A DNA stretch of 64,000 nucleotides from Deroplatys truncata (Eukaryota > Arthropoda > Insecta > Mantodea > Mantidae): positions 78,299,573 to 78,363,572 of the forward strand of contig CM060986.1 of the NCBI GenBank assembly GCA_030765065.1. The letters are read 5' to 3'. Positions within the stretch are counted from its first letter, which is position 1; every line of letters begins with the position of its first letter. A model generated the notes under the pieces. The model searched no databases. It had not been told where the DNA came from and saw nothing but the letters and a program-made list of their open reading frames with translations. The translations under genes and the position numbers were made by a program. Positions 1 to 64,000 of this stretch are shown in pieces.

Positions 1-406
1 GGAATCAACTGCAGGGCCACCAAGATATCGTATCTTATCTCTATTAATTTCTTTCTGAGAGATGATCTTAAATATACGCTATTTTCAAGAAGATAATGTG
101 TTGTTGATGACATTATTCAGGCTCTTTATGGAGACATGCTAAGAAACTGATACAAATAAAGAACTGGTAGCAAGGTGTGCCTGAGTGTCAAATGTATAAA
201 TACTGAATACTAACAGTTTAAATATTCACACGAGTGATCTAACGTTTTGTGTTAGTTCATAAATCTATGTCTGTTATATAAGGGCTTCTTTGCATACTTC
301 AAAGAAAATAAATTCTTAGATTTTTAAAGAAAATCTTAATACAATTAGCAGTTTTGTTAACTACAATAAGTTTGGAGTTACACTGAACGACTATGCATAA
401 CAACTT
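1..406. other. No recognised feature
   Basis: AT-rich sequence with no ORF, RNA gene or repeat that I recognise, up to the start of the SINE fragment. Confidence 0.5.
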
Positions 407-600
407 GGGATGCATAACATCCACTTCCTTCGGAAGGGAGGTAAAGCCGCTGGTCCCTGTCGTAGATTTACGGCACGTAAAAGAACCTTAAGCCTGATAC
501 AGACGCCTCTGAGCAAACTGACTGGTCTTTCATGCCCAATATAGAATGGGACGCTAAGACCACAGCGATTGAAGGTCGTCCATAAATAAAAACTCAACTT
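407..600 (+). repeat. SINE family S2, 3' part
   Basis: This matches the body and 3' end of the SINE at 29665-29958 and the minus-strand copies at 45385-45612 and 46853-47088. Shared blocks include CTTCCTTCGGAAGGGAGGTA, then TTTACGGCACGTAAAAGAAC, then TATAGAATGGGACG, and the end CCATAAATAAAAACTCAA. The tRNA-like head is missing, so this is a 5'-truncated copy. The short ORF antisense to it is only the repeat translated. Confidence 0.75.
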
Positions 601-2885
601 AATTTAATCCCCCGCCCTGATTATGTGTAAGCAGTCACCAAGTTGCGCGTAAGGTAAATTCAAACCACTGAAAATGTATATCTTGGCTTACGTATATTAC
701 AAAAAAGGATTGCCTTGATTGCGAACATATCCACTGTGTTTCTACATTTTTTCAGTTTTTCTTCAGTCAACACACGACGTTCTTGCATTACTTTTTTGTT
801 TAAACACGTAAGAACCTGACTTTATGCACGATATTATAAATAGGTGCCTTGCTAGAAGTTGTTAACGTCTGGTTACTGAGAATGGAATGTTTTCCATAAT
901 TTATAACACAAGGTATACCTACATAATGTGCAAATGAAATCCGCTATCGTAAGGTATATTGAATCATAATAATTAAGTTGCACACGCATCACAATTTTAT
1001 ATTTTACTGAGACAAATTACCATCTCAAGTAACTGCCAGAATTAAACTGATAAATCACCGCGCCGTTTCCTGTGAGCTTGAGAATGAACCTAAAGATAGA
1101 TACAGAAGTGTAACCTAGTACAAGGCCATGCAACTCTATACTTACTATGGGTGAAATGAGGACATCTTCGTTGACAAACACCTAAGACGACAACGAGTCC
1201 TCTATTTCGTGAGCATTTAAAAATTATATGCTGAGAAGCCTAAGGGAGTTCAAACTTCTTATTTTACCTTACTCCTCAATATTATTGTTTCTCGAAAGTC
1301 CTCAATCACTGATCAAGAACAAGGGGAACGTTTCCTCCAATACTTTAAATATATGGAAAGAAATACCAAAGTGGTGGAACGTTAATACAATCAGAAACAA
1401 CTGCTGTATGCCACATTGTGATATTTCAAATACACCGTAAGGGAAAGCAGTGTCTACGAGGTCAAAAAGAGAAAATGTCTTATTCTTATACGTCATAGAA
1501 TTAATCTTAGATCTGTTTCCATATCAGGAAAGCGGGGTGCCATCTTAAGCATCCTGCACAATTCGCCTGCTCTTAGGTCCGTAATTTAATAATAATTTAG
1601 GCATCCTGTCTTACTTATTTTTAGATATCCGTGTCAGTTATGTTTCACCTACAATATATTTTCAGCTAAAGTTAAGATGTTCAAAAGTTTTCCTACATCT
1701 TCGTTTTCTTTTTACTGCCAAGAAGAGCAATGCCTGCTACAGAACCTAAGAAGTTTATTTCTGAATTTAATATTTGCTTTTGTCTCTCTGTTTAGCTATA
1801 TTTTAGTTTACTTTTGTAAAATAGGCCTTTAATCGTTGTAATTTCCTTGTCTCTATTAAATTCAATAACATTGCATTCACATTGCTAAAACGGTCATTGG
1901 TAGTCGTTTTCTTTATGTAGTAGAGCTTCGTTTTGGTCTCATTGTCTCAAAAACATATTTTGAGAAAGTCCTTTTCACCATTAACGTTATAGGCATGTGA
2001 ATTGCTAAGAATGAGAGTAAGTAATAATACAACAAATCTTAATAAATAGTAGACAATTTTAGGATGCGCCCTTACTGTAGTTAGTTTGCATTTTTGGGAA
2101 TGTTTTTCAGCACTTTTCTCATTACAAATAACAACCATAATGTAATTTTCATACGTCTCCTCGGAAATTTCAGCATAATTTTGTAAAAGCTGAATCAGGA
2201 AATGATAAATATTCCTCTTTCATAATAATTCTGTAGATAATGTTTTGATTTTTAAAAACGTTTTGGATATTTTGCTTAGAAATAGAATTAGTCACCTTAA
2301 AATTTGTCAGAAAAACTTTTATAGGTTCGATAAAAATACTTAATTACAGAATACGTATATTTAAAACTGCAACTTTATACTAAAAAACTTACATTTTGAA
2401 ATTTTTCCAAAGGACGCCTTTAAAAAGTTGTAAAAATATTTTCTGAAGCCGAAATGAAATTATTATTAAAAGTATATCATAGAAAACTATGGAATGAACT
2501 TTTAACTTGGTGTCATCTCTGAATAGAAAAGGAATATAGTGTATACATAAGTTACCGTGCAATGGAAGTGAGACAGGTACACTGACGTGCATAGATTGTA
2601 ATAGTGTTTTTCCTTCGGTAAGGTTTTCACATTCAACTAACCAACCTTTGACTTCATACAGCCGGTAACAGTTCTCTGTGTACCTAACCCATAAAACAAT
2701 TCAGGTGACACAAAAACAAACCAGTGAACAACGTTATAACTGATGTGAAATGAACAGGTGGTTCGGATACGATTGGCACACAAGGAAGATTAAACCAATA
2801 CAACATAAATGAGTTGCCTTCTAGAGGAAGAATAAAGAATTATTTGCAGTACTGTTAAACTAAACGACAGCTTCGGAATTTATAT
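601..2885. other. No recognised feature
   Basis: AT-rich DNA with only short chance ORFs of 63-73 codons and no similarity to a family I know. I see no long inverted repeat, microsatellite or tRNA-like box. Unknown old repeats or non-coding host sequence are possible. Confidence 0.4.
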
Positions 2886-3267
2886 TGTGGCAAATTAAGT
2901 TTATTGTATTACCATACGCACTGTTGTGCTGCATTGTTGCGACCAGACATAGCATTATTTGGCCTCCTTGGTTACATTTCGACTTCGCGGTCTTTTCTTT
3001 TGGCGCGGACCACGCCAAAGGGAGGGATCTGTTTGAAATTGTCTGGTGTGACGTCAGCCCTGCCTGGCATTGGCTAGACACGGTTGGTGGGGAGGATAAA
3101 TTAGCGTCACTCCAGTGGAAGTGGTCGTTGTATCCAGACGCGTGTGTGTCCGATCTCGGTCTGTGACATCTTCCTTTACCCTGTTTCCTTTGTTAACTAT
3201 GTAGAGAAGCCAAACATTTTTGTGAATGTGTGTTATGTAATCCTTCAATATAATACAAAAACCCACA
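2886..3267 (+). repeat. Possible solo LTR or GC-richer promoter-like block
   Basis: A 382-bp block starts TGTGG and ends CCCACA, so it has TG...CA termini. It is clearly richer in G+C than its flanks, with a TATA-like GGATAAATTAG near 3091. Such layout is typical of an LTR (promoter inside, R region after the TATA). However, the 5 bp on each side (TATAT and CTTTC) do not match as a target duplication, no second copy is present and no primer-binding site was recognised. The 93-codon ORF across it shows no known domain. Confidence 0.2.
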
Positions 3268-5331
3268 CTTTCTCCTTAATTAACACACCAAGGTCCCGGA
3301 CTTCTAGCTGTTAGGGAGTTGAGGCCCCCCCAATGTGTGTGTTGGTGTGTGCTACATTTAATTATTTACTGGTAATCGTTTGGCCTTCACCCTAACATAT
3401 AACAATCTGAAAGCTTTCATGAGTGATATTGAGACGAAAGTCAAAGTTATTGCCGCCATCGAACGGGAATAAGAAAACCGACACTAAGAAGACGCTAGTA
3501 CAGCAAGAAAATACAAGATTTAAGTGTATTCAAAGAACGAAAAATAAGAATATCTTAACTTTCGTCTTTATTTCTACGTTTTCAATTTAGTATATTTTTG
3601 CGCCAAAATTCAACGAAGGATTCCCTTAACGGTACAGCATAATGAGACCTTAAACAACTGACTTGTAATGTTGACCTCGGTAGTTCGGCCATATTTTGGA
3701 GGTAGGTAAATTGCTTTGCCAATCCAATGGCTACAATTATGCTCTTGGAAAAGAGGAAGAGGGTGAGGCTAGATTTATCAGCACAAAATAAATAGCTGCG
3801 TTCCATTATGGGCTACTTTTTATGCACATCAATATACGTTATGGAGCCATTCATCAAAGATGAGTACCTGCCTTATGGGTGCAGCATGGCTCATTATTAC
3901 ATAGAATAGAAAAGTATGCCACTAGATGTAAAATGTTTTCATCACCAAAAAATACGTTACCATAACTGAACATGATTATATTAATTAGCTCAAGAAACGG
4001 CAGGTTCGCAATCTTCATGGTCGGATCGCCTTAAAGGATTCATAGAATGCAAAGTGCATTAATTATAACGCGATGAATCTTGTGGATTTCTTACACAAAC
4101 TCTCAGAAAGTCTTTAGTGTTTTAACAGTCTCTCTCAACCCGGTCGACAAAGCCGTGGGAGAGTTTTAAGATTCGTAGAGAGGTAATTATTATTCAGATT
4201 AGACCACTGATCCTGTCTCCCCGGCTGCTTTTCTGTTCCACGAGAATCTCTCTTCCTTCCTTTGTCATTCTCTGACATTCTCAGTTCAGTGTATTCCTCC
4301 TCACCCGGGTAGTTTCTTAGGCGGACTTCAAAAACGATCACTCCGTTAAGTTTGTTTTCAGCTTAGCCAACTGAGGATTGAGGAGAGCCCTATTCGACAC
4401 CTATGCCCAGAAAAATAAAAGTACTTAGTGAACTAAATGTTAACGGATGATTGTATGCCAGGGTTGCCACCGGAGGGTACACGAGGTTAACCCATCCCCC
4501 TGTTTTGTTCTTTGTTTTGCCTACCGTTCAAGGAGCTTCTATACTATTAGTTTAGTTGCCGTAAAGTCCTACCACTCCCAATACACGAAGTTGGAAGGAG
4601 AAAGCAGAGGAATTGTACAGAGTGTCACATAATGACATGACTGTACTATACCAACCAAGGAAATATTCAAGTGGCGGGGATAACAAGGGAGGTAAGGCGC
4701 TACATAACTTTAAACGTCGTGGAATTATATCTAGCTTTTAATTATTGAGACCGATAGAGTGGAATGCAATGTTTTTCCAGTTACCTGCTCCCTTAATAGA
4801 GTATATGTAGCCTTGAAGTAGTAATTTTATTTTTAGGTGGTGTTGTGTCGTATTTCGACTGTTGGGGAGCCGAACTTGAAGTAGTTGCAACCGCACGTAT
4901 GGTAAAACGTTTCCGATAGTCTTTGCCCAAAAAAATGTTTAAAAAACATTAACTTTGTAATTTTGACTGTTTCTTTAAATATTATATATTTATGTTTGCC
5001 TCGGCTGCGTCAGTATTTATTTTTAGAGACATGAATGTCTTAGCAGGGACTGGTGCGACTGAAGAATGTAGGCTTACACAGATTATAATTTTACTTCACT
5101 CCATTTGTTAATGCTTGACACGATTTAAATAACATTTCACTGATATAGAGAGAGCTGTGAGATTTTTTATTAATTACTTGCACTTTTTAACACGTAAACT
5201 ATTTTTCGTCTCACACTGAATACGTATTAAATTTCTCGAGGACGCATATCGCTTCCGATTCGGAACACTGTCTACAACCAACTGACTTGATTTCTACCGC
5301 CTAAATTTGTAAATTTCTGTATTTCAAGTAT
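3268..5331. other. No recognised feature
   Basis: Only short ORFs without recognisable domains. A mixed-composition segment near 4140-4630 (CT-rich, then a GC-richer patch) could be an unknown repeat, but no second copy occurs in the window. Confidence 0.35.
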
Positions 5332-5444
5332 CTGATTGGCTATTTCTATTGCTCCATTTTAGTTTCTGATTGGCTAATCCTAATCCAATAGAATACCTTC
5401 ATTTAACTAAAGCTTTTTCTGGTTGTTGATTGGCTATTTATAAA
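5332..5444 (+). promoter_or_regulatory. Three inverted CCAAT boxes followed by a TATA-like box
   Basis: The element TGATTGGCT occurs three times, near 5332, 5366 and 5427, always on the same strand (reverse complement AGCCAAT, the NF-Y type CCAAT box). The last copy runs straight into CTATTTATAAACTG, a TATA-like sequence near 5436-5443. This is the arrangement of a metazoan core promoter. Downstream, a 37-residue hydrophobic ORF begins at 5479, but nothing identifies it as a gene. It may be the promoter of an unrecognised gene or of a degraded retroelement. Confidence 0.3.
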
Positions 5445-5478
5445 CTGTCTCAAAATTTACATTATTGTTGCTCCAATA

Positions 5479-5592
5479 ATGACTAGTAGCATTGTTAAAC
5501 TTTCTTACTCATTATTGCCTCAAGGTTACCTCATGGTTACCTCATTGTTAGCAACTGTTAACCTATTATTCTCACAGCTCCTACATTATTGA
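5479..5592 (+). CDS. Short hydrophobic ORF downstream of CCAAT/TATA cluster
   Basis: A 37-residue ORF begins MTSSIVKLSYS and contains imperfect repeats of GGTTACCTCAT at DNA level. It lies about 40 bp after the TATA-like box, where a transcript might begin. No family is recognised, and AT-rich DNA often yields such ORFs by chance. It is listed only because of its position behind the promoter-like cluster. Confidence 0.1.
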   Translation: MTSSIVKLSYSLLPQGYLMVTSLLATVNLLFSQLLHY

Positions 5593-6164
5593 ATTATGTA
5601 ATACATTCACATAATACTATTACACATGTATACAATAATATAAACATATACAATGATTGTAATATACACTTTTTATATCTTATTACATACACATCTTGCT
5701 TAAGGCGGGCTGTTATTGAATTTATATATTATATAATTAGACTGAAATTATTGAAGTGTTAAAAACACTGCCTCAGCCTAGTGAAATCATATTCCTTCTT
5801 ACCGAATTTTATATAACTGGGAAACCATAAACAATAGATACAACCTTAGTGCAGCAAAACTGCCACTCTTTTCGTATCATTGGCCATTTTCCGAAATATT
5901 TGTTTATTCTGTTTCATTTATTTTTTCACATCGGCTCATACCCAATAAAAACCAACTTATGATATAAACAGCAGACGACCATACCCGCATTTGCAGTTAA
6001 CCATGAAGGAGTACTTCTAACCAGTCGCATTTGAAAGGATTTCCAGCTAATTATTCCTATTGTGATTAACTTAAAGTGGATAGAATAATCGCTTTTTATG
6101 TGAATGGCAAAATTTATAAACCACAGCAGTGAGGTGATGACTGGTGGAGTGCCAGATCAGATAT
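5593..6164. other. No recognised feature
   Basis: AT-rich sequence with many TATACA/ACATAT runs near 5600-5700. No gene, terminal repeat or tRNA-like element was recognised. Confidence 0.4.
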
Positions 6165-6290
6165 TTAATTTCTCTACTATTAACTTATAGTAAGTAGAAA
6201 AAGTAGTGTATTCCAAAAATTCGATATCACTTAAAATACAAGTTTTCAGATTCCATGAACAATAAAGAGCATTTTAGGGAAAGGAAAATA

Positions 6291-7511
6291 CGAGGGCGAT
6301 ATTCAAAAACTTTAGAATGCCAACAGATAAAATTTATTTATATTTGGCAGCTGCATTCTAATGTTTTGCCAGTTGATGCCGTTTCTCTAATACTTTGTTA
6401 ATTATCGTTATTTAAGTATTTTGTGTTCACCCAAAAATGATTAGACAAAACTTCCGGGCTATGATATTTCACGATTTCAAATCGTCATTAACGCCTAAAT
6501 ACTGTAAAGATCAGCTTAGAAATGCATTTGGTGAAGAAGCTCGATCTAAGGCAACAATTTATAATTGGTACAGCTAATTCAAAAGAGATTGGTTTTTTCT
6601 TAGTGGAGAATTTCGTGAAGGACGACCAAGAACTGCTGTTACTAATGAAAATATTGCCACTTTCGAGAAACGTTTGAAGAAGATCGACAGACATCTTAAG
6701 AACCCTGCATATTGCACATTGGTATAAATCAAATCGATAACATTTTATATCAATAGTTAGATGTGAGAAAACGTTGTCGATGGATTCCACATAAACTGAC
6801 TCCCGAACAAAAACATCAACGCATTGATTGGTGCAGACAAACTCTGGAAAAATTCTAAGGCGGCACTTCAAATTTGGTTTGGAATACGGTTACTGCTAAT
6901 GAATCTTGGATTTATTGTTGCGATGCTGAAAAGGAAAGTCAGTCGGCTCAAATTCTTTCGAACAGAACCTAAGCCTACGAAAGTCCAACGAATTCGCAGC
7001 GCTAATAAGATGGTTGCTAGTTTTTTTCTAAAATGGGTCAAATTGACACTATAGCATTAGAAGATAGACGCACCGTTACTGCCGATTGCTACACAAATGT
7101 TTGTTTAACACAATTTTTTTAAAAAGTTCTTAGGAAACACCCTAAAGCAAAATAATGTTAGATCATCACAACTCATTGCATACTAGCAACTGAGAATTTG
7201 GATGCCCTAAAGTTCAGCATCACTTACTCTCCACCATACAGTCCTGACCTAGCACCTTGTGAGTTCTTTTTGTTTCCAAAGATTAAGGATAAAATGCTGG
7301 AATCACTTTTTCGTCATCAGATGAAGCAATGCAGCATTATAAAAATCTGGTTTCTGAAGTTCTTCAGGAAGAGTGGCATCATTGCTTTAAGGATTGGTTT
7401 CACCTAAGCAAAAATGTGAATGTTAAAGATCAATACTTTGAAAAACAATAAAATCATTTATGTTTTTTAAACTACTCTGTTTGAATTTCTAAAAAATTAG
7501 GTAGATGCGTG
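6291..7511 (+). mobile_element. Mariner (Tc1/mariner, DD34D type) copy 1, inactive
   Basis: A 1.2-kb element lies between TA dinucleotides at 6289-6290 and 7512-7513, the target duplication expected for mariner. The termini are diverged but alignable: left CGAGGGCGATATTCAAAAAC, right (reverse complement) CACGCATCTACCTAATTTTT. Both contain TTTAGAA and AACAGA at matching distances. It sits inside a family A repeat, so it is younger than that copy. Confidence 0.75.
6437..7451 (+). pseudogene. Mariner transposase pseudogene (copy 1)
   Basis: Conceptual translation across frameshifts and stops gives mariner blocks in order. First is the N-terminal helix-turn-helix region (CKDQLRNAFGEEARSKATIY), then EFREGRPRTAV, then TKVQRIRSANKMVASFF, and SPDLAPCEFFLFPKIKDK near 7231-7290, ending in EKQ. 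The third catalytic Asp, normally in the motif LAPxDFFLF, reads Glu here. The region of the second Asp is scrambled and several stops interrupt the frame. It cannot encode an active transposase. Confidence 0.85.
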
Positions 7512-7830
7512 TATGAACAATTTTAGTAAAAAAGGAACTTAGTTGTTAAGTGCTTATGTTCAGCATCTTCCAAGGATGCGACAAGATTTTGAATAAAACA
7601 CCCCACACCAAACTACCCTTTACAGGAACCTTTTTCCTCATTTTTATTCCCTCAAAAACGGTGTAGCTATTTTGATTAAAATACCCTGTGTTTAAGATAT
7701 TTACCTACATGGTTAATACAATCTACATTTTGAATTTTCTGTGAATTCCCTGTGAATGTTCATTCTGAATGAATTGTGCACAAGTTTGTGTAACTTATGC
7801 CATAAGGGAAAAAACAATATTACTGCAAGA

Positions 7831-8134
7831 AAAATTCAAGGGCTCGTTCAAATATACAGCTTACATCCTGAAGCTATTTATCTAACATTAGCAGTTTACA
7901 AATATTCATTGTTATATCTTTAAGTTTTCCAAGGTTGAGCTGTCGTGGAGCATCTATAAAGCAGCTTAGAAAATATTTGATTCTATTTGCCCCACATGGG
8001 TTTACTAGTAACAAAAACTGACTAACGATACGAAGCTTCTTTTTAATGTTCCATTTATATGCCACCTTTAACATCTAAGATCATATCGGGGCTGTTTACC
8101 TTTGGAATAATTACTAATCAGCAATGATGTTCAC
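7831..8134. other. No recognised feature
   Basis: AT-rich sequence with a chance ORF only. Confidence 0.4.
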
Positions 8135-8345
8135 TTGTTTACTGTGATGTTAATCTTTGGGTTGGTATAACTTTTGGTTATTACATTAAATTTACACACA
8201 CATTCACACTTCCAGACTATGGAGGATGGAGAATATCCTGGCTAAAGAAAAATTCCCACCCTTCAGTCGGAAAACGAACCCGGACCTCAGGAAAGCGGTC
8301 TTGTTCTGTTTTCCGTATTGTGCCTACAACCAAATCTATATTTTT
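8135..8345 (-). repeat. tRNA-derived SINE fragment
   Basis: On the minus strand, near 8270-8300, GGTCCGGGTTCGTTTTCC resembles the B box of a pol III promoter (GGTTCGANTCC). It is followed by a GC-richer body that grades into AT-rich DNA. The upstream half, where an A box should lie, is diverged. It resembles the other tRNA-like heads in the window but is not clearly the same family. Confidence 0.35.
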
Positions 8346-9789
8346 TTAATTTGAGATTAATTCTAGTAAAAATTAATCGTGAGGAACGTAATGCAAAAGG
8401 ATGAATACTTTTTATACTAATACTCTAATACTATTGACGATTGCATGGAATTTTAATGGGTAGAGAAGATTGTGAATGTGGCACATTACATGTGTTTATT
8501 TTTTGCTTAACTAAGATAATCTCAGAAACTATTTAAAATATCAGACTAAATTTTTATAGAATGTAGATGCATTCCTTCTACGTTTATTGATCTACCTTTA
8601 TACAGTAAATTTGTTTATTAAGGAAGACGAGATTATTTTCTTAACTTCTTTTTTCGATTAAAATTCATGAACAGTCATTTTTTTAAATAACTAAGGATAT
8701 TATTTACACAAAAGCAGATCCACAGCAGCATTAAGCAGCTCTTTTTCTTATACTAAAATGTAATTTTTCCACCTTCAATAGTTTCTGAGAAAACGGGTAC
8801 TTTATGCCAGAAATCCTCATTCACAGATGAAGCTGTTCAAAGCAAACTTTTAGAAAACAAACTCTCATATAATAGCAAATAAAGAAACCACATGACTTGA
8901 GCACACGAAACCTTCCATAGTAGTACCAGATTACAGAGCTAAGTTTAATTTCTACTCCAAAGGGTGTAGAAGTTGACTTTTTTCTTTGGTGTGGTGCTGA
9001 ATTCATACGGAAGCTACAGTACCACTTTCTAAATATATTTAAAATATAAGTATGTAGTCTACAATAACAAAAGTTATATCAAATTAAAAACAAAATTCCA
9101 AGTAATAAAGCTGACAAATACCTAAAAATGTCATATTTTGCCAATTTTCGCAGTTAGATTTCCCATAATGAAATATCATGTTTTGAAATTTCCTAAAAAT
9201 TTGCTCCATATCAATTCTTTCCCACTTAGAATATTTCAGGTGCTCCCTTGTATATAATACTAAACTTGAAGGTTTCTGATGGGTAGCTGCACCCCAAATA
9301 AACATGTCAAAACGGTGTTAAAGAGAAACAAAAGAGAGTTATTATGATGTTTAGGATTGGCATCACAGCGTCAATTGCTGCGCTTAATAACCCACTAATG
9401 GCGCTTTCATTGTACACTGATATGATAAAAAGTTACATTTGATTTATGATCTGACTGCCTGTTTCCTTTCGAGAGCCAGCAAATGACGCTTCATGCTGTG
9501 TTGAAGGATAACAGAAAACATCACTTCATCAGCAAAGTATCCCCCTGTAATGTGCAACAGTCCATTGGTTTGTTACCTCCCTCATGCATAATTAACTTTA
9601 ATGATTATTGCAGACTAGAAGTGCGCAGTTGTATTAATACCTGCATCAAGCCCTCCTAATAAACAGCATGCCCTGGAAATTAAGTGTTTCCCTTATTCCA
9701 CATGGCATCGATTTCATTTCTCGAGCCATTAGGTATATGAGTAAGAACTCTGTAAGACTTAATATCTGTTATCAGATAATCTACATATT
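8346..9789. other. No recognised feature
   Basis: AT-rich DNA with short chance ORFs. No repeat family or coding domain recognised up to the mariner. Confidence 0.4.
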
Positions 9790-9791
9790 TA

Positions 9792-11074
9792 TGAGAGCTG
9801 TACCAAAAATACCCTATCTAACAAACTAATCACAAACAATTTGGGAAAAAAACATCTTTATTTCTCTACATAGTCTCCTTTCGGCTCGATACACTTTTCC
9901 CAGTGGTGTTCAATAGCTTCGATACCCTGCTTATAGTGAGAACCATCGAGTTCTGCAAAATAGTCATCAACTGCAAACTCCACCTCTTCATTGTTGGCAA
10001 ATCTTTTACCGCCAAGCCATTTCTTCAACTGGAAATAGAAAATAATCAGAGGGGCTAACTCTGGCAAATAGGGTGCATGAGGTAGCAATTCGAACTTTAA
10101 GTCATTAATTTTGGCCATGGCGAAAATGTATGTGTGAACTGGTGCATTGTCTTGATGAAACATAACTTCTTTTTTGCTAAATGCGGCCGCTTTTGCTTGA
10201 TTTCATCATTCAAACGCTGCAATAAGTTTGCATAATACTCGCCATTGATTGTTTTTCCTTTTTGAAGATAATCAATGAAAATTATGCCACGCGGATCCAA
10301 AAAATGACGCCACGACCTTGCTTGCAGATGGAACTGTCTTCGCCTTCTTTGGAGCCGATTCTCTCCTTTCAATCCACTGTTTTGACTGTTCCTTCGTCTC
10401 AGATGTGAACTGGTGGACACATGTTTCATTCATGGTTATGAATCGACACAAAAAATCGGCTTTATTGCAGCGAAACATCGTCAAACACTCGACTGAAACA
10501 CATGACGCTGCGTTTCTTCCATTGGGAGTAAACACAGCACCCATTTTGCGCATAGCTTTCTCATGTCTAAATTTTCAGCTAGTGTGCGATGTACAGCACT
10601 TTTTGAATGCTTACGATATGTGCTAGCTTGTGCAGTTTCAGTGACGGTCATCCCATACCATTTTGTGGATTTTCTTCACAATTTCTGTCGTGGTCACCTC
10701 ATTTGGTCAACCACTGCGATGTTCGTCTTGGCAACTCGTACGGTCTTACTTAAACTCTGCCGCTCAATATTTTACTGTTGTAAACGAAGGAGCAGACTCC
10801 TTCAGAGTATAATCTAGCTAAACTTTAATATTAGTTGGACTAAGACCTTTCAAATGAAAGTATTGTATGACATAACGATGGCCAGTTTTATCCGTGTTTA
10901 CAAATTCGCTGAGAGAGTTCACTATTGATTGCTGCCAAACAATTACTAAACAACATGGCATCGTCAAACTTCAAACTTAAGCTTTATAAGGTTGGTACTT
11001 TTTACCGTAGCCATTTGTTTGAAACAACAACCGCTATGTATACGTCAGGTCGGGTACTTCTGTGACTGCCCTCG
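9792..11074 (-). mobile_element. Mariner copy 2, full length but inactive
   Basis: A 1283-bp element is bounded by TA at 9790-9791 and 11075-11076. The terminal inverted repeats are diverged: left TGAGAGCTGTACCAAAAATA, right (reverse complement) CGAGGGCAGTCACAGAAGTA, both then reading CCC. The transposase reads on the minus strand. The length is right for a complete mariner. The right flank (from 11077) is a family A copy. Confidence 0.8.
9857..10955 (-). pseudogene. Mariner transposase pseudogene (copy 2)
   Basis: The minus strand carries the mariner order in broken frames. An N-terminal DNA-binding part (TLKESAPSFTTVKYWAAEF) lies near 10790-10850. The first catalytic block (RFITMNETCVHQFTSETKEQ) is near 10380-10440, with Asn where Asp is expected. 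The second block (FHQDNAPVHTYIF) is near 10130-10160, with the Asp kept. The third block (LPELAPLIIFYFQ) is near 10040-10070, with Ile in place of the third Asp. The C-terminus ends EPKGDYVEK. Two of three catalytic residues are lost, with several frameshifts. Confidence 0.88.
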
Positions 11075-11076
11075 TA

Positions 11077-11755
11077 TAAGGAGGCTACATTAGGCCACAG
11101 CGACAGTCAGATTTTTAAAAAGCAAATCGCTATGTAGTGGCTTTGAAATTCCATGCTCTTTACATGAACACAAAGAAATAATAGTGACTTACCAATTGAG
11201 AAAATCATACGACTTTGAAAACTCATGCAAATAATAATGAATATCTCGGAAATGGTTATCGCCACAAGAAATTTTGTTTGATATAAATTGTGTGCCTTAA
11301 CGATATATACATTTTACTGTAGTAAATTTTTGTCTATCTCATACTGTTTACCAATTACACAAAAGTCATTCAGAATGAAGAGCAGTTAAATAGGTTATTC
11401 ACAGAAAAATAAAATGTTCATTTTCATTTACTTACCTGACGCCTATAGTATTTTAATCAGAATCGTTAGAGCACATTTTAAAAAATAACGAAACATTTTT
11501 TATGTAAAGAGTAGTTTGGGATGGGGGGATTTTCTTGAAAATCTTCGTGTCACATCCTTAATACCAAGTTTCGTATTTAGCCGATCTTTCATTTTTGAGA
11601 TATGTTGTTCACAGAGAGACACAGACAGACACACATTTTTCTAAAAATAATTTTTTTGGTTTAATTCAGGGAGCCTTGGTGGAATCCCGATATCGAATTT
11701 TTGTGTTGGATGCAATAACTTTCTCCTTACTATATATGTAGTAGAGAGAGAGATT
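11077..11755 (-). repeat. Family A copy, minus strand, partial
   Basis: Reading the plus strand, the reverse complement of family A is recognisable from GTCAGATTTTTAAAAAGCAA through GAATATCTCGGAAATGGTTA, AATCGTTAGAGCACATTTTA, a short CA-rich tract near 11610-11630, and GATATCGAATTTTTGTGTTG. It ends at the family 5' border near 11740 (TATGTAGTAGAGAGAGAGA). The 3' border is missing where the mariner abuts. Confidence 0.75.
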
Positions 11756-12292
11756 AATGAGAGGAAACTTATGAGCCATTCCCGTAAACTCCCTACTTAT
11801 CCTTTCATTATGGTCTTGAAGGTGATACTATTCTAAGGAAATTTGTGTATAAACTTCTGAAGGTATAACTATACATATCAACATTCCAAATAAATATAAT
11901 TAATTAGCATGCATGTTTCGAAACATAATTGAAGATTACGAACTGTAAGAGAGCAGAATTAGTTCTTAATTATTTTGTTATTCCTGAATTACTTCCGTAT
12001 TTAATTTCGAGGTTTTCATAATTTATTCATTTTAGGATTTCATAATAGGTGTGACTAAAATTCCACAAAGTGAAAACGCAGATTATGATATGAAAGGTCT
12101 TGTAAAGGAGGTTTATTATTTGAGGCATTTTATCTGTTGAAAATTACCAGTTTTCCAATATAGGCAAATATTAATACAACAGCATAGGCCAGTATACGAA
12201 TTTATGGCCTTAATTTTGCGTTTGGAGATTCCACTAAACTTACATCAGTTTTTGTGTAGCAATAAGTATAACTTTTGTTTCCGGTATTTTTT
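11756..12292. other. No recognised feature
   Basis: AT-rich sequence between two family A copies. No coding or repeat signature seen. A T-run directly precedes the next family A copy. Confidence 0.4.
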
Positions 12293-13207
12293 ACTTTCTC
12301 TACTATGTATAGTAAGTAGGGGAAGTATTGTATTCCACCCAAAAATTCGATACCGAGATTTCACTGGAAATATATGTTTTCAGACCCCCTGAATCCAAAA
12401 AAAGCATTTATGGAAACATGTCCGTGTGTGTGTCTGTGTGTCTGTCTGTCTGTCTGTGTGTCTGTCTGTGAACAGCATAATTCAGAAACGAGCAGTCGGA
12501 TAAACACCAAATTTGGTATTTAGGTTCAGTATCTTCCAGAAATGCGACACGAAGGTTTTCAAGAAAATCCTCCACCCCAGATTACCCTTTACATGGAACA
12601 TTTTTCGAAAATTTTAATTTTCTCAAAAATGGCTCTAACAATTTTGATTAAAATATGTATGTTTAAGATATTTTCATGACAAATAAAATGTATATCTTGA
12701 ATTTTCTGGGAATGTCTCCAAAAGTATTCTTCATTGTGAACGACTTTTGCATAAATGGTAAACTATAAGATATAGACAAACTTTTACTACACAAAAAATG
12801 TATAGCGCCTTAAAATACACAATTTATGTCATATACATTTTTTTGTTGAGTGTACCATTTTCGAGATATTGCTTGTTATTCCCTTGAATTTTTCAATACT
12901 TATTTTCTCAAATGGGAATTCGTTATTCATTTTTTGTCTTGGATATGCAAAGAGTATTAATCTGTGGCAAAGGGAATGGTGTTGCACCTAGCAACCAGCT
13001 ATTAAGAGATATGTATGTGCTTAAAGGCTACTGTATTTCTATATTGCCCTTGTAAATATATATTCCCCTTACATCTACAAGAAAATTAGCAATAAGATAG
13101 ACTCTGCAGATGTTTATCTCGATTAACATGAAGTAGATGGAGAATAAGCGTTTGTAAAAATAGTTTGTACAATAGTAGAGAAAGTTATGTGAGTGTAACA
13201 CATCAGA
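12293..13207 (+). repeat. Family A, complete copy (putative non-autonomous Helentron/HINE)
   Basis: This is the clearest full copy, 915 bp. It starts ACTTTCTCTAC right after TTTTTT and ends GTAACACATCAGA before TTTTTTT. Near the 3' end, TAGAGAAAGT is the inverted complement of the 5' terminus but lies about 25-30 bp inside the end, so the inverted repeats are asymmetric. A small hairpin (ATGTG...CACAT) sits at the 3' end. A GT/GTCT microsatellite occupies 12423-12470. There is no coding capacity; the ORFs seen are chance frames. T-run target, asymmetric repeats, 3' hairpin and GTCT-type satellite are known features of HINE/DINE-1 elements mobilised by Helentrons. That class assignment is inference. 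Confidence 0.75.
12421..12470 (+). repeat. GT/GTCT microsatellite inside family A
   Basis: An uninterrupted run of GT and GTCT units, at the position where every family A copy has a GT-rich tract of variable length. Confidence 0.9.
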
Positions 13208-13320
13208 TTTTTTTCAGAATTTTATCCGACTTCTATATTCAGAATCACAGCTATCACTAGATTTAGCCGCTGTAAAATGAGAATACTCGTGAAAAATATG
13301 TTTGCTTGTATTATGGATCC

Positions 13321-13840
13321 TCTACCGAGTGAGATGGCTCCACGGTAACGAGTGAGGCTCGCATTCGGAAGGTCCCGGGTTCGGTTCCCAGTGGCCGGCC
13401 ACTCTGACCATGGGTTTTTCGTGGTTTTCCCCGGTTGACATAAGCTAGTATTGGAGGGTGTATTCCTCTCCCCCTCCATTTCCTCTCATTCCATTTCCCT
13501 TTCATAATTCAGGTTGCCTCCGGGAGTGTAGTTTGGTCGGTGTCGGGTAGATGGCTCAGAGGCTTGCGATTAGGAAGTTCTTGTCAGCCCTGCTAGAGAG
13601 AAGCCTGTCGAGCCTCCACTACTGGGTCGTGTTTCCCCGGTCTCACTAGAGGGACGTCCCCGAGCGACCCTCTGTGGCCGGGTGGTCAAGCCTGGAACAG
13701 TTATGGAATTCTGCGCATCTCTGTTAACTTTGCTGGCCTCTCTTTGCAGCCCATATATCTCCTGCGGTTTCCCTCACATCCGTTCCTCCCGGGGGTGCAC
13801 GCACAAAATACCCAATGGGGTCGAAGAGCTAGGTGTTCCC
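13321..13840 (+). repeat. tRNA-derived SINE family S1
   Basis: The head begins TACCGAGTGAGATGGCTCC (A-box-like). It contains GGTTCGGTTCC at about 13379-13389 (B box), then a GC-rich body with GGTTTTTCGTGGTTTTCCCC and a 3' part with CTCTGTGGCCGGGTGGTCAA and TTCCTCCCGGGGGTGCACGC. Other copies lie at 25037, 37608, 51541 and 58440 (minus), with related ones at 20428 and 26310. The A/B-box head indicates pol III transcription and a tRNA origin. ORFs across it are not genes. Confidence 0.8.
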
Positions 13841-13923
13841 TTAGTTAACTATTCCTATCCTATGGTCTCTCTAGAAGTGTTCAAGAAGTAAAACGAAACA
13901 TGAACATGTCAAAGAGGAAAATA

Positions 13924-14403
13924 CAGGTTTATTCAAAAACGAAGAACAGACTTTACATATTTATTTCTAATGAACGACAATAGATAGCGACACATACAAC
14001 ACATGATTTAATAGAAGAAGTTTCAAAGTTTTAAGCTCCACCTATTAGTTCCATTCAGTGCCTACAGCGGCAGTGGGTTTGTTTACGAGAAAATGGCGAC
14101 GGCACAGGAAAAGTCTTTTGTGTGCTGCAGTATGCAAAGAGTAAATCCATTGTTTCATTGCAGCGTACCTTTTGTTGTAAGTTCAACAACGAGCCGCCTC
14201 ATCATAAAAATTTACAATTGATACAATAAGTTCGTAAAAGATAGCACTGGTCGTCCTCACATAACAAATAGTGCTCATTTTGAACACATAAAATAAAACT
14301 TTGAACCTTTTTCTCTATTCATGACGTATCGCAAGTGTCACTATCTATTGCGGTTCATTAGAAATAAATGTGTAAAGTCTGTTCATTTTTTTGAACAACC
14401 CTA
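13924..14403 (+). mobile_element. Deleted Tc1/mariner-type element (480 bp)
   Basis: The ends are inverted repeats of about 55 bp. Left reads CAGGTTTATTCAAAAACGAA, then GACTTTACATATTTATTTCT. The right end (reverse complement) reads TAGGGTTGTTCAAAAAAATG, then GACTTTACACATTTATTTCT. TA flanks both ends (13922-13923 and 14404-14405). Between them is the start of a transposase, MATAQEKSF at 14093, followed by a degraded helix-turn-helix region with STGRPH. The rest of the transposase is gone, so this is a non-autonomous internal-deletion copy. Confidence 0.7.
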
Positions 14404-15270
14404 TATATTGCTTAAATTATTCTAGAGTTATCCTTAAACACATGTACGATGTTTTACTTATACTTACATCCTTAATACATTCGATTTCATTCTCATTGAG
14501 GTGAACATTTATGAAAGCAGATTGAGGATATGAATGTCATAAGGTTTTATGAAACTACATTCAAAACATAAAAGCAGGGAGTTCTAAAATAATATACGTT
14601 ACAATCTGCAGACTGCAATTTACTTTCATAGCTGTTCTATAAATTATTCTTTAAAAAGCTTGTTTATCATCTAGATTCTACTAACATAATAAATGTTGAC
14701 TGAAATATCTTCAGTTCACATTTTGTTATAGCTACACAAAAAAGTAGGAGGCTAAAATTCCAGTTAAATGCTTAAAATACAGGCGGTATGCTGGTAACGA
14801 TATTGCATACTCTTTGCATGTCTTCACGAGAACTAAAACAATGGTAAACTTAGTACTTCAAAAAGATTAAAATTAAGAACAGCGAATATCTCGGAAGGGC
14901 TAATGCTACAAAAACATTTGTTAGACATAAATTGTTAAGTACATTGAGATTAATTTATTATGTTACGTCTTTAACAATTTAAAGATGCATTAAAATTTAT
15001 ATGCCAGTTTTTGTTTTAATTTCTTCTGGGTTTCTACTGAAAATTTGAACAATATTAATTACAAACTACAATCGTGTATAGAATTGTGACATTTTAAAGT
15101 GCAAGATCAATCAAAATAAATGTGTAAATGCAGCTATTTCTGCAAAGATGTATCTCGATTAAAATGAAATGGACAGAAAAATAAGCTTTTGTAAGAATAG
15201 TTGGTATACCCGATAATAAACGCTAGAGGGGTAAAGAAAAACCATGTGAATGTAACACATCAGATTTCTT
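14404..15270. repeat. Degraded family A fragments
   Basis: A minus-oriented fragment at about 14790-14960 has GCATACTCTTTGCATGTCT and GCGAATATCTCGGAAGGGCT. A plus-oriented 3' end at about 15110-15264 has ATGCAGCTATTTCTGCAAAG, then ATCTCGATTAAAATGAA, ending GTAACACATCAGA before TTTCTT. The rest of the interval is AT-rich with nothing recognised. Confidence 0.55.
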
Positions 15271-15907
15271 AAAAAAGCCATTTTAAATAATTACAAGGAA
15301 TTAGGCCGTGTGGACGTTTAAATAATCGCGTAATGGAATTTAAAACGGCTCCGAGAATATAAAGCATAGGAAATAGGATTCAAGGTACTCTTAGGCATCA
15401 GAACTAAGTTTAGAACGTTTTGGCTAAATTTTAATTATGAGACAATGCAAATACTTAAGTTGTATATCTAAATAACTTGGCTATTGGGAAAATACGTGTG
15501 CTTGGATTATTCGTCTAATATAGTTACAAAAGCAGCCGAAAGTTTTGCTTATACAAATGGTTACGATGAAAGTAAACATCATTCCTGGGATGGACAGAAA
15601 TATAGATGTTCATAATATTAAAATTATCTAGAAATATTAAATTATAATAAGTATGCTCAATCACATTTATGGTTTACTGATATGCTTATAGTGACTGGAA
15701 TGGTTAAAAGTGATTATGAAGCCAGGATCGTTTGAATATGTATATGTAATAGAGATGGCCAAAAGGTAACCGAAAGGTAGAGAGTAACTAATTACTCAGC
15801 AACGGGAAAAAATTGAGGGGGTAAGTGACTACATCCACTGCATAGACCTACAAGGAACACCCCGTTACTTAGCTCTGGAATATATCTAAACTTCATTGCG
15901 CACTACT
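15271..15907. other. No recognised feature
   Basis: AT-rich, with short purine-rich stretches near 15760-15830. No gene or repeat recognised. Confidence 0.4.
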
Positions 15908-16735
15908 TGATACTGTAATTATTGACTGGAAGATATAAATAATTAAATAAAGAAATGATAGTAAGAATAGAGAAATAATCTCTCTATATTAAATCAATGT
16001 ATAATGTAATAAGCATGAGTTGAAAAGATTTGTCGGAGGAAAGCTAATTAGCGAGCAAAGTCATTAGTAATAGCTGAGGAGCGAAACCATTAGTATAAAG
16101 ATTCCTGAAATGCAGTTGAGGTTATGAGTTACGTAGACCAGAATTCTGTAAAAGAGAGAGGTAAATGTAATTCTTAGATTCGGGGAGGTATCGCATATCA
16201 ACAAGGTAACACACGTATACGTAGGAGTTTAAATATTGGCCGCGCGTGAATGCACCTTGGTGGGGTAGTTCTAAAGTAGACGGGACTTAAGTTAATAATA
16301 AGGCGTGCATTCTAAATCAGAGATATAATCTTTCTTGAAACATCACTTAATCACGTGATTTAATCTTGTGAAGACGATCCCTGTGACTACGCGTGTGATA
16401 GTTTCATTTTAAGTTGTGTAGTGTTTAGCGACGTGCTTTGCGAATAAGATTTAGCGGCTACTGCGAGGGATCTTTCCGAGTAACATTTCTGCGACGTACG
16501 GAAATTAACGCTTTGTTTAATTATTGTCACAAAAGTAATTAATTTGTAAATTCAACAGTCGGCGACTCCTCTCAAACTGAATATTTTAGTCAACATTAAA
16601 ATTTCTCAGCTAACTAAACTGGAGTTATCCTTTCAAAATACATTCACGGATACCCTGAGGGAAATATCTCATAGCCAACCACTGTAACACCCGGCAGAAG
16701 AATCCACAGCAGATATTGAAGCAAAGATTAGGCTT
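15908..16735 (+). repeat. Diverged repeat L, copy 1 (LTR-like)
   Basis: It aligns along its length with 36072-37030. Shared blocks include TGATACTGTAATTATTGAC near the start, ATATTAAATCAATGTATAATG, GAGGAGCGAAACCATTAG, GTGTGATAGTTTCATTTTAA, GAGGGATCTT, the run CAGTCGGCGACTC to AAATTTCTCAGC, and GGATACCCTGAGGGAAATA at the 3' end. The TG start, about 800 bp length, AATAAA-like motifs near the 3' side and absence of coding suggest LTRs of a retroelement, but no primer-binding site or target duplication was confirmed. Confidence 0.55.
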
Positions 16736-16806
16736 CAAAAAAGTGATGACCATTGCCCGGCTTCATACTGCACTGCTCGTAAAGATAGTGTGACATTAAC
16801 ATTATA

Positions 16807-17576
16807 CAGAGAGAGCCAAAAACTACGAACCGGCTGCGCGGTGTTTTTAACTGTCCGCGTCCTCGGCGCTCATTACCGTCTGCCGCTATCATAGAAACGC
16901 GGATGAAACCATACACATTTTAAAAACTATTTTAAAGGCTTTACTTACCAACTTTATGAAAGGAGATGCTGAAACTGGCCACTGTCGTTGTCCATATATT
17001 TTTGGCACCTCTTTAGAAAACTATCCATCACTCGCCGAAGTTCACGTTGAGAAATGTTGGAAATTTCCTGGTGGATACTTTGTTTTAATTCTTCCAGGGT
17101 GTGTGGATTTGTCTGTACACTTTGTTTTAAGTTACCCAGAGATAGAAATCGCAGGGGACCGGGGACCGAGGGGACCACAAATCTCTACTAATAATTCTGT
17201 CCTCAAACGCACTTTCAATTGTACAGATCGAAATATTGGTCGTATGAGCTGTTGCAGAGTCTTGTTGAAAAAGACAAAATCACGCTCCCTGTCTGTTAAT
17301 TCTATAAAAACAGGGGGAAAATTGTATTTACGTATGTACGGGCTTCAACTATTCACTCGAAAAAAAATTGGTGCCAAAAATGTATGGACAAACGACGGTG
17401 GCCACTTTCAACATCTCCTTTTGTAAAATTGTTAAGTAAAGCCTTTAAAAGTAGTTTTAAAAATATTGTATGGGTTCATCCGCGTCTTTCTAAGAAACCG
17501 GTAGACGGCAACGAGCACCGAGGACGCGGACAGGAAAAACACCGTGTAGCCGGTTCGTAGCTTTTGGCTCTCTCTG
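16807..17576 (-). mobile_element. Tc1/mariner-type element with about 220-bp inverted repeats
   Basis: The 770-bp element is flanked by TA (16805-16806 and 17577-17578). Both ends start CAGAGAGAGCCAAAA and stay homologous for roughly 220 bp, including the blocks CTACGAACCGGCT, CTGTCCGCGTCCTCGG and TTTTAAAGGCTTTACTTA. It carries the C-terminal half of a transposase on the minus strand, partly inside the inverted repeat. Having arms this long and a truncated gene, it is a non-autonomous derivative. Confidence 0.78.
16954..17270 (-). pseudogene. Transposase C-terminal fragment
   Basis: Minus-strand translation from about 17265 gives QQDSATAHTT, the second-Asp block of a DDE transposase. It continues to a SPRSP...CDFYLW block (third acidic residue). 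After a frameshift it runs on as TLEELKQSIHQEISNISQRE to MDNDSGQFQHLL near 16958. This is the usual C-terminal end of insect Tc1/mariner-like transposases. The final residues lie inside the inverted repeat, so the opposite arm encodes a matching peptide (NDGGHFQHLL) on the plus strand, ending at 17426. Confidence 0.75.
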
Positions 17577-18252
17577 TATTATAACATTATACCATTTGGT
17601 GACGGAAATACTAACAAAATTTTGTAGTTTGCATACAAATGCAACCGCTGATCTGGTCATAAACACTAAAGTTGGTAAATGCATGAAAACTATTTATATG
17701 TATTTATCTATATCTCGTATAACAATTACGTAAAATCCGAAAAGAAGATATGTCGGTATTATATTGCGTTAGTAAATAATTACGAACACATAATGAGTGG
17801 ATTATTGTTTTAATCTGAAATACTATTAATTTATTTTTATGGAATAACACTATGACGTTAAGAATAATATTATGTAATAGTGGTGAAAATTAGCGATAAG
17901 CTCTCAGGATATATATTAGCAAGCGACCGTTGAAAGCTCTCGAATGTTCCTTTGAATGTGCGCCAACAAATTGCGCATGCGCGGAACTGAAGTAAGGACG
18001 TTGCCAACTGCTTTTCTAAAACAGGTTCAGCTGAGTTTTAGTGTGGTAACGTGTAAGGCACAATGTGAGCCACTCAGTGATTGTTATTTTGGATTTTAGC
18101 TTCCCTCCATGGAAGGAGGGGAAAGGTAAAAAACTGCTGTGGTTCAGTGAGTTTGAATAACAGGTGAAATTTGCTATGATAAATAATAAGGATTTGTCAT
18201 TTCTCCAGCTAAGCCTTCCTGTCGTCGCTTCTAGAACTCTCCTAGACAAACC
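17577..18252. other. Mostly unannotated; contains an NRF-1-like site
   Basis: No gene or repeat recognised. A palindromic TGCGCATGCGC at 17972-17982 is described separately. Confidence 0.4.
17972..17982. promoter_or_regulatory. NRF-1-like palindrome
   Basis: TGCGCATGCGC matches the NRF-1 (insect Ewg) consensus core. It is unusual in DNA this AT-rich and is followed by CGGAA, an ETS-like core. It is a single site; no TSS or CpG island was recognised around it. Confidence 0.25.
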
Positions 18253-18378
18253 ATGAGGGCACTACAATATTTCTGTGCGATTTATCTTGTGATCATAAGC
18301 CGGCATTATAGTTCAACCTGTTCCAGAGTAACGGATACTTTAACAGAGTCGCTGCTACTGGTAACAGGTATCTACTAA
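18253..18378 (+). CDS. Weak candidate first exon, signal-peptide-like
   Basis: A 41-residue ORF begins MRALQYFCAIYLVIISRHYS in the context ACCATGA. Its hydrophobic core resembles a signal peptide. A possible splice donor (ACAG/GTATCT) lies at 18367/18368, before the stop. The NRF-1-like site lies 270 bp upstream. No homology or downstream exon was recognised, and hydrophobic short ORFs are common in AT-rich DNA. Confidence 0.12.
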   Translation: MRALQYFCAIYLVIISRHYSSTCSRVTDTLTESLLLVTGIY

Positions 18379-20194
18379 GGCAAATGCTGCAGCTGCAATC
18401 ATTAATTAAATAACTACGATAACCTTTAGAAGAAAATAACAGTTTGCCACGCCCTTACTTGGTACTGTGATGTATGTACTTGAATGTTTCCTAGTTTATA
18501 CCAATGCTTCCCAGATATCCCCCAGCGCGTGTTACAGTGACCCACATTAAGAATTCCTCCTAATTGTGCATTACTTCACACCGAAGGTGGAGCCGAAGGC
18601 AAACTCGTGAAATGGTGCGAGAGAAAATCGACAGCGGACTGCACTTAACACAGATGAGACTCTATCGCCCACAGCAAATTGAGTTTATGGTCACTCCATT
18701 AAACAATCTTTGTCCAGGTATAAATACAACACCCCTAGGTAATACATTCTGCTACAAGACCGCAGGTAAAATACACCTATTCAATGGTACATTAAATTAA
18801 TGTTTGAATCGCCAATATTATCAACAAACAGGCATCTATTTTGTACTCATCTTTTGTATTGCACAGTTTATGATGCTTCATCAATGTGCATAAACCTAAG
18901 GCAAGTGCTGGAAACGAAATTGGGCGCCTGCATTTAACAGGAAAAATTCCCCTTCTGAAAATAAGTCGGTTCGGAAACAAATTCAGCCGAAGTCAATATA
19001 TTCAATGCTCAGATGGAATGAAATTAGCAATAATTAATTTAAATATTGAGTGTAAGAAAGCAGCAATTCCAGATTTATGCCACTAGGTGTTACTGCGGGG
19101 TATTTGTTAGTCGCTTTTTCCTAAATGAACCCCTGAATTCAGTGTTAAATTTAATGTTTATTATGAGTTTGAACAAAATTCTTCAATACTTGTCGAATTT
19201 GGTTAAAATCATACAAAATTAAGGTTAGTTCATATAAAAGTGTATGCTTTATCAAAACGTAACTGACTTTTGATAAAGAAAATACCTTCCGTTGGTAAAA
19301 TTCGGTTTAAATGGCATAATCTGTAGATAAAAAAAAGTTTAGTAATAAATTAACTTAATGTTTTAAGAGTACCTACAAGAGCTCCTAATGCCAATAAAAA
19401 CACTTATTCTATATATTTCAAGTGAATAGATCGAGCACTAAAAGTCTAATGCATTGCAATCATACGACTTTCTCTACCCACTAAAATTTATTTTCTTAGC
19501 TACTCTATAAAATAATTAATTCAAGTAGGCTTTTCTTTTCTCTCGACTTCCTCCTAAATTTAACATTGGTCCAAATTTTTTCAGTACAATTTTGTGGCAA
19601 GTGAACAGGAGCATACCAAAGACTTGGATGACAGCCATAGATAGCCTCTTTGCCGTGTAAGACAGAAAATAGGCACACGCCTTTCAAAAGTAAACTGCAC
19701 ATATATATACGAATTTAGTTGAAATTGGCACAAAACTAAGTGTAGTTTATATTAAAAGCCTAAATATTTACGATTTCTGGGCAAATCGTTGCACGCATAA
19801 GTTTGAGACGTGTACTATCTGCAAGAAAATATGACAAAGGTTCAACACTTGACCAAAATCAAAACAAAATTTGGTGGTTTTTACATGAAGATTCCGATAA
19901 AATCTAAGAATGTTTATTTCCAAATATATCCGCAATAATTTTACCAATACAAGCTAATTTGATCATTAAGACTTTTATGTAATTTATGACATTCCTTTTA
20001 TCTCAATTACCCCTGTGTGAAAAGAATGAAGCATTGGTTCTTCTAACCAAATCTCAGTAACTTGCACAAACTTTCACTGAGGGAAGGAAGCAATTTTCAG
20101 ATTACAGTTGAACGTTTGAGTGGACACATGGATGAATATAATTTTGAGTGCTTTATATTTACAGCAATAGCCTGACTTATTTTATTATTCTACT
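18379..20194. other. No recognised feature
   Basis: AT-rich region with short ORFs of 62-78 codons and no known domain, repeat family or tRNA-like signal. Confidence 0.4.
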
Positions 20195-20427
20195 AGTATC
20201 TTAAGCGGCGTTCCACGGATGCGTGTATATCAAAATCGTAAAACCCTGTACCTAAATACCTAACCAAATAGTGACAGAAGTAACACTGAGATATGGAGTT
20301 TGGTCGATGTTTTCTTTCCTAAATGGAAAAAAGCTATGCAGTTGAATCTGCAACATTACCTACTACGTTATCATATACACAACTACACATAGGTTATTTT
20401 CTATAAACAAATAACTACAAAAAATCT

Positions 20428-20949
20428 ACCTAGAGGGATAGCTCGGGCGGTAACGTCTGTGGCCCGCATTCAAAAGGTCCCGGGTTCAAATCCTGTGGGA
20501 ACAATCTCACTGAGATTCCTTCATGGTTTCCCTCAATCACCAAGGTAAAAACCTGAATTTATACTTAATACCACTATTCAAAGTTCCACCTTAAGTCTCA
20601 AACAATAGTAACAATGAAAATAGATGGTAATAGAAAATGCTTGCAACTATCCACAGATAATGAAATAGGCCGACTGGATGGCACCCTAATGGCATCTGCC
20701 CGTCACGTTAGAAGCAGAGGTATAGTTGCCTAGCACTAAGGCATCTGTGGACACGTGTCAAAGCTGTCATCTGCCCGTCACGTATAGAAGCGGATGTATA
20801 GTTGCCTAGCACTAAGGCCTTTGTGGACACGTGTCGAGGCAAATGGTCTGGTTCAGGGATGACATCTAGAAGTCGAACTGTCCGCCACACACCGAGCCAC
20901 AAAGTATCTCCTAACAGATCCGTCGCGATATGCCTACGTAGTTAACGCG
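20428..20949 (+). repeat. tRNA-derived SINE (S1-related head)
   Basis: The head has an A-box-like GATAGCTCGGGCGG and an exact B box GGTTCAAATCC near 20485. The phrase AACGTCTGTGGCC is shared with the SINE at 26310. The 3' body contains a 75-bp tandem duplication and the element ends in an AATAAATAAAG-type tail. It interrupts repeat D. Confidence 0.65.
20694..20842 (+). repeat. 75-bp tandem duplication inside the SINE
   Basis: The unit starting CATCTGCCCGTCACGT and running through ATAGTTGCCTAGCACTAAGG to GTGGACACGTGTC occurs twice in a row with about 90% identity. Confidence 0.85.
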
Positions 20950-21115
20950 ACGTAAAATAAATAAAGAAAAAATAAGTGATCTTATTTATTTTTCCTTTGT
21001 TAAGAGCACCACTGAATACTTGTTCTTTTTATCTAAGAAAATGTGCAAGCATAAATAGCAGATGAATATAGTTCGCGATATTTACACTTCAGTCAGCTGA
21101 TTCCCACACACACAT

Positions 21116-21685
21116 ACACATACACACGCTGTTATGTTTAGTGATAAGACAAAGAGTATTACATAAAAAACATAGATCTTTAAAACACATAGTTTATTTT
21201 CAATTGTGGCATCAGCCATTTCCAAGGTATCGGTGATTATTGGTTTTAAAGTGTTGGCACTTTTTCAATTCTAAAGTGTTGTGACTATTCAGTTGTTTCT
21301 CGCAATGTCATGTAATGAACAGGCAAAGAAGGAAGGAAATAAGGTTGAACTATTTCTTGAGTATAGGCAAGGGACGTCAAAGATAACAAATCATTCCTTC
21401 CCTCGTACTGTCTTTTTGCGTTTGCAGACAGCACTCGGACCGGTTTTTACCCGCCTATCAATCACCTTTGTACAATGCTGTTTATATTCTTTGTAGTAAT
21501 AATGGTTTGAGTGTAGATAACTTGACGCCAAATGCTTAAAAATTCCTATGCCTGGTAATGAAATTTTGCTTTAAAGGTTTATCTCGATTAACATGAACTT
21601 TCGAAACAATAGTTTGCAGAAGCTATATAAAATAAACAATAGTAGGCATAGAAATTCATGTGAATGTAATACACAAGATTATTTT
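21116..21685 (+). repeat. Family A, 3' part
   Basis: It is recognisable from CATAGATCTTTAAAACACAT through GGCATCAGCCATTTCCAAGG, CAGTTGTTTCTCGCAATGTC and TTTATCTCGATTAACATGAA to the 3' border GTAATACACAAGA. It is immediately followed by the 5' border of the next copy. No 5' half is present. Confidence 0.65.
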
Positions 21686-21808
21686 ACTTTTTTCTCTACT
21701 AGATATAGTAAGAGGGGGAAGTATTGTATTCCATCAAAAAGTGCCATTGAAATTTCACCGAATCTATATGTTTTGAGGCCCGCTGAACCACCAAAAAAAA
21801 GCATTTTT

Positions 21809-21937
21809 ACTTTCTCTACCACGTATATAGTAGGCAGATAAGATATTGTATTCCACCCAAAAATTATACATCCATATTTCACCGAGAATACGTGTTTTCA
21901 GGCCCACTGAATCCAAATAAAGATGTTATGGAAACAT

Positions 21938-21992
<55 letters not shown>

Positions 21993-22710
21993 TGTGGGCA
22001 GCATAACTCAAAAACGAAAAGTGGAATAAGTACCAAACTTGGTATTTAAGTTTAGGTATATTTCAAGGATACAACACGAATATTTTAAAAAACAAATACC
22101 CCACGCCCAATTTCCTTTACATGGAACATTTTTCGAAAACGTTGATGTTCTAAAAGATGGCTCTAACGATTTTGATTAAAAATACCATATATTAAAGACA
22201 TTTACATGACAAATAAAAAGTATATATTGAATTTTCTGGGAATAACTTTTGAAGTCCTCTTCATTCCAAAAGAACTTTTTATAATCTTGTATAACCGGTA
22301 AATGTTAAGTAATAAACGAAAACGTACTGCATAAAAAATACAGATGTCCTTAAAACACACCATTTATTTTAAATAAGTTTTTATGGCATAAACCATTTCT
22401 GAGATATCCCTTAAAATGGTTTGAATTGCTCATTTCTTGGTCATTCTTTCAAATCCTTTCAACATTCAGTTGTTTCTAGCGATTGCGTGCATACGGTATG
22501 GAATTTTAAGGCCAGCTTATAGCGTCCAGTTCTTAAGCTATCCTGTTCTTTTCATATTTATAACGAAATGGGTAATGTAGCTACTTCTGCATAGGTTTAT
22601 TTGAATTAAAGCGCAGTAGATAGCAAAATAAGTTTTATTAATAATAGCTTGTATATCTACCAATAAATATAGAGAGGGTAGGGAAAGTCGTGTGAATGTA
22701 TCACATTAGA
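21809..22710 (+). repeat. Nested family A copy, nearly full length
   Basis: It starts ACTTTCTCTACC directly after a five-T run and ends TCACATTAGA. The interior follows the family order: TTCCACCCAAAAATTAT, the GT microsatellite, AACAGCATAACTCAAAAACG, GGCTCTAACGATTTTGATTA, and CATTTCTGAGATATCCC. It is about 900 bp, in the same orientation as its host copy. Confidence 0.78.
21941..21990 (+). repeat. (TG)25 microsatellite
   Basis: A perfect 50-bp TG run, the family A microsatellite in the nested copy. Confidence 0.97.
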
Positions 22711-22735
22711 GTTTTAGACAAAGTTTGTGTAGATG

Positions 22736-22801
22736 TGGGGGGTGGGGTGTGGCGGGGTGTGTGCGTGCGCGCGTGCGTGTGTGTGTGTGTGTGTGTGTGT
22801 G
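22736..22801 (+). repeat. G-rich to GT microsatellite
   Basis: GGGGTGGGGTGTGGCGGGGT grades into GTGCGTGCGCGC and then pure GT. It occupies the microsatellite position of the host family A copy. Confidence 0.9.
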
Positions 22802-23488
22802 AACAGCATAACTCGAAAATAAAATGTCCGATAAATACGAAACTTGGTATTTAATTATCTTCTAAGCATGCGACACGAAGATTTTTCAAGAAAATCCCCC
22901 ATCCCAAACTACGTTTTTTGTGGAAAATATTTCAAAACTTTTGTTTTGTGAAAAATGGCTCCAATCATACACCGTATATTAAATATATTTACATTGCAAA
23001 TAAAATGTGTAACTTGAATTTACCGGACATAGCTTGCGAACTCCTCTTAATTCGGAAGGAAATTTACATAATCTTGCATAACTGATAAACTGATAAACAA
23101 AAATTAATGATCTCTTTAAAACACGCAATGGATTTCCAATAATCTTTTTTGTGGCATCAGCCATTTCCGAGATATCCGTTATTAATAATTCGAATTGTTT
23201 AATGTTCAATATTTAATCATTCCTTTAAAGTCCTGTATATTTTCAGTTGTTTCTCTGGATATCATGGGTGTAGTACGAATTTAATTTTAAGCCAACGTAT
23301 TAGCATTCACTTCTATAAAACATGTCACTATCTCTATTCCCTTTGTATCTAAAAGGAAATGCTAATGCAGCTATTTCCGGATAAGTTTATCTCATTTAAA
23401 ATTAAGTAGACAGGAAAATAAATTTTCGTAAGAATAATTCTATACCCACCTTTAAGGGATAGAGGGTAGAGAAAGTCATCTGAATGTC

Positions 23489-24178
23489 GACGGTTGTAAA
23501 CATTTCAGTTAAATTTTGGCTCAAAATTCTCCCTCATAGATTGTGAGATATAGAGTTCATGTTCATCACCTCCCTGCCTGTAAATATGTAGAACTATGTG
23601 ATGGTGAAGTACATGCAAAAAACGGAAAAGTAGAGGAAAAAACTTTCCTTATAATTCAAAGACACCGGAAGGAGTTAGGAAAAGGCAGACTGCATTAAGG
23701 AAGTAGGAGTTTTGGTGCTTTGCAACTAAAAGTTTAGCTCCTATATTATTTCCACACGGGGTGACACAACATTATTATTATAAATTCCGTCAGAGGGTCT
23801 AGGCCTCCCCACAACTCTTTCCCTCATAAACTGCCATCTTTTATTATTACTGCTACTGTGGAAAGTTTCATTGTGCTGGGCTGGAGAGGCAGATACTCAG
23901 GGTTGCCCCGCAAGGATTCCCCTCTAATAACTCTTCGCCAAGGTTCCTTTGTCTTCACTGATTCGAGTTCCAAAAGCCGGTCTAGTAATATATTCACACT
24001 GCGATTACGTAAAGTAGATATTTAAATTAAATTTTCTCGCATTAAACCAAGTTTTAAATATTCTCTCTGTAAGCAAAATTGATTATAAGGATGCAGTCAG
24101 TAGTGACCGCTGAAGAACGTCCACTTTAGGCTATGCATCCGTGAAATTTTGTGAAAAGGATAATAAGAAAAGTAATTA
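23489..24178. other. No recognised feature
   Basis: No gene or named repeat recognised. A short ATT-rich run lies near 23772. Confidence 0.4.
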
Positions 24179-24914
24179 TTTTCTCTACCAGATACATAGT
24201 AGGTAGACAAGGTATTGCATTCTACCCAAAAATTCAATATCGAGATTTCACGGGAGATACATGTTTTGAGGACCCCCGAATTAAAAAAAATCATGTTTAT
24301 ATAAAGGTCTCTGTGTGTGTCTGCCTGTGAACAGCATAACTCAAAAACGAACTGTCGAATAAATACCAAACTTGGTATTTAGGTTCAGTACCTTCCAAAC
24401 ATGCGACACGAAGATTTTCAAGAAAAATGTATATCTTGAATTTTCTGGGAATAGCCTGGAAGGAATTTTGTGTAACCTTGTATAACTGGTAAACGTTAAA
24501 CGGTAGACTAAAACGTACTACACAAAAAATGTAAATCTCTTTAAAACACAGAATTTATTTCAAACAACTTCTTTCTTCGCGGCATGGGCGATTTCCGAGA
24601 TATCCGTTATTAATGGCTCCGTTTGTTCAATACTCAGTCACTCTTTTTTTTAAGTCCCATGGTTTTCAGCTGTTTCTCGCGATTGCATGGAAAGAGCATA
24701 GCATTTTAAGGCCAACATATAACATCCACTTTTAAACATTCGACCATCACTGTTCCCTTTGTATTCTAACAAGATGTGTAATGTAATACTTTTGCAAAGG
24801 TTTATCCGGATTAAGATGAAGTACATAGAAAAATAAATGTTTATAACAACAATTTGTATACGTATTAATAAACAATAGAGGGTAGGGAAAGTTATGTGAA
24901 TGTAACACATAAGA
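24179..24914 (+). repeat. Family A copy with internal deletion
   Basis: The 5' border (TTCTCTACCAGATACATAG), a short GT tract near 24310, the core GAACAGCATAACTCAAAAAC and the 3' border GTAACACATAAGA are all present. About 180 bp between the AAGATTTTCAAGAAAA block and GTATATCTTGAATTTTCTGG is missing. Confidence 0.78.
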
Positions 24915-25460
24915 TTTGTTTACTTTTATCGTGTTTTTAAACAGCTGGCACTAAAAATAGAGCTTAAACACAAGGTACTCATACTAGAAGCTGAAGATTA
25001 TAAGTATGTAACATTAATGAAGTTAAGGATAGACAAACCGAGTGAGATGGCTCCGCGCTAACGTGCGAGGCTCGCATTTGGGAGACCCTGGGTTTCGATT
25101 CCTAGGGCCGGCTACTCTGACTCTGAGTTTTTCGTGGTATTTCCTGGTTGGCAAGGCAACGCTGGAGTGGTATCTCTTCCACCGCGAATATCCTTCCCCT
25201 CATTTCCCATCATTTCGCTTCCTCTTACGTGCTGCAGATAGGCTTGGGGAATGTGCAGTGTGGTTGGTGTCAGACAAATGGAGTAGATGCTTCATCGGAA
25301 AGTTCTTCTCGACCCCGCCTCCTCTGAGCCGCCTCAGGTGGGTCGAGTTCTACCCAGTTCCGCCTGAGGGAAGCCTTCTCTGAGAAGCCCGCTGTGACCG
25401 GGTCATCAAGTTTGGAATCGTTAAGGATCTCTGTGCGACTCTGTGGGGCTCTGTATGCTT

Positions 25461-25956
25461 CTACCAGAGAAAAGTTCTTGGTGCTATTCCGAGAATTAAA
25501 AGAGGGATAGTTGAGGGAGGGTTATATTGATGAATGTAGCAAAAAGGAAAGGGAGGGGTTAGCATGATTTACGCTAGGAGTATAGGAATTAGATTAACGG
25601 AATGGTTTTCTGCAGGATGAGCGCGCTGTATGTGGGGTATACAAGATGTTAAACATATCTTATTTGAGTGTAAGGAAACAGGGATGTGGAGGAAAGGAAG
25701 GGTTTGGGCTAGAATGAATAGGAGCATGTGTATGAAACCAATCTTAGATAAGAATTCTAAGTGCATAGGTCAATATCTAGAGAAAGTGAAGAATAAATGG
25801 GAGTGGACTATTAAAACAGAAAAGAAATAATATTGTATGACTGTAAATGTAAGGAGTGAGAACATTGTCGTATTTCTTACCTTAATAGGCTGTCTTTCTA
25901 AATAATGCCCTGGGCCAACCTTTAGGGCAGTAATATTATTACTATTACTATTATTA
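25461..25956 (+). mobile_element. 5'-truncated LINE 3' end inserted in a SINE
   Basis: The segment encodes the end of a reverse transcriptase ORF, followed by an AT-rich 3' end that finishes in an (ATT)n-like tract at 25930-25955. It sits inside SINE S1. It is typical of a truncated non-LTR retrotransposon insertion. Confidence 0.6.
25560..25830 (+). pseudogene. LINE ORF2 C-terminus (zf-RVT-like) fragment
   Basis: The frame reads IYARSIGIRLTEW, a stop, then WGIQDVKHILFECKETGMWR and on to KNKWEWTIKTEKK. The pattern G-x-QDVKHILFEC resembles the zinc-binding segment after the reverse transcriptase in many non-LTR elements (C-x2-C-x8-H-x4-C). Of the four ligands the final His and Cys remain, but the second Cys of the first pair reads Trp. 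Only the last hundred or so residues of ORF2 are present. Confidence 0.55.
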
Positions 25957-26084
25957 CTATTACTATAGCCTCCTATGGTTCCTTCACGTCATCCAGTCCT
26001 TTTGGGTGTAAGCACAAAAGATCCGCGTTGGGTAGTGGTGCGAGGTGTCCTATCGTTCTGTGATACACAGGCGCACAATGAACT

Positions 26085-26205
26085 TTTCCTAAAAATGCAT
26101 TTTATGGATTCAGGAAGTGCGGTAAAATCTCGGTATCGAATTTTTGGGTGTAATGTAATACTTCCTCTACTTAATACAGTTTAGTGGCAGAGAAAGTAGA
26201 AATGG
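26085..26205 (-). repeat. Family A 5' end fragment
   Basis: The reverse complement of the family 5' end: AAAAATGCATTTTATGGATT, then AAATCTCGGTATCGAATTTT, GGGTGTAATGTAATACTTCC and the border GCAGAGAAAGTAGAAA. It directly follows the SINE S1 tail. Confidence 0.75.
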
Positions 26206-26309
26206 TACTGTAACTGCTGTTTTGTGCTGTCAACTCTGCACTACTTCACAGAGAAAATCATAACTTCTACACACTTTAGAACAGAGAGGTAAATTTTAGC
26301 CCAGCTTTA

Positions 26310-26830
26310 CCGAGCGGGATGACTCAGGCTGCAACGTCTGTGGCCCCCATTTGGTAGTTCGTGGGTTCGATCCCACCTTCCTAAACCATAGATTTCTTCG
26401 GAGTTTCCCCGGGTCGCTAGGCGAATGCTGGGAAGGATCCTTAAATTCCCCCAAATTTCCTGTCCGTTTATTTTACCTCCATTCGCATTTCACTTCATCT
26501 TTCATCCACTTGGTCTCTTTCAGGGTTGTAGGTGTCGGCGGGAGGTCTCGGTTTGTGCATGGGAAGCGATGTTCTGTGGAAACCTTCGTCCCCCGGCATA
26601 ACGACGGTCTCTGGGTCCCGAGCCCTTTAGGGTATGTGTAAGCCCCATAGGGGGGAGAGGACTTAGCTACTCCTGTGACCATCCGGGGAATTTAAAATGG
26701 TAGGGACCCTAATCTCTGCCTATCATGACTCCTGGGTGTCTGTCTCCTCTCGCCTCCTCCCTCCCTTGCCGGGGTCGCCCCGCCCGGGGCATAGGCACAA
26801 AATATCTGCTTAGGTCGACGATGATGAGGA
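26310..26830 (+). repeat. tRNA-derived SINE, S1-related subfamily
   Basis: The head reads ACCGAGCGGGATGACTCAGG, with an exact B box GGTTCGATCCC near 26364. The body includes TTCTTCGGAGTTTCCCCGGG and a GC-rich 3' part with GGCATAGGCACAAAATATCT. The head and 3' motif are shared with S1, while the central body differs. It ends near the GATGATGAGGAG stretch. Confidence 0.7.
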
Positions 26831-27121
26831 GATGCGGTTTAAGGACGCTAAACAGCTAAGGTCATTAGCGCCCTTACAAAGTATAAAATTTAAAATCCAA
26901 GCCTAGGTCGAAGTACTAAGTCCCCCTCCGCTTAGAATTCTAATCGTAGCTCAGTTTTAAGGGAAGTTTTACTTCACAAATTGGCGCTACTGTTAAATAT
27001 GGCAACTTACATGTTCTCAAGTCACGTGGCTTCTATCATTGGAAATTTGTTTTCTCCGTTTTTACTTTGAACATCTTTTTCTTTTAATGACATTGTCTTA
27101 TATAAATTATTCATTTTCTCA
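26831..27121. other. No recognised feature
   Basis: No coding or repeat signature recognised between the SINE and the first direct repeat. Confidence 0.4.
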
Positions 27122-27312
27122 AGCTATTGAAAATAACTAATTTAAATTTTAGAAGCGTGAAAACAACTGATACGCACTGTTGTGGATCTAATTTTGTGTG
27201 GTTCATAAGAATGTCGGTTATTTAAAAAATAATTGCTGTTAAATTTTAATCCAAAAATCGTACTATTGAGAAAAAATCATATCTTCCTTTTTAAAAAATG
27301 TTATTGGATAAA
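27122..27312 (+). repeat. Direct repeat R, left copy
   Basis: It aligns over about 190 bp at roughly 75% identity with 29421-29607. Shared anchors are GGATCTAATTT, ATTTTAATC, ATTGAG/GTTGAG, TATCTTCCTT and GGATAAAAGAAG. The two copies are in the same orientation and bracket the LINE ORF1 insertion. Confidence 0.7.
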
Positions 27313-27332
27313 AGAAGGACACAGACACATTT

Positions 27333-27375
27333 GACTGGAGTCGCTGGGACTCGAACTCGCGACGTAGAGCAGCAT
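27333..27375 (-). repeat. tRNA-like 3' half
   Basis: On the minus strand GTCGCGAGTTCGAGTCCCAG has a perfect B box (AGTTCGAGTCCC) within a stem GTCGC/GCGAC, like a T-arm. No matching D-arm or acceptor stem is visible. It is probably a SINE head remnant rather than a tRNA gene. Confidence 0.4.
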
Positions 27376-27759
27376 ATGTATCAAAATAATGCATGCATTG
27401 GAGGGTAAATGACATTTTGTAACATAAATTAACCGTTTTCTCAGACTATTTTTTTTTTCGAGTGGAGGAGAAAATGATTTAATCACTTACCCCAGCCCCG
27501 ATGGGAGTCGGGACTGAGAGTGTGGGACTCACCGAGGCGTCGGCATACCCACTAAAAACTCCTCCACCGGATTGAAAGGAAAGGTTTGCTGCGGTACCGC
27601 CTAAAGCACCCGCGCAGTCCGAGGTGATGGTTAAAACTGGGCCGCAGTGCGGTCGCCAGTGGAGTAAGGATGTTTGCTAGGAGACAGGCTTGACCAAGGC
27701 CCAACCTGCCCCCTAGCGAATTGAAGGAGAAGATGTTTGGTATTCCTGGTGATAATGTG

Positions 27760-28026
27760 TTAATGGCGTTTGGGTTTACCCTGAGGATGAGGATGGGAAG
27801 AGGATTGGGAGGGGTGTGGCATCACATGGGATTCAAGGAAGTTCCGGATCAGGATGTATCCTTCTTGCAGGTGGTCGTAGTTGGCGCTCAGCGCCTTGAA
27901 GTTCTCGGTGATGGAGTTGCTGGTGCTGGTATGCAGTTCTCGAATCCCTTCGACTGAGGCGCCGAGGGCACCCAGTCTCTGGACCGGTCGTCGCTGCCGT
28001 CGGTGTAGGGCTCGACAAGGTGACAC
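27760..28026 (-). pseudogene. Probable frameshifted C-terminus of the LINE ORF1
   Basis: The frame overlapping the end of the 502-codon ORF reads GIRELHTSTSNSITENFKAL and NYDHLQEGYILIRNFLESHV, an alpha-helical, protein-like composition. The 502-codon frame here is Pro/Ser/Arg-rich. This suggests the ancestral ORF1 ended at 27760 and that one indel moved the reading frame. Confidence 0.5.
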
Positions 28027-29396
28027 TCGATTCTTCCCAGCTTGCGCTGGGCCGACACGAGAACCCCATCTTCGTCCTGAAGCTTGTGGATCTTGTTGGT
28101 GAGAGCAGTGATCACCCTGGCCGAAGTTCGCTGCTTGGCCTCCACGGCCGAAAGGCGCGTGAAGGTTGCACGGCTCAGCTCAGCCAGTTGTGAGGTGAGG
28201 TCCTGTATGCCTGCCTGTATGGCTGACAGGAGGCGTTGAAGTCCATGGTGCTCTTCGTCGGTGATGCCGCTGGTCAGGTGCTGAGCCCTCCCTGAGGGCT
28301 GCGTCAGGTGGCCGTCTGAAGTTGCTGGCGTCGTTGACGGTGCTGGTGTCGTTGAAGTTGCTGGTGTTGTCGTCGGTCTGGTAGGTTGTCTGCTCCGGGG
28401 ATACAGGGGGCAATGTGCCTGCCCTGTAAAATGTGTGTTCCCGGAGCAGGTGGCGCAGAAGCGTCGGCGTCGTCTGAGGTCGTGAAGGGTGCAGGCTGAC
28501 GTAAGGGAGCCTGACCCACAGTAGTGGCATCTGGGCGCAGCGTTGCGAGCTTCTGCTGTGTGCCCGAAGGCACAACAGCGTCGGCAGGGCACCGGACGAT
28601 CACCTCTAGTGGCCTCTGCGCGCAGGGTCCTCCCAAGTAGAGGCAGACCTGTGGCTTTGGCCGCTTCCACGTCCGATGCGGCTCCCAGATGCAGGCGGAC
28701 CAGCAATGTTGGGCCTCTTGCAGAAGAGATGCGTGAGGCCCGTATTGCCGAGCGCCAGTGTTGTCGTGCCGCTGTCAGCACATAATGAGGTGGCAGGTCT
28801 CTGGGCACCCCACAGATAACGACGCTGTGGCGTCCATCTATCCGGGAGTGCGCCGGCGTCGTTTGTCGTCCCAGGTCAGTTGCCGGGCGGGCAGCTGGTG
28901 GCGTCGGTGGGTTCTCCGTCGTTGAAGAGGCAGAGGTAGCGGTGATTGGCCGCTGGGCTGCTTTCTTTGGAGAGGCCCGGTCAGTAGCTGGCGGCGTCTG
29001 CGTTGTGGCGGTGACCATCTGCGGCCTAGAAGGCCGAGTGGTCGGGTCAGCTAATGGTGGCGTCTGTGTGCTCGACTCCCGAGGAGCCGAGGCCGCGGCG
29101 GTCTGCGTTGCAGTACAGAACATCTTCGGCCTAGAGGGCCGAGAGGTCTGAGTCGCAGAGGATGTCAGTTTCAGCTTTGGAGGCCGAGGCGATCCTGATT
29201 GGGCCGGCTCGGGAAAGAGGGCGGAGCCTGCTGCGGCCGGCTGCTCTCTCTGCTGTGGCGGCGAAGGTTCGGCGGTTGCCGGCGGGTCTGGGATGATCCC
29301 CGTGGCCCATGGTTGTGTCCAGTTGTTCATGCCGGCGTTGCGGTGCTTCCACCGTGCCGTTCTGAACAGAGGGTTCCGTATCGGCGGTGCTGACAT
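27888..29396 (-). CDS. LINE ORF1 (gag-like, zinc knuckle) protein, 502 codons
   Basis: The longest ORF of the window. Residues 30-185 are Pro/Ser/Thr-rich, with repeated ATQT and RPSRP motifs. Residues 188-265 (GRHSVVICGVPRDLPPHYVL onward) resemble the RRM-like/PRE_C2HC region of jockey-type gags. Residues 271-330 hold three zinc-knuckle-like modules. The first is CRRCCAFGHTAEARN (last Cys reads Asn), the second CHYCGSGSLTSAC (His reads Leu) and the third CATCSGNTHFTGQAHC (intact). Residues 380-445 look coiled-coil. After about residue 455 the sequence loses this character, while an overlapping frame (27760-28026) continues a plausible coiled coil, so a frameshift is likely. Gag proteins of this type bind element RNA. 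It is not a host gene. Confidence 0.7.
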   Translation of the reverse strand: MSAPPIRNPLFRTARWKHRNAGMNNWTQPWATGIIPDPPATAEPSPPQQREQPAAAGSALFPEPAQSGSPRPPKLKLTSSATQTSRPSRPKMFCTATQTAAASAPRESSTQTPPLADPTTRPSRPQMVTATTQTPPATDRASPKKAAQRPITATSASSTTENPPTPPAARPATDLGRQTTPAHSRIDGRHSVVICGVPRDLPPHYVLTAARQHWRSAIRASRISSARGPTLLVRLHLGAASDVEAAKATGLPLLGRTLRAEATRGDRPVPCRRCCAFGHTAEARNAAPRCHYCGSGSLTSACTLHDLRRRRRFCATCSGNTHFTGQAHCPLYPRSRQPTRPTTTPATSTTPAPSTTPATSDGHLTQPSGRAQHLTSGITDEEHHGLQRLLSAIQAGIQDLTSQLAELSRATFTRLSAVEAKQRTSARVITALTNKIHKLQDEDGVLVSAQRKLGRIECHLVEPYTDGSDDRSRDWVPSAPQSKGFENCIPAPATPSPRTSRR

Positions 29397-29420
29397 CTCG
29401 ATGTGAAGTGAAAACTCCGA

Positions 29421-29607
29421 AGAGTATTGATAATAACCAAATTAAATTTTGTAATGGTGAAAAGAAGTGATAAGTACTGTTTTGGATCTAATTTGTAATG
29501 ATAATAAGAATAAAGCTAATTTCAAATAGTAATTGTTAATGAATTTTAATCAAAGAATGGAACTGTTGAGGAAATCCTATCTTCCTTAATAAACAACTTA
29601 TCGGGTA
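29421..29607 (+). repeat. Direct repeat R, right copy
   Basis: Homologous to 27122-27312 in the same orientation. It starts about 20 bp beyond the ORF1 start codon of the LINE insertion, immediately outside the GC-rich block. Confidence 0.7.
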
Positions 29608-29664
29608 AAAGAAGACCAGTGAACCTAGAAACCATGCATCTACGCTCTGCATAAATTCCAGTCT

Positions 29665-29958
29665 CATATATATCGTCCTCCGGGTCTAATGGTACCATGC
29701 TATCCACTAGTTCACGAGGTCGCGGGTTCAAACCTGGCGGAGGGCGATAGATTTTTTCGGGCGTAAAAATCCTTAGCATGGCTTCCTTCCGAAGAGAAGT
29801 AAAACCGATGGTCCCGTGTCGAAGATTTACGACATGTAAAAGAACCTCAAGCCTGATAAAGGGGCTTCTGAGCACATTTTCTGTCTTTCACGTCTAGTAT
29901 AGAATGGGACGATAAGAACCATAGCAGTTAAAGAGTCTCCATAAATAAAACTCAAATT
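29665..29958 (+). repeat. tRNA-derived SINE family S2, most complete copy
   Basis: The head has an A-box-like TCTAATGGTACCATGC and an exact B box GGTTCAAACCTGG (near 29727). It is followed by GGAGGGCGATAGATTTTTTC, GGGCGTAAAAATCC, the body CTTCCTTCCGAAGAGAAGTA and the end CCATAAATAAAACTCAA. The other copies are at 407, 45385 (minus) and 46853 (minus). A pol III SINE; the minus-strand 109-codon ORF across it is not a gene. Confidence 0.82.
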
Positions 29959-30353
29959 CAGTCTCATTTTCCGATTTAATGGGTTATGAATTTAGCAGAA
30001 TTAACACTGGCAAGATAGGGGTTTTAATCTCCAATCATGTTTAAAAACAAATAGTGTATTAAAATTAACAACCAATTTAACTCGCAACATTTTATGAAAA
30101 CTAGTTGTAGCTCACATCTGATCATACTACGGGCGCCATTGGGCAACGCTAGGGAAAGCAAAAATGAATACATCGAGCAGAGAATATACTTCTAGCTTAA
30201 CAGTACATCAGGAAAAACGAATATACTCGTAAGCCAGTCGATTTCCACCAAATGCTTATACGGAACTTTAGCCTCTTTCATGTGTGTCTGACTAATACTC
30301 AGGGGTTTCTAAACCGTTTAGTATGTTCTATAAGTGTGTAATAAATTTAAAAC
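29959..30353. other. No recognised feature
   Basis: No coding or repeat signal recognised. Confidence 0.4.
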
Positions 30354-30650
30354 TCTGATGTGTTATGTACACATGACTTTCTCTACCTTCCATTGCTTAA
30401 TACTTGTATTCTTTTTCTATCTACTTCATTTTAATCGAGATAAACTTTTCTGGAAACAGCTGCATTTTGTTATCGATACAAAGAGAATACCGATAGTCAA
30501 GTGTTTAAGAACTGGACGAACCATTAATATCGAATATCTCAGAAATGGCTTATGCCACAAAAAACATATTCGAAATAAATTGTGTGCTTTAAAGATTCTA
30601 CATTTTTTGTGTATTACGTTTTCGTCTACCACTTAACGTTTATAATCGGC
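30354..30650 (-). repeat. Family A 3' portion
   Basis: The reverse complement of the family 3' end: border TCTGATGTGTTATG preceded by AAAA, then CATGACTTTCTCTACC, TTTTAATCGAGATAAAC, GAATATCTCAGAAATGGCTT and the block CATTTTTTGTGTATTACGTT. The rest of the copy is absent. Confidence 0.75.
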
Positions 30651-30839
30651 GCAACAGTTCTAGACACGTAAAAATCTTAATGAGAGCTATGAAGCGAGTT
30701 GCTTATCAGATCAGGAGGTGACCGTCGTCTGCATGCTGCAGGAGTGCGTGGGACAGTCATTGTAAAATACCCGCACACCGGTTATGCGCTGCAATGATAA
30801 ACTTAGTTATATACAGTATATTAAAATCCACGCTGTAAA

Positions 30840-31704
30840 AAGCGCTTAATATAAAAAACGCTGTCAATCATTGCCTCCAATTCTTCCACATCTAGCAACC
30901 CTTCATCTTCTGCGGAATCACTCACATTATTGCCGTCATCGCTGCTGTCACTACTTTCTGCACCATTATCTTGGATGAGAATTCTTTCTATTTGATTTTC
31001 TGCAATTCCGTATTTTTCGAAATAATGATTCTTAATTTGTCCAACATGTCGACATACATTTTCCCATTCTGGCCTTCCAATTTCAGCAAATTGCTGGCGT
31101 TATAACTGCTCCACATATTTTAATTTAAAAGTGATATTTCTGCATGCCACCCATTTTTTGATATCAGCCCAGATTAATTCGATTGGGTTTAGATCTGGGT
31201 GATGCGATGGCAGTCTAAGTGCATTATGGCGATGTTTTATTACTATCTGGTCACGTATGTATGACGTCTGAAGCTGTTTGTTGGCTTTAATTAAGTTATA
31301 TAGCTTTGTTTTACTCATGCTTTCATCTAAAGCTATATTATGTTTAAGTAATCAAGCTCTCATTTCTTCTTTCAAGTAATTTGAGGTAGGTGGTTTGTCA
31401 ATTGAGTGTTGACGCATTGTGAAGCATTGTCGATGACAGAACAGACCCAGCAGACATATTAGGTATCAACATGGCGTTGATTCACTTCATGTACTTTCCT
31501 GTATTCATTTCTTGATGAAAATCTCCCGTTGTTTTTGCAACTTGTAAAAGAAGGGCATTTGGAACGAAGCCGATCTTTCCAACAGCTGAACGATAATAAG
31601 TATTTGCCCTTTAGCAACAGGAACCTGCAACCTAATTCGCTATCGTCACTCCAACTTTTAGATGCTGTACGACTGCTGTGTATGTATGACTCATCTTCAT
31701 ACAC
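30840..31704 (-). pseudogene. DDE_3 transposase catalytic and C-terminal part
   Basis: Minus-strand blocks: YEDESYIHSSRTASKSW (first catalytic Asp, near 31690), VIDNAS (second Asp, near 31425), TSNYLKEEMRA, and SHHPDLNPIELIWADIKKWV (third acidic residue, near 31180). The C-terminal tail is acidic (QDNGAESSDSSDDGN). These match the D-D-E order of insect Tc1-like DDE_3 transposases. Stops and frameshifts separate the blocks, and part of the region between the first and second Asp is missing. Inactive. Confidence 0.8.
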
Positions 31705-31739
31705 TATAGTATTTTTCTGAAATTTGTAGCACCACCTTA

Positions 31740-31905
31740 AAAATTGATGCTGATATAACTACACACTGATATAAGTACATATAAAATTATACTCATTTGG
31801 AAAGGTAGAATCAGACTGAAAAATTCAATGCCATAGCCGGGATTTGAACCACGGATCTTAGGCTTCCCGTGCCGTTGGTCTAACCGACTAAGCTATCATG
31901 GCAAC
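31740..31905 (-). repeat. tRNA-like SINE inserted in a transposase
   Basis: On the minus strand from 31905, GCCATGATAGCTTAGTCGGT (A box) is followed by GTGGTTCAAATCCCGGC (B box) and ends in CTATGGC, which pairs with the GCCATG start, as in a tRNA acceptor stem. The D and anticodon arms are imperfect, so it is scored as a SINE head or tRNA pseudogene. A 25-bp motif beginning AAGGTGGTGCTACAAAT occurs on both sides (31714-31738 and 32040-32065). Confidence 0.55.
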
Positions 31906-31914
31906 ATTTACTTT

Positions 31915-31975
31915 TTATTCTTATTTTTTTTATTTTATTATTATTTTATTTTATTTATTTATTTATTTTTTCTTT
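31915..31975 (-). repeat. T-rich/ATTT low-complexity tract
   Basis: TTTATTATTATTTTATTTTA and ATTTATTTATTT on the plus strand. On the minus strand it lies between the transposase N-terminal ORF and the SINE head. Confidence 0.9.
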
Positions 31976-32475
31976 TCTGTTAGAGCTCTTCTATTTGATT
32001 TCGGTTTCTTCCACTTGAACACTAAATCTTTAATAATTTTTCTGAGATTTGTAGCACCACCTTGTAAGTTTCTGCTGTCTTTCAGCTTGATGAGCAATCT
32101 GCTTATTGTTAGCACAGTTTTTTCTTCCACATAGGAATTGTGAATCGTGCGCCGAATGACGCATTCGAAATCGTCTATTTCTGTAATACGTTTAGGGACC
32201 TTATGTTTCTTCCCAGGTGTGTCAAATGGTACTCTTTCATCCATATGTTTTTTTTTCTTATCTTTGAGAACTCTGGAATCGGAACTCGGTGAAACACCAG
32301 TTGCTTTGACTACTCTTTCTTTCACTCTCTTAAGGCTTTTGTGGAACTCGGATGAACATATATTTTCTTCCGTCATCTCTGCTTCTTGCTTCATGAAGTC
32401 GAGGACATTTGCAATTATCTCCCTACTTTGACTACGTAACAACTTAGCACTCAACTTTGAAAACATAGGAGCCAT
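31963..32475 (-). pseudogene. DDE_3 transposase N-terminal part
   Basis: An open frame of 170 codons. Residues 100-165 (ECVIRRTIHNSYVEEKTVLT, then LRKIIKDLVFKWKKPKSNRR) are the helix-turn-helix DNA-binding region that precedes the DDE domain in this insect transposase family. The frame then runs into low-complexity AAATAAAT-type sequence and stops. The N-terminal 100 residues are charged and not recognised. Confidence 0.75.
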
Positions 32476-32520
32476 GGTTATAAATATAACAAATATAAAA
32501 TAAGTACTATTTATATACTG

Positions 32521-32700
32521 CTCTCTTTAAAATTACAACCAGATGCAGACACTTTCTATGCAGACTGTATGTGTTACGCACTGTGAGTAAGCAAAGGTAT
32601 CATATCGCTTTCGTTGATTAAGCTAAAGATAAACCATTCCTAGGCTCGGCAGCTGGGGTAGCAATCAAGGTCACGATTCCAGAAGCTTTGCGCGAGTAAT
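32521..32700. other. No recognised feature
   Basis: Short unannotated interval between the transposon and the next family A copy. Confidence 0.4.
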
Positions 32701-33143
32701 ACCAGTTATACATGATTATATAAAATTCCTTCCAATGAAGTAGACTTCACGGGCTATTTTCAAAAAATTCACGATATGCATTTTATTTGAATACAGATAT
32801 CTTTAATATATGCTGTTTTAATCAAAATCGTTAGTGCCATTTTTTAAAAAATCAAACATTTTGAAAACCCTTACATGTAAAGGATGGTTTGTGGTGGGGA
32901 TGCCTTCAGAAGGAAGGTACTGGACCTAAATATCAAGTTTGGTGTTTATTCCACTTTTCGCTTTTGAGTTATGCTGTTCTCACACACACACACACACACA
33001 TACACACATGGGCCCTTTCTAAAAATCTTTTTTTGTTTTTAGTTACCTCAAAACATGTATTTCTGGTGAAATCTCGGAATCGAATTTTTGGGTGGAATGC
33101 AATATCTTCTCTACCTACTACGTGCGTGGTAGAGTAAGTAAAA
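32701..33143 (-). repeat. Family A copy, 5' half
   Basis: The reverse complement of the family from the block AATCAAAATCGTTAGTGCCA through TACCAAGTTTGG-like sequence, TGAGTTATGCTGTTC, a (CA)n run at 32981-33008 and GAATCGAATTTTTGGGTGGA. It reaches the 5' border GTAGAGTAAGTAAAAA. Confidence 0.78.
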
Positions 33144-33816
33144 AGTCACTGTCCTCTTGTTGTGGTACCCCAGAGATATGCCAGGGGAGGTCTACTTATC
33201 ATTCCTAAAATTCCTGTTAAAGCCGCAAGTTACACCAGAAAGAATGTATCAACATAAACGATAAAAAACTTAACTCACAAAGCACAGCACAAAGGAAACG
33301 ATAATGTAAGCAAATTCAATAAAATGGAGCAGAGAGGTGCTTGTGCAAAAGAATACAAAAACGCGATTACGTTTCCTGAGAGTAAATCTTATAGACTTGA
33401 ATTAAATAAAGTGATATACCATGGGGAAACGGAACCTTGAACTAGATGAGATAAACATCAGAGCTAAGTTTGTACATGGGATGAGTCTCTTGGGAGGCCC
33501 TTCGTATAAACTATGCGTAATTTTGTTACAATTAGAACCAAAGTTTATGCATGTCAACAAATTGTATTCTGAACCTTAACTTTAACTTCCAATTCCATAT
33601 TTATTGCGGTTTTCCTAAAATTCGTAAAGTTTCAAGACAGGCTAGTCTCAATTTCGCATAAATTTCGACCAAATTTGAAACCACTCCATGAATTTTCTTA
33701 GAACTCTTTGACAACTTCTCCCGCATGGAACTTTGTGTCTTATATGACAAATTTTCACATATGGTACAAGCCAGATTTTGTCACACAGATACTTTCACTG
33801 AAACAAAATGAATTTG
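33144..33816. other. No recognised feature
   Basis: No gene or repeat recognised. Confidence 0.4.
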
Positions 33817-33818
33817 TA

Positions 33819-35055
33819 CGAGGGACACTATTTATATTTTGAGCCTTGGTAACCCTGAATGTTGTAGGTGCCATCTGACGTTTCCTATGGAAAGTTTGAC
33901 ATTTTGTACCATAATCCACTTCAAACATTTTGTCAATAGAGCGTCATTTTTTTTGTTTAGACTAACTTGAAAATTGTGTGTCAACACAAACATGGAATTA
34001 ACTCGTGAAAATGTTCGTGTAATGATTTATTACGACTTTCGACGTGGATTATCAAGGCAAGAGTGCATCGATCAACTAACGTCCGCGTTTGGCGACAAAG
34101 CTCCATCCTTTGCCATTGTGAAACGCTGGAATAACGAATTTAATCGTGGCCACCGTTCGTTCAATGATGAAGTTCGTGAAGGTCGTCCAAAATCAGTTGT
34201 TGTGCCAAAAAACATTGATGCTTTGCAAAAACTAATAATGTAAGATCGTCATGCGACATATTGTGAGATTGAGGCAACCCTAAGCATCAGTTCCACTAGC
34301 ATATATAAAATATTGCATGATTATTTAGCCGTGAAAAAGGTTTGCTCTCGCTGAGGCAATCTCAAAAAGATGCTCATGTCGATTGATGTACAAAAATTCT
34401 CAAGAAATACAATGGCGGTGCCTCAAAAGACGTATATAAGATTGTAACAGGTGACGAATCATGGATCTATGCGCATGAGCCGGAACGTAAACAGCAGTCG
34501 ACTGTATGGGTGTTTCAAGATGAAGCAAATCCAACAAAAGTTGTTCGCACTCGAAGCACTTCGAAGCAAATGGTCACCTGCTTTTTCAGCAAAACTGGCC
34601 AATGCCGAATGGTATACAACCATTTGTTTGCCGGAAGTCTTCGGTGAAGTAAGGAAAACCAACAAGAACCGTAGGATCGTTCTTCATCAAGACAATGCGA
34701 GCGCACACACATCTCGTCTAACAACAGAGTATTTGAAGGCTCAAAAAATCGAATTGATGGGTCATCCGCCATACAGTCCTGATTTGGTACCCATTACTTC
34801 TTTTTGTTCCCGAACATCAAGAATAAATTGCGTGGGCAACGATTTTCGTCGGCAGAAGAAGCCGTTGATGCCTTCAAAAACAATGTTTAAGAGGTGTCTT
34901 AAGAAGACTGGAATAAATGCTTTGAAAAATGGTTCAAACGAATGCAAAAGTGTATTGATCATAAAGGGGAGTATTTTGAAAAACAATAAAGCAGTTTTCA
35001 ATCAGAAATTACTTTGTTTTAATTATTAGGCTCAAAATATAAATAGTGTCCCTCG
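33819..35055 (+). mobile_element. Mariner copy 3, perfect inverted repeats
   Basis: The 1237-bp element is flanked by TA (33817-33818 and 35056-35057). Its terminal inverted repeats are 27 bp and identical by my reading (33819-33845 and 35029-35055), starting CGAGGGACACTATTTATATT. This is the best-preserved transposon in the window, though its gene is broken. Confidence 0.92.
33992..34989 (+). pseudogene. Mariner transposase pseudogene (copy 3)
   Basis: It opens with MELTRENVRVMIYYDFRRGL (about 84 codons open to a stop at 34241-34243). The helix-turn-helix part is intact (KAPSFAIVKRWNNEF and EGRPKSVV). After stops it continues with GDESWIYAYEPERKQQS (first catalytic Asp near 34454), then LHQDNASAHTSRL (second Asp near 34690). 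The third block SPDLVP near 34780 is followed by an indel exactly where PNDFFLF-type sequence should supply the third Asp. It ends with KGEYFEKQ. At least three frame disruptions. Confidence 0.9.
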
Positions 35056-35057
35056 TA

Positions 35058-36071
35058 AACACTGTAGCTGTATAATTATTTCTGTTAGTGTACTACAAAT
35101 TAAATGGTAAATGTGTCCTTTAATTTAAAAGTAAACAAAGTTGGAATCATAAATTTCAATTAAATATGCCTAAGGTGTTTTGTCTAACCTGAGAAATGCG
35201 GAAGGTTCCTGTTTCGTCACACCATGTTTTGCGTTGCATTTCTGTCGTATTTATTCACAGTATCTGTGAACTATTCTGACTGGTATTATCAATATTTGAA
35301 CCTAAAATTGCCCGAAGCTGACTCAAAATAATATGCGTATTGGTGAATTCTCCCTTTTAAACTTGCAAGCCGTTGTGCTTGTGATTCTCTTAGTTCTGTA
35401 GCATAATCCATTGCAGGTTAGGTTTCTCAGTTAAATGGATGTGGGTACATTTATGAAGTGATATTCTATAAATCGGCGCATTTAACCCCATTTTTCACGC
35501 ACAAAGTTATAATTTTTTGTTCATTTTAGATGCTTATTACTCTGTAGTAAGATCAGGATAGTCATTCTTGAAAAATGCGAGCTCCGAATTAGGATGCAGA
35601 TAGTTATGTTTTAACATCTTTAATTCAGAACAATTTTTGTAAAAATAAGACTATTGAAATTATTTTCTTTTTAAAGATTGAAATTAATTATATTTGTGAA
35701 ATCAGATATTCAGACTGTAACAATAATTTAAGTATACCTAACGAGCGCAAATATATCCAGGGAAAGTCATAATTTAAGCATAAGCAAAACACCCTTATTT
35801 AAGCCAATAAATTATCGGAGGAAAAAATAACCTCATATAAGAATTAAGATAACATGTAAAGTTTTGTGGAATCAAAAATAAGAATACAATTTGTAAATAA
35901 GTTAAAAATATAACTAAGTTTTCAGTTTTGTAATGGCTAGTTGTCAACAATGATGTAAATGTTTTAAAACGCGATAGAATGTCAACCTTCTAGCATTAAT
36001 AGTGACGTTGCCATGACGACTGTTTACGTCACCACCCTGGAACACTAAGACTGATAGTAAAGCCATACTTA
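35058..36071. other. No recognised feature
   Basis: AT-rich sequence with no recognised feature. Confidence 0.4.
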
Positions 36072-37030
36072 TGATACCATAATTATCGAAGGGAATATAT
36101 AATTAATTAAAGAAATAATCGTAAGAAAGAGAAATAATTTCAATAAATTATTTTCGTATATTAAATCAGTGTATAATGTAACAAGTTTGAGTCGAAATTT
36201 TCGCTTAGAAGAAGGTAATTAGAAGTCAGGCTAGCCAGAGTCATCAGTGAGCCGAGAAGGAGCGAAAACATTAACTTAAGGATTTCTGGGAACGCAGTTT
36301 AGAGTTAAGTTCAGTACGTTACACAGGCACGTAGGCCAATCCTGGAAATTAGAGAAGTGACGGAAATTCTGAGAATTGTAGCTAACCGCTAGTAATAGTG
36401 TCACGTTCGGATACTAAGAGTTTGAAATTTGGCAACGTATAAGGTAGAATGCTGTTGGGGAATAATATGTAGGCGGAGCTAAAATTAATAAATGCTCATG
36501 TATCTAGCTCCAACGGTTACTCTGCTCTGGTACAGATCGACGTTCGTGCAAACAGCTGTGCACACATCAACTACTCTGCTTTGGTATTACTAGCGGTACT
36601 TGCTCGTGTGATAGTTTAAGCGTCCAGTGCCGCGCTTGTTTGAGTAACGGCTAGCGTGAGGGATCTTGCAGGTCAACATTTTAGCGACTCGCGGCGAGTT
36701 ACGCTTCTAGTTTCCTTTATTGCAGAAAAAGTATTTCTAACCGTAACTTTGATACTGCAGAAGTTAGCAGGTAAAACAGTTCCATTTTTTAGTTTCGAGT
36801 GCTACAATTCAGAATCAGTCTATTTCTTCATTTCAAACGGTCGGCAACTCGCTTTAAGAACTCAAATATTAGTTTTCAATAAATTTCTCAGCCAATTTAA
36901 AACTGGTGTTATCCTTCACAATAAATCCACGCATACCCTGAGGGAAAATACTTATAGCTGCCACTGGAGCAGCCGGCAGCGGAATCAACCGAAGATATTG
37001 GAGATAACGAGAAAAGTTAATAGTGTTCAA
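36072..37030 (+). repeat. Diverged repeat L, copy 2 (LTR-like)
   Basis: Homologous to 15908-16735. It starts TGATACCATAATTATCG and includes ATATTAAATCAGTGTATAATG, GAGAAGGAGCGAAAACATTA, GTGTGATAGTTTAAGCG, GTGAGGGATCTT, GGTCGGCAACTCGC, AATAAATTTCTCAGCC and GCATACCCTGAGGGAAAATA. It is longer in the middle than copy 1. The 136-codon ORF at 36656-37066 is not conserved in copy 1 and is probably fortuitous. Confidence 0.6.
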
Positions 37031-37177
37031 AGACGCGAATATAGCAGAGTGTATAAAGAAATATGATATGAATATCTGTGAAAGATACAGAATAACTTGA
37101 ATAAAGAAAAATATTCCTACGGTGACCGTTACTTAGGTATCTAATCATTTACCGCAACCGAGACTAACCGACCCGAG

Positions 37178-37314
37178 ATGCTGAAAACACTAGGAATCGT
37201 AGTGATTTTCTTACAGAGTCAAAGACTGCAACAATTGCCGACTGTGGATAGAAGTGAACCGCAGGAAACCCACATGCTGCAGAACGCAAGTTATTCCACT
37301 ACTCCAGCCAACAG
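37178..37314 (+). CDS. Candidate first coding exon of a secreted protein
   Basis: The ORF begins MLKTLGIVVIFLQSQRLQQL, a short basic/hydrophobic N-terminus like a signal peptide. A polar segment with a potential N-glycosylation site (NAS) follows. A good splice donor, CAACAG/GTACGA, lies at 37314/37315 before the stop at 37346. The sequence lies about 150 bp beyond repeat L. No matching second exon was recognised on the plus strand downstream. The evidence is composition and a donor only. Confidence 0.22.
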
Positions 37315-37374
37315 GTACGATATCATATCTATTGCGCTACAAGTATAATCATCTCAAATAAAACTAACTCGACT

Positions 37375-37450
37375 GGTGTTCGGCATTCTGGCTTCTGAAC
37401 CCAGAGGTACGGTGTTGGATTGTTGGCTGGGGCGGGTGGAATTATTCCTC
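37375..37450 (+). repeat. tRNA-like SINE head
   Basis: GGTGTTCGGCATTCTGGCTT with a short stem CTGG/CCAG around CTTCTGAACC. It closely resembles the tRNA-like sequence at 52330 (GCATTCTGGCTTCTTAATCC), so the two belong to one family. The B-box region is poorly preserved here. Confidence 0.4.
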
Positions 37451-37607
37451 GCCTTCTGCAGAGGCTGGAAGAATGAATGTGGGAGTGAATGAGGTGTTTC
37501 ATGACAAGAATGAAGATTAAAAAATCAACAGAAAGCTAGAGTTGGACGAGGTTAACGTCAATCGTTGCTTCTCAAGTCAAAGTTATGATCGTAGAAGTTG
37601 GAGGTTT

Positions 37608-38075
37608 ATACCGATAGAGTTGGCTCCGCCGTAACGTAAGAGGCTCGCATTCGGGAGATTCCAGGATCAATTCATGTTGATCGTTCACTCTAATATTGGT
37701 TTTTGTAGTATTCCCTGGTCGATAGGTGAATTCTGGAGTGGTGTCTCTCTACCACAACTTCCTTTCCTTCCTTTTCATGTTTTAAGTGTATTTTAAGGTT
37801 TTACAGTGTGAGGCAGTGCCGGACAGATGGCGCTGATGCTTGCTCAAACAAAATAACACTCCCCGTGAGCACCAGAGGGCTCCATGCTTCGTTCAACGAT
37901 CACTCCGGGCGGCTCCGGTGATGGATCGGGTCTTTGAGCCAAGAAAAGTTACGAACTTCTGCACGTCTCTGTAGTCCGTCTATCTGAGGTCTGTAGCCTC
38001 CTGTGGTTCCTTCGCTTCATCCTTCGTCCTGGGAGGATGGTATAGATACAATAGATCTGTATAGGACACATGTGA
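37608..38075 (+). repeat. SINE S1 copy
   Basis: The head reads ACCGATAGAGTTGGCTCCGC, then AGGCTCGCATTCGGGAG and a degenerate B box. The body includes TGGTGTCTCTCTACCAC, the 3' part GTAGCCTCCTGTGGTTCCTT and CTGGGAGGATGGTATAG. It is more diverged than the 13321 copy. Confidence 0.72.
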
Positions 38076-38447
38076 AAGGTGTCTACCTCCGTTTATATCT
38101 TTAAAGGGAGCTATGCACAAAAAAATTAAAAAACGTAACTGCCTAAGGAACTCGAGACGGCCATGGAGTCTGAATGGTCATAATCATTACACAGATAGTC
38201 GTGACTGCACAACAATTTTCTTGTAAGTAACAAGTTACTTAATTATGTTTACAAAGCGATATGTCAGATAAATGGGTTTAAGCTATCCAGTAGAGTAGAA
38301 ACTATTCAAATGGGATGAATAGTTTTATAGACAACTTCGAACAAAAATTGCTCTTCATAATATATATATGTGTGTGTGTACATATAGTGTATATATAATT
38401 TATATACTGATATTTGTACTTCACGAGGTACTTCCTGTGTGTACTTC
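38076..38447. other. No recognised feature
   Basis: Unannotated; short TATATA/GTGTGT run near 38365-38395. Confidence 0.4.
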
Positions 38448-39341
38448 CTCTTGTACAAACTATTTTTACAAACTCTTATTCTGCATCTATTTCATATTAA
38501 TCGAGATAAACATTTGCATAAACGATCTTTTGACATGCAAAGAGAATTACATTTTACACATAGTGACCAGTTCTAAAAATATTTAACCATCGCTTAAGGC
38601 CTACTATGTTCCCCTTGTTTTGTATTTGCAAGGGCAATATAAGCACAGACACATCTCATAATAGCTGGTTGCTAGGTGCAACACCATTCCCTTTGCCACA
38701 GATTAATACTCTTTGCATATCCAAGACATAAAAAGGACTAACGAATTCCTATTTGAGAAAATAAGTATTGAAAATTTTAAGGGAATAGCAAGCAATATCT
38801 CGAAAATGGTTCACTCAACAACAAAAATGTATATGACATAAATTGTGTATTTTAACGCGATCTATATTTTTTGTGCAGTAAAATTTTGTTTATCTCCTAT
38901 GGTTTATCAGTTATGCAAAAGTCGTTCACAATGAAGAATACTTTAGGAGACATTCCCAGAAAATTCAAGATATATATTTTATGTGTCATAAAAATATCTT
39001 AAACATATGATATTTTAATCAAAATCGTTAGAGCCATTTTGAGAAAATTACAATTTTCGAAAAATGTTCCATGTAAAGGGTAATCTGGGGTAGGGGGATT
39101 TTCTTGAAAACCTTCGTGTCGCAACTCTGGAAGATACTGAATCTAAATACCAAGTTTGGTGTTTATCCGACTGTTCGTTTCTGAGTTATGCTGTTCACAG
39201 ACACACACACGGATATGCTTCCAAAAATGCTTTTTTTGGATTCAGGGGGTCTCAAAACATATATTTCCAGTGAAATCTCGGTATCGAATTTTTGGGTGGA
39301 ATATAATACTTCCCCTACTTACTATACGTAGTAGAGAAAGT
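38448..39341 (-). repeat. Family A copy, nearly complete
   Basis: The reverse complement of the family: ATTAATCGAGATAAACATTT, GGTGCAACACCATTCCCTTT, CAAGCAATATCTCGAAAATG, AAATCGTTAGAGCCATTTTG, CTGGAAGATACTGAATC, a short CA run and the 5' border GTAGTAGAGAAAGT before AAAAA. The outermost 3' border is missing. It is close in sequence to the 12293 copy. Confidence 0.85.
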
Positions 39342-39431
39342 AAAAAGTTACTCGCTCTGTGTTGACTTTGAAATCCCATTCTCTCTGCATGACCATGGAA
39401 CAAAATGAATAGCGACTTACTACTTCAAAAA

Positions 39432-40185
39432 ATTTGATATGCTGTATTCACATGACTTTCTCTACTCACTCTTCTACAATCGATTCTTACAAAAGCTTAA
39501 AGCTTATTCCCTATCTGCTTTTTATTAATAAAGATAAACATTCATTATAAGCGTACGCAATTCGTTATGGATATAAGGACTAGGCTAAAGCGTCATTAAA
39601 TTTTTAAAAACCGTCTCGCCGTTTGAAGGCTCTGAAATTCCATACTCTGTGTATGGCCATGAGAAAAAAAACGAGTAGCGACTTACAGTTTGAAAAATGC
39701 TTAAGTTTTTTGAAAATTTTAACTATTAACAAAGAATATCTCGGAAATGGTTAACGCACAAACATTTTATTTGACACAAATGATGTGCTTTAACGGGATA
39801 TACGTTTTTGGTACAGTACGATTTGTCCCTCTCTTAGAGTTTATCAGTTATACAACAGTCATTCAGAATTAAAAGATCTTCACAGGCTATTCCCAGAAAA
39901 TTCAAGATGTACATTTTATTTCTCATTCAATGAAATTTTATTCAAAATTAAATGAGCCACTTTTGAGAAAATCGAAAAGAACGAAAGATGTTCTATGTAA
40001 AACGTATTTTGGTGGGGAACTTTCTCGAAAATCTTTGTGTCGCATCCTTGGAAGATGCTGAACTTAAATACCAAGTTTGGTATTTAACTAAATTTTTGTT
40101 TTTCTGTTTAGTTATGCAGTTCTCTGTGTATCTCTCTCTCTCAAACACAACAATATTTCCTATGTTTACCATAGTCAAGTAAGTA
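39432..40185 (-). repeat. Family A copy, diverged
   Basis: It starts at the family 3' border (TTTGATATGCTGTATTCACA after AAAAAA). It runs through CATGACTTTCTCTACTCACT, GAATATCTCGGAAATGGTTA and CCTTGGAAGATGCTGAACTT to a short CT/CA-rich tract near 40130. The 5' end is mostly lost. Confidence 0.75.
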
Positions 40186-41379
40186 GTAGATATGGTGAAC
40201 ATTCATCACTACTAAGTAGTCCAAAAGGTGAAATGTTGCCCATTGTGGCAACTCTGATAGCCCTACTCAATTTACTAAAGGTTTTACAACATATCCTATA
40301 TCCCTGGTTAGCTCCTATGTAACATATAAGGATAGTTGTACGGGTTCGTGTACGTGAAATTTGACCAAAATCCTTCAGAAATAAATTTTATAAATGTATT
40401 TGTACATTCTGGTGATGCAACACTTTTATATTGATTAAAAAGTTTAGGAATATAATAAAAACTACAACAACTTTTATAGAACTAATGTTTATCGTAGTAT
40501 TTAATATTACAACCAATTAGTACTAAATTTGAAAAAAAAAATTATTTTTATTGTTGCATGCTGGGTAGAGGCCTAAAAGTTCACATGAAAAATTAAGTTA
40601 ATTTTTAGTACCCAGCACATACATTGAGGAAGGCGTGGGTTTTTTTTCACTGTACAAAATCCATAACACATATCTACTTACACAGTCCTAGATTTATTTC
40701 TCAACCGTTTGGGGTTTCTACATTATTAAATATGAAATGTGGGGGGAGTTGTTCACCGATTCAAAAACCAGCTTGCACGCGCGATCCACTTCTCTCGGAA
40801 TCATAAGTAAGACAGACGTTATTCCCACCACTCGTGGCTAGCAAAACTACCATCCACGAGTGACGTCAACAATATGTCTGGTAATCACAATGAATCCCCC
40901 AAATTATTAATACGCCACATCATAATGACAATATTTCTTCTTTGAAACTAAAATAAAATAATTTCAACAATTTCTTCACGCAAAACAAGTGCTAAGATTA
41001 ATAATTTTATTTAGTCTTTTATTTTATTCTTCTAATTTTATTCTTCATTGTACAGAGGTTTTTGTATTGCAGAATGAATTACCTTCACTCCTTGTTAGGA
41101 ACAATATAATTGGACCGTGTGAAATTAATACACAGAAGCTAGGTGCATAATTGATCTACATATATTAAAATCCCTGCGGGAGCATCATTAATTAGAATAG
41201 CGTACAGTCTCGAACTTTAATATAGTGTCAATGAGATAAAGACCTGGATCTGCCATTTCTTTAATGCAGCGCCACGGACGGAAGAAGCGCCAGCTAGTAC
41301 AAATCAACGCCCATGGTGAACTGTTTACAGCGTTTATTTAAACTGAGTCGTTACCTATTAATTCCCATCACATTGGCGC
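40186..41379. other. Mostly unannotated; one small hairpin
   Basis: No gene recognised. At 40557-40619 TGCTGGGTA and TACCCAGCA form an inverted pair about 45 bp apart. The downstream end (41150-41379) may belong to the 3' region of the Penelope-like element. Confidence 0.4.
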
Positions 41380-41426
41380 TAGATGTTAACTAAGGAGCGC
41401 TTTCGGGAGAAATGTTTCTCCCATCA

Positions 41427-42068
41427 TCAGCTACGGCCGACTACCGGACCGTTCTCACCCCTAACCCCAAGAAGTATTTCATCAGATGATTGTTCTGCCC
41501 TCTGTTGTGAAGAATTGGAAACTGGTGGTGTTGGATTTGTTGCAATCTGTGGTGAAGGTTGGGAACTCATCTGTCTTCTTTTTTCTCTCTTGCAATCTGA
41601 TTGGATCAGCTGCATTAAGTGGTCTGTAGGCGGTATTTCAAAATTCAAAGCATTCTCAATGTTGAGATGAATAAAAATCTTTTCCCAAATTTCCAAGTGT
41701 GAAGGAATCTGTATAGATTTTAAGTTTTATCTCTTGTCCTATTTCATGGTTACTTTCCAAAAATGGTTGACCACTATTGATTTATCTATTTGTTTCAGTT
41801 TTATATTTCTTTGGTGTTCACTTAATCTTATTTTTAAATTCCTTTTAGTTCTACCTATATATGAGCCTTGGCAATCATGACATGAGATCTGGTAAATTCC
41901 TGATTTTTTTACATTATCAGTTGTATTATTCAAAGGTGTATTCTGCGGTGCCAACTGGATCTGATATTTTCTGAATAATTTTTCAAAAACTTTGAACATC
42001 ACTGGCTGGCATGTAAACTTCTTGTATATTAAATCCTTTTTATTCGTATTTTGTAGGGTACTAATCAT
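41427..42068 (-). pseudogene. Penelope GIY-YIG endonuclease and C-terminal tail
   Basis: The frame 42068-41739 reads SGIYQISCHDCQGSYIGRTK, with GIY at residues 57-59 and YIG at 70-72. The CxxC pair between them (C63, C66) is characteristic of Penelope endonucleases. The following NLKIRLSEHQ matches the conserved Arg/His part. After a stop, the next frame (41696-41427) continues with LEIWEKIFIHLNIENALNFE and a Ser/Pro/Gln-rich tail, as in Penelope C-termini. This nuclease would nick target DNA during retrotransposition. Confidence 0.85.
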
Positions 42069-42150
42069 ATGTAAGCTGTGTTTCTTTTTTTATCTAGTAA
42101 TTAATTTATTGATAAGTTGAGGTTTGAAACCATTTTCAATAGCAACATTC

Positions 42151-43038
42151 TTAATATAATTTAGTGACATAGTCTTTTTCCAATGCTACATTAATCAATC
42201 TGTAGACCAAACTTCTAAAAACAGCATGTTGGTTTGAAGTAGGGTTATAGAAATTATTTTTAATATAGTTATCCACATGTGTAGGTTTTCTGTAAATGCC
42301 AAACTTTATATTATTTTCTTTTCTTTTTACCAGTATATCCAAGAAGGTTAATGAATTATTAGTTTCTGTTTCCATAGTAAATTTTATATGGGCGTCTTGT
42401 TCATTCAAAATATCCAGTGATAAATTTATGCAATCTTGAGGAATAATAGCAAAAATGTCATCTACATATCTATGCCAAATCTTTAAAATATGTGGATATA
42501 AAGTAGTAACAGTTTTTTCCAAGGAGCTCATATAAAGGTCTGCCAGGAGAGGAAATAATGGATTACCCATAGTCAAACCATGTGTCTGCTTGTAGAAATT
42601 CTTACTGAAAGAAAAATAATTTTGGTTGATACAGCAAGTTGTAAGTGTGATCATTTCTTGATTGTAATTCTCTTGTAGTTTAAGTGATTCTAACCAAATT
42701 CTTAACAGATCTGGAATGTTATCTGTAGGTACATTTGCGAATAACGATGTAACATCAAAGGATACTAAAATAATCTTCTGTATTAATTGTATAATTCTGA
42801 ATATTATTAATTAATTCTGCAGAGTTCTTAATACGAGTAATGATAGGAATTTTTCCAAAGATGTGAATTCTTTTGTCAGCCATTTAGCAAAACCATAGCT
42901 GGGCTAACCTATATTATTAATGATAGGTCGCATACTGTTATCTGTTTTATGAGTTTTTGGTAAGCAATATATTTTAGATAAAGTTGGATTGCTGCCTTTA
43001 AGCTGTCGCTTTTTATCAGTCGATAGCATAGTTGAACT
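42151..43038 (-). pseudogene. Penelope reverse transcriptase core
   Basis: The motifs appear in order on the minus strand. First LPKTHKTDNSMRPIINNI near 42940, then FDVTSLFANVP (motif A with catalytic Asp) near 42740. These sit in frames broken by indels. In the open frame 42654-42151 follow QTHGLTMGNPLFPLLADLYM (motif B), RYVDDIF (motif C) and LTFLDILV (motif D/E region). Both Asp residues of YVDD are kept. The core domain is recognisable but the ORF as a whole is not continuous. Confidence 0.85.
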
Positions 43039-43797
43039 TTATATCACTTTGTTGACCTGTTTTATGCATGAATTTAAAGCATCTTTACTAATTGGTACAT
43101 AATCATCATTTTTTAAAAATTCTTTAATTCTATTATAGTAATCATCATCATTTAAAATTACAATTTGATTGCCTTTATCTGTTTTTAGATATACAACATG
43201 TTTCTCATTAAGTTTCTTAATAGTTTTTTTGTTGAAGTTATTATTCATAGTGAAATCCATATTTGTAATAACTTCTGTACTTTGTAGTTTTAAACTGCTG
43301 GCTAAAGCTGAGGTTAAACCATGAGTGGCTATTTCTGTATCTGCTATGTAATTTTGAATATTGTTGAAGAAAGAAATACAAGTCTTAAATCCTTTTTCTA
43401 ATAGTTGCAATTCTTCCAAAGCTGAAGGTTGATCAGACTGATTGACAACTGTTTTAGGTTTGCTTACTTTTTTGAACTTATTACAATTCCAACATGGCAG
43501 CTGTGTTTCCTTTAAGTAGTGAAGTTTTTTCCTTAAGGTATAAGTTTTATTTTGCATATAATACTGCAATTGAGAATAACATCTGTCTTCAAAGTTTTTC
43601 CACATCTGGTGTCCCAAAGCTTTAGTTAACAATAAATGCAATTCATAAAGTTGTAATTGGATACGATTTACGTTACTATAGTGTTTCACAATTTCGGTTT
43701 TCAAAATGCTTCTTTCTGCTATTTTTTGGTGTCGGCTATTACCGGTATATTTGATATATTTCTTAACAAAGCAAGCATCACCATGTATATATGGCAA
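43039..43797 (-). pseudogene. Penelope N-terminal region of the ORF
   Basis: A 252-codon open frame opens MPYIHGDACFVKKYI. It has a basic, aromatic N-terminal part, a CWNC motif near residue 97, and the segment VVYLKTDKGNQIVILNDDDY near 200-220. That last segment is the block directly preceding the RT in Penelope ORFs. A frameshift or stop separates it from the RT core. Confidence 0.75.
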
Positions 43798-43860
43798 AGT
43801 TTTATGGATTTGATACTGGCTAACAGATTTCTTCTTTTATATTGCAGTTTAACATAGTTT

Positions 43861-44465
43861 TTAGGTTATATTTATGTTCTTCTAAGTATAAATTGAAATA
43901 TTGAAATCGTACCTGTTGACCCATGTTGCAATGCTGTCTGTGTTGAACAGCGTGTTGAATGAAGCACTGCGCAGTAAGAGTGCTGACGCCACAGTAAAGA
44001 CTTCAGTCTGTATTTCTCTGCTATTTACAAGACTGGAACAAACGTATATCCAATTTGTAAGTAACAGCAATGCAATGATACGGTAAAAATCAGAAAGGAT
44101 GGCCACAGTCAGTAGTTTCATTAACTCTCAACAATGCTGTTGTATTGCATGCATAATGAACAAAAAATTATTTTGACTATGTTAGCAAGTGCACTAAGTC
44201 TGTGTATTTTAAAATTGGAATATACTCATCTCCAAAATGGAATAGATATCTCGCGCAGTGACGAATGCAACAAGATTTTTATTTTGGTAAAATACATATA
44301 AGCAATTTGCTCAGTATTACTTAAAATGGCTTAAAGTCATTACAAATACTTTTCAATTTATAGAGGTTCAAATATACGTGTTTTGCGTTCTTGTGTTGAA
44401 TCATGTGATTTTACTTTAAACATTTAATAGAAAAATAGCTCTGTGCTAATTTAAAACTTCACATT
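43861..44465. other. No recognised feature
   Basis: Unannotated interval between the Penelope element and the 3' end of the protease gene. Confidence 0.4.
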
Positions 44466-44471
44466 TTTATT
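44466..44471 (-). terminator. Polyadenylation signal of the protease gene
   Basis: AATAAA on the minus strand, about 145 bp after the stop codon of the serine protease at 44616. It is the first canonical signal in that position. Confidence 0.5.
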
Positions 44472-44615
44472 TTACACAACTTCAAATACGGAAAATATCG
44501 AATGAACATAATGACTTGTATTAAATAGTTTATAATATACCCTCTTTACTACAAAAATTCTACAAAAATAGGGAGTTTATGACTGTTGCAGTCGTTGGTC
44601 ACAGCTGTTGCAGTC

Positions 44616-45162
44616 TTAATTTGTAAGTTGCCTAAGAAAAAGGAGTAACACTGCAAACAGGATTGTCAAACTCGAACGAGTGCTGCAGGACATCATGGTC
44701 TCCTGTATCCACTCAACATGCAGACCGACGGGCACCCAGGACATAACTGATACGTTTTTACCTTTCGTTTTGAAATTTATCAGCTGACTGCTGACGCCTA
44801 CCTGGGTTTTATTGCATAGCAGAGGTCCACCAGAATCTCCAAAGGTGTATCTTCGGTTGTCTTTGGCCATTGAACACATCATGGTGCTAATCATATGATT
44901 GGCCAGCACGGGTGCAAAGAAGTAGGTGCAAGGAATCGCATAAAGAACTTGAAGCTTGTGTAGTTTACTGTTGGGTTCCTCTAAGTTCTCGCTGATGAAG
45001 CCGTACCCCATGACGACGCATCCCTGGTAGTACGCTGAAACGGTTGACAGGACGGTGTATGCTTTTGTGGAGAACCTGCTGCTTGAGCGAACCAATCCGA
45101 TGTCGTTATACGCGAAATCATTAACCACATCGTATCTTGGATGTAAAATGCCTATACCTGGC
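44616..45162 (-). CDS. S1A serine protease, exon 2 (Asp and Ser of the triad)
   Basis: The exon begins after a polypyrimidine stretch and CCAG at 45163-45164. It starts in phase 2, completing a Lys codon with exon 1. Residues 113-293 of the joined protein follow. They include YNDIGLV with the catalytic Asp132, C160, C190 and C208 (168-182 type disulfide), GDSGGPLLC with Ser222 and C228, and VPVGLHVEWIQ before the C-terminus. Position 191 is Thr218 instead of Cys, and the partner Cys220 is absent. Position 189 is Arg216, not Asp/Ser/Gly, so trypsin specificity is not expected. Residues 273-289 are strongly hydrophobic and could be a GPI signal or membrane anchor. Confidence 0.9.
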
Positions 45163-45384
45163 CTGGATGAGAAACAAATCGTAAGGTCTTGCTGAAGCAA
45201 ATCAAACTAAACATTATTCTGAGTATCAAGCATAAAATTATGAGGAACATTGCAGTATATATTTGTAGGATTAACATACATAGATCCATGAAGGAAATAT
45301 GACCTAACAAGGGAATCACATGTCTAACGAACATAATCACAGCAGCCAAGAGGGCAGTTATTTATTTAGATGCTCATTTACTTA

Positions 45385-45612
45385 TTTATTTGTTTATTTA
45401 TTTTATTTATTGCCTTTAACTTCATTCTATATCGGGAATGAAAGACCAGGAATTTTGCTCAGAGGCCTCTTTATAAGCTTTGAGGTTATTTTGCATGCAC
45501 GGGACCACTGCGTTTTACTTCCCTTCCAAAGGAAGCCATGTTAAGGATCTCTACGCTCGAAAAAATTCATCGCCCTCTGCCGGGTTTGAAACCCGACCTC
45601 AGGAACCAGAAG
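45385..45612 (-). repeat. SINE S2 copy in the protease intron
   Basis: Minus-strand copy with CTTCCTTTGGAAGGGAAGT, a body ending in AATAAATAAA-type tail at 45385-45415, and a degenerate B box (GGGTTTCAAACCCGGC) near 45580. The 5' tip is diverged. Confidence 0.75.
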
Positions 45613-46077
45613 CTAGCATTGAAGAAGGCAGTTGGGAAATTATGGAGCAGGTTAAAATATACTTGACTATTCAAAAATTAAGACATTCGCAGAGTTCAGA
45701 ATGATAACAGACAAAGACACCTTCATTGAATTGAAATCTAAAACAGCCCACTCTGCAATCAGAATTGCACCTTGGATCTGGAATATCCACAAACCTGTAT
45801 TTCCCTCGCATGCAATGGGAATACTCGGAAGCCAAAAATCCCTTCGATTCTCATTATTAGTATTAGTTTCCAAATTGTTTGTTTCAGTCAGTTGATCTGC
45901 ATTTAATATGTTGCTGTCTTTAGCCAATATTGTGACTCAAGTGCATTCCACATTATGCAAATAAAATAAAAACTTGAGTTTTTGAATTGATTGTGCTTTT
46001 AAAATCTTTCAAATGGAAGTTAAACGTTTTAAAGAAGTTCTTAATGAAAGCTTAGAAGCATTGTCATTACAAACGTA
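45613..46077. other. No recognised feature
   Basis: Intron sequence with chance ORFs only. Confidence 0.4.
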
Positions 46078-46820
46078 GGAGGGTCGTACTGAAAGTCAGA
46101 GTAACCTATTTTTATGAAGTTTTATTTTTTAAACAAAACATGTACACCATCTTAATCTGCAGACTCTTCTGTTAGTTTTCAATACAATCTCCATTTCTTT
46201 GCACATATTTTTCCCACCGTTCTAAGTTCAAAATTCCCTTGCGGCAGAAGTGTGTTCCAGCTGCCCGAAAACAGTCACACGCGGCTTTCCGGATATCCTA
46301 AGCGTCTCGTTTCAAGCCCATATTGGTGGAACCAGCTCTCATTGCCTATCACAATGCTCATCAAAAACATCATCTTCGTTTTGAAATCTCTGAACATGGC
46401 TTTAGTAATGGTTCTTCTCTGAACTTTGTGTCCTTTGGTCAATAAACCGGCACAAACTTTTGATAATATAAATTTTGAATTATTTCCTGCACTGTACCAT
46501 GTACTTTTCAAGCTTTGTTGCGATTTTATTTTAAGCGACACGTGTGTTCTCTAATGAACTCGCCAACTCTTTCCTTGTTGCGTACCCATGAGACAGTACG
46601 AGGGTGACCGCTATTAGGCTCATCTTGGATGCTCGTGTTCCCATCTTGGAAATATTTCACCCATTTCCTAACACTGGCGGTGCCCAGCAATGCCTCCATA
46701 AATACGCAGAAGTTGGAGGTGAATTTCAGCTGCAGATTTTCCTCTATAACATAGAATTGAATGACATCAAGCTTCAAAACGAAACATCAATGTCCACCAT
46801 TTTGCAAATATTGTCTGTGG
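46078..46820 (-). mobile_element. Mariner-type remnant with internal deletion
   Basis: The minus strand reads a transposase N-terminus (NFCVFMEALLGTASVRKWV, then GNTSIQDEPNSGHPRTVSWV). It then has IVIGNESWFHQYGLETRRLG, where the first catalytic Asp of GDESW reads Asn, and then jumps to a C-terminal segment (CDCFRAAGTHFCRKG to EKYVQRNGDCIE). The second and third catalytic blocks are deleted. The left end near 46078 (GGAGGGTCGTACTGAAAGTC) looks like a terminal repeat; the right end is lost near the next SINE. Confidence 0.78.
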
Positions 46821-46852
46821 TCACGTAAAAGAAGCTAAAGACAAAAAATTAA

Positions 46853-47088
46853 ATTGAGTTTTATTTATGTACGCTCTTAACTACTGTAGTTCCTAGCGTC
46901 CCATTCTATATTGGGAATGAAAGATCAGAAATTTTGCTTAGAAGCCTCTTTATCAGGCTTGAGGTTATTTTGCGTGCCGTAAACCTACATGGGACCACCG
47001 GTTTTACTTCTCTTCAGAAGGAAGTCATGCTACGGATTTTTACGCCCGAAAAAAACCACCGCCCTCCGCCTGGTTTGAACCGTTACAA
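46853..47088 (-). repeat. SINE S2 copy in the protease intron
   Basis: Minus strand: B-box-like GGTTCAAACCAGG, GGAGGGCGGTGG, GGGCGTAAAAATCC, CTTCCTTCTGAAGAGAAGTA, and the tail ending TAAATAAAACTCAATTTAA. It lies directly beside the mariner remnant. Confidence 0.8.
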
Positions 47089-47295
47089 CGTTTCAACACG
47101 TAATGTAAAGTCTGCAGATTATGGTAATTCAGCCGTTTTTGTTACTTTGTTGGAATCTCAGTTGTAACAATGTATTGCTCGTGACGTTTAGAATGACTCT
47201 CGTGCAATAGAACACTGATTATTACTATTAGTCTTGCAAGGCGCAGGAATTGCCAAAAATACCACTTTGCCGGTATAGGTTAGTTTAACACTCAC

Positions 47296-47630
47296 TTATT
47301 TTCTGTGCAGTCGTATAGCTCTGCACAGCCAATATATATTATAATGCTCCAAGCCTTAACAACACAATGCCCAGCAGTCAGCACAAAGCGGTTGTTAAGA
47401 ACTGTTCCAGTGCACTCAGTAATTGTGTTTCTCCTTTCTATAACTAAAGCGACTATTGCAGGAAACTCTGCGGATACTGTCGAAATGCCACCAATGATTT
47501 TAGAGAACCTTGGTGCTGTATCATCTTCTTTGGTGGTGCTTATCCTCTCTGCGTCGCTGGTGTTCCTTGGGGCTTGCGCAGTAGCGAGAACATGAATAAT
47601 CATATTTATTAAACCACAAAACAGGCGCAT
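47296..47630 (-). CDS. S1A serine protease, exon 1 (signal peptide, IIGG, His)
   Basis: It starts at ATG 47630 (context AAAAGAATGCG). Residues 1-20 (MRLFCGLINMIIHVLATAQA) form a signal peptide. Residues 21-44 are a short propeptide with a potential N-glycosylation site (N23). Activation cleavage is expected after Lys44, before IIGG (45-48). C73 and C89 flank the catalytic His88 in TAGHC. The exon ends with GAAAATAA/GTGAGT, phase 2. Joined to exon 2 it gives a 293-residue chymotrypsin-fold enzyme. The His-Asp and Asp-Ser spacings (44 and 90 residues) are near those of chymotrypsin. A secreted or surface digestive/immune-type protease is likely; the substrate is unknown. No clitic (clip) domain is present. 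Confidence 0.9.
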
Positions 47631-49646
47631 TCTTTTCTTCCATATAAAACAAAATTTAGAGCAAACACTCTAGAGATCACAAGTAGTTCATAGCATCATA
47701 CATATATGAGACCCAAAAACAATTTAAACTTAACAAAATTAACGGAAAAGGTTATATTCTTTGCGATATTCTAAAACGAATGTTTGTTTATATCATGGCC
47801 AACTGGAATAAGGCGCGTTGCTCTCCTTCACTACCTATACCTTCATGCAAATTAGCCAGGCCAGGTAGCGCTAGTAGGCGGCTATTCCATACAGGACATA
47901 CTACACCAAAACGATACGGAATTAAGAGTGAATTTATTAATGAAAATAGTACAGGCCTCATGGGCTTTAACTTTTTGTGTACTCCCTACTTTAACGCGTT
48001 TGCCCAATTTCACTCTGAATGTTGTGTACATTGTAATGTATGTGTATGTGTGTGTATTGTCACGTAGGTCACATTATTGCTATATATAATATTGTTGAGC
48101 TAATTCTTGTGTTTGTGTGTTAATTATTGTCTGGCGTGGCAACTCCATTTCCTAGTTGGGGGTGAAGGCAATTGAGAGAAGTGCTGTGTGTGGTGTGTTA
48201 TAGCGTGGGTCTAGTTGAAGCCAGAGCGGCGTGACTCTAATGTAGATCTTCGGAGGGAACGGGTGTATGTTATTAATCTTTTACTAGGCGATTGTAGCCC
48301 TCTACATTTGCGCATTCATAGCCACAGGTGACATAACTGTTGTAATTTATTTATTTGACTGTGTTATTACTCCATGATCAATGCCAGAGAGGAGATAAAT
48401 GAATAATATGTGAACTCGCTGTTCCTTTGTTATTTTGTGATGCCTTAAAAGCCTAAGTAGTTATTCCTATATTCAACCTATTACGACTATCGTTGAGAAA
48501 GATATAGATGATCTTGCGAGCTTTAATAGGCATTGCATAAAATTAAATAACTAATCGTGTGAAATGTGGCAGAATTTCGAATTCTAAGCTAGAAAGTAAT
48601 TTTTACTTGTGTTAAAGGTTATCTCTTCCAAGTTTAGTGGAAATCGGTGCAACGATATAGAAGCCTATGAGGAATATAAATACACACACGCTGACTTTTA
48701 TTTAAAACATTAGACGTCAAAAACAAAATGACCATTAGAATCTTTCAATGTCGTTGTGTGGTAACACTGTTTCCGTAAGACCTGTAATGTTTTCTAAACT
48801 CTAAATTGTCTAAAGCTATATCTGGGCATAAAATGAGAATGCGTGTTGCAAACCTTTAACAATTGCCTTACATGGAAGCAATTTTATATTGTGCATTCAA
48901 ATCTGTTACAGGCCAAGAAGTACATATTAACAGGGGTTATTCACAACGAAATTTATATGTAAGCATAACGTAAGCATAGAAGCTTGTTTCATGCTGTCTT
49001 AATGTACGCATTCATATCGGCTGACACTGACACAAGCTTAGTCATAAACTTATAACGCAAACATAGAAGTTTACAAGCTCCAAGCTTTCGTGTTTATCTA
49101 AGGTAAACTTAAGAAATTAGCCAATCAGAGACCAACTCACCTCATCACGTAAACATTCTGCCACCTCAGGTCAGACTTTCCGGTGTAGTCTGGGTTAAAG
49201 TATACTGCCACTATGACTCACTTCTTTTAACAAAAATCTGAAAGGTGCTGAATATGATTTGATGATGCAGACTACACTTCCTGAGGGCCTTCCTCTGCCC
49301 TTGCATTGTTTCGTATAAGCATATAAATTATAGAAATTCCGTACATTAAATACCAAGTCGTCATTTGGGGGGGGGTAATATCATAATCATTCAGGAAATT
49401 TTTCTACGGGAGTAGGTCCACTGCTCCCCTCAGGTCTTCTACGTTTCATGTCAGAAGTTTAATCCTGTATGTTGGACCCCTGTATTTACAGGGTTACTGA
49501 AGGGGCCGGCAGATTATATCGGTTGGTCAGAAATCTAGCTCCATAGATTTACACATCTCGTTGTATATATGAGAAAAATACAATCAGCTAAAGCGAAAGT
49601 CAAATTCTGTTTTCACTGCACGAACACGAAAGAAAAAGGAAGAAAA
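47631..49646. other. Mostly unrecognised; upstream region of the protease gene
   Basis: Just upstream of the protease start, the minus strand has a TATA-like CATATATG near 47700, about 70 bp before the ATG. Farther out (47930-48550) is a GT-rich, LTR-like stretch with no second copy in the window. 49000-49200 has a CCAATCAGAG-type CCAAT box near 49122. Nothing coding was recognised. Confidence 0.3.
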
Positions 49647-50531
49647 ATGTAATGTGTTACATTCACATTACTTTTCCGCACATTTTTCAGCAATATATTC
49701 TTACAAAATCTTATTCTTCTATTTACTTCATGCTAATCGAGTTAAGCATTTGCGGAAATTGTCTTATTGTGCATTTCCTTGCAGGTGAAAGCGGATTAGG
49801 GGAATTCAGTGGGTTTAAACGATAATCAAATCTTTTAAGAATGGATTGCTATGTAATGACTTTGAAATTCCGTTCTCTTTGCATAGCCGAGAGAAAAAAT
49901 CGAATAACGATTTTCCTCTTGAGAAAATTATAAGCATTTGAAAGTTCAAGCCAATAACATAAAATACTCGGAAATGGCTAATGCAGCAAAAAATGTTATT
50001 TGACATAAATTGTGTGCTTCAATGAAATCCACGCTGTAGTAAGATTTTCAGCACCTCTCGCCGTTTACCATAATGCAAAAGCCATTGAGAATGAACAGGA
50101 TTCCAGAGGCTATTCCAGTGCAATTCAAGATATACATTTCCTTTGTTATGAAAATATGTTAAACACATGGTATATTAATCAAAATCGTTAGAGCCAGTTA
50201 TGAGAAAATAAAGGGTTGTTTGGAGGTAGGAGGTTTCGTTAAAAATATCCATGTCGCAGCTTAGAAGGATGATAAACTTAAATACTAAGTTTGGTATTTA
50301 AACAAGTTTTCGTTTTTGAGTTATGATGTTCACAAACACACACACACACATACACACAGAGACGCACAAACACACACACACATATACATAGACACACGGA
50401 CAGTTATCTAAACACTCTGTTTATAGGTTCAAGGACCTCAAAATATGTATTTCTGCTTAAATATCCTTATCAAATTTTTCGGTGGAATGCAACGCTGCCT
50501 ATACTCACTAAACGTAAGTAGTAGAGAAAAT
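49647..50531 (-). repeat. Family A copy, nearly complete
   Basis: It spans from the 3' border (AATGTGTTACATTCACATTA after AAAAATG) through TCATGCTAATCGAGTTAAGC, ATACTCGGAAATGGCTAATG and AATCGTTAGAGCCAGTTATG. It then has a long CA-rich microsatellite at 50336-50398 and the 5' border GTAGTAGAGAAAAT before AAAAA. Confidence 0.82.
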
Positions 50532-50859
50532 AAAAACGGCTTATGGTATACGATTGTTTTAAAGGATTTCTCTCGAATCGCAACCTATATATTACAGGCT
50601 TGTTCTTTTGTGATATCAAATGCACATGCCATTTATTTGTGTATCCCTGAGGCATAGTCTCTTGCGAGAGCGCAGTATTTTCGTTTATATCGGCACGATA
50701 CCCTAAAGCGTGGCAGAAAACAATTACACCCTTTTGGTTATTGATTCTCACAACTGCACTACGTATCTGAAATGAATGCCATTCCAGTGTTACTTTTCCC
50801 TTGTGCATTTTGCAGTCCTCGGTGAATAATAGCCGGGGAAAATATCTATCATGGGACAA
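50470..50859 (-). CDS. Unrecognised 129-codon ORF
   Basis: An ATG-initiated frame opens MSHDRYFPRLLFTEDCKMHK and includes VVRINNQKGVIVFCHALGY. No family is recognised. Its last 20 or so codons overlap the end of a family A copy, so the stop is repeat-derived. No splice sites or promoter stand out. It is probably a chance frame, listed because it is among the longer ones outside known repeats. Confidence 0.15.
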   Translation of the reverse strand: MSHDRYFPRLLFTEDCKMHKGKVTLEWHSFQIRSAVVRINNQKGVIVFCHALGYRADINENTALSQETMPQGYTNKWHVHLISQKNKPVIYRLRFERNPLKQSYTISRFYFLYYLRLVSIGSVAFHRKI

Positions 50860-50997
50860 CTGCTCGTCATTTAGAGCCAGGCTGTTATGGAAATATATTT
50901 ACTCCATTCTTCAGCATCTAGACCCCAATAATGATCGCTTCTGAGGTAAATAAACCCGGGTAGCGTGAGCTACTATATAATCGTGTAAAAAATCCTT

Positions 50998-51535
50998 CTG
51001 ATATGTTGCATTCACATGACTCTCCTATTTTTGGTACAAAAGCTTTTGCTTTTATTTCTTATTAATCGAGATAAACCTTATATAACTTTCGTTTTAGACA
51101 TAAGAACACAGTAGACTAAAGCCATAGTCAGATTTTTAAAAATCTTATGTAATACATTCATATGACATTCTCCACCCTCTATCATTTATTAGTGGGTATA
51201 CAAACTATTCTTACCAAGCCTATTTTTCTGTCTAGTACCTTTTAATCCAAATAAACCTTTGCAGAAATAGCTACCTTACACATTTCGTTATAGATACAAA
51301 GGGAACAGCGATAGTCAAATGTCTAAGAACTAAACGTTATATGCTGGGCTTAAAATTCCATACTGTTTCCACGCAATCGCGAGAAACAAGTGAATGTTGA
51401 TAGGACTTAATGACCAAGAAATGAACAATTCGAACCTTTAATAGCGGATATCTCAGAAATGGCTTATGCCACAAAAAAACTTAAATGAAATAAATGTGTG
51501 TTTAATCTTCGTGTCGCATCTTTGGAAGATACTGA
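50998..51535 (-). repeat. Two family A fragments, one inserted beside the other
   Basis: The first fragment (50998-51141) starts at the 3' border TTCTGATATGTTGCATTCAC. It breaks off at CAGATTTTTAAAAA, where a second copy begins with its 3' border TCTTATGTAATACATTCATA at 51146. That copy runs through CACGCAATCGCGAGAAACAA and GATATCTCAGAAATGGCTTA to CTTTGGAAGATACTGAA at 51537, where SINE S1 sequence takes over. Confidence 0.7.
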
Positions 51536-51540
51536 ACTAA

Positions 51541-51705
51541 AGCTTGGAATCGTTAGGGCCTCTACGCGTCTCTGTGGGCCGGCTTACGTGCTGCCTATAG
51601 CCAACTACAATTCCTTCATCTCATCCATCCTTCCTGGGGGTGATAGGCACAAAAGATCCGCGTTGGGTTGAGGTGCGCGGTGCCCCCCGTTCCCTGAACA
51701 TTCAT
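51541..51705 (+). repeat. SINE S1, 3' part
   Basis: GCTTGGAATCGTTAGGGCCT, CTACAATTCCTTCATCTCAT and GCACAAAAGATCCGCGTTGG match the 3' halves of the S1 copies at 25037 and 37608. The tRNA-like head is absent. Confidence 0.75.
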
Positions 51706-51734
51706 TCATTTATCATCACGTATGAACAGCTTAT

Positions 51735-52110
51735 CTTCTACTACTTTACTACGCGGCGTTGCGCGGATGTATTTTGAATTTAAAATGTCTATCAGGAATC
51801 GTAAAAGCCGATATGACAGAAATAACCCTTGAGATATGGAGTCTTGTTGACATTTTGTTATGAATTTAATGCTGAACGAACTGTCTAGTTGACGGTATCA
51901 TACACACAAATACACACACTTTCCCTCTATATAGGACTAAGGACAAAATACAAACGGAGATCTTATTTACTTTACCTCTGTTAAGAGTTCCATTGAAAAT
52001 TTATTCTGCTAATCTGAAAATTTGCTGTGCAAATCTTGTAATTTGCTTTCACAAACATCAGTAACAAATGAATATTTTTGGCGATATTCAGACTTCAGTC
52101 AGCTTTATTC
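51735..52110 (+). repeat. Repeat D, copy 2, uninterrupted
   Basis: Continuous homologue of 20195-20425 plus 20950-21115: GCGGCGTTGCGCGGATGTAT, GACAGAAATAACCCTTGAGA, GAGATCTTATTTACTTTACC, AGACTTCAGTCAGCTTTATT. It defines the empty site of the SINE in copy 1. Confidence 0.6.
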
Positions 52111-52329
52111 ATTTGTGGTGTTTCGCACGCCTGACCCTAGGTGGTGCAACATAATTATACAATCATTTGGAATACAGTGGTAATGAACTCGATTACATTT
52201 AGAGGTAATCTTTTGTTTTCCTGTGTCTTTTGTTTTCTCAGCTGCTAAATCATGATCATCTTTGTATTTTTGGAATGAAATATACGCAATTTGTTTCTTA
52301 ATACATGTATTTTCTTTGCAATAATAACT

Positions 52330-52425
52330 ATTTTGACTGCATGTGTGGTCCAGTGGTAGCATTCTGGCTTCTTAATCCAGAGGATCCTGTTTCCATTCCC
52401 GGGTGGAGCGGGGAACTTTTTTTTA
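52330..52425 (+). repeat. tRNA-like SINE head
   Basis: GTGTGGTCCAGTGGTAGCAT contains a good A box. GGATCCTGTTTCCATTCCCG corresponds to a degenerate B box, and CTGG/CCAG forms an anticodon-like stem. A T-run (TTTTTTTT) follows at about 52417. Similar to 37375-37450. The acceptor stem is not complementary, so it is not a functional tRNA. Confidence 0.5.
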
Positions 52426-53579
52426 ACTTCCTAATGAAAGCAAAGCATAAACGTACGGCCACAATATGAGTGCGTGTGGTGGGAAGAAGAACTAAATGGC
52501 TACGAAACAAGTGGACAGGGCACCGGAAGGACATTCAGGTAAACAAACCTTCCGCAGCTGTGAATTTACTAGCGAGGCTCAGACATGCAAATGTAGAACC
52601 GTTTTTATTGTGGGGCTATATATTTCCCTATCGCCTTGCCCCTCGCTCCCCTCTGATCCCTAGTCTTGCATTGTGAACAAAAAATGTGGCGACCTCCTCC
52701 AAGCACATTCATATCATGGCCGATTAGTATAGTTCAGCGAGTAACCATCAGTTGTTTCTCATTCAAAGACCATAGGAGTTAGAGAGGCAATGCACATGAA
52801 ACAATTAAAAAATACCACACCTATTTTCTATTCCATGGTATTCTCATGAAAACTCAAGGCCTTGTTTGCAAGAACGTACTTTTAAGATTTTAATATGCTC
52901 CTATTCCAATTTCCAGGTTACATATTTTTTTAGTGTTTTGGTCATTTAGCAGTTATCGTTCATGACCGTCGAGAAAAACAGGGGTTTCCAGTAGCGAAAC
53001 AGTTATTAAAATCAGTTGAGCGACTTCGGGATTACACACACACCACAATGTTACTCTCTTTATACTAGTACACATTGTGAGCTATTTGGCAAGAAACAAA
53101 TGACGAAGCAATGCAGGCATTTGCCACTATGTATTGTTCGGTGCACCTTCGTTTATCTCCATTGAATGAATGCTTAATCTATTAACTTCAGTATTGCTAC
53201 ACCATTCGGTAAGCTGTTTTCGTGTCTATTGAATGCGTGTACACACGAAATGGAAGATATAATTTCCTGTTGTGAAAAAGAAATGGAAGCCCATAACACC
53301 AAATATTATCTACCATTTCGCGTATGTAATAACAGAATTCCATTACCTAAGCGTTCATAGGCTGTAAAGATAGATAAAAAAGTTTTAAACTGTTAAACAC
53401 GAGAAAAAAGCAAAAACAAACAAAAAACAGGATGTTTCAATATCACACACCTCGATTCAACAAACATACACGACTGATGTAATACTACAGTATGAGTTCG
53501 TAAATTGCTATTAAGCGTTCTTGTAGTACATACACAAAGGTATATTGTATGATAAGATAGGATTAATGACCTCATTTTT
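52426..53579. other. No recognised feature
   Basis: A GC-richer patch near 52490-52680 and AT-rich remainder. No coding domain or repeat family was recognised. Confidence 0.4.
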
Positions 53580-54837
53580 ACTTTCTCCGACAATTAACTT
53601 TAGTAAGTAGAGACAGTTCCATCCAAAAAATCGATACCGAGATTTCAGTAGAAATATACGTTTATGTCCATGAATAAAACTCGCATTTTTAGAAAAAGGC
53701 CATTGTGACGGGAATGGTGTGTATGTGTGTTTGCTTGTTTTCGTGTCTCTATGAACAACATAACTCCAAAACGAAAACTTTATTAAATACCAAACTTGAT
53801 ATTTACGTTCAGTGTCTTCCAAGAATACCATACGAAGATTTTCAAGAAAATCCTCCAGCCCTAACTACCCCTTAAATGAAAATGTTTTGTTATTTTATTG
53901 TTTTCTTAAAAATGGCCTAACGATTTTTTAAACTGCCATAAGTTTAAGATATTCGCATGACAAATAAAATGTATATCTTTAATTTTCTGGGAATACCTGA
54001 GAAATCGTCTTCATTCTGAATGAAATTTTTATAACATCGAAACCGTAAGAGATAGACAAAAACCCTCTACACAAAAATGTTTATCTCGTTAAAACACACA
54101 CAAGGGAAAATTTTTATTCCACGTTTGAATTTTAAAACGTTTTATAATTTTTCAACTGCAAAATCGCTATTCATTTTTGTCTTCTAGTCCTTTTTTCTCC
54201 GGATCTCTCTAAAACTGCTTGTACACGGTCAAATTTTTGTCAAATTCAATACTTTACAAGAATTATCAAGAGTTGTCATAACTTCACAACTTTTCTTGTC
54301 AAATTGCTTCAAATACTTTTGAAGTCTTTGAAAGTCTTGAAATCAAATAAGGACATACTCTAAACGGTCAAAGATTTGACAATAATTTGATGACGTGGCC
54401 AATGAAATGCGAGTATTTATAGTGCGTCACGAAATCTGCAATATGGCTGAAAGCGAAAAAAGTGTGTTTTGAAGGGTTTCAGTTTGGTAAAGAGACAACT
54501 TGTAAATTCGCAATTATGACACTGTCAAGTCTTGCCAGGTCTTACTCAATCTTGTCACATATTGAAAAATATTTGACAATTAAAGTTTGATCGTGTACAA
54601 GCGGCTTAAGAGAAGGGAATTTCAAAGCCATCACATAGCATACCGTTCTTAAAACATTTGACTATTGCTAAAGCTTACAATATTCCCATAATCCTCTTGT
54701 ATCTTACAAGGAAATATGTAATAAAGCCATTTCTGCAAATATTTATCTCGATTGGCATGAATTAGAAGAATAAGCTTTGTTAAAAGTAGGTTTTTGAAGA
54801 ATGGGTAGAGAAGCTCATGAGAATGTAACGTATCAGA
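53580..54837 (+). repeat. Family A copy split by a MITE
   Basis: It starts ACTTTCTCCGACAATTAAC after a T-run and ends GTAACGTATCAGA before CTTTTT. The interior order is kept (ATCGATACCGAGATTTCAGT, short GT tract, AACATAACTCCAAAACG, AATGTATATCTTTAATTTTC). The MITE at 54213-54606 interrupts it. Confidence 0.78.
54213..54606 (+). mobile_element. PIF/Harbinger-like MITE with TAA target duplication
   Basis: A 394-bp element with inverted ends: left AACTGCTTGTACACGGTCAA, right (reverse complement) AGCCGCTTGTACACGATCAA. TAA occurs immediately outside both ends (54210-54212 and 54607-54609), which fits the TWA target of PIF/Harbinger elements. Inside are a TATTTATA box near 54414 and an ATG starting MAESEKSVF then a stop, as if the transposase promoter and start were kept and the rest deleted. 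Superfamily assignment rests on the target duplication, not on coding sequence. Confidence 0.65.
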
Positions 54838-54984
54838 CTTTTTCTCATTTTATGTTCCTTCCTAAAGAACTCACAGCAGAAGATATTTTATTCCTGCAGT
54901 GCTAGTAAGCACTCGCTCATATCTCGGAAAATATTAATTTGGGGATCTATGTTTATGACTTTTTGTCACTTGGGTGCATAGTAG

Positions 54985-55160
54985 CTCCTCTATTTAGCCC
55001 ATAGTATTCCCATGCTTTGAGTTGCACTGTTCACAGATACATAATACACAGACGCTCACGTACGTTTACTTCAGACTGTGTGTTTCCATTTAAATCTCAA
55101 TATCAATTTTTTGGGTGTAATACAATACTCCCCTTTCTAGAACAGCCAACTGGTATAGAA
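54985..55160 (-). repeat. Family A 5' fragment
   Basis: Reverse complement: CACTGTTCACAGATACATAA, TTTAAATCTCAATATCAATT, GGGTGTAATACAATACTCCC. It ends at a diverged 5' border near 55155, directly before the next copy's 3' border. Confidence 0.6.
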
Positions 55161-55883
55161 AAAAATCTGATGTGTTACACCCGCATGACTTTCTCTACTC
55201 TTGTAAAAACTATTTTTACAAACGCTTATTCTCCATATACTTCTTGTTAATCGAGATGTTAATCTTATTGCTAATTTTCTTGTAGATGCAAGGGGAATAT
55301 GGTAGGTTTTAAGCGATAGTCAAACCTTTTAAGCGCTGGTTGCTATGTGGAGCATTCCATTCTATTTGCATGTTCAGGGCATAAAAAATGAATAAATAAT
55401 TTGAGAAAAAGTATAAGTATTGGAATATTTGAGGGGATAACAAGCAATATCTCGAAAATAGTTCACTCAAAAAATGTATATGACATAAACTGTGTATTTT
55501 AACGCGATCTACATTTTTTGTGTAGTAAAATTTTGTCTATCTCTTATGGTTTACCAGTTACGTAAAAGTCGTTCACAATGAAAAATACTTTTGGAGACAT
55601 TCCCAGAAAATTCGAGATATACATTTCATTTGTCATGAAAATATCTTAAACATATGATATTTTAATCAAAATCGTTAGAGCCATTTTTGTGAAAATCAAA
55701 ATTTTCGAAAAATGTTCCATGTAAAGGGTAATCTGGGGTGGGGAGATTTTCTTGAAAACCTTTGTGTTGCATCTCTAGAAGATAATGAACCTAAATACCA
55801 AGTTTGGTGTTTATCCGAGTGTTCGTTTCTGAGTTATGCTGTTCACAAACACACACACGGACATGTTTCTAAAAATGCTTTTT

Positions 55884-56835
55884 ACTTTCTCTACTACGTA
55901 TAGTAAGTAGGGGAAGTATTGTATTCCACCCAAAAATTCGATACGAGATTTCACCGCAAATACACGTTTTGAGACCCCCTGAATCCAAAAAAATAGCATT
56001 TTTGGAAACATGTCCGTGTGTGTGTCTGTGTGTCTGTCTGTGTGTCTGTGTGTGTGTCTGTCTGTGTGTGTATGTGTGTGTGTGTGTGTGTGTCTGTCTG
56101 TGAACAGCATAACTCAGAAACGAACAGTCGGATAAACACCAAACTTGGTATTTAGGTTCAGTATCTTCCAAGGATGCGACACGAAGGTTTTCAAGAAAAT
56201 CCCCCACATCAGATTACCCTTTACATGGAACATTTTTCGAACATTTTAATTTTCTCAAAAATGGCTCTAACGATTTTGATTAAAATATCATATGTTTAAG
56301 ATATTTTTATGACAAATAAAATGTATATCTTGAATTTCCTGGGAATGTCTCCAAAAGCATTCCTCATTGTGAACATTTGCATAACTGGTAAACCATAAGA
56401 GATAGACAAAATTTTACTACACAAAAAATGTAGATCGTGTTAAAATAAACAATTTATGTTATATATATTTTTTTGAGTGAACCATTTTCGAGATATTGCT
56501 TGTTATTCCCTTAAATTTATCAATACTTATTTTCTCAAATGGGAATTCGTTATTCATTTTTTTGTCTTGGATATGCAAAGAGTATTAATCTGTGGCAAAG
56601 GGAATGGTGCTGCACCTAGCAACCAGCTATTAAGAGATATGTATATGCTTAAAGGCTACTGTATTTCTATATTGCCCTTGTAAATATATATGCCCCTTAC
56701 ATCTACAAGAAAATTAGCAATAAGATAGACTCTGCAAATGTTTATCTCGATTAACATGAAGTAGATGGAAAATAAGCGTTTGTAAAAATAGTTTGTACAA
56801 GAGCAGAGAAAGTCATGTGAGCGTAACACATCAGA
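55884..56835 (+). repeat. Family A, complete copy nested in another copy
   Basis: 952 bp from ACTTTCTCTACTACG to GTAACACATCAGA, opposite in orientation to its host. Five T precede it and seven T follow, where the unoccupied host has seven T in all. This is consistent with a T-run target and a duplication of about 5 bp, or T residues as part of the element. The sequence is very similar to the 12293 and 63006 copies, implying recent spread. Confidence 0.9.
56015..56100 (+). repeat. GT/GTCT microsatellite of the nested family A copy
   Basis: About 86 bp of GTGT and GTCTGTCT units. It produces long Thr/His-rich frames on the minus strand that are not genes. Confidence 0.95.
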
Positions 56836-57086
56836 TTTTTTTGGATTCAGGGGGTCTCAAAACATGTATTTCCGGTGAAATATCGGTATCGAATTTTTGG
56901 GTGGAATACAATACTTCCCCTACTTACTATACGTAGTAGAGAAGGTAATAAAAACCTGTGAGTTGAATATAAAAGACAGTCGCTTGTCGCTTGTTTATCA
57001 GTACCCCACAAGGACAACAGCTGGACTCACAAACTAAATAAAACAAAACGAGCATATGTGTATATGAATACATTATTTATATTTAC

Positions 57087-57431
57087 ACAGGATGGACCAT
57101 TTAAGTTGAGACTGTACTATTTCCGAAACTAAGCGTTGTAGAAAGAAATTTCTTGAATAAATACTTCTTGATATTATGAGGGAAAGTAAATGTCATTAGT
57201 CATTTTTTGTTTGGAGGACATTACCATAGTCATTTTAGGGTCAATTTAATTTTTTAATGGAAACCTACAGTTACGGTCAAACTAAATTGACCCTAAAAAG
57301 CCTCCAAATATAACATGACTAATGGCATTTATTTCCCCTATAATATCAGCAACTTTAATTCCATACATTTCTTTCTATAGCGCTCAGTTCTGAAGATATT
57401 GTACAGTCTCAACTTAAATGGTCCATCCTGT
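57087..57431. mobile_element. Fold-back MITE (about 345 bp)
   Basis: Nearly the whole element is an inverted repeat with arms of roughly 150-160 bp. Both ends begin ACAGGATGGACCATTTAAGT. Farther in, both arms carry TAGAAAGAAAT, GATATTAT, GTCATTAGTCAT or CCATTAGTCAT, and TTAGGGTCAATTTA. There is no coding sequence. It is flanked by AT-rich DNA; the target duplication is not clear. Confidence 0.8.
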
Positions 57432-58439
57432 ATATCCTATGATTCATCAGAGATATCCCTAAGTTGTTATATCCGCTATAAGACGTATAATATACTTTAA
57501 AGATAACTATATTCAGTATTCCAGAGATAGTATGAGATAAAAATCTACTTATAGTTTACCATTGACCATATATTTGATATATGTGAATTATAAGCCTTGC
57601 TCAAGTGTATGATAAAACAGCAAAAAAATCTGAACTTTATTATTTTATCTTCTTTCTTAAGCGCCTCATTTCACAACAATTTAGCATTTTTTTATTGTAA
57701 AATCGTGTTGAAATTACGATATTACAACAGCTGTTGAATAAAACTAACACGGATCTCAGATCGTTATGATACGCCCTGCGTCACGCGTTCATATTTTCGG
57801 TATAAACATCATCAAAGTCGACTGTTGATTTTATTTCCTAAAATAATTTGTTAATTTGTTCCTCATTGAGTGCTTCGATAAGCGCCTGAACTTGCTTGTG
57901 TATTATTTTTATGAAATTCTGTAACTAGCTCGTTTTATATTATTACAAAATATGTAAACGTTTAACTTAAATATTTATTTTCTTTTATTATTTCATTCAA
58001 AATTAAGCCATTCGTTTCGGTTTTAGTTGCTTTCTTTAAACACCAAATATTTCGCTGAAAACACACGAAATAACTCTTATAGCAAAGCTGTTGGCGTTCC
58101 CCTGATGTAGCATTAAAGTCCAACGGTATCGGAAAAAGAGCGCGCATTCTTCTCCACAGTGAGCCTGCTCTTAGTAGTACCTAAGTGAGAGTTTCGCACC
58201 ACCTGCAAGACAAAGCACTCTCGTGAATGACTCAGGGTGTTCCTGACAGATGTTAAAGCGATATTAGACAAACAAAACAGAAATGCTTTTCTTTTTCTCT
58301 TTCTTTCATTTTATTTTCAGGAGTCAGCAAGTCTTAAAACGTGTATTTTTATTGAAAACGCCACGGATAGAACGCAATATTTCTTGTTCCCTAGATGATG
58401 TGTATCTATAATGCGTGTTTAGGTTACAGGTTATACAAC
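57432..58439. other. No recognised feature
   Basis: No gene recognised. A weak family A 5' end (minus) may lie at about 58330-58390 (AAAACGTGTATTTTTATTGA). Confidence 0.4.
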
Positions 58440-58830
58440 GGAGGGGGACATCTCGTGCACCGTGACCTACTTAGATCTATTATGCCTACCACTCTCAGGA
58501 GAAAGAGAGGAGTGAAGGAACCACTGGAGGCTGCAGGTCGCAGGTAGACAAACCGCAGAGACGCTCAGAAGTCATTAACATTTCCAGGTTCGAAGCCCAA
58601 GTCACTACTGGAGCTGCCCAAAGAGTTTAATGAAGGACCCTTGCAACCAGGCAAGGTGTTCACGAGGAATACTCTTTCCTTGGGGACAAGCATCCGCGCC
58701 ACCTATCCGGCACCGCCTCACGCCACAAAAACTGAAAGCACGCCTGAAACATGAGAAGGAAACGGAATGAAAGGGAAAGGAAATCGTGGCAGAAGACAAA
58801 TCACCCTAGCATTCCACGAAAAAAAGATTG
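58440..58830 (-). repeat. SINE S1 copy, body and 3' part
   Basis: On the minus strand the order matches S1: TTCCTTTCCCTTTCATTCCG, AAGAGTATTCCTCGTGAACA, GAGCGTCTCTGCGGTTTGTC, CAGCCTCCAGTGGTTCCTTC, GAGAGTGGTAGGCATAATAG. The tRNA-like head is missing or too diverged to identify. Confidence 0.65.
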
Positions 58831-58904
58831 GGAATTCAACCTGAATGCGATCTTTGCATGTTACCGCGGAGCCAATTCGCTTCGTTACAGTGTTTGTAAC
58901 TATA

Positions 58905-59723
58905 GTAGAGCATTGATTATCCGAATACCGATTAACCGAAACATCGGTTAACCGAAGGTGTTCCAAGAGGCAATTTAAAATGTGCATGCGCGCCATATAG
59001 TTCAGCAGTAATTGTATAAAGAAATCAATTTGAATGGATGCTGCGTACATAGCAGTGGAAGCTTGGACTACCATTAAGAACTACACCAGCAAAAGCTTGG
59101 GAAAAGTCCCTGTCACACCAGTCTATCACTGGACCTGAAGAGACACCAAACAGCCAATTTGTATCAGAACTTGCTAGGGTGATTACATAATCTTCAGGAT
59201 TGGAGGCGTTCGGGCCAGTAAAACATTCAAAACTGGCTTGAATGTGATGTTGATAACTGGTTATCAATTATCGACGGACGATGAATTCGTTGCCAATATC
59301 GTTGACGACCAAGACACTTGCGACGACGACCACCATGCTGAAAAAGTACCATCCAGGAGGGAAACTTTTCACTTCCTTGAGACGCATATGAAGTGGTTAT
59401 AATGACAAGAATGTGATGCTGTTCAATTGTTGTGCTTAATGTCTCGGTTCTGAAGCCCCCCAAAAAACAAAGGTATACTTCTTTTCCTTTACTATAGGCC
59501 TAATTTAACTGTCATTTTGAACTTGTCAAATTAATCTGTCAGTTCCATGTTACTTTCAAGGCGTGTGGTACAGAATATAAATGCACAGTTGTGATTAATA
59601 TCAGTGTTTCTTTGTTTCATATTGTTCCTATGACACCTGGTACAGTTTGTTTTCATAAATGATCGGTTATCCGAAAAATGAGTTATTGAATTACCCCGTC
59701 TCTTCGTATAATCGATGCTCTAC
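58905..59723 (+). mobile_element. Pogo/Tigger-type element, internally deleted
   Basis: The terminal repeats are GTAGAGCATTGATTATCCGA on the left and GTAGAGCATCGATTATACGA (reverse complement) on the right, typical of pogo/Tigger elements. Inside, in the plus strand, only the C-terminal part of a Tigger/jerky-type transposase is visible. About 820 bp against 2-3 kb for complete elements. Confidence 0.72.
59037..59402 (+). pseudogene. Tigger/jerky-type transposase C-terminal remnant
   Basis: Plus-strand frames read AWTTIKNYTSKSLGKVPVTP near 59060-59115. The segment LSTDDEFVANIVDDQDTCDD follows near 59262-59320, then VPSRRETFHFLETHMKWL and a stop at about 59400. This is the acidic C-terminal tail after the DDE domain of pogo-like transposases. 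Stops and indels separate the blocks, and the catalytic domain is absent. The two minus-strand ORFs over this stretch are shadows. Confidence 0.6.
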
Positions 59724-60059
59724 CGCACCTTATTCAAATTTTGGCGTAGCAGAGTGTCTGATAGGTAATATTTTCCTTGCCCGCTTGAAAGCGTGACCAG
59801 GCTAAGTAATTATTTCTGTATTTTCCGCTGACATAGTCGATGGTACAGGCAGCTGCATGATCAATTGCAGTATAATTACCTTTGTTGACGTTAGTTTGGA
59901 CCGTTTTGTCTCCCATGGTGTCGAAGCAATGTTTCATTATTGTTGCTTCCATTTCTCATTAGAATATTCTGCTATAGATGACGTGCATGTCCAAAGGATC
60001 AATGTATTTTATACCTAGAAATTAATTTTGCCACTTAATAGTAGTAGTTCCACTCTATA
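59724..60059. other. No recognised feature
   Basis: Unannotated interval. Confidence 0.4.
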
Positions 60060-60245
60060 TTGGTTTATCTAGAGTGGATAGAGGAAGTATGTTATTCCAT
60101 CTTAAAATTCCCTATCAAAGTTATTCAAAAAATGCGTTTTGTGAACTCCATTAAGACCAGTAAAACATTCCTAGAAAAGTTGTGTGCCTGACTACAACAG
60201 TATAACATAAAAACGAAAAAGTCGATTAAATATCAAATTGCATAT

Positions 60246-60869
60246 CGTTTATGTAATGCAATGTAATATTTATTTCCCTTCTTATAACAATATACAAATA
60301 AAACTTACTCTAAAGCCTAAAATCTAGTGCTTCAGTTCTCTAGCTCTCCCATATTTAACCCCTAGGCTGTATATATGGGATAAATCTACTATACCATCTC
60401 ACCACTTTCCAAACTGTGCGCATTCTGCTGTACCTTCCTTAACCTCCTTATCCACTTATCCCTTATATTGCCTAAAAATGTCCCCATCATGTTATTTGTT
60501 TCTGCTTTTGTACTTCCCAACATTCTTAATGCTACTATTTCTTTATTTAGCTTGTCCCAATTTTTATGCCATATAACCTCTCTCCACCTCTTGTCCTTAT
60601 CACAATCTATTAGCCAATGAAAATCATTACCCAATTCGCCACACATAATACATTTCCCCAACCAATTATATCCATTCCTTTTTAAAAATATTAAGAATAT
60701 CAGAGAAAAATTTTAAATAAACTTCCACCTGTAAACTATCTTTTATATAGAAAAATTGTCGGTTTTTTCCCTCAAAGTGACTCTTAACTATGTTGACCAT
60801 AATATAAAATGTCGATAATTGGAATAATAAATAAAACATATGTATTAAATATCCTATGAACACCCAGTG
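60246..60869 (-). mobile_element. 5'-truncated LINE 3' end
   Basis: Minus-strand insertion inside family A. It carries the end of a reverse transcriptase ORF and a short 3' UTR whose tail is made of ATTACATTGCATTACATAAA-like units near 60246-60275. No upstream RT motifs remain. Confidence 0.65.
60389..60661 (-). pseudogene. LINE ORF2 C-terminal zinc-binding fragment
   Basis: The frame reads GKCIMCGELGNDFHWLIDCD, a C-x2-C-x8-H-x4-C pattern. It continues with KDKRWREVIWHKNWDKLNKE and GTFLGNIRDKWIRRLRKVQ. This matches the zinc-binding tail (zf-RVT-like) found after the RT of many non-LTR elements. All four ligands are intact. It is related in layout to, but different in sequence from, the fragment at 25560-25830. 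Confidence 0.65.
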
Positions 60870-61010
60870 ATTTCCTCTTCATATTGATTGAAATTTACTA
60901 TAATTGTGTAAACAGGGGAAGTCATAATATATAGACAAATCTTACTCCGAAAAAATATAGAGTACATTAAAACATTTTATGTCAAATTGCTTTTTCCACA
61001 GTATTCGCTG

Positions 61011-61714
61011 CTATCGAATTATTATATGTTGCACATTTACATTTACCCAAGTACGTTATCTGACGGACGTACTTGAAACTTTGCGATTCTTCTTTTTTTT
61101 CACTACAAAGCTCGTTATCACGGCTAAGCATTAGAATGTGTTTCCACTTGTTTTAGTAATTAAGACGAGTGAAAAATTCTTGCTTTTTATTTTTATATAT
61201 CTTACCATATGCTCGTCGACGTCAAGTTTAGACATCAACTTAGACATCTGCCATTCTTAAAATGCTCTTCATTGCAATTTTCAAATTATTTCTATGAAAC
61301 TTTCCAGTCAGTCTCCCAACATATGCCAATTGAAACCTATTAAGTAACATTTATTTCAATAAGGATGTATCTTTCACTGAGCTGTTAAATACAAATATTT
61401 ACACGATTTTTAAAAAACATTAACAATGCACAAAATAAAATAAAGTAATGTGTTCTTGTGTGAATAATAAATGTCATAGAAAAATAATTGAAAAATTGCA
61501 TCGTAAGGAGTACTTTTTGGGCAATTCTTGAAGTTTTCTTAAAAAGATCATAATTTTTAAACCGCTAGGTTTACAGCGTCCCCATAAAATTAAGTAATTC
61601 AAAGCTTTAGAAAGATTAAATCAATCTGTTAGAAAGTGTATATTTTTTATAATTCGCCGATCGGTTATCTTAAACACTAGTCTCTTAATCTGGAACCATT
61701 CTTATGCAAAAAAC
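61011..61714. other. No recognised feature
   Basis: AT-rich; no gene or repeat recognised. Confidence 0.4.
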
Positions 61715-62531
61715 TCTGATGTGTTACATTCGTATTACTTTCCCTACCCTCTATCGATTATTAGTGGGTATACAAACTAGTCTTTCTAAAGCTTATTTTT
61801 CTGTCAACAAAATTTAAACCAAATAAACCTTTGCAGAAATAAATACATTATATATTTCGTTATAGATACAAAGGGAACTGGACGCTATATGCGGGCCTTA
61901 AAATTCCATACTGTTTCCATGTAATCGCGTGAAACAAGTGAGTTTTCAGGACATAAGAAAATGACCAAGAAATGAACAATTCGAATGTTTAATAACGGAT
62001 ATCTCAGAAATGGCTTATGCCACAAAAAAGCTTATTTGAAATAAATTGTGTGCCTTAAAGAGATCTACATTTGTTGTGTAATACGTTTATGTACATGTAG
62101 TATTGCTTAAGGTTTACCAGTTATACAAGCTTATACAAAATTCCTTCCTAATGACTTTACAGGCTATTCTCAGAAAATTCAAGATATACATTTAATTTTT
62201 TCAGAAAATATGTTTAATATATGGTATTTTAATAAAAATCATTAGTCGTTTCAGTAAATAAAAAATTTGGAAAATGTAAAAGGTAGCCTGGGGTTTGGGG
62301 ATTTTCCTGATAATCTTCGTGTCGTATCTTTGGAAGTTTGGTATTTATCTGACCTTTCGTTTTTGAGTTATGCTGTTCACAGACAGACAGACACACACAC
62401 GGACCGTTTCTAAACTGATTTTTTATTTTGAGGACCTCCAAACATGTATTTCCGGTGAAATCTCGGTATCGAATTTCTGGGTGGAATACAATACTTCCCC
62501 TACTTACTTTACTATACGTAGTAGAGAAAGT
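61715..62531 (-). repeat. Family A copy, nearly complete
   Basis: It spans from the 3' border TCTGATGTGTTACATTCG after AAAAAAC to the 5' border GTAGTAGAGAAAGT before AAAAA. The interior includes TGTAATCGCGTGAAACAAGT, GATATCTCAGAAATGGCTTA, CTTCGTGTCGTATCTTTGGA, a short CA tract and AATCTCGGTATCGAATTTCT-type sequence. Confidence 0.83.
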
Positions 62532-62619
62532 AAAAATGTACTCTTAAAAACCCAACGTGGATAGAAGAATCACTTTTTACATGAGCACTATAGTAATATG
62601 AGGAATATGCGTGTTCTTT

Positions 62620-62700
62620 CCATAGGCAGAGGAAGTCGTGGATTTCAACCCACGACCTTGGAATCAGAAGGCCAGCGCCTAACCAATTGAGCCACCCAGA
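62620..62700 (-). repeat. tRNA-like sequence, probable SINE head
   Basis: On the minus strand, GGGTGGCTCAATTGGTTAGG (A box) is followed 30 bp later by GTGGGTTGAAATCCACG, a T-arm with a perfect 5-bp stem. An anticodon-like loop CTTCTGATT lies between them. The two ends do not pair as an acceptor stem, so a functional tRNA is unlikely. Confidence 0.5.
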
Positions 62701-62749
62701 ATGACAAATTTCTAGTGTTTAATAACACTAAAATCCATATTTATATATT

Positions 62750-63005
62750 TTGGCAATTTTGGTCTACTTTCATACTGTGTATTCTTAAGCACATGCCGTT
62801 TGAATCATAATCGTTGGTGCAATTTTTGAAAAGTCATAAATAACAAAGTTTCCCATGTAAAGTGTAGGTTGGGAGACTTATTGCAAATCTAAGTGTCGTT
62901 TCCTTAGAAGATAGTGAACTTAAGTACCAAGTTTGGTATTTAACCGACTTTCCGTTTTTGAATTATGCTGTTCATAGACAGGCAGACACACACACACACC
63001 TTTTT
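62750..63005 (-). repeat. Family A fragment, interrupted
   Basis: Reverse complement of the family core (GAATCATAATCGTTGGTGCA, CTTAGAAGATAGTGAACTTA, TACCAAGTTTGGTATTTAAC, TGAATTATGCTGTTCATAGA, CA tract). It breaks at CACACACACCTTTTT, where a plus-oriented copy begins, and appears to resume briefly as TTTTTTTCTAA at 63886-63896. Confidence 0.7.
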
Positions 63006-63885
63006 ACTTTCTCTACTACGTATAGTAAGTAGGGGAAGTATTGCATTCCACCCAAAAATTCGATACCGAGATTTCACCGGAAATACATGTTTTGAGACCT
63101 CCTGAATCCAAAAAAAAGAATTTTTGGAAACATGTCCGTGTGTGTGTCTGTGTGTCTGTGTGTGTGTCTGTGTGTGTGTCTGTGTGTGTGTGAACAGCAT
63201 AACTCAAAAACGAACAGTCGGATAAGCACCAAACTTGGTATTTAGGTTCAGTATCTTCCAGAGATGCGACACGAAGGTTTTCAAGAAAATCCCCCCACCC
63301 CAAACTACCCTTTACATGGAAGATTTTTCGAAAATTTTAATTTTCTCAAAAATGGCTCTAACGATTTTGATGAAAACATCATATGTTTAAGATAATGTCA
63401 TGGGAAATGAAATGTATATCTCGAATTTTCTGGGAATGTCTCCAAAAGTATTCTTTATTGTGAACAACTTTTGCATAACTGGTAAACCATAAGAGATACA
63501 CAAAATGTTACTACACAAAAAGTGTAGATCGCGTTAAAATACACAACTTATGTCATATACATTTCTTTTGTTGAGTGAACCGTTTTGGAGATATTGCTTG
63601 TTATTTCCTTAAATTTTCCAATACTTATACTTTTTCTCAAATTCGTTATTCATTTTTTTTATGTCCTGGACATGCAAAGAGAATGGAATGCACCACATAG
63701 CAACCAGCGTTAAAATATTTGACTATCGCTTAAAAGCTACCATATTCCCCTTGTATCTACAAGAAAATTACCAATAAGATTGACATATCGATATCTCGAT
63801 TAACATGAAGCATATGGAGAATAGGCGTTTTTTAAAAATAGTGTGTACAAGAGTAGAGAAAGTCATGTGAGTGTAACACATCAGA
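63006..63885 (+). repeat. Family A, complete copy nested in a family A fragment
   Basis: 880 bp from ACTTTCTCTACTACG (after five T) to GTAACACATCAGA (before seven T). The whole family order is present, with a GT/GTCT tract at about 63135-63192. It is very similar to the copies at 12293 and 55884. Confidence 0.88.
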
Positions 63886-63901
63886 TTTTTTTCTAATTTT
63901 T

Positions 63902-64000
63902 ACTTTTTCCACCACGTACATGGCAAGTAGAGAATATACTGCATTCCATCCAAATATTTGATACCGAGATTTCACTGAAAATACATGTTTTGAAGCCCCT
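63902..64000 (+). repeat. Family A, 5' end, running off the window
   Basis: ACTTTTTCCACCACGTACAT after a T-run, then ATTCCATCCAAATATTTGAT and ACCGAGATTTCACTGAAAAT. It follows the previous copy by only 16 bp in the same orientation. Confidence 0.8.

Follow-up and report, generated by a model that had tools for sequence, protein, structure and literature searches.

Architecture of family A

The window analysed here is a stretch of 64,000 nucleotides from Deroplatys truncata, and at its positions 12293-13207 lies the element that we use as the reference copy of a repeat family designated family A. The features of this copy are:

12293-13207 (+), reference family-A element (young group), 915 bp, ACTTTCTCTAC...GTAACACATCAGA between T6 and T7
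12293-12306 (+), 5' subterminal inverted repeat arm ACTTTCTCTACTAT at the exact 5' end, complementary at 14/14 positions to 13172-13185
12316-12326 (+), inverted repeat GTAGGGGAAGT, which pairs with the 5' arm to form a 5' hairpin
about 12419-12469 (+), GT/GTCT microsatellite of variable length
13172-13185 (+), 3' subterminal inverted repeat arm ATAGTAGAGAAAGT
13187-13203 (+), 3' palindrome ATGTG N7 CACAT (ATGTG at 13187, CACAT at 13199), followed by CAGA and a T-run

The element is non-coding, reads ACTTTC...CATCAGA and is inserted into T-tracts. Its exact limits were confirmed by scoring the best 40 of 2,854 candidates in the genome (39 besides the window copy), where 29 of the 39 other copies matched query positions 1-915 end to end; the remaining copies stopped inside the query, and identity was 91-94%. 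Canonical Helitrons begin with TC, end with CTRR and insert between A and T, and a canonical Helitron was rejected for family A because the ends ACTTTC...CATCAGA and the insertion into T-tracts do not fit these features.

A previous sequence-only reading of this DNA had described T-runs at both ends and a GT/GTCT satellite of varying length, and both were observed, the satellite tract being of unequal length among copies. It had also placed an inverted copy of the 5' terminus 25-30 bp inside the 3' end. The inverted repeat is present and perfect over 14 bp; its arms start directly at the 5' end and stop 22 nt short of the 3' end (T-runs excluded), slightly nearer to the end than had been claimed. 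The ATGTG/CACAT hairpin was upheld as a palindrome but not as a fold, as the 3' end gave a folding energy no better than shuffled sequences (z -0.7, 49 of 200 shuffles equally good). The 5' hairpin, folded from the common family sequence, which is one letter off the window copy, did better than shuffles (z -2.05, 4/200 as good). Just downstream of the reference copy, window positions 13300-13700 appear by eye to hold a tRNA-derived SINE-like sequence.

Copies in the window

Searches of the window with up to one mismatch gave 27 matches to ACTTTCTCTAC, with 1.23 expected, and searches with up to two mismatches gave 12 matches to GTAACACATCAGA, with 1.95 expected; in neither case did any of 100 shuffles yield as many. 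Profiles built from 20 full-length copies identified 26 merged segments on both strands, some with more than one copy, which together cover 23.1% of the window (reversed control, 0% of the window and 0.03% of the sample described below). The view that family-A copies with common ends are numerous on both strands and take up a large share of the window is thus well founded. Besides the reference copy, the following were delimited:

11075-11750 (-), 5' part of a copy
21555-23487 (+), cluster of old-group copies, including 21809-22710
24178-24914 (+), old-group copy
32700-33139 (-), 5' part of a copy
38446-40124 (-), cluster in which a young copy (5' end at 39341) adjoins older pieces
49648-50531 (-), old-group full-length copy
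50997-51547 (-), 3' part of a copy
53581-54837 (+), 5' and 3' parts of one copy (53581-54183 and 54608-54837)
55166-56946 (-), outer copy split by the insertion at 55884-56835 (parts about 55166-55883 and 56836-56946)
55884-56835 (+), young copy in the T tract of the antiparallel copy 55166-56946; occupied site, with empty sites at L010:6398-6630 (T6) and L010:7474-7733 (T7)
61715-62531 (-), old-group full-length copy
63006-63885 (+), young full-length copy with a head-to-tail neighbour, another 5' end lying just downstream (63894-63999)

Four other coding remnants or open frames were observed in the window:

27888-29396 (-), open frame of 502 aa with zinc-knuckle-like cysteines by eye and no Pfam match, possibly a LINE ORF1
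34451-35029 (+), DDE_3 transposase fragment (E 1.1e-7), mariner-like by eye
42151-43797 (-), RVT_1 match below the cut-off (E 3e-4) with a second frame upstream, Penelope-like by eye
44616-45200 (-), trypsin-like serine protease fragment (E 6.3e-12), perhaps a host-gene exon or a retrocopy

Abundance and age in the genome

In the assembly of 4,289,915,091 bases, ACTTTCTCTAC occurs exactly 668,437 times, compared with 4,701 occurrences of the reversed pattern. The two ends of the family are about equally common, with 125,280 exact 33-nt 5' ends and 127,488 exact 33-nt 3' ends (two degenerate positions in the latter), and a control count of 0 for each. In a sample of 20 stretches of 10 kb (200 kb) from contigs C1-C13, with C14 and C15 outside the sample, family A makes up 14.0% of the bases (95% bootstrap interval over stretches, 8.7-20.0). 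Extended to everything except contig C16, this mean would correspond to some 500 Mb.

The age structure was derived from a curated set of 20 copies, consisting of 30 rows from the element caller minus 11 (false ends, composites and decayed copies) plus one (from L018), with a corrected start or end in two rows. Thirteen of these form a young group with K2P distances of 0.04-0.09 from the consensus, six form an old group at 0.27-0.33, and one further copy lies at 0.14. Agreement between the two groups is 92% over the first 11 nt, 86% over nt 35-60 and 84% over both the 3' arm and the last 22 nt, as against only 59-68% in the 3' half ahead of these two, a comparison that is biased towards conserved ends since the copies were picked by their ends. 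A tandem array with a unit of about 3.4 kb was observed near the start of C1 (C1:20-119 kb, L001-L008). It was rejected as a HINE satellite because family A is only a passenger inside the larger unit, the same copy being present in L001-L003.

An autonomous Helentron in the same genome

The sequence-only reading had assigned family A to the non-autonomous elements mobilised by Helentrons, and a Helentron of about 10 kb with matching termini was found in the same genome. Scoring the best 150 of 291 candidates gave 152 genomic matches to Helitron_like_N (PF14214), and among the matches listed at least 18 lie in open frames of 2,108-2,543 aa. The C-terminal 224 residues, which include the endonuclease, were used as a second query, for which the best 150 of 1,896 candidates were scored. 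Sixteen of the 18 long frames contain the whole query (1-224) uninterrupted, one is cut short by a stop within it and one is broken into two pieces. At least 36 copies are ≥97% identical over the full endonuclease query (one from residue 2), and 14 share the top score. Five near-alike endonuclease-fragment matches, each in two pieces and roughly 140-185 kb apart, were observed at C15:106.9-107.5 Mb, perhaps as a large tandem or segmental duplication.

The copy on C9 (L029+L030) is bounded by the T-runs before 627 and after 11038 and has an uninterrupted frame of 2,324 aa with family-A-type ends on either side. Its protein contains Helitron_like_N (E 1.1e-27) and PIF1 helicase (E 1.8e-28) domains, and in the same frame a C-terminal AP endonuclease that narrowly passes as Exo_endo_phos_2 (28.2 bits, cut-off 27.4); a whole scan of a 2,253-aa protein lacking the last residues gave no such match at E values up to 0.1. 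NCBIfam gave no match for the Helentron protein. Residues 30-175 of this protein (P0001, L029+L030:3129-10100) match Herpes_teg_N (PF04843, E 1.2e-8), which we take to be a protease-like domain, and a long K/E-rich repeat region may explain the unequal frame lengths of the copies. At Rep motif 2 (HUH), the C9 copy has VEFQMRGSPHEH, including the serine described as diagnostic of Helentrons (PMC4067079). An RPA gene occurs in mite Helentrons, and no RPA domain was identified in the one Helentron protein scanned. Two further copies, on C13 and at C1:248 Mb, were compared with the C9 copy over end pieces of about 3 kb and 0.8 kb each. Identity is 98-99.6% up to the same T-runs, and the flanks differ beyond them.

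Shared ends of family A and the Helentron

Comparison of the window copy with the C9 Helentron showed agreement at 33 of 34 nt at the 5' end and 32 of 33 nt at the 3' end. Three window copies match this Helentron at 83-93% over the outer and 84-89% over the inner 5' part. Over their last 94-221 nt the match falls to 62-69%, because the last 33 nt agree at 31-32 positions while the preceding 27 are unrelated; for the window copy, the last 60 nt agree at 38 positions (32 in the last 33 and 6 in the preceding 27). According to the rules given in PMC4067079, elements with at least 11 identical bp of subterminal inverted repeat belong to one family, and those with at least 80% identity over the last 60 bp belong to one subfamily. 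Both family A and the Helentron carry ACTTTCTCTAC and GTAGAGAAAGT, and with 38/60 at the 3' end the two would be classed by these rules as one family but different subfamilies.

With less than 80% agreement over the last 60 nt, family A does not necessarily derive directly from the sampled Helentron. Family A may instead have been moved mainly by a different Helentron, lost or unsampled, with the full family-A 3' region, the sampled one being a cousin; we take this seriously, while leaning slightly against it. Apart from the 38 shared positions, it is favored by the distance of the young family-A copies from their consensus (4-9%) relative to the 98-99.6% identity of the end pieces of the three Helentrons, so that the main family-A burst may predate these Helentrons. 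The composites with mixed ends described below argue in the other direction, as they suggest that both end types work together. An autonomous element ending in the full family-A 3' region was not found among eight further Helentron 3' flanks, in which the Helentron 3' end is intact in five, damaged in two and absent in one; four of the eight have a family-A 3' end beyond, from either a split host copy or a composite. Such a parent would refine the HINE explanation rather than exclude it, and the subfamily mismatch affects the choice of parent among Helentrons but leaves HINE membership untouched.

Target site

Occupied and empty sites were compared at the nested pair 55166-56946 and 55884-56835. 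The insertion is flanked by ATGC-T5 on the 5' side and T7-GGATT on the 3' side, and empty relatives have T6 or T7. The empty-site check proposed by the sequence-only reading came out positive. A second occupied site, L024:5904-6797, lies in transposase-like sequence (mariner-like by eye) with an empty relative in L021. The third, L019:6461-7271, lies in the 3' part of another copy; the TTATT on its 5' side is also present in an insert-free relative and is therefore probably host sequence.

Insertions into the same T tract of family-A copies are frequent: the genome contains 3,703 such junctions that match exactly on the 5' side and 2,402 on the 3' side (control 0 for each; the 5' and 3' patterns differ in stringency). 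The first 100 listed 5' junctions have T5 in 52 cases, T6 in 29, T4, T7, T8 and T10 in one each, and other strings in 15. By pairing these 100 5' entries with 73 3' entries from the same stretch of C1 (same strand, distance 600-1,100), 30 insertions with both sides were obtained. Twenty-one have 12 tract letters in all, 16 of them as T5 + T7 and four as T6 + T6; eight have 13 letters and one has 14. Since empty tracts have 6-7 Ts, about five Ts are added per insertion at this site, with the cut shifting within the tract. Head-to-tail junctions of family A amount to 9,887 exact occurrences (control 0), with T5 in 53 of the first 100 listed, as expected from insertion into the T-run left by an earlier copy or from insertion of concatemers.

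A target duplication of five Ts would be hidden by pure T-tracts. In four copies with an A at position -3 of the 5' flank (TTATT in three and ATATT in one), the string is repeated at the start of the 3' flank in none; such copies are few, and they argue against a five-T duplication. A duplication of non-T target letters had been named by the sequence-only reading as evidence against a HINE, and none was seen in these four copies, which are able to show one. We favor an element ending in CACATCAGA-TTTTT with a target of TTWTT^T; the five Ts could instead belong to the 5' end of the element, and it is less likely that they are duplicated.

End-swapped composites

The three near-identical Helentrons (C9, C13 and C1:248 Mb) are preceded by family A from position 1 to about 622 and a T-run, after which the 5' end of the Helentron itself follows. 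They finish at the Helentron 3' end, without the right part of family A beyond, and because this part is missing they appear to have moved as composites, from a family-A 5' end to a Helentron 3' end. On C6, a copy 90-92% identical to the three lies inside a family-A element that is split at the same T-run, the two parts meeting at consensus position 623. Judged by sequence, this arrangement looks like the source of the three composites; as the identity is only 90-92%, separate insertions at the same T-run are also possible. The reverse pairing is found in an older copy at C1:185 Mb, which begins with a Helentron 5' end and runs past the Helentron 3' end into family A (622-861), and again at L010:6631-7729 with a family-A copy inside. 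The pieces read of the copy at C10:47 Mb show an ordinary Helentron with a single end of each type.

These arrangements suggest that the ends of family A and of the Helentron are interchangeable, and such natural composites act as genetic tests of which ends cooperate. The simplest account of them is rolling-circle transposition in which a 5' end is paired with the 3' end of another family downstream after an occasional missed stop. Bypassed termination signals have been cited for Helitron arrays (PMC4067079). Recombination or deletion could lie behind some of the composites.

Proposed mechanism of family-A transposition

We consider it very probable (about 0.92) that family A represents a HINE: it would be a non-coding passenger that a Helentron of the same genome mobilises in trans with its Rep/helicase/endonuclease protein. 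The reading draws on the ends in common with a Helentron of intact frame, the insertion into T-tracts, the addition of about five Ts, the head-to-tail copies and the composites. The HINE/DINE-1-like identity put forward by the sequence-only reading is likewise borne out by the subterminal inverted repeats and the 3' palindrome; the weak folding of the 3' hairpin counts against it. By analogy with Helitrons and the HUH chemistry of their Rep proteins, Rep would nick at the 5' end, the PIF1-like helicase would peel off one strand, replication would halt at the 3' subterminal repeat and palindrome, and the strand would be joined into a T-tract, roughly TTWTT^T. If the 3' stop were missed, synthesis would continue to the next 3' end and produce composites. 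Family A has T-tracts of its own, namely the 3' T-run, an A7/T7 tract near position 105 and a T-run near position 620 of the consensus. With each copy bringing these along, the family would make its own targets, which would explain the nesting and the head-to-tail arrays.

A MITE, a cut-and-paste transposon that has lost internal sequence, keeps terminal inverted repeats and depends on a DDE transposase, would agree with the perfect 14-bp inverted repeat and with the mariner-like DDE fragment at 34451-35029. It is nevertheless very improbable, since the 3' arm lies 22 nt inside the element, so that symmetric repeats are not at both exact ends, non-T letters are duplicated in 0 of 4 testable copies, and the termini match those of a Rep/helicase element. 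In the searches made here, which were directed at other kinds of element, no DDE transposase with the family-A termini turned up. A SINE or other retroposon, with the T-runs as an oligo-T tail or an antisense poly-A, would account for the 3' T-run and the very high copy number and can practically be dismissed, given that 5' and 3' ends are about equally numerous with no sign of 5' truncation and that the ends are common to a rolling-circle element.

Distribution among chromosomes

Contig C16 (707,006,351 bases, 16.5% of the assembly) is the longest among the contigs with known size here. In Hymenopus the X is the largest chromosome and in Tenodera the two X are the largest (PMC12908712), and C16 is probably the X of Deroplatys. 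In 14 stretches of C16, the profiles assigned 55 of 21,000 bases to family A, a value that 53 of 20,000 resamples of the C1-C13 loci matched or fell below. Among the matches listed, none of the 36 Helentrons with at least 97% identity (chance 0.0015 by length) and none of the 18 long Helentron frames lie on C16, nor do any of the 39 scored family-A copies, which were selected for likeness to the window copy and are not a random sample. Total exclusion is argued against by three places on C16 that have endonuclease matches of greater age and in decay (59-74% identity). At least 16 of the Helitron_like_N matches listed, which represent other or older types, also lie there. The density of A/T tracts of at least five letters is similar on C16 (5.0 versus 6.1 per kb).

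From this small sample, the largest chromosome, presumably the X, seems nearly free of family A. We tentatively suggest, at somewhat less than even confidence, that family A takes up about one-seventh of the autosomes and is nearly absent from the X because its rolling-circle transposition is restricted to cells or stages in which the X is closed or absent, an example being the germ line of X0 males with its single condensed X. If true, the sparing of a whole chromosome would reveal in which cell type a Helentron transposes. Should the gap on C16 hold, it makes the timing of Helentron activity testable.

Comparison with known systems

Helitron bursts in D. truncata have already been published (PMC12908712), and this was the only paper found in our literature search on the species together with Helitrons; no paper joining Helentrons with mantises was found. 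The 'Helitrons' of that study come from the same genome as family A. Its available text does not separate Helentrons and HINEs from Helitrons, does not describe their ends, targets or distribution among chromosomes, and makes no mention of a family-A-type gap on one chromosome. The present results offer a likely mechanism and culprit for the burst, namely a single Helentron lineage, in which long open frames are numerous, and its passenger, family A, with more than 125,000 exactly preserved ends. With thousands of insertions into its own copies at one T-tract, the family allows target-site statistics of unusual resolution. Specialists would be drawn most to the spared chromosome, and also to the scale of the family and its end-swapped composites.

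As a HINE, family A is a new and very abundant family of a class that is itself known. HINE-Mo, HINE-Cq and DINE-1, described with their Helentrons in PMC4067079, resemble family A in architecture. Like family A, they are non-coding and have a 3' palindrome, a microsatellite and subterminal inverted repeats (11-15 bp), they insert into T-tracts without duplication and occur in clusters, and they far outnumber a partner with Rep, PIF1 helicase and AP endonuclease. The 3' palindrome of 5-10 bp that marks HINE membership is present in family A as ATGTG N7 CACAT. The 3' arm lies 22 nt from the end in family A, as compared with 38-60 nt in the mite HINE (PMC4067079). With 14% of the sampled C1-C13 stretches, family A exceeds the shares reported in the same source for Helitrons in Myotis (6%) and Heliconius (6.62%). 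Cg_HINE of the Pacific oyster, as described in PMC7492417, shares with family A a left side composed of the 5' subterminal inverted repeat, a complementary inverted repeat and a microsatellite, a right side with the 3' subterminal inverted repeat and a palindrome, and insertion into oligo-T without duplication. Cg_HINE has central satellite-like arrays in addition (PMC7492417), whereas the reference copy of family A has the microsatellite only.
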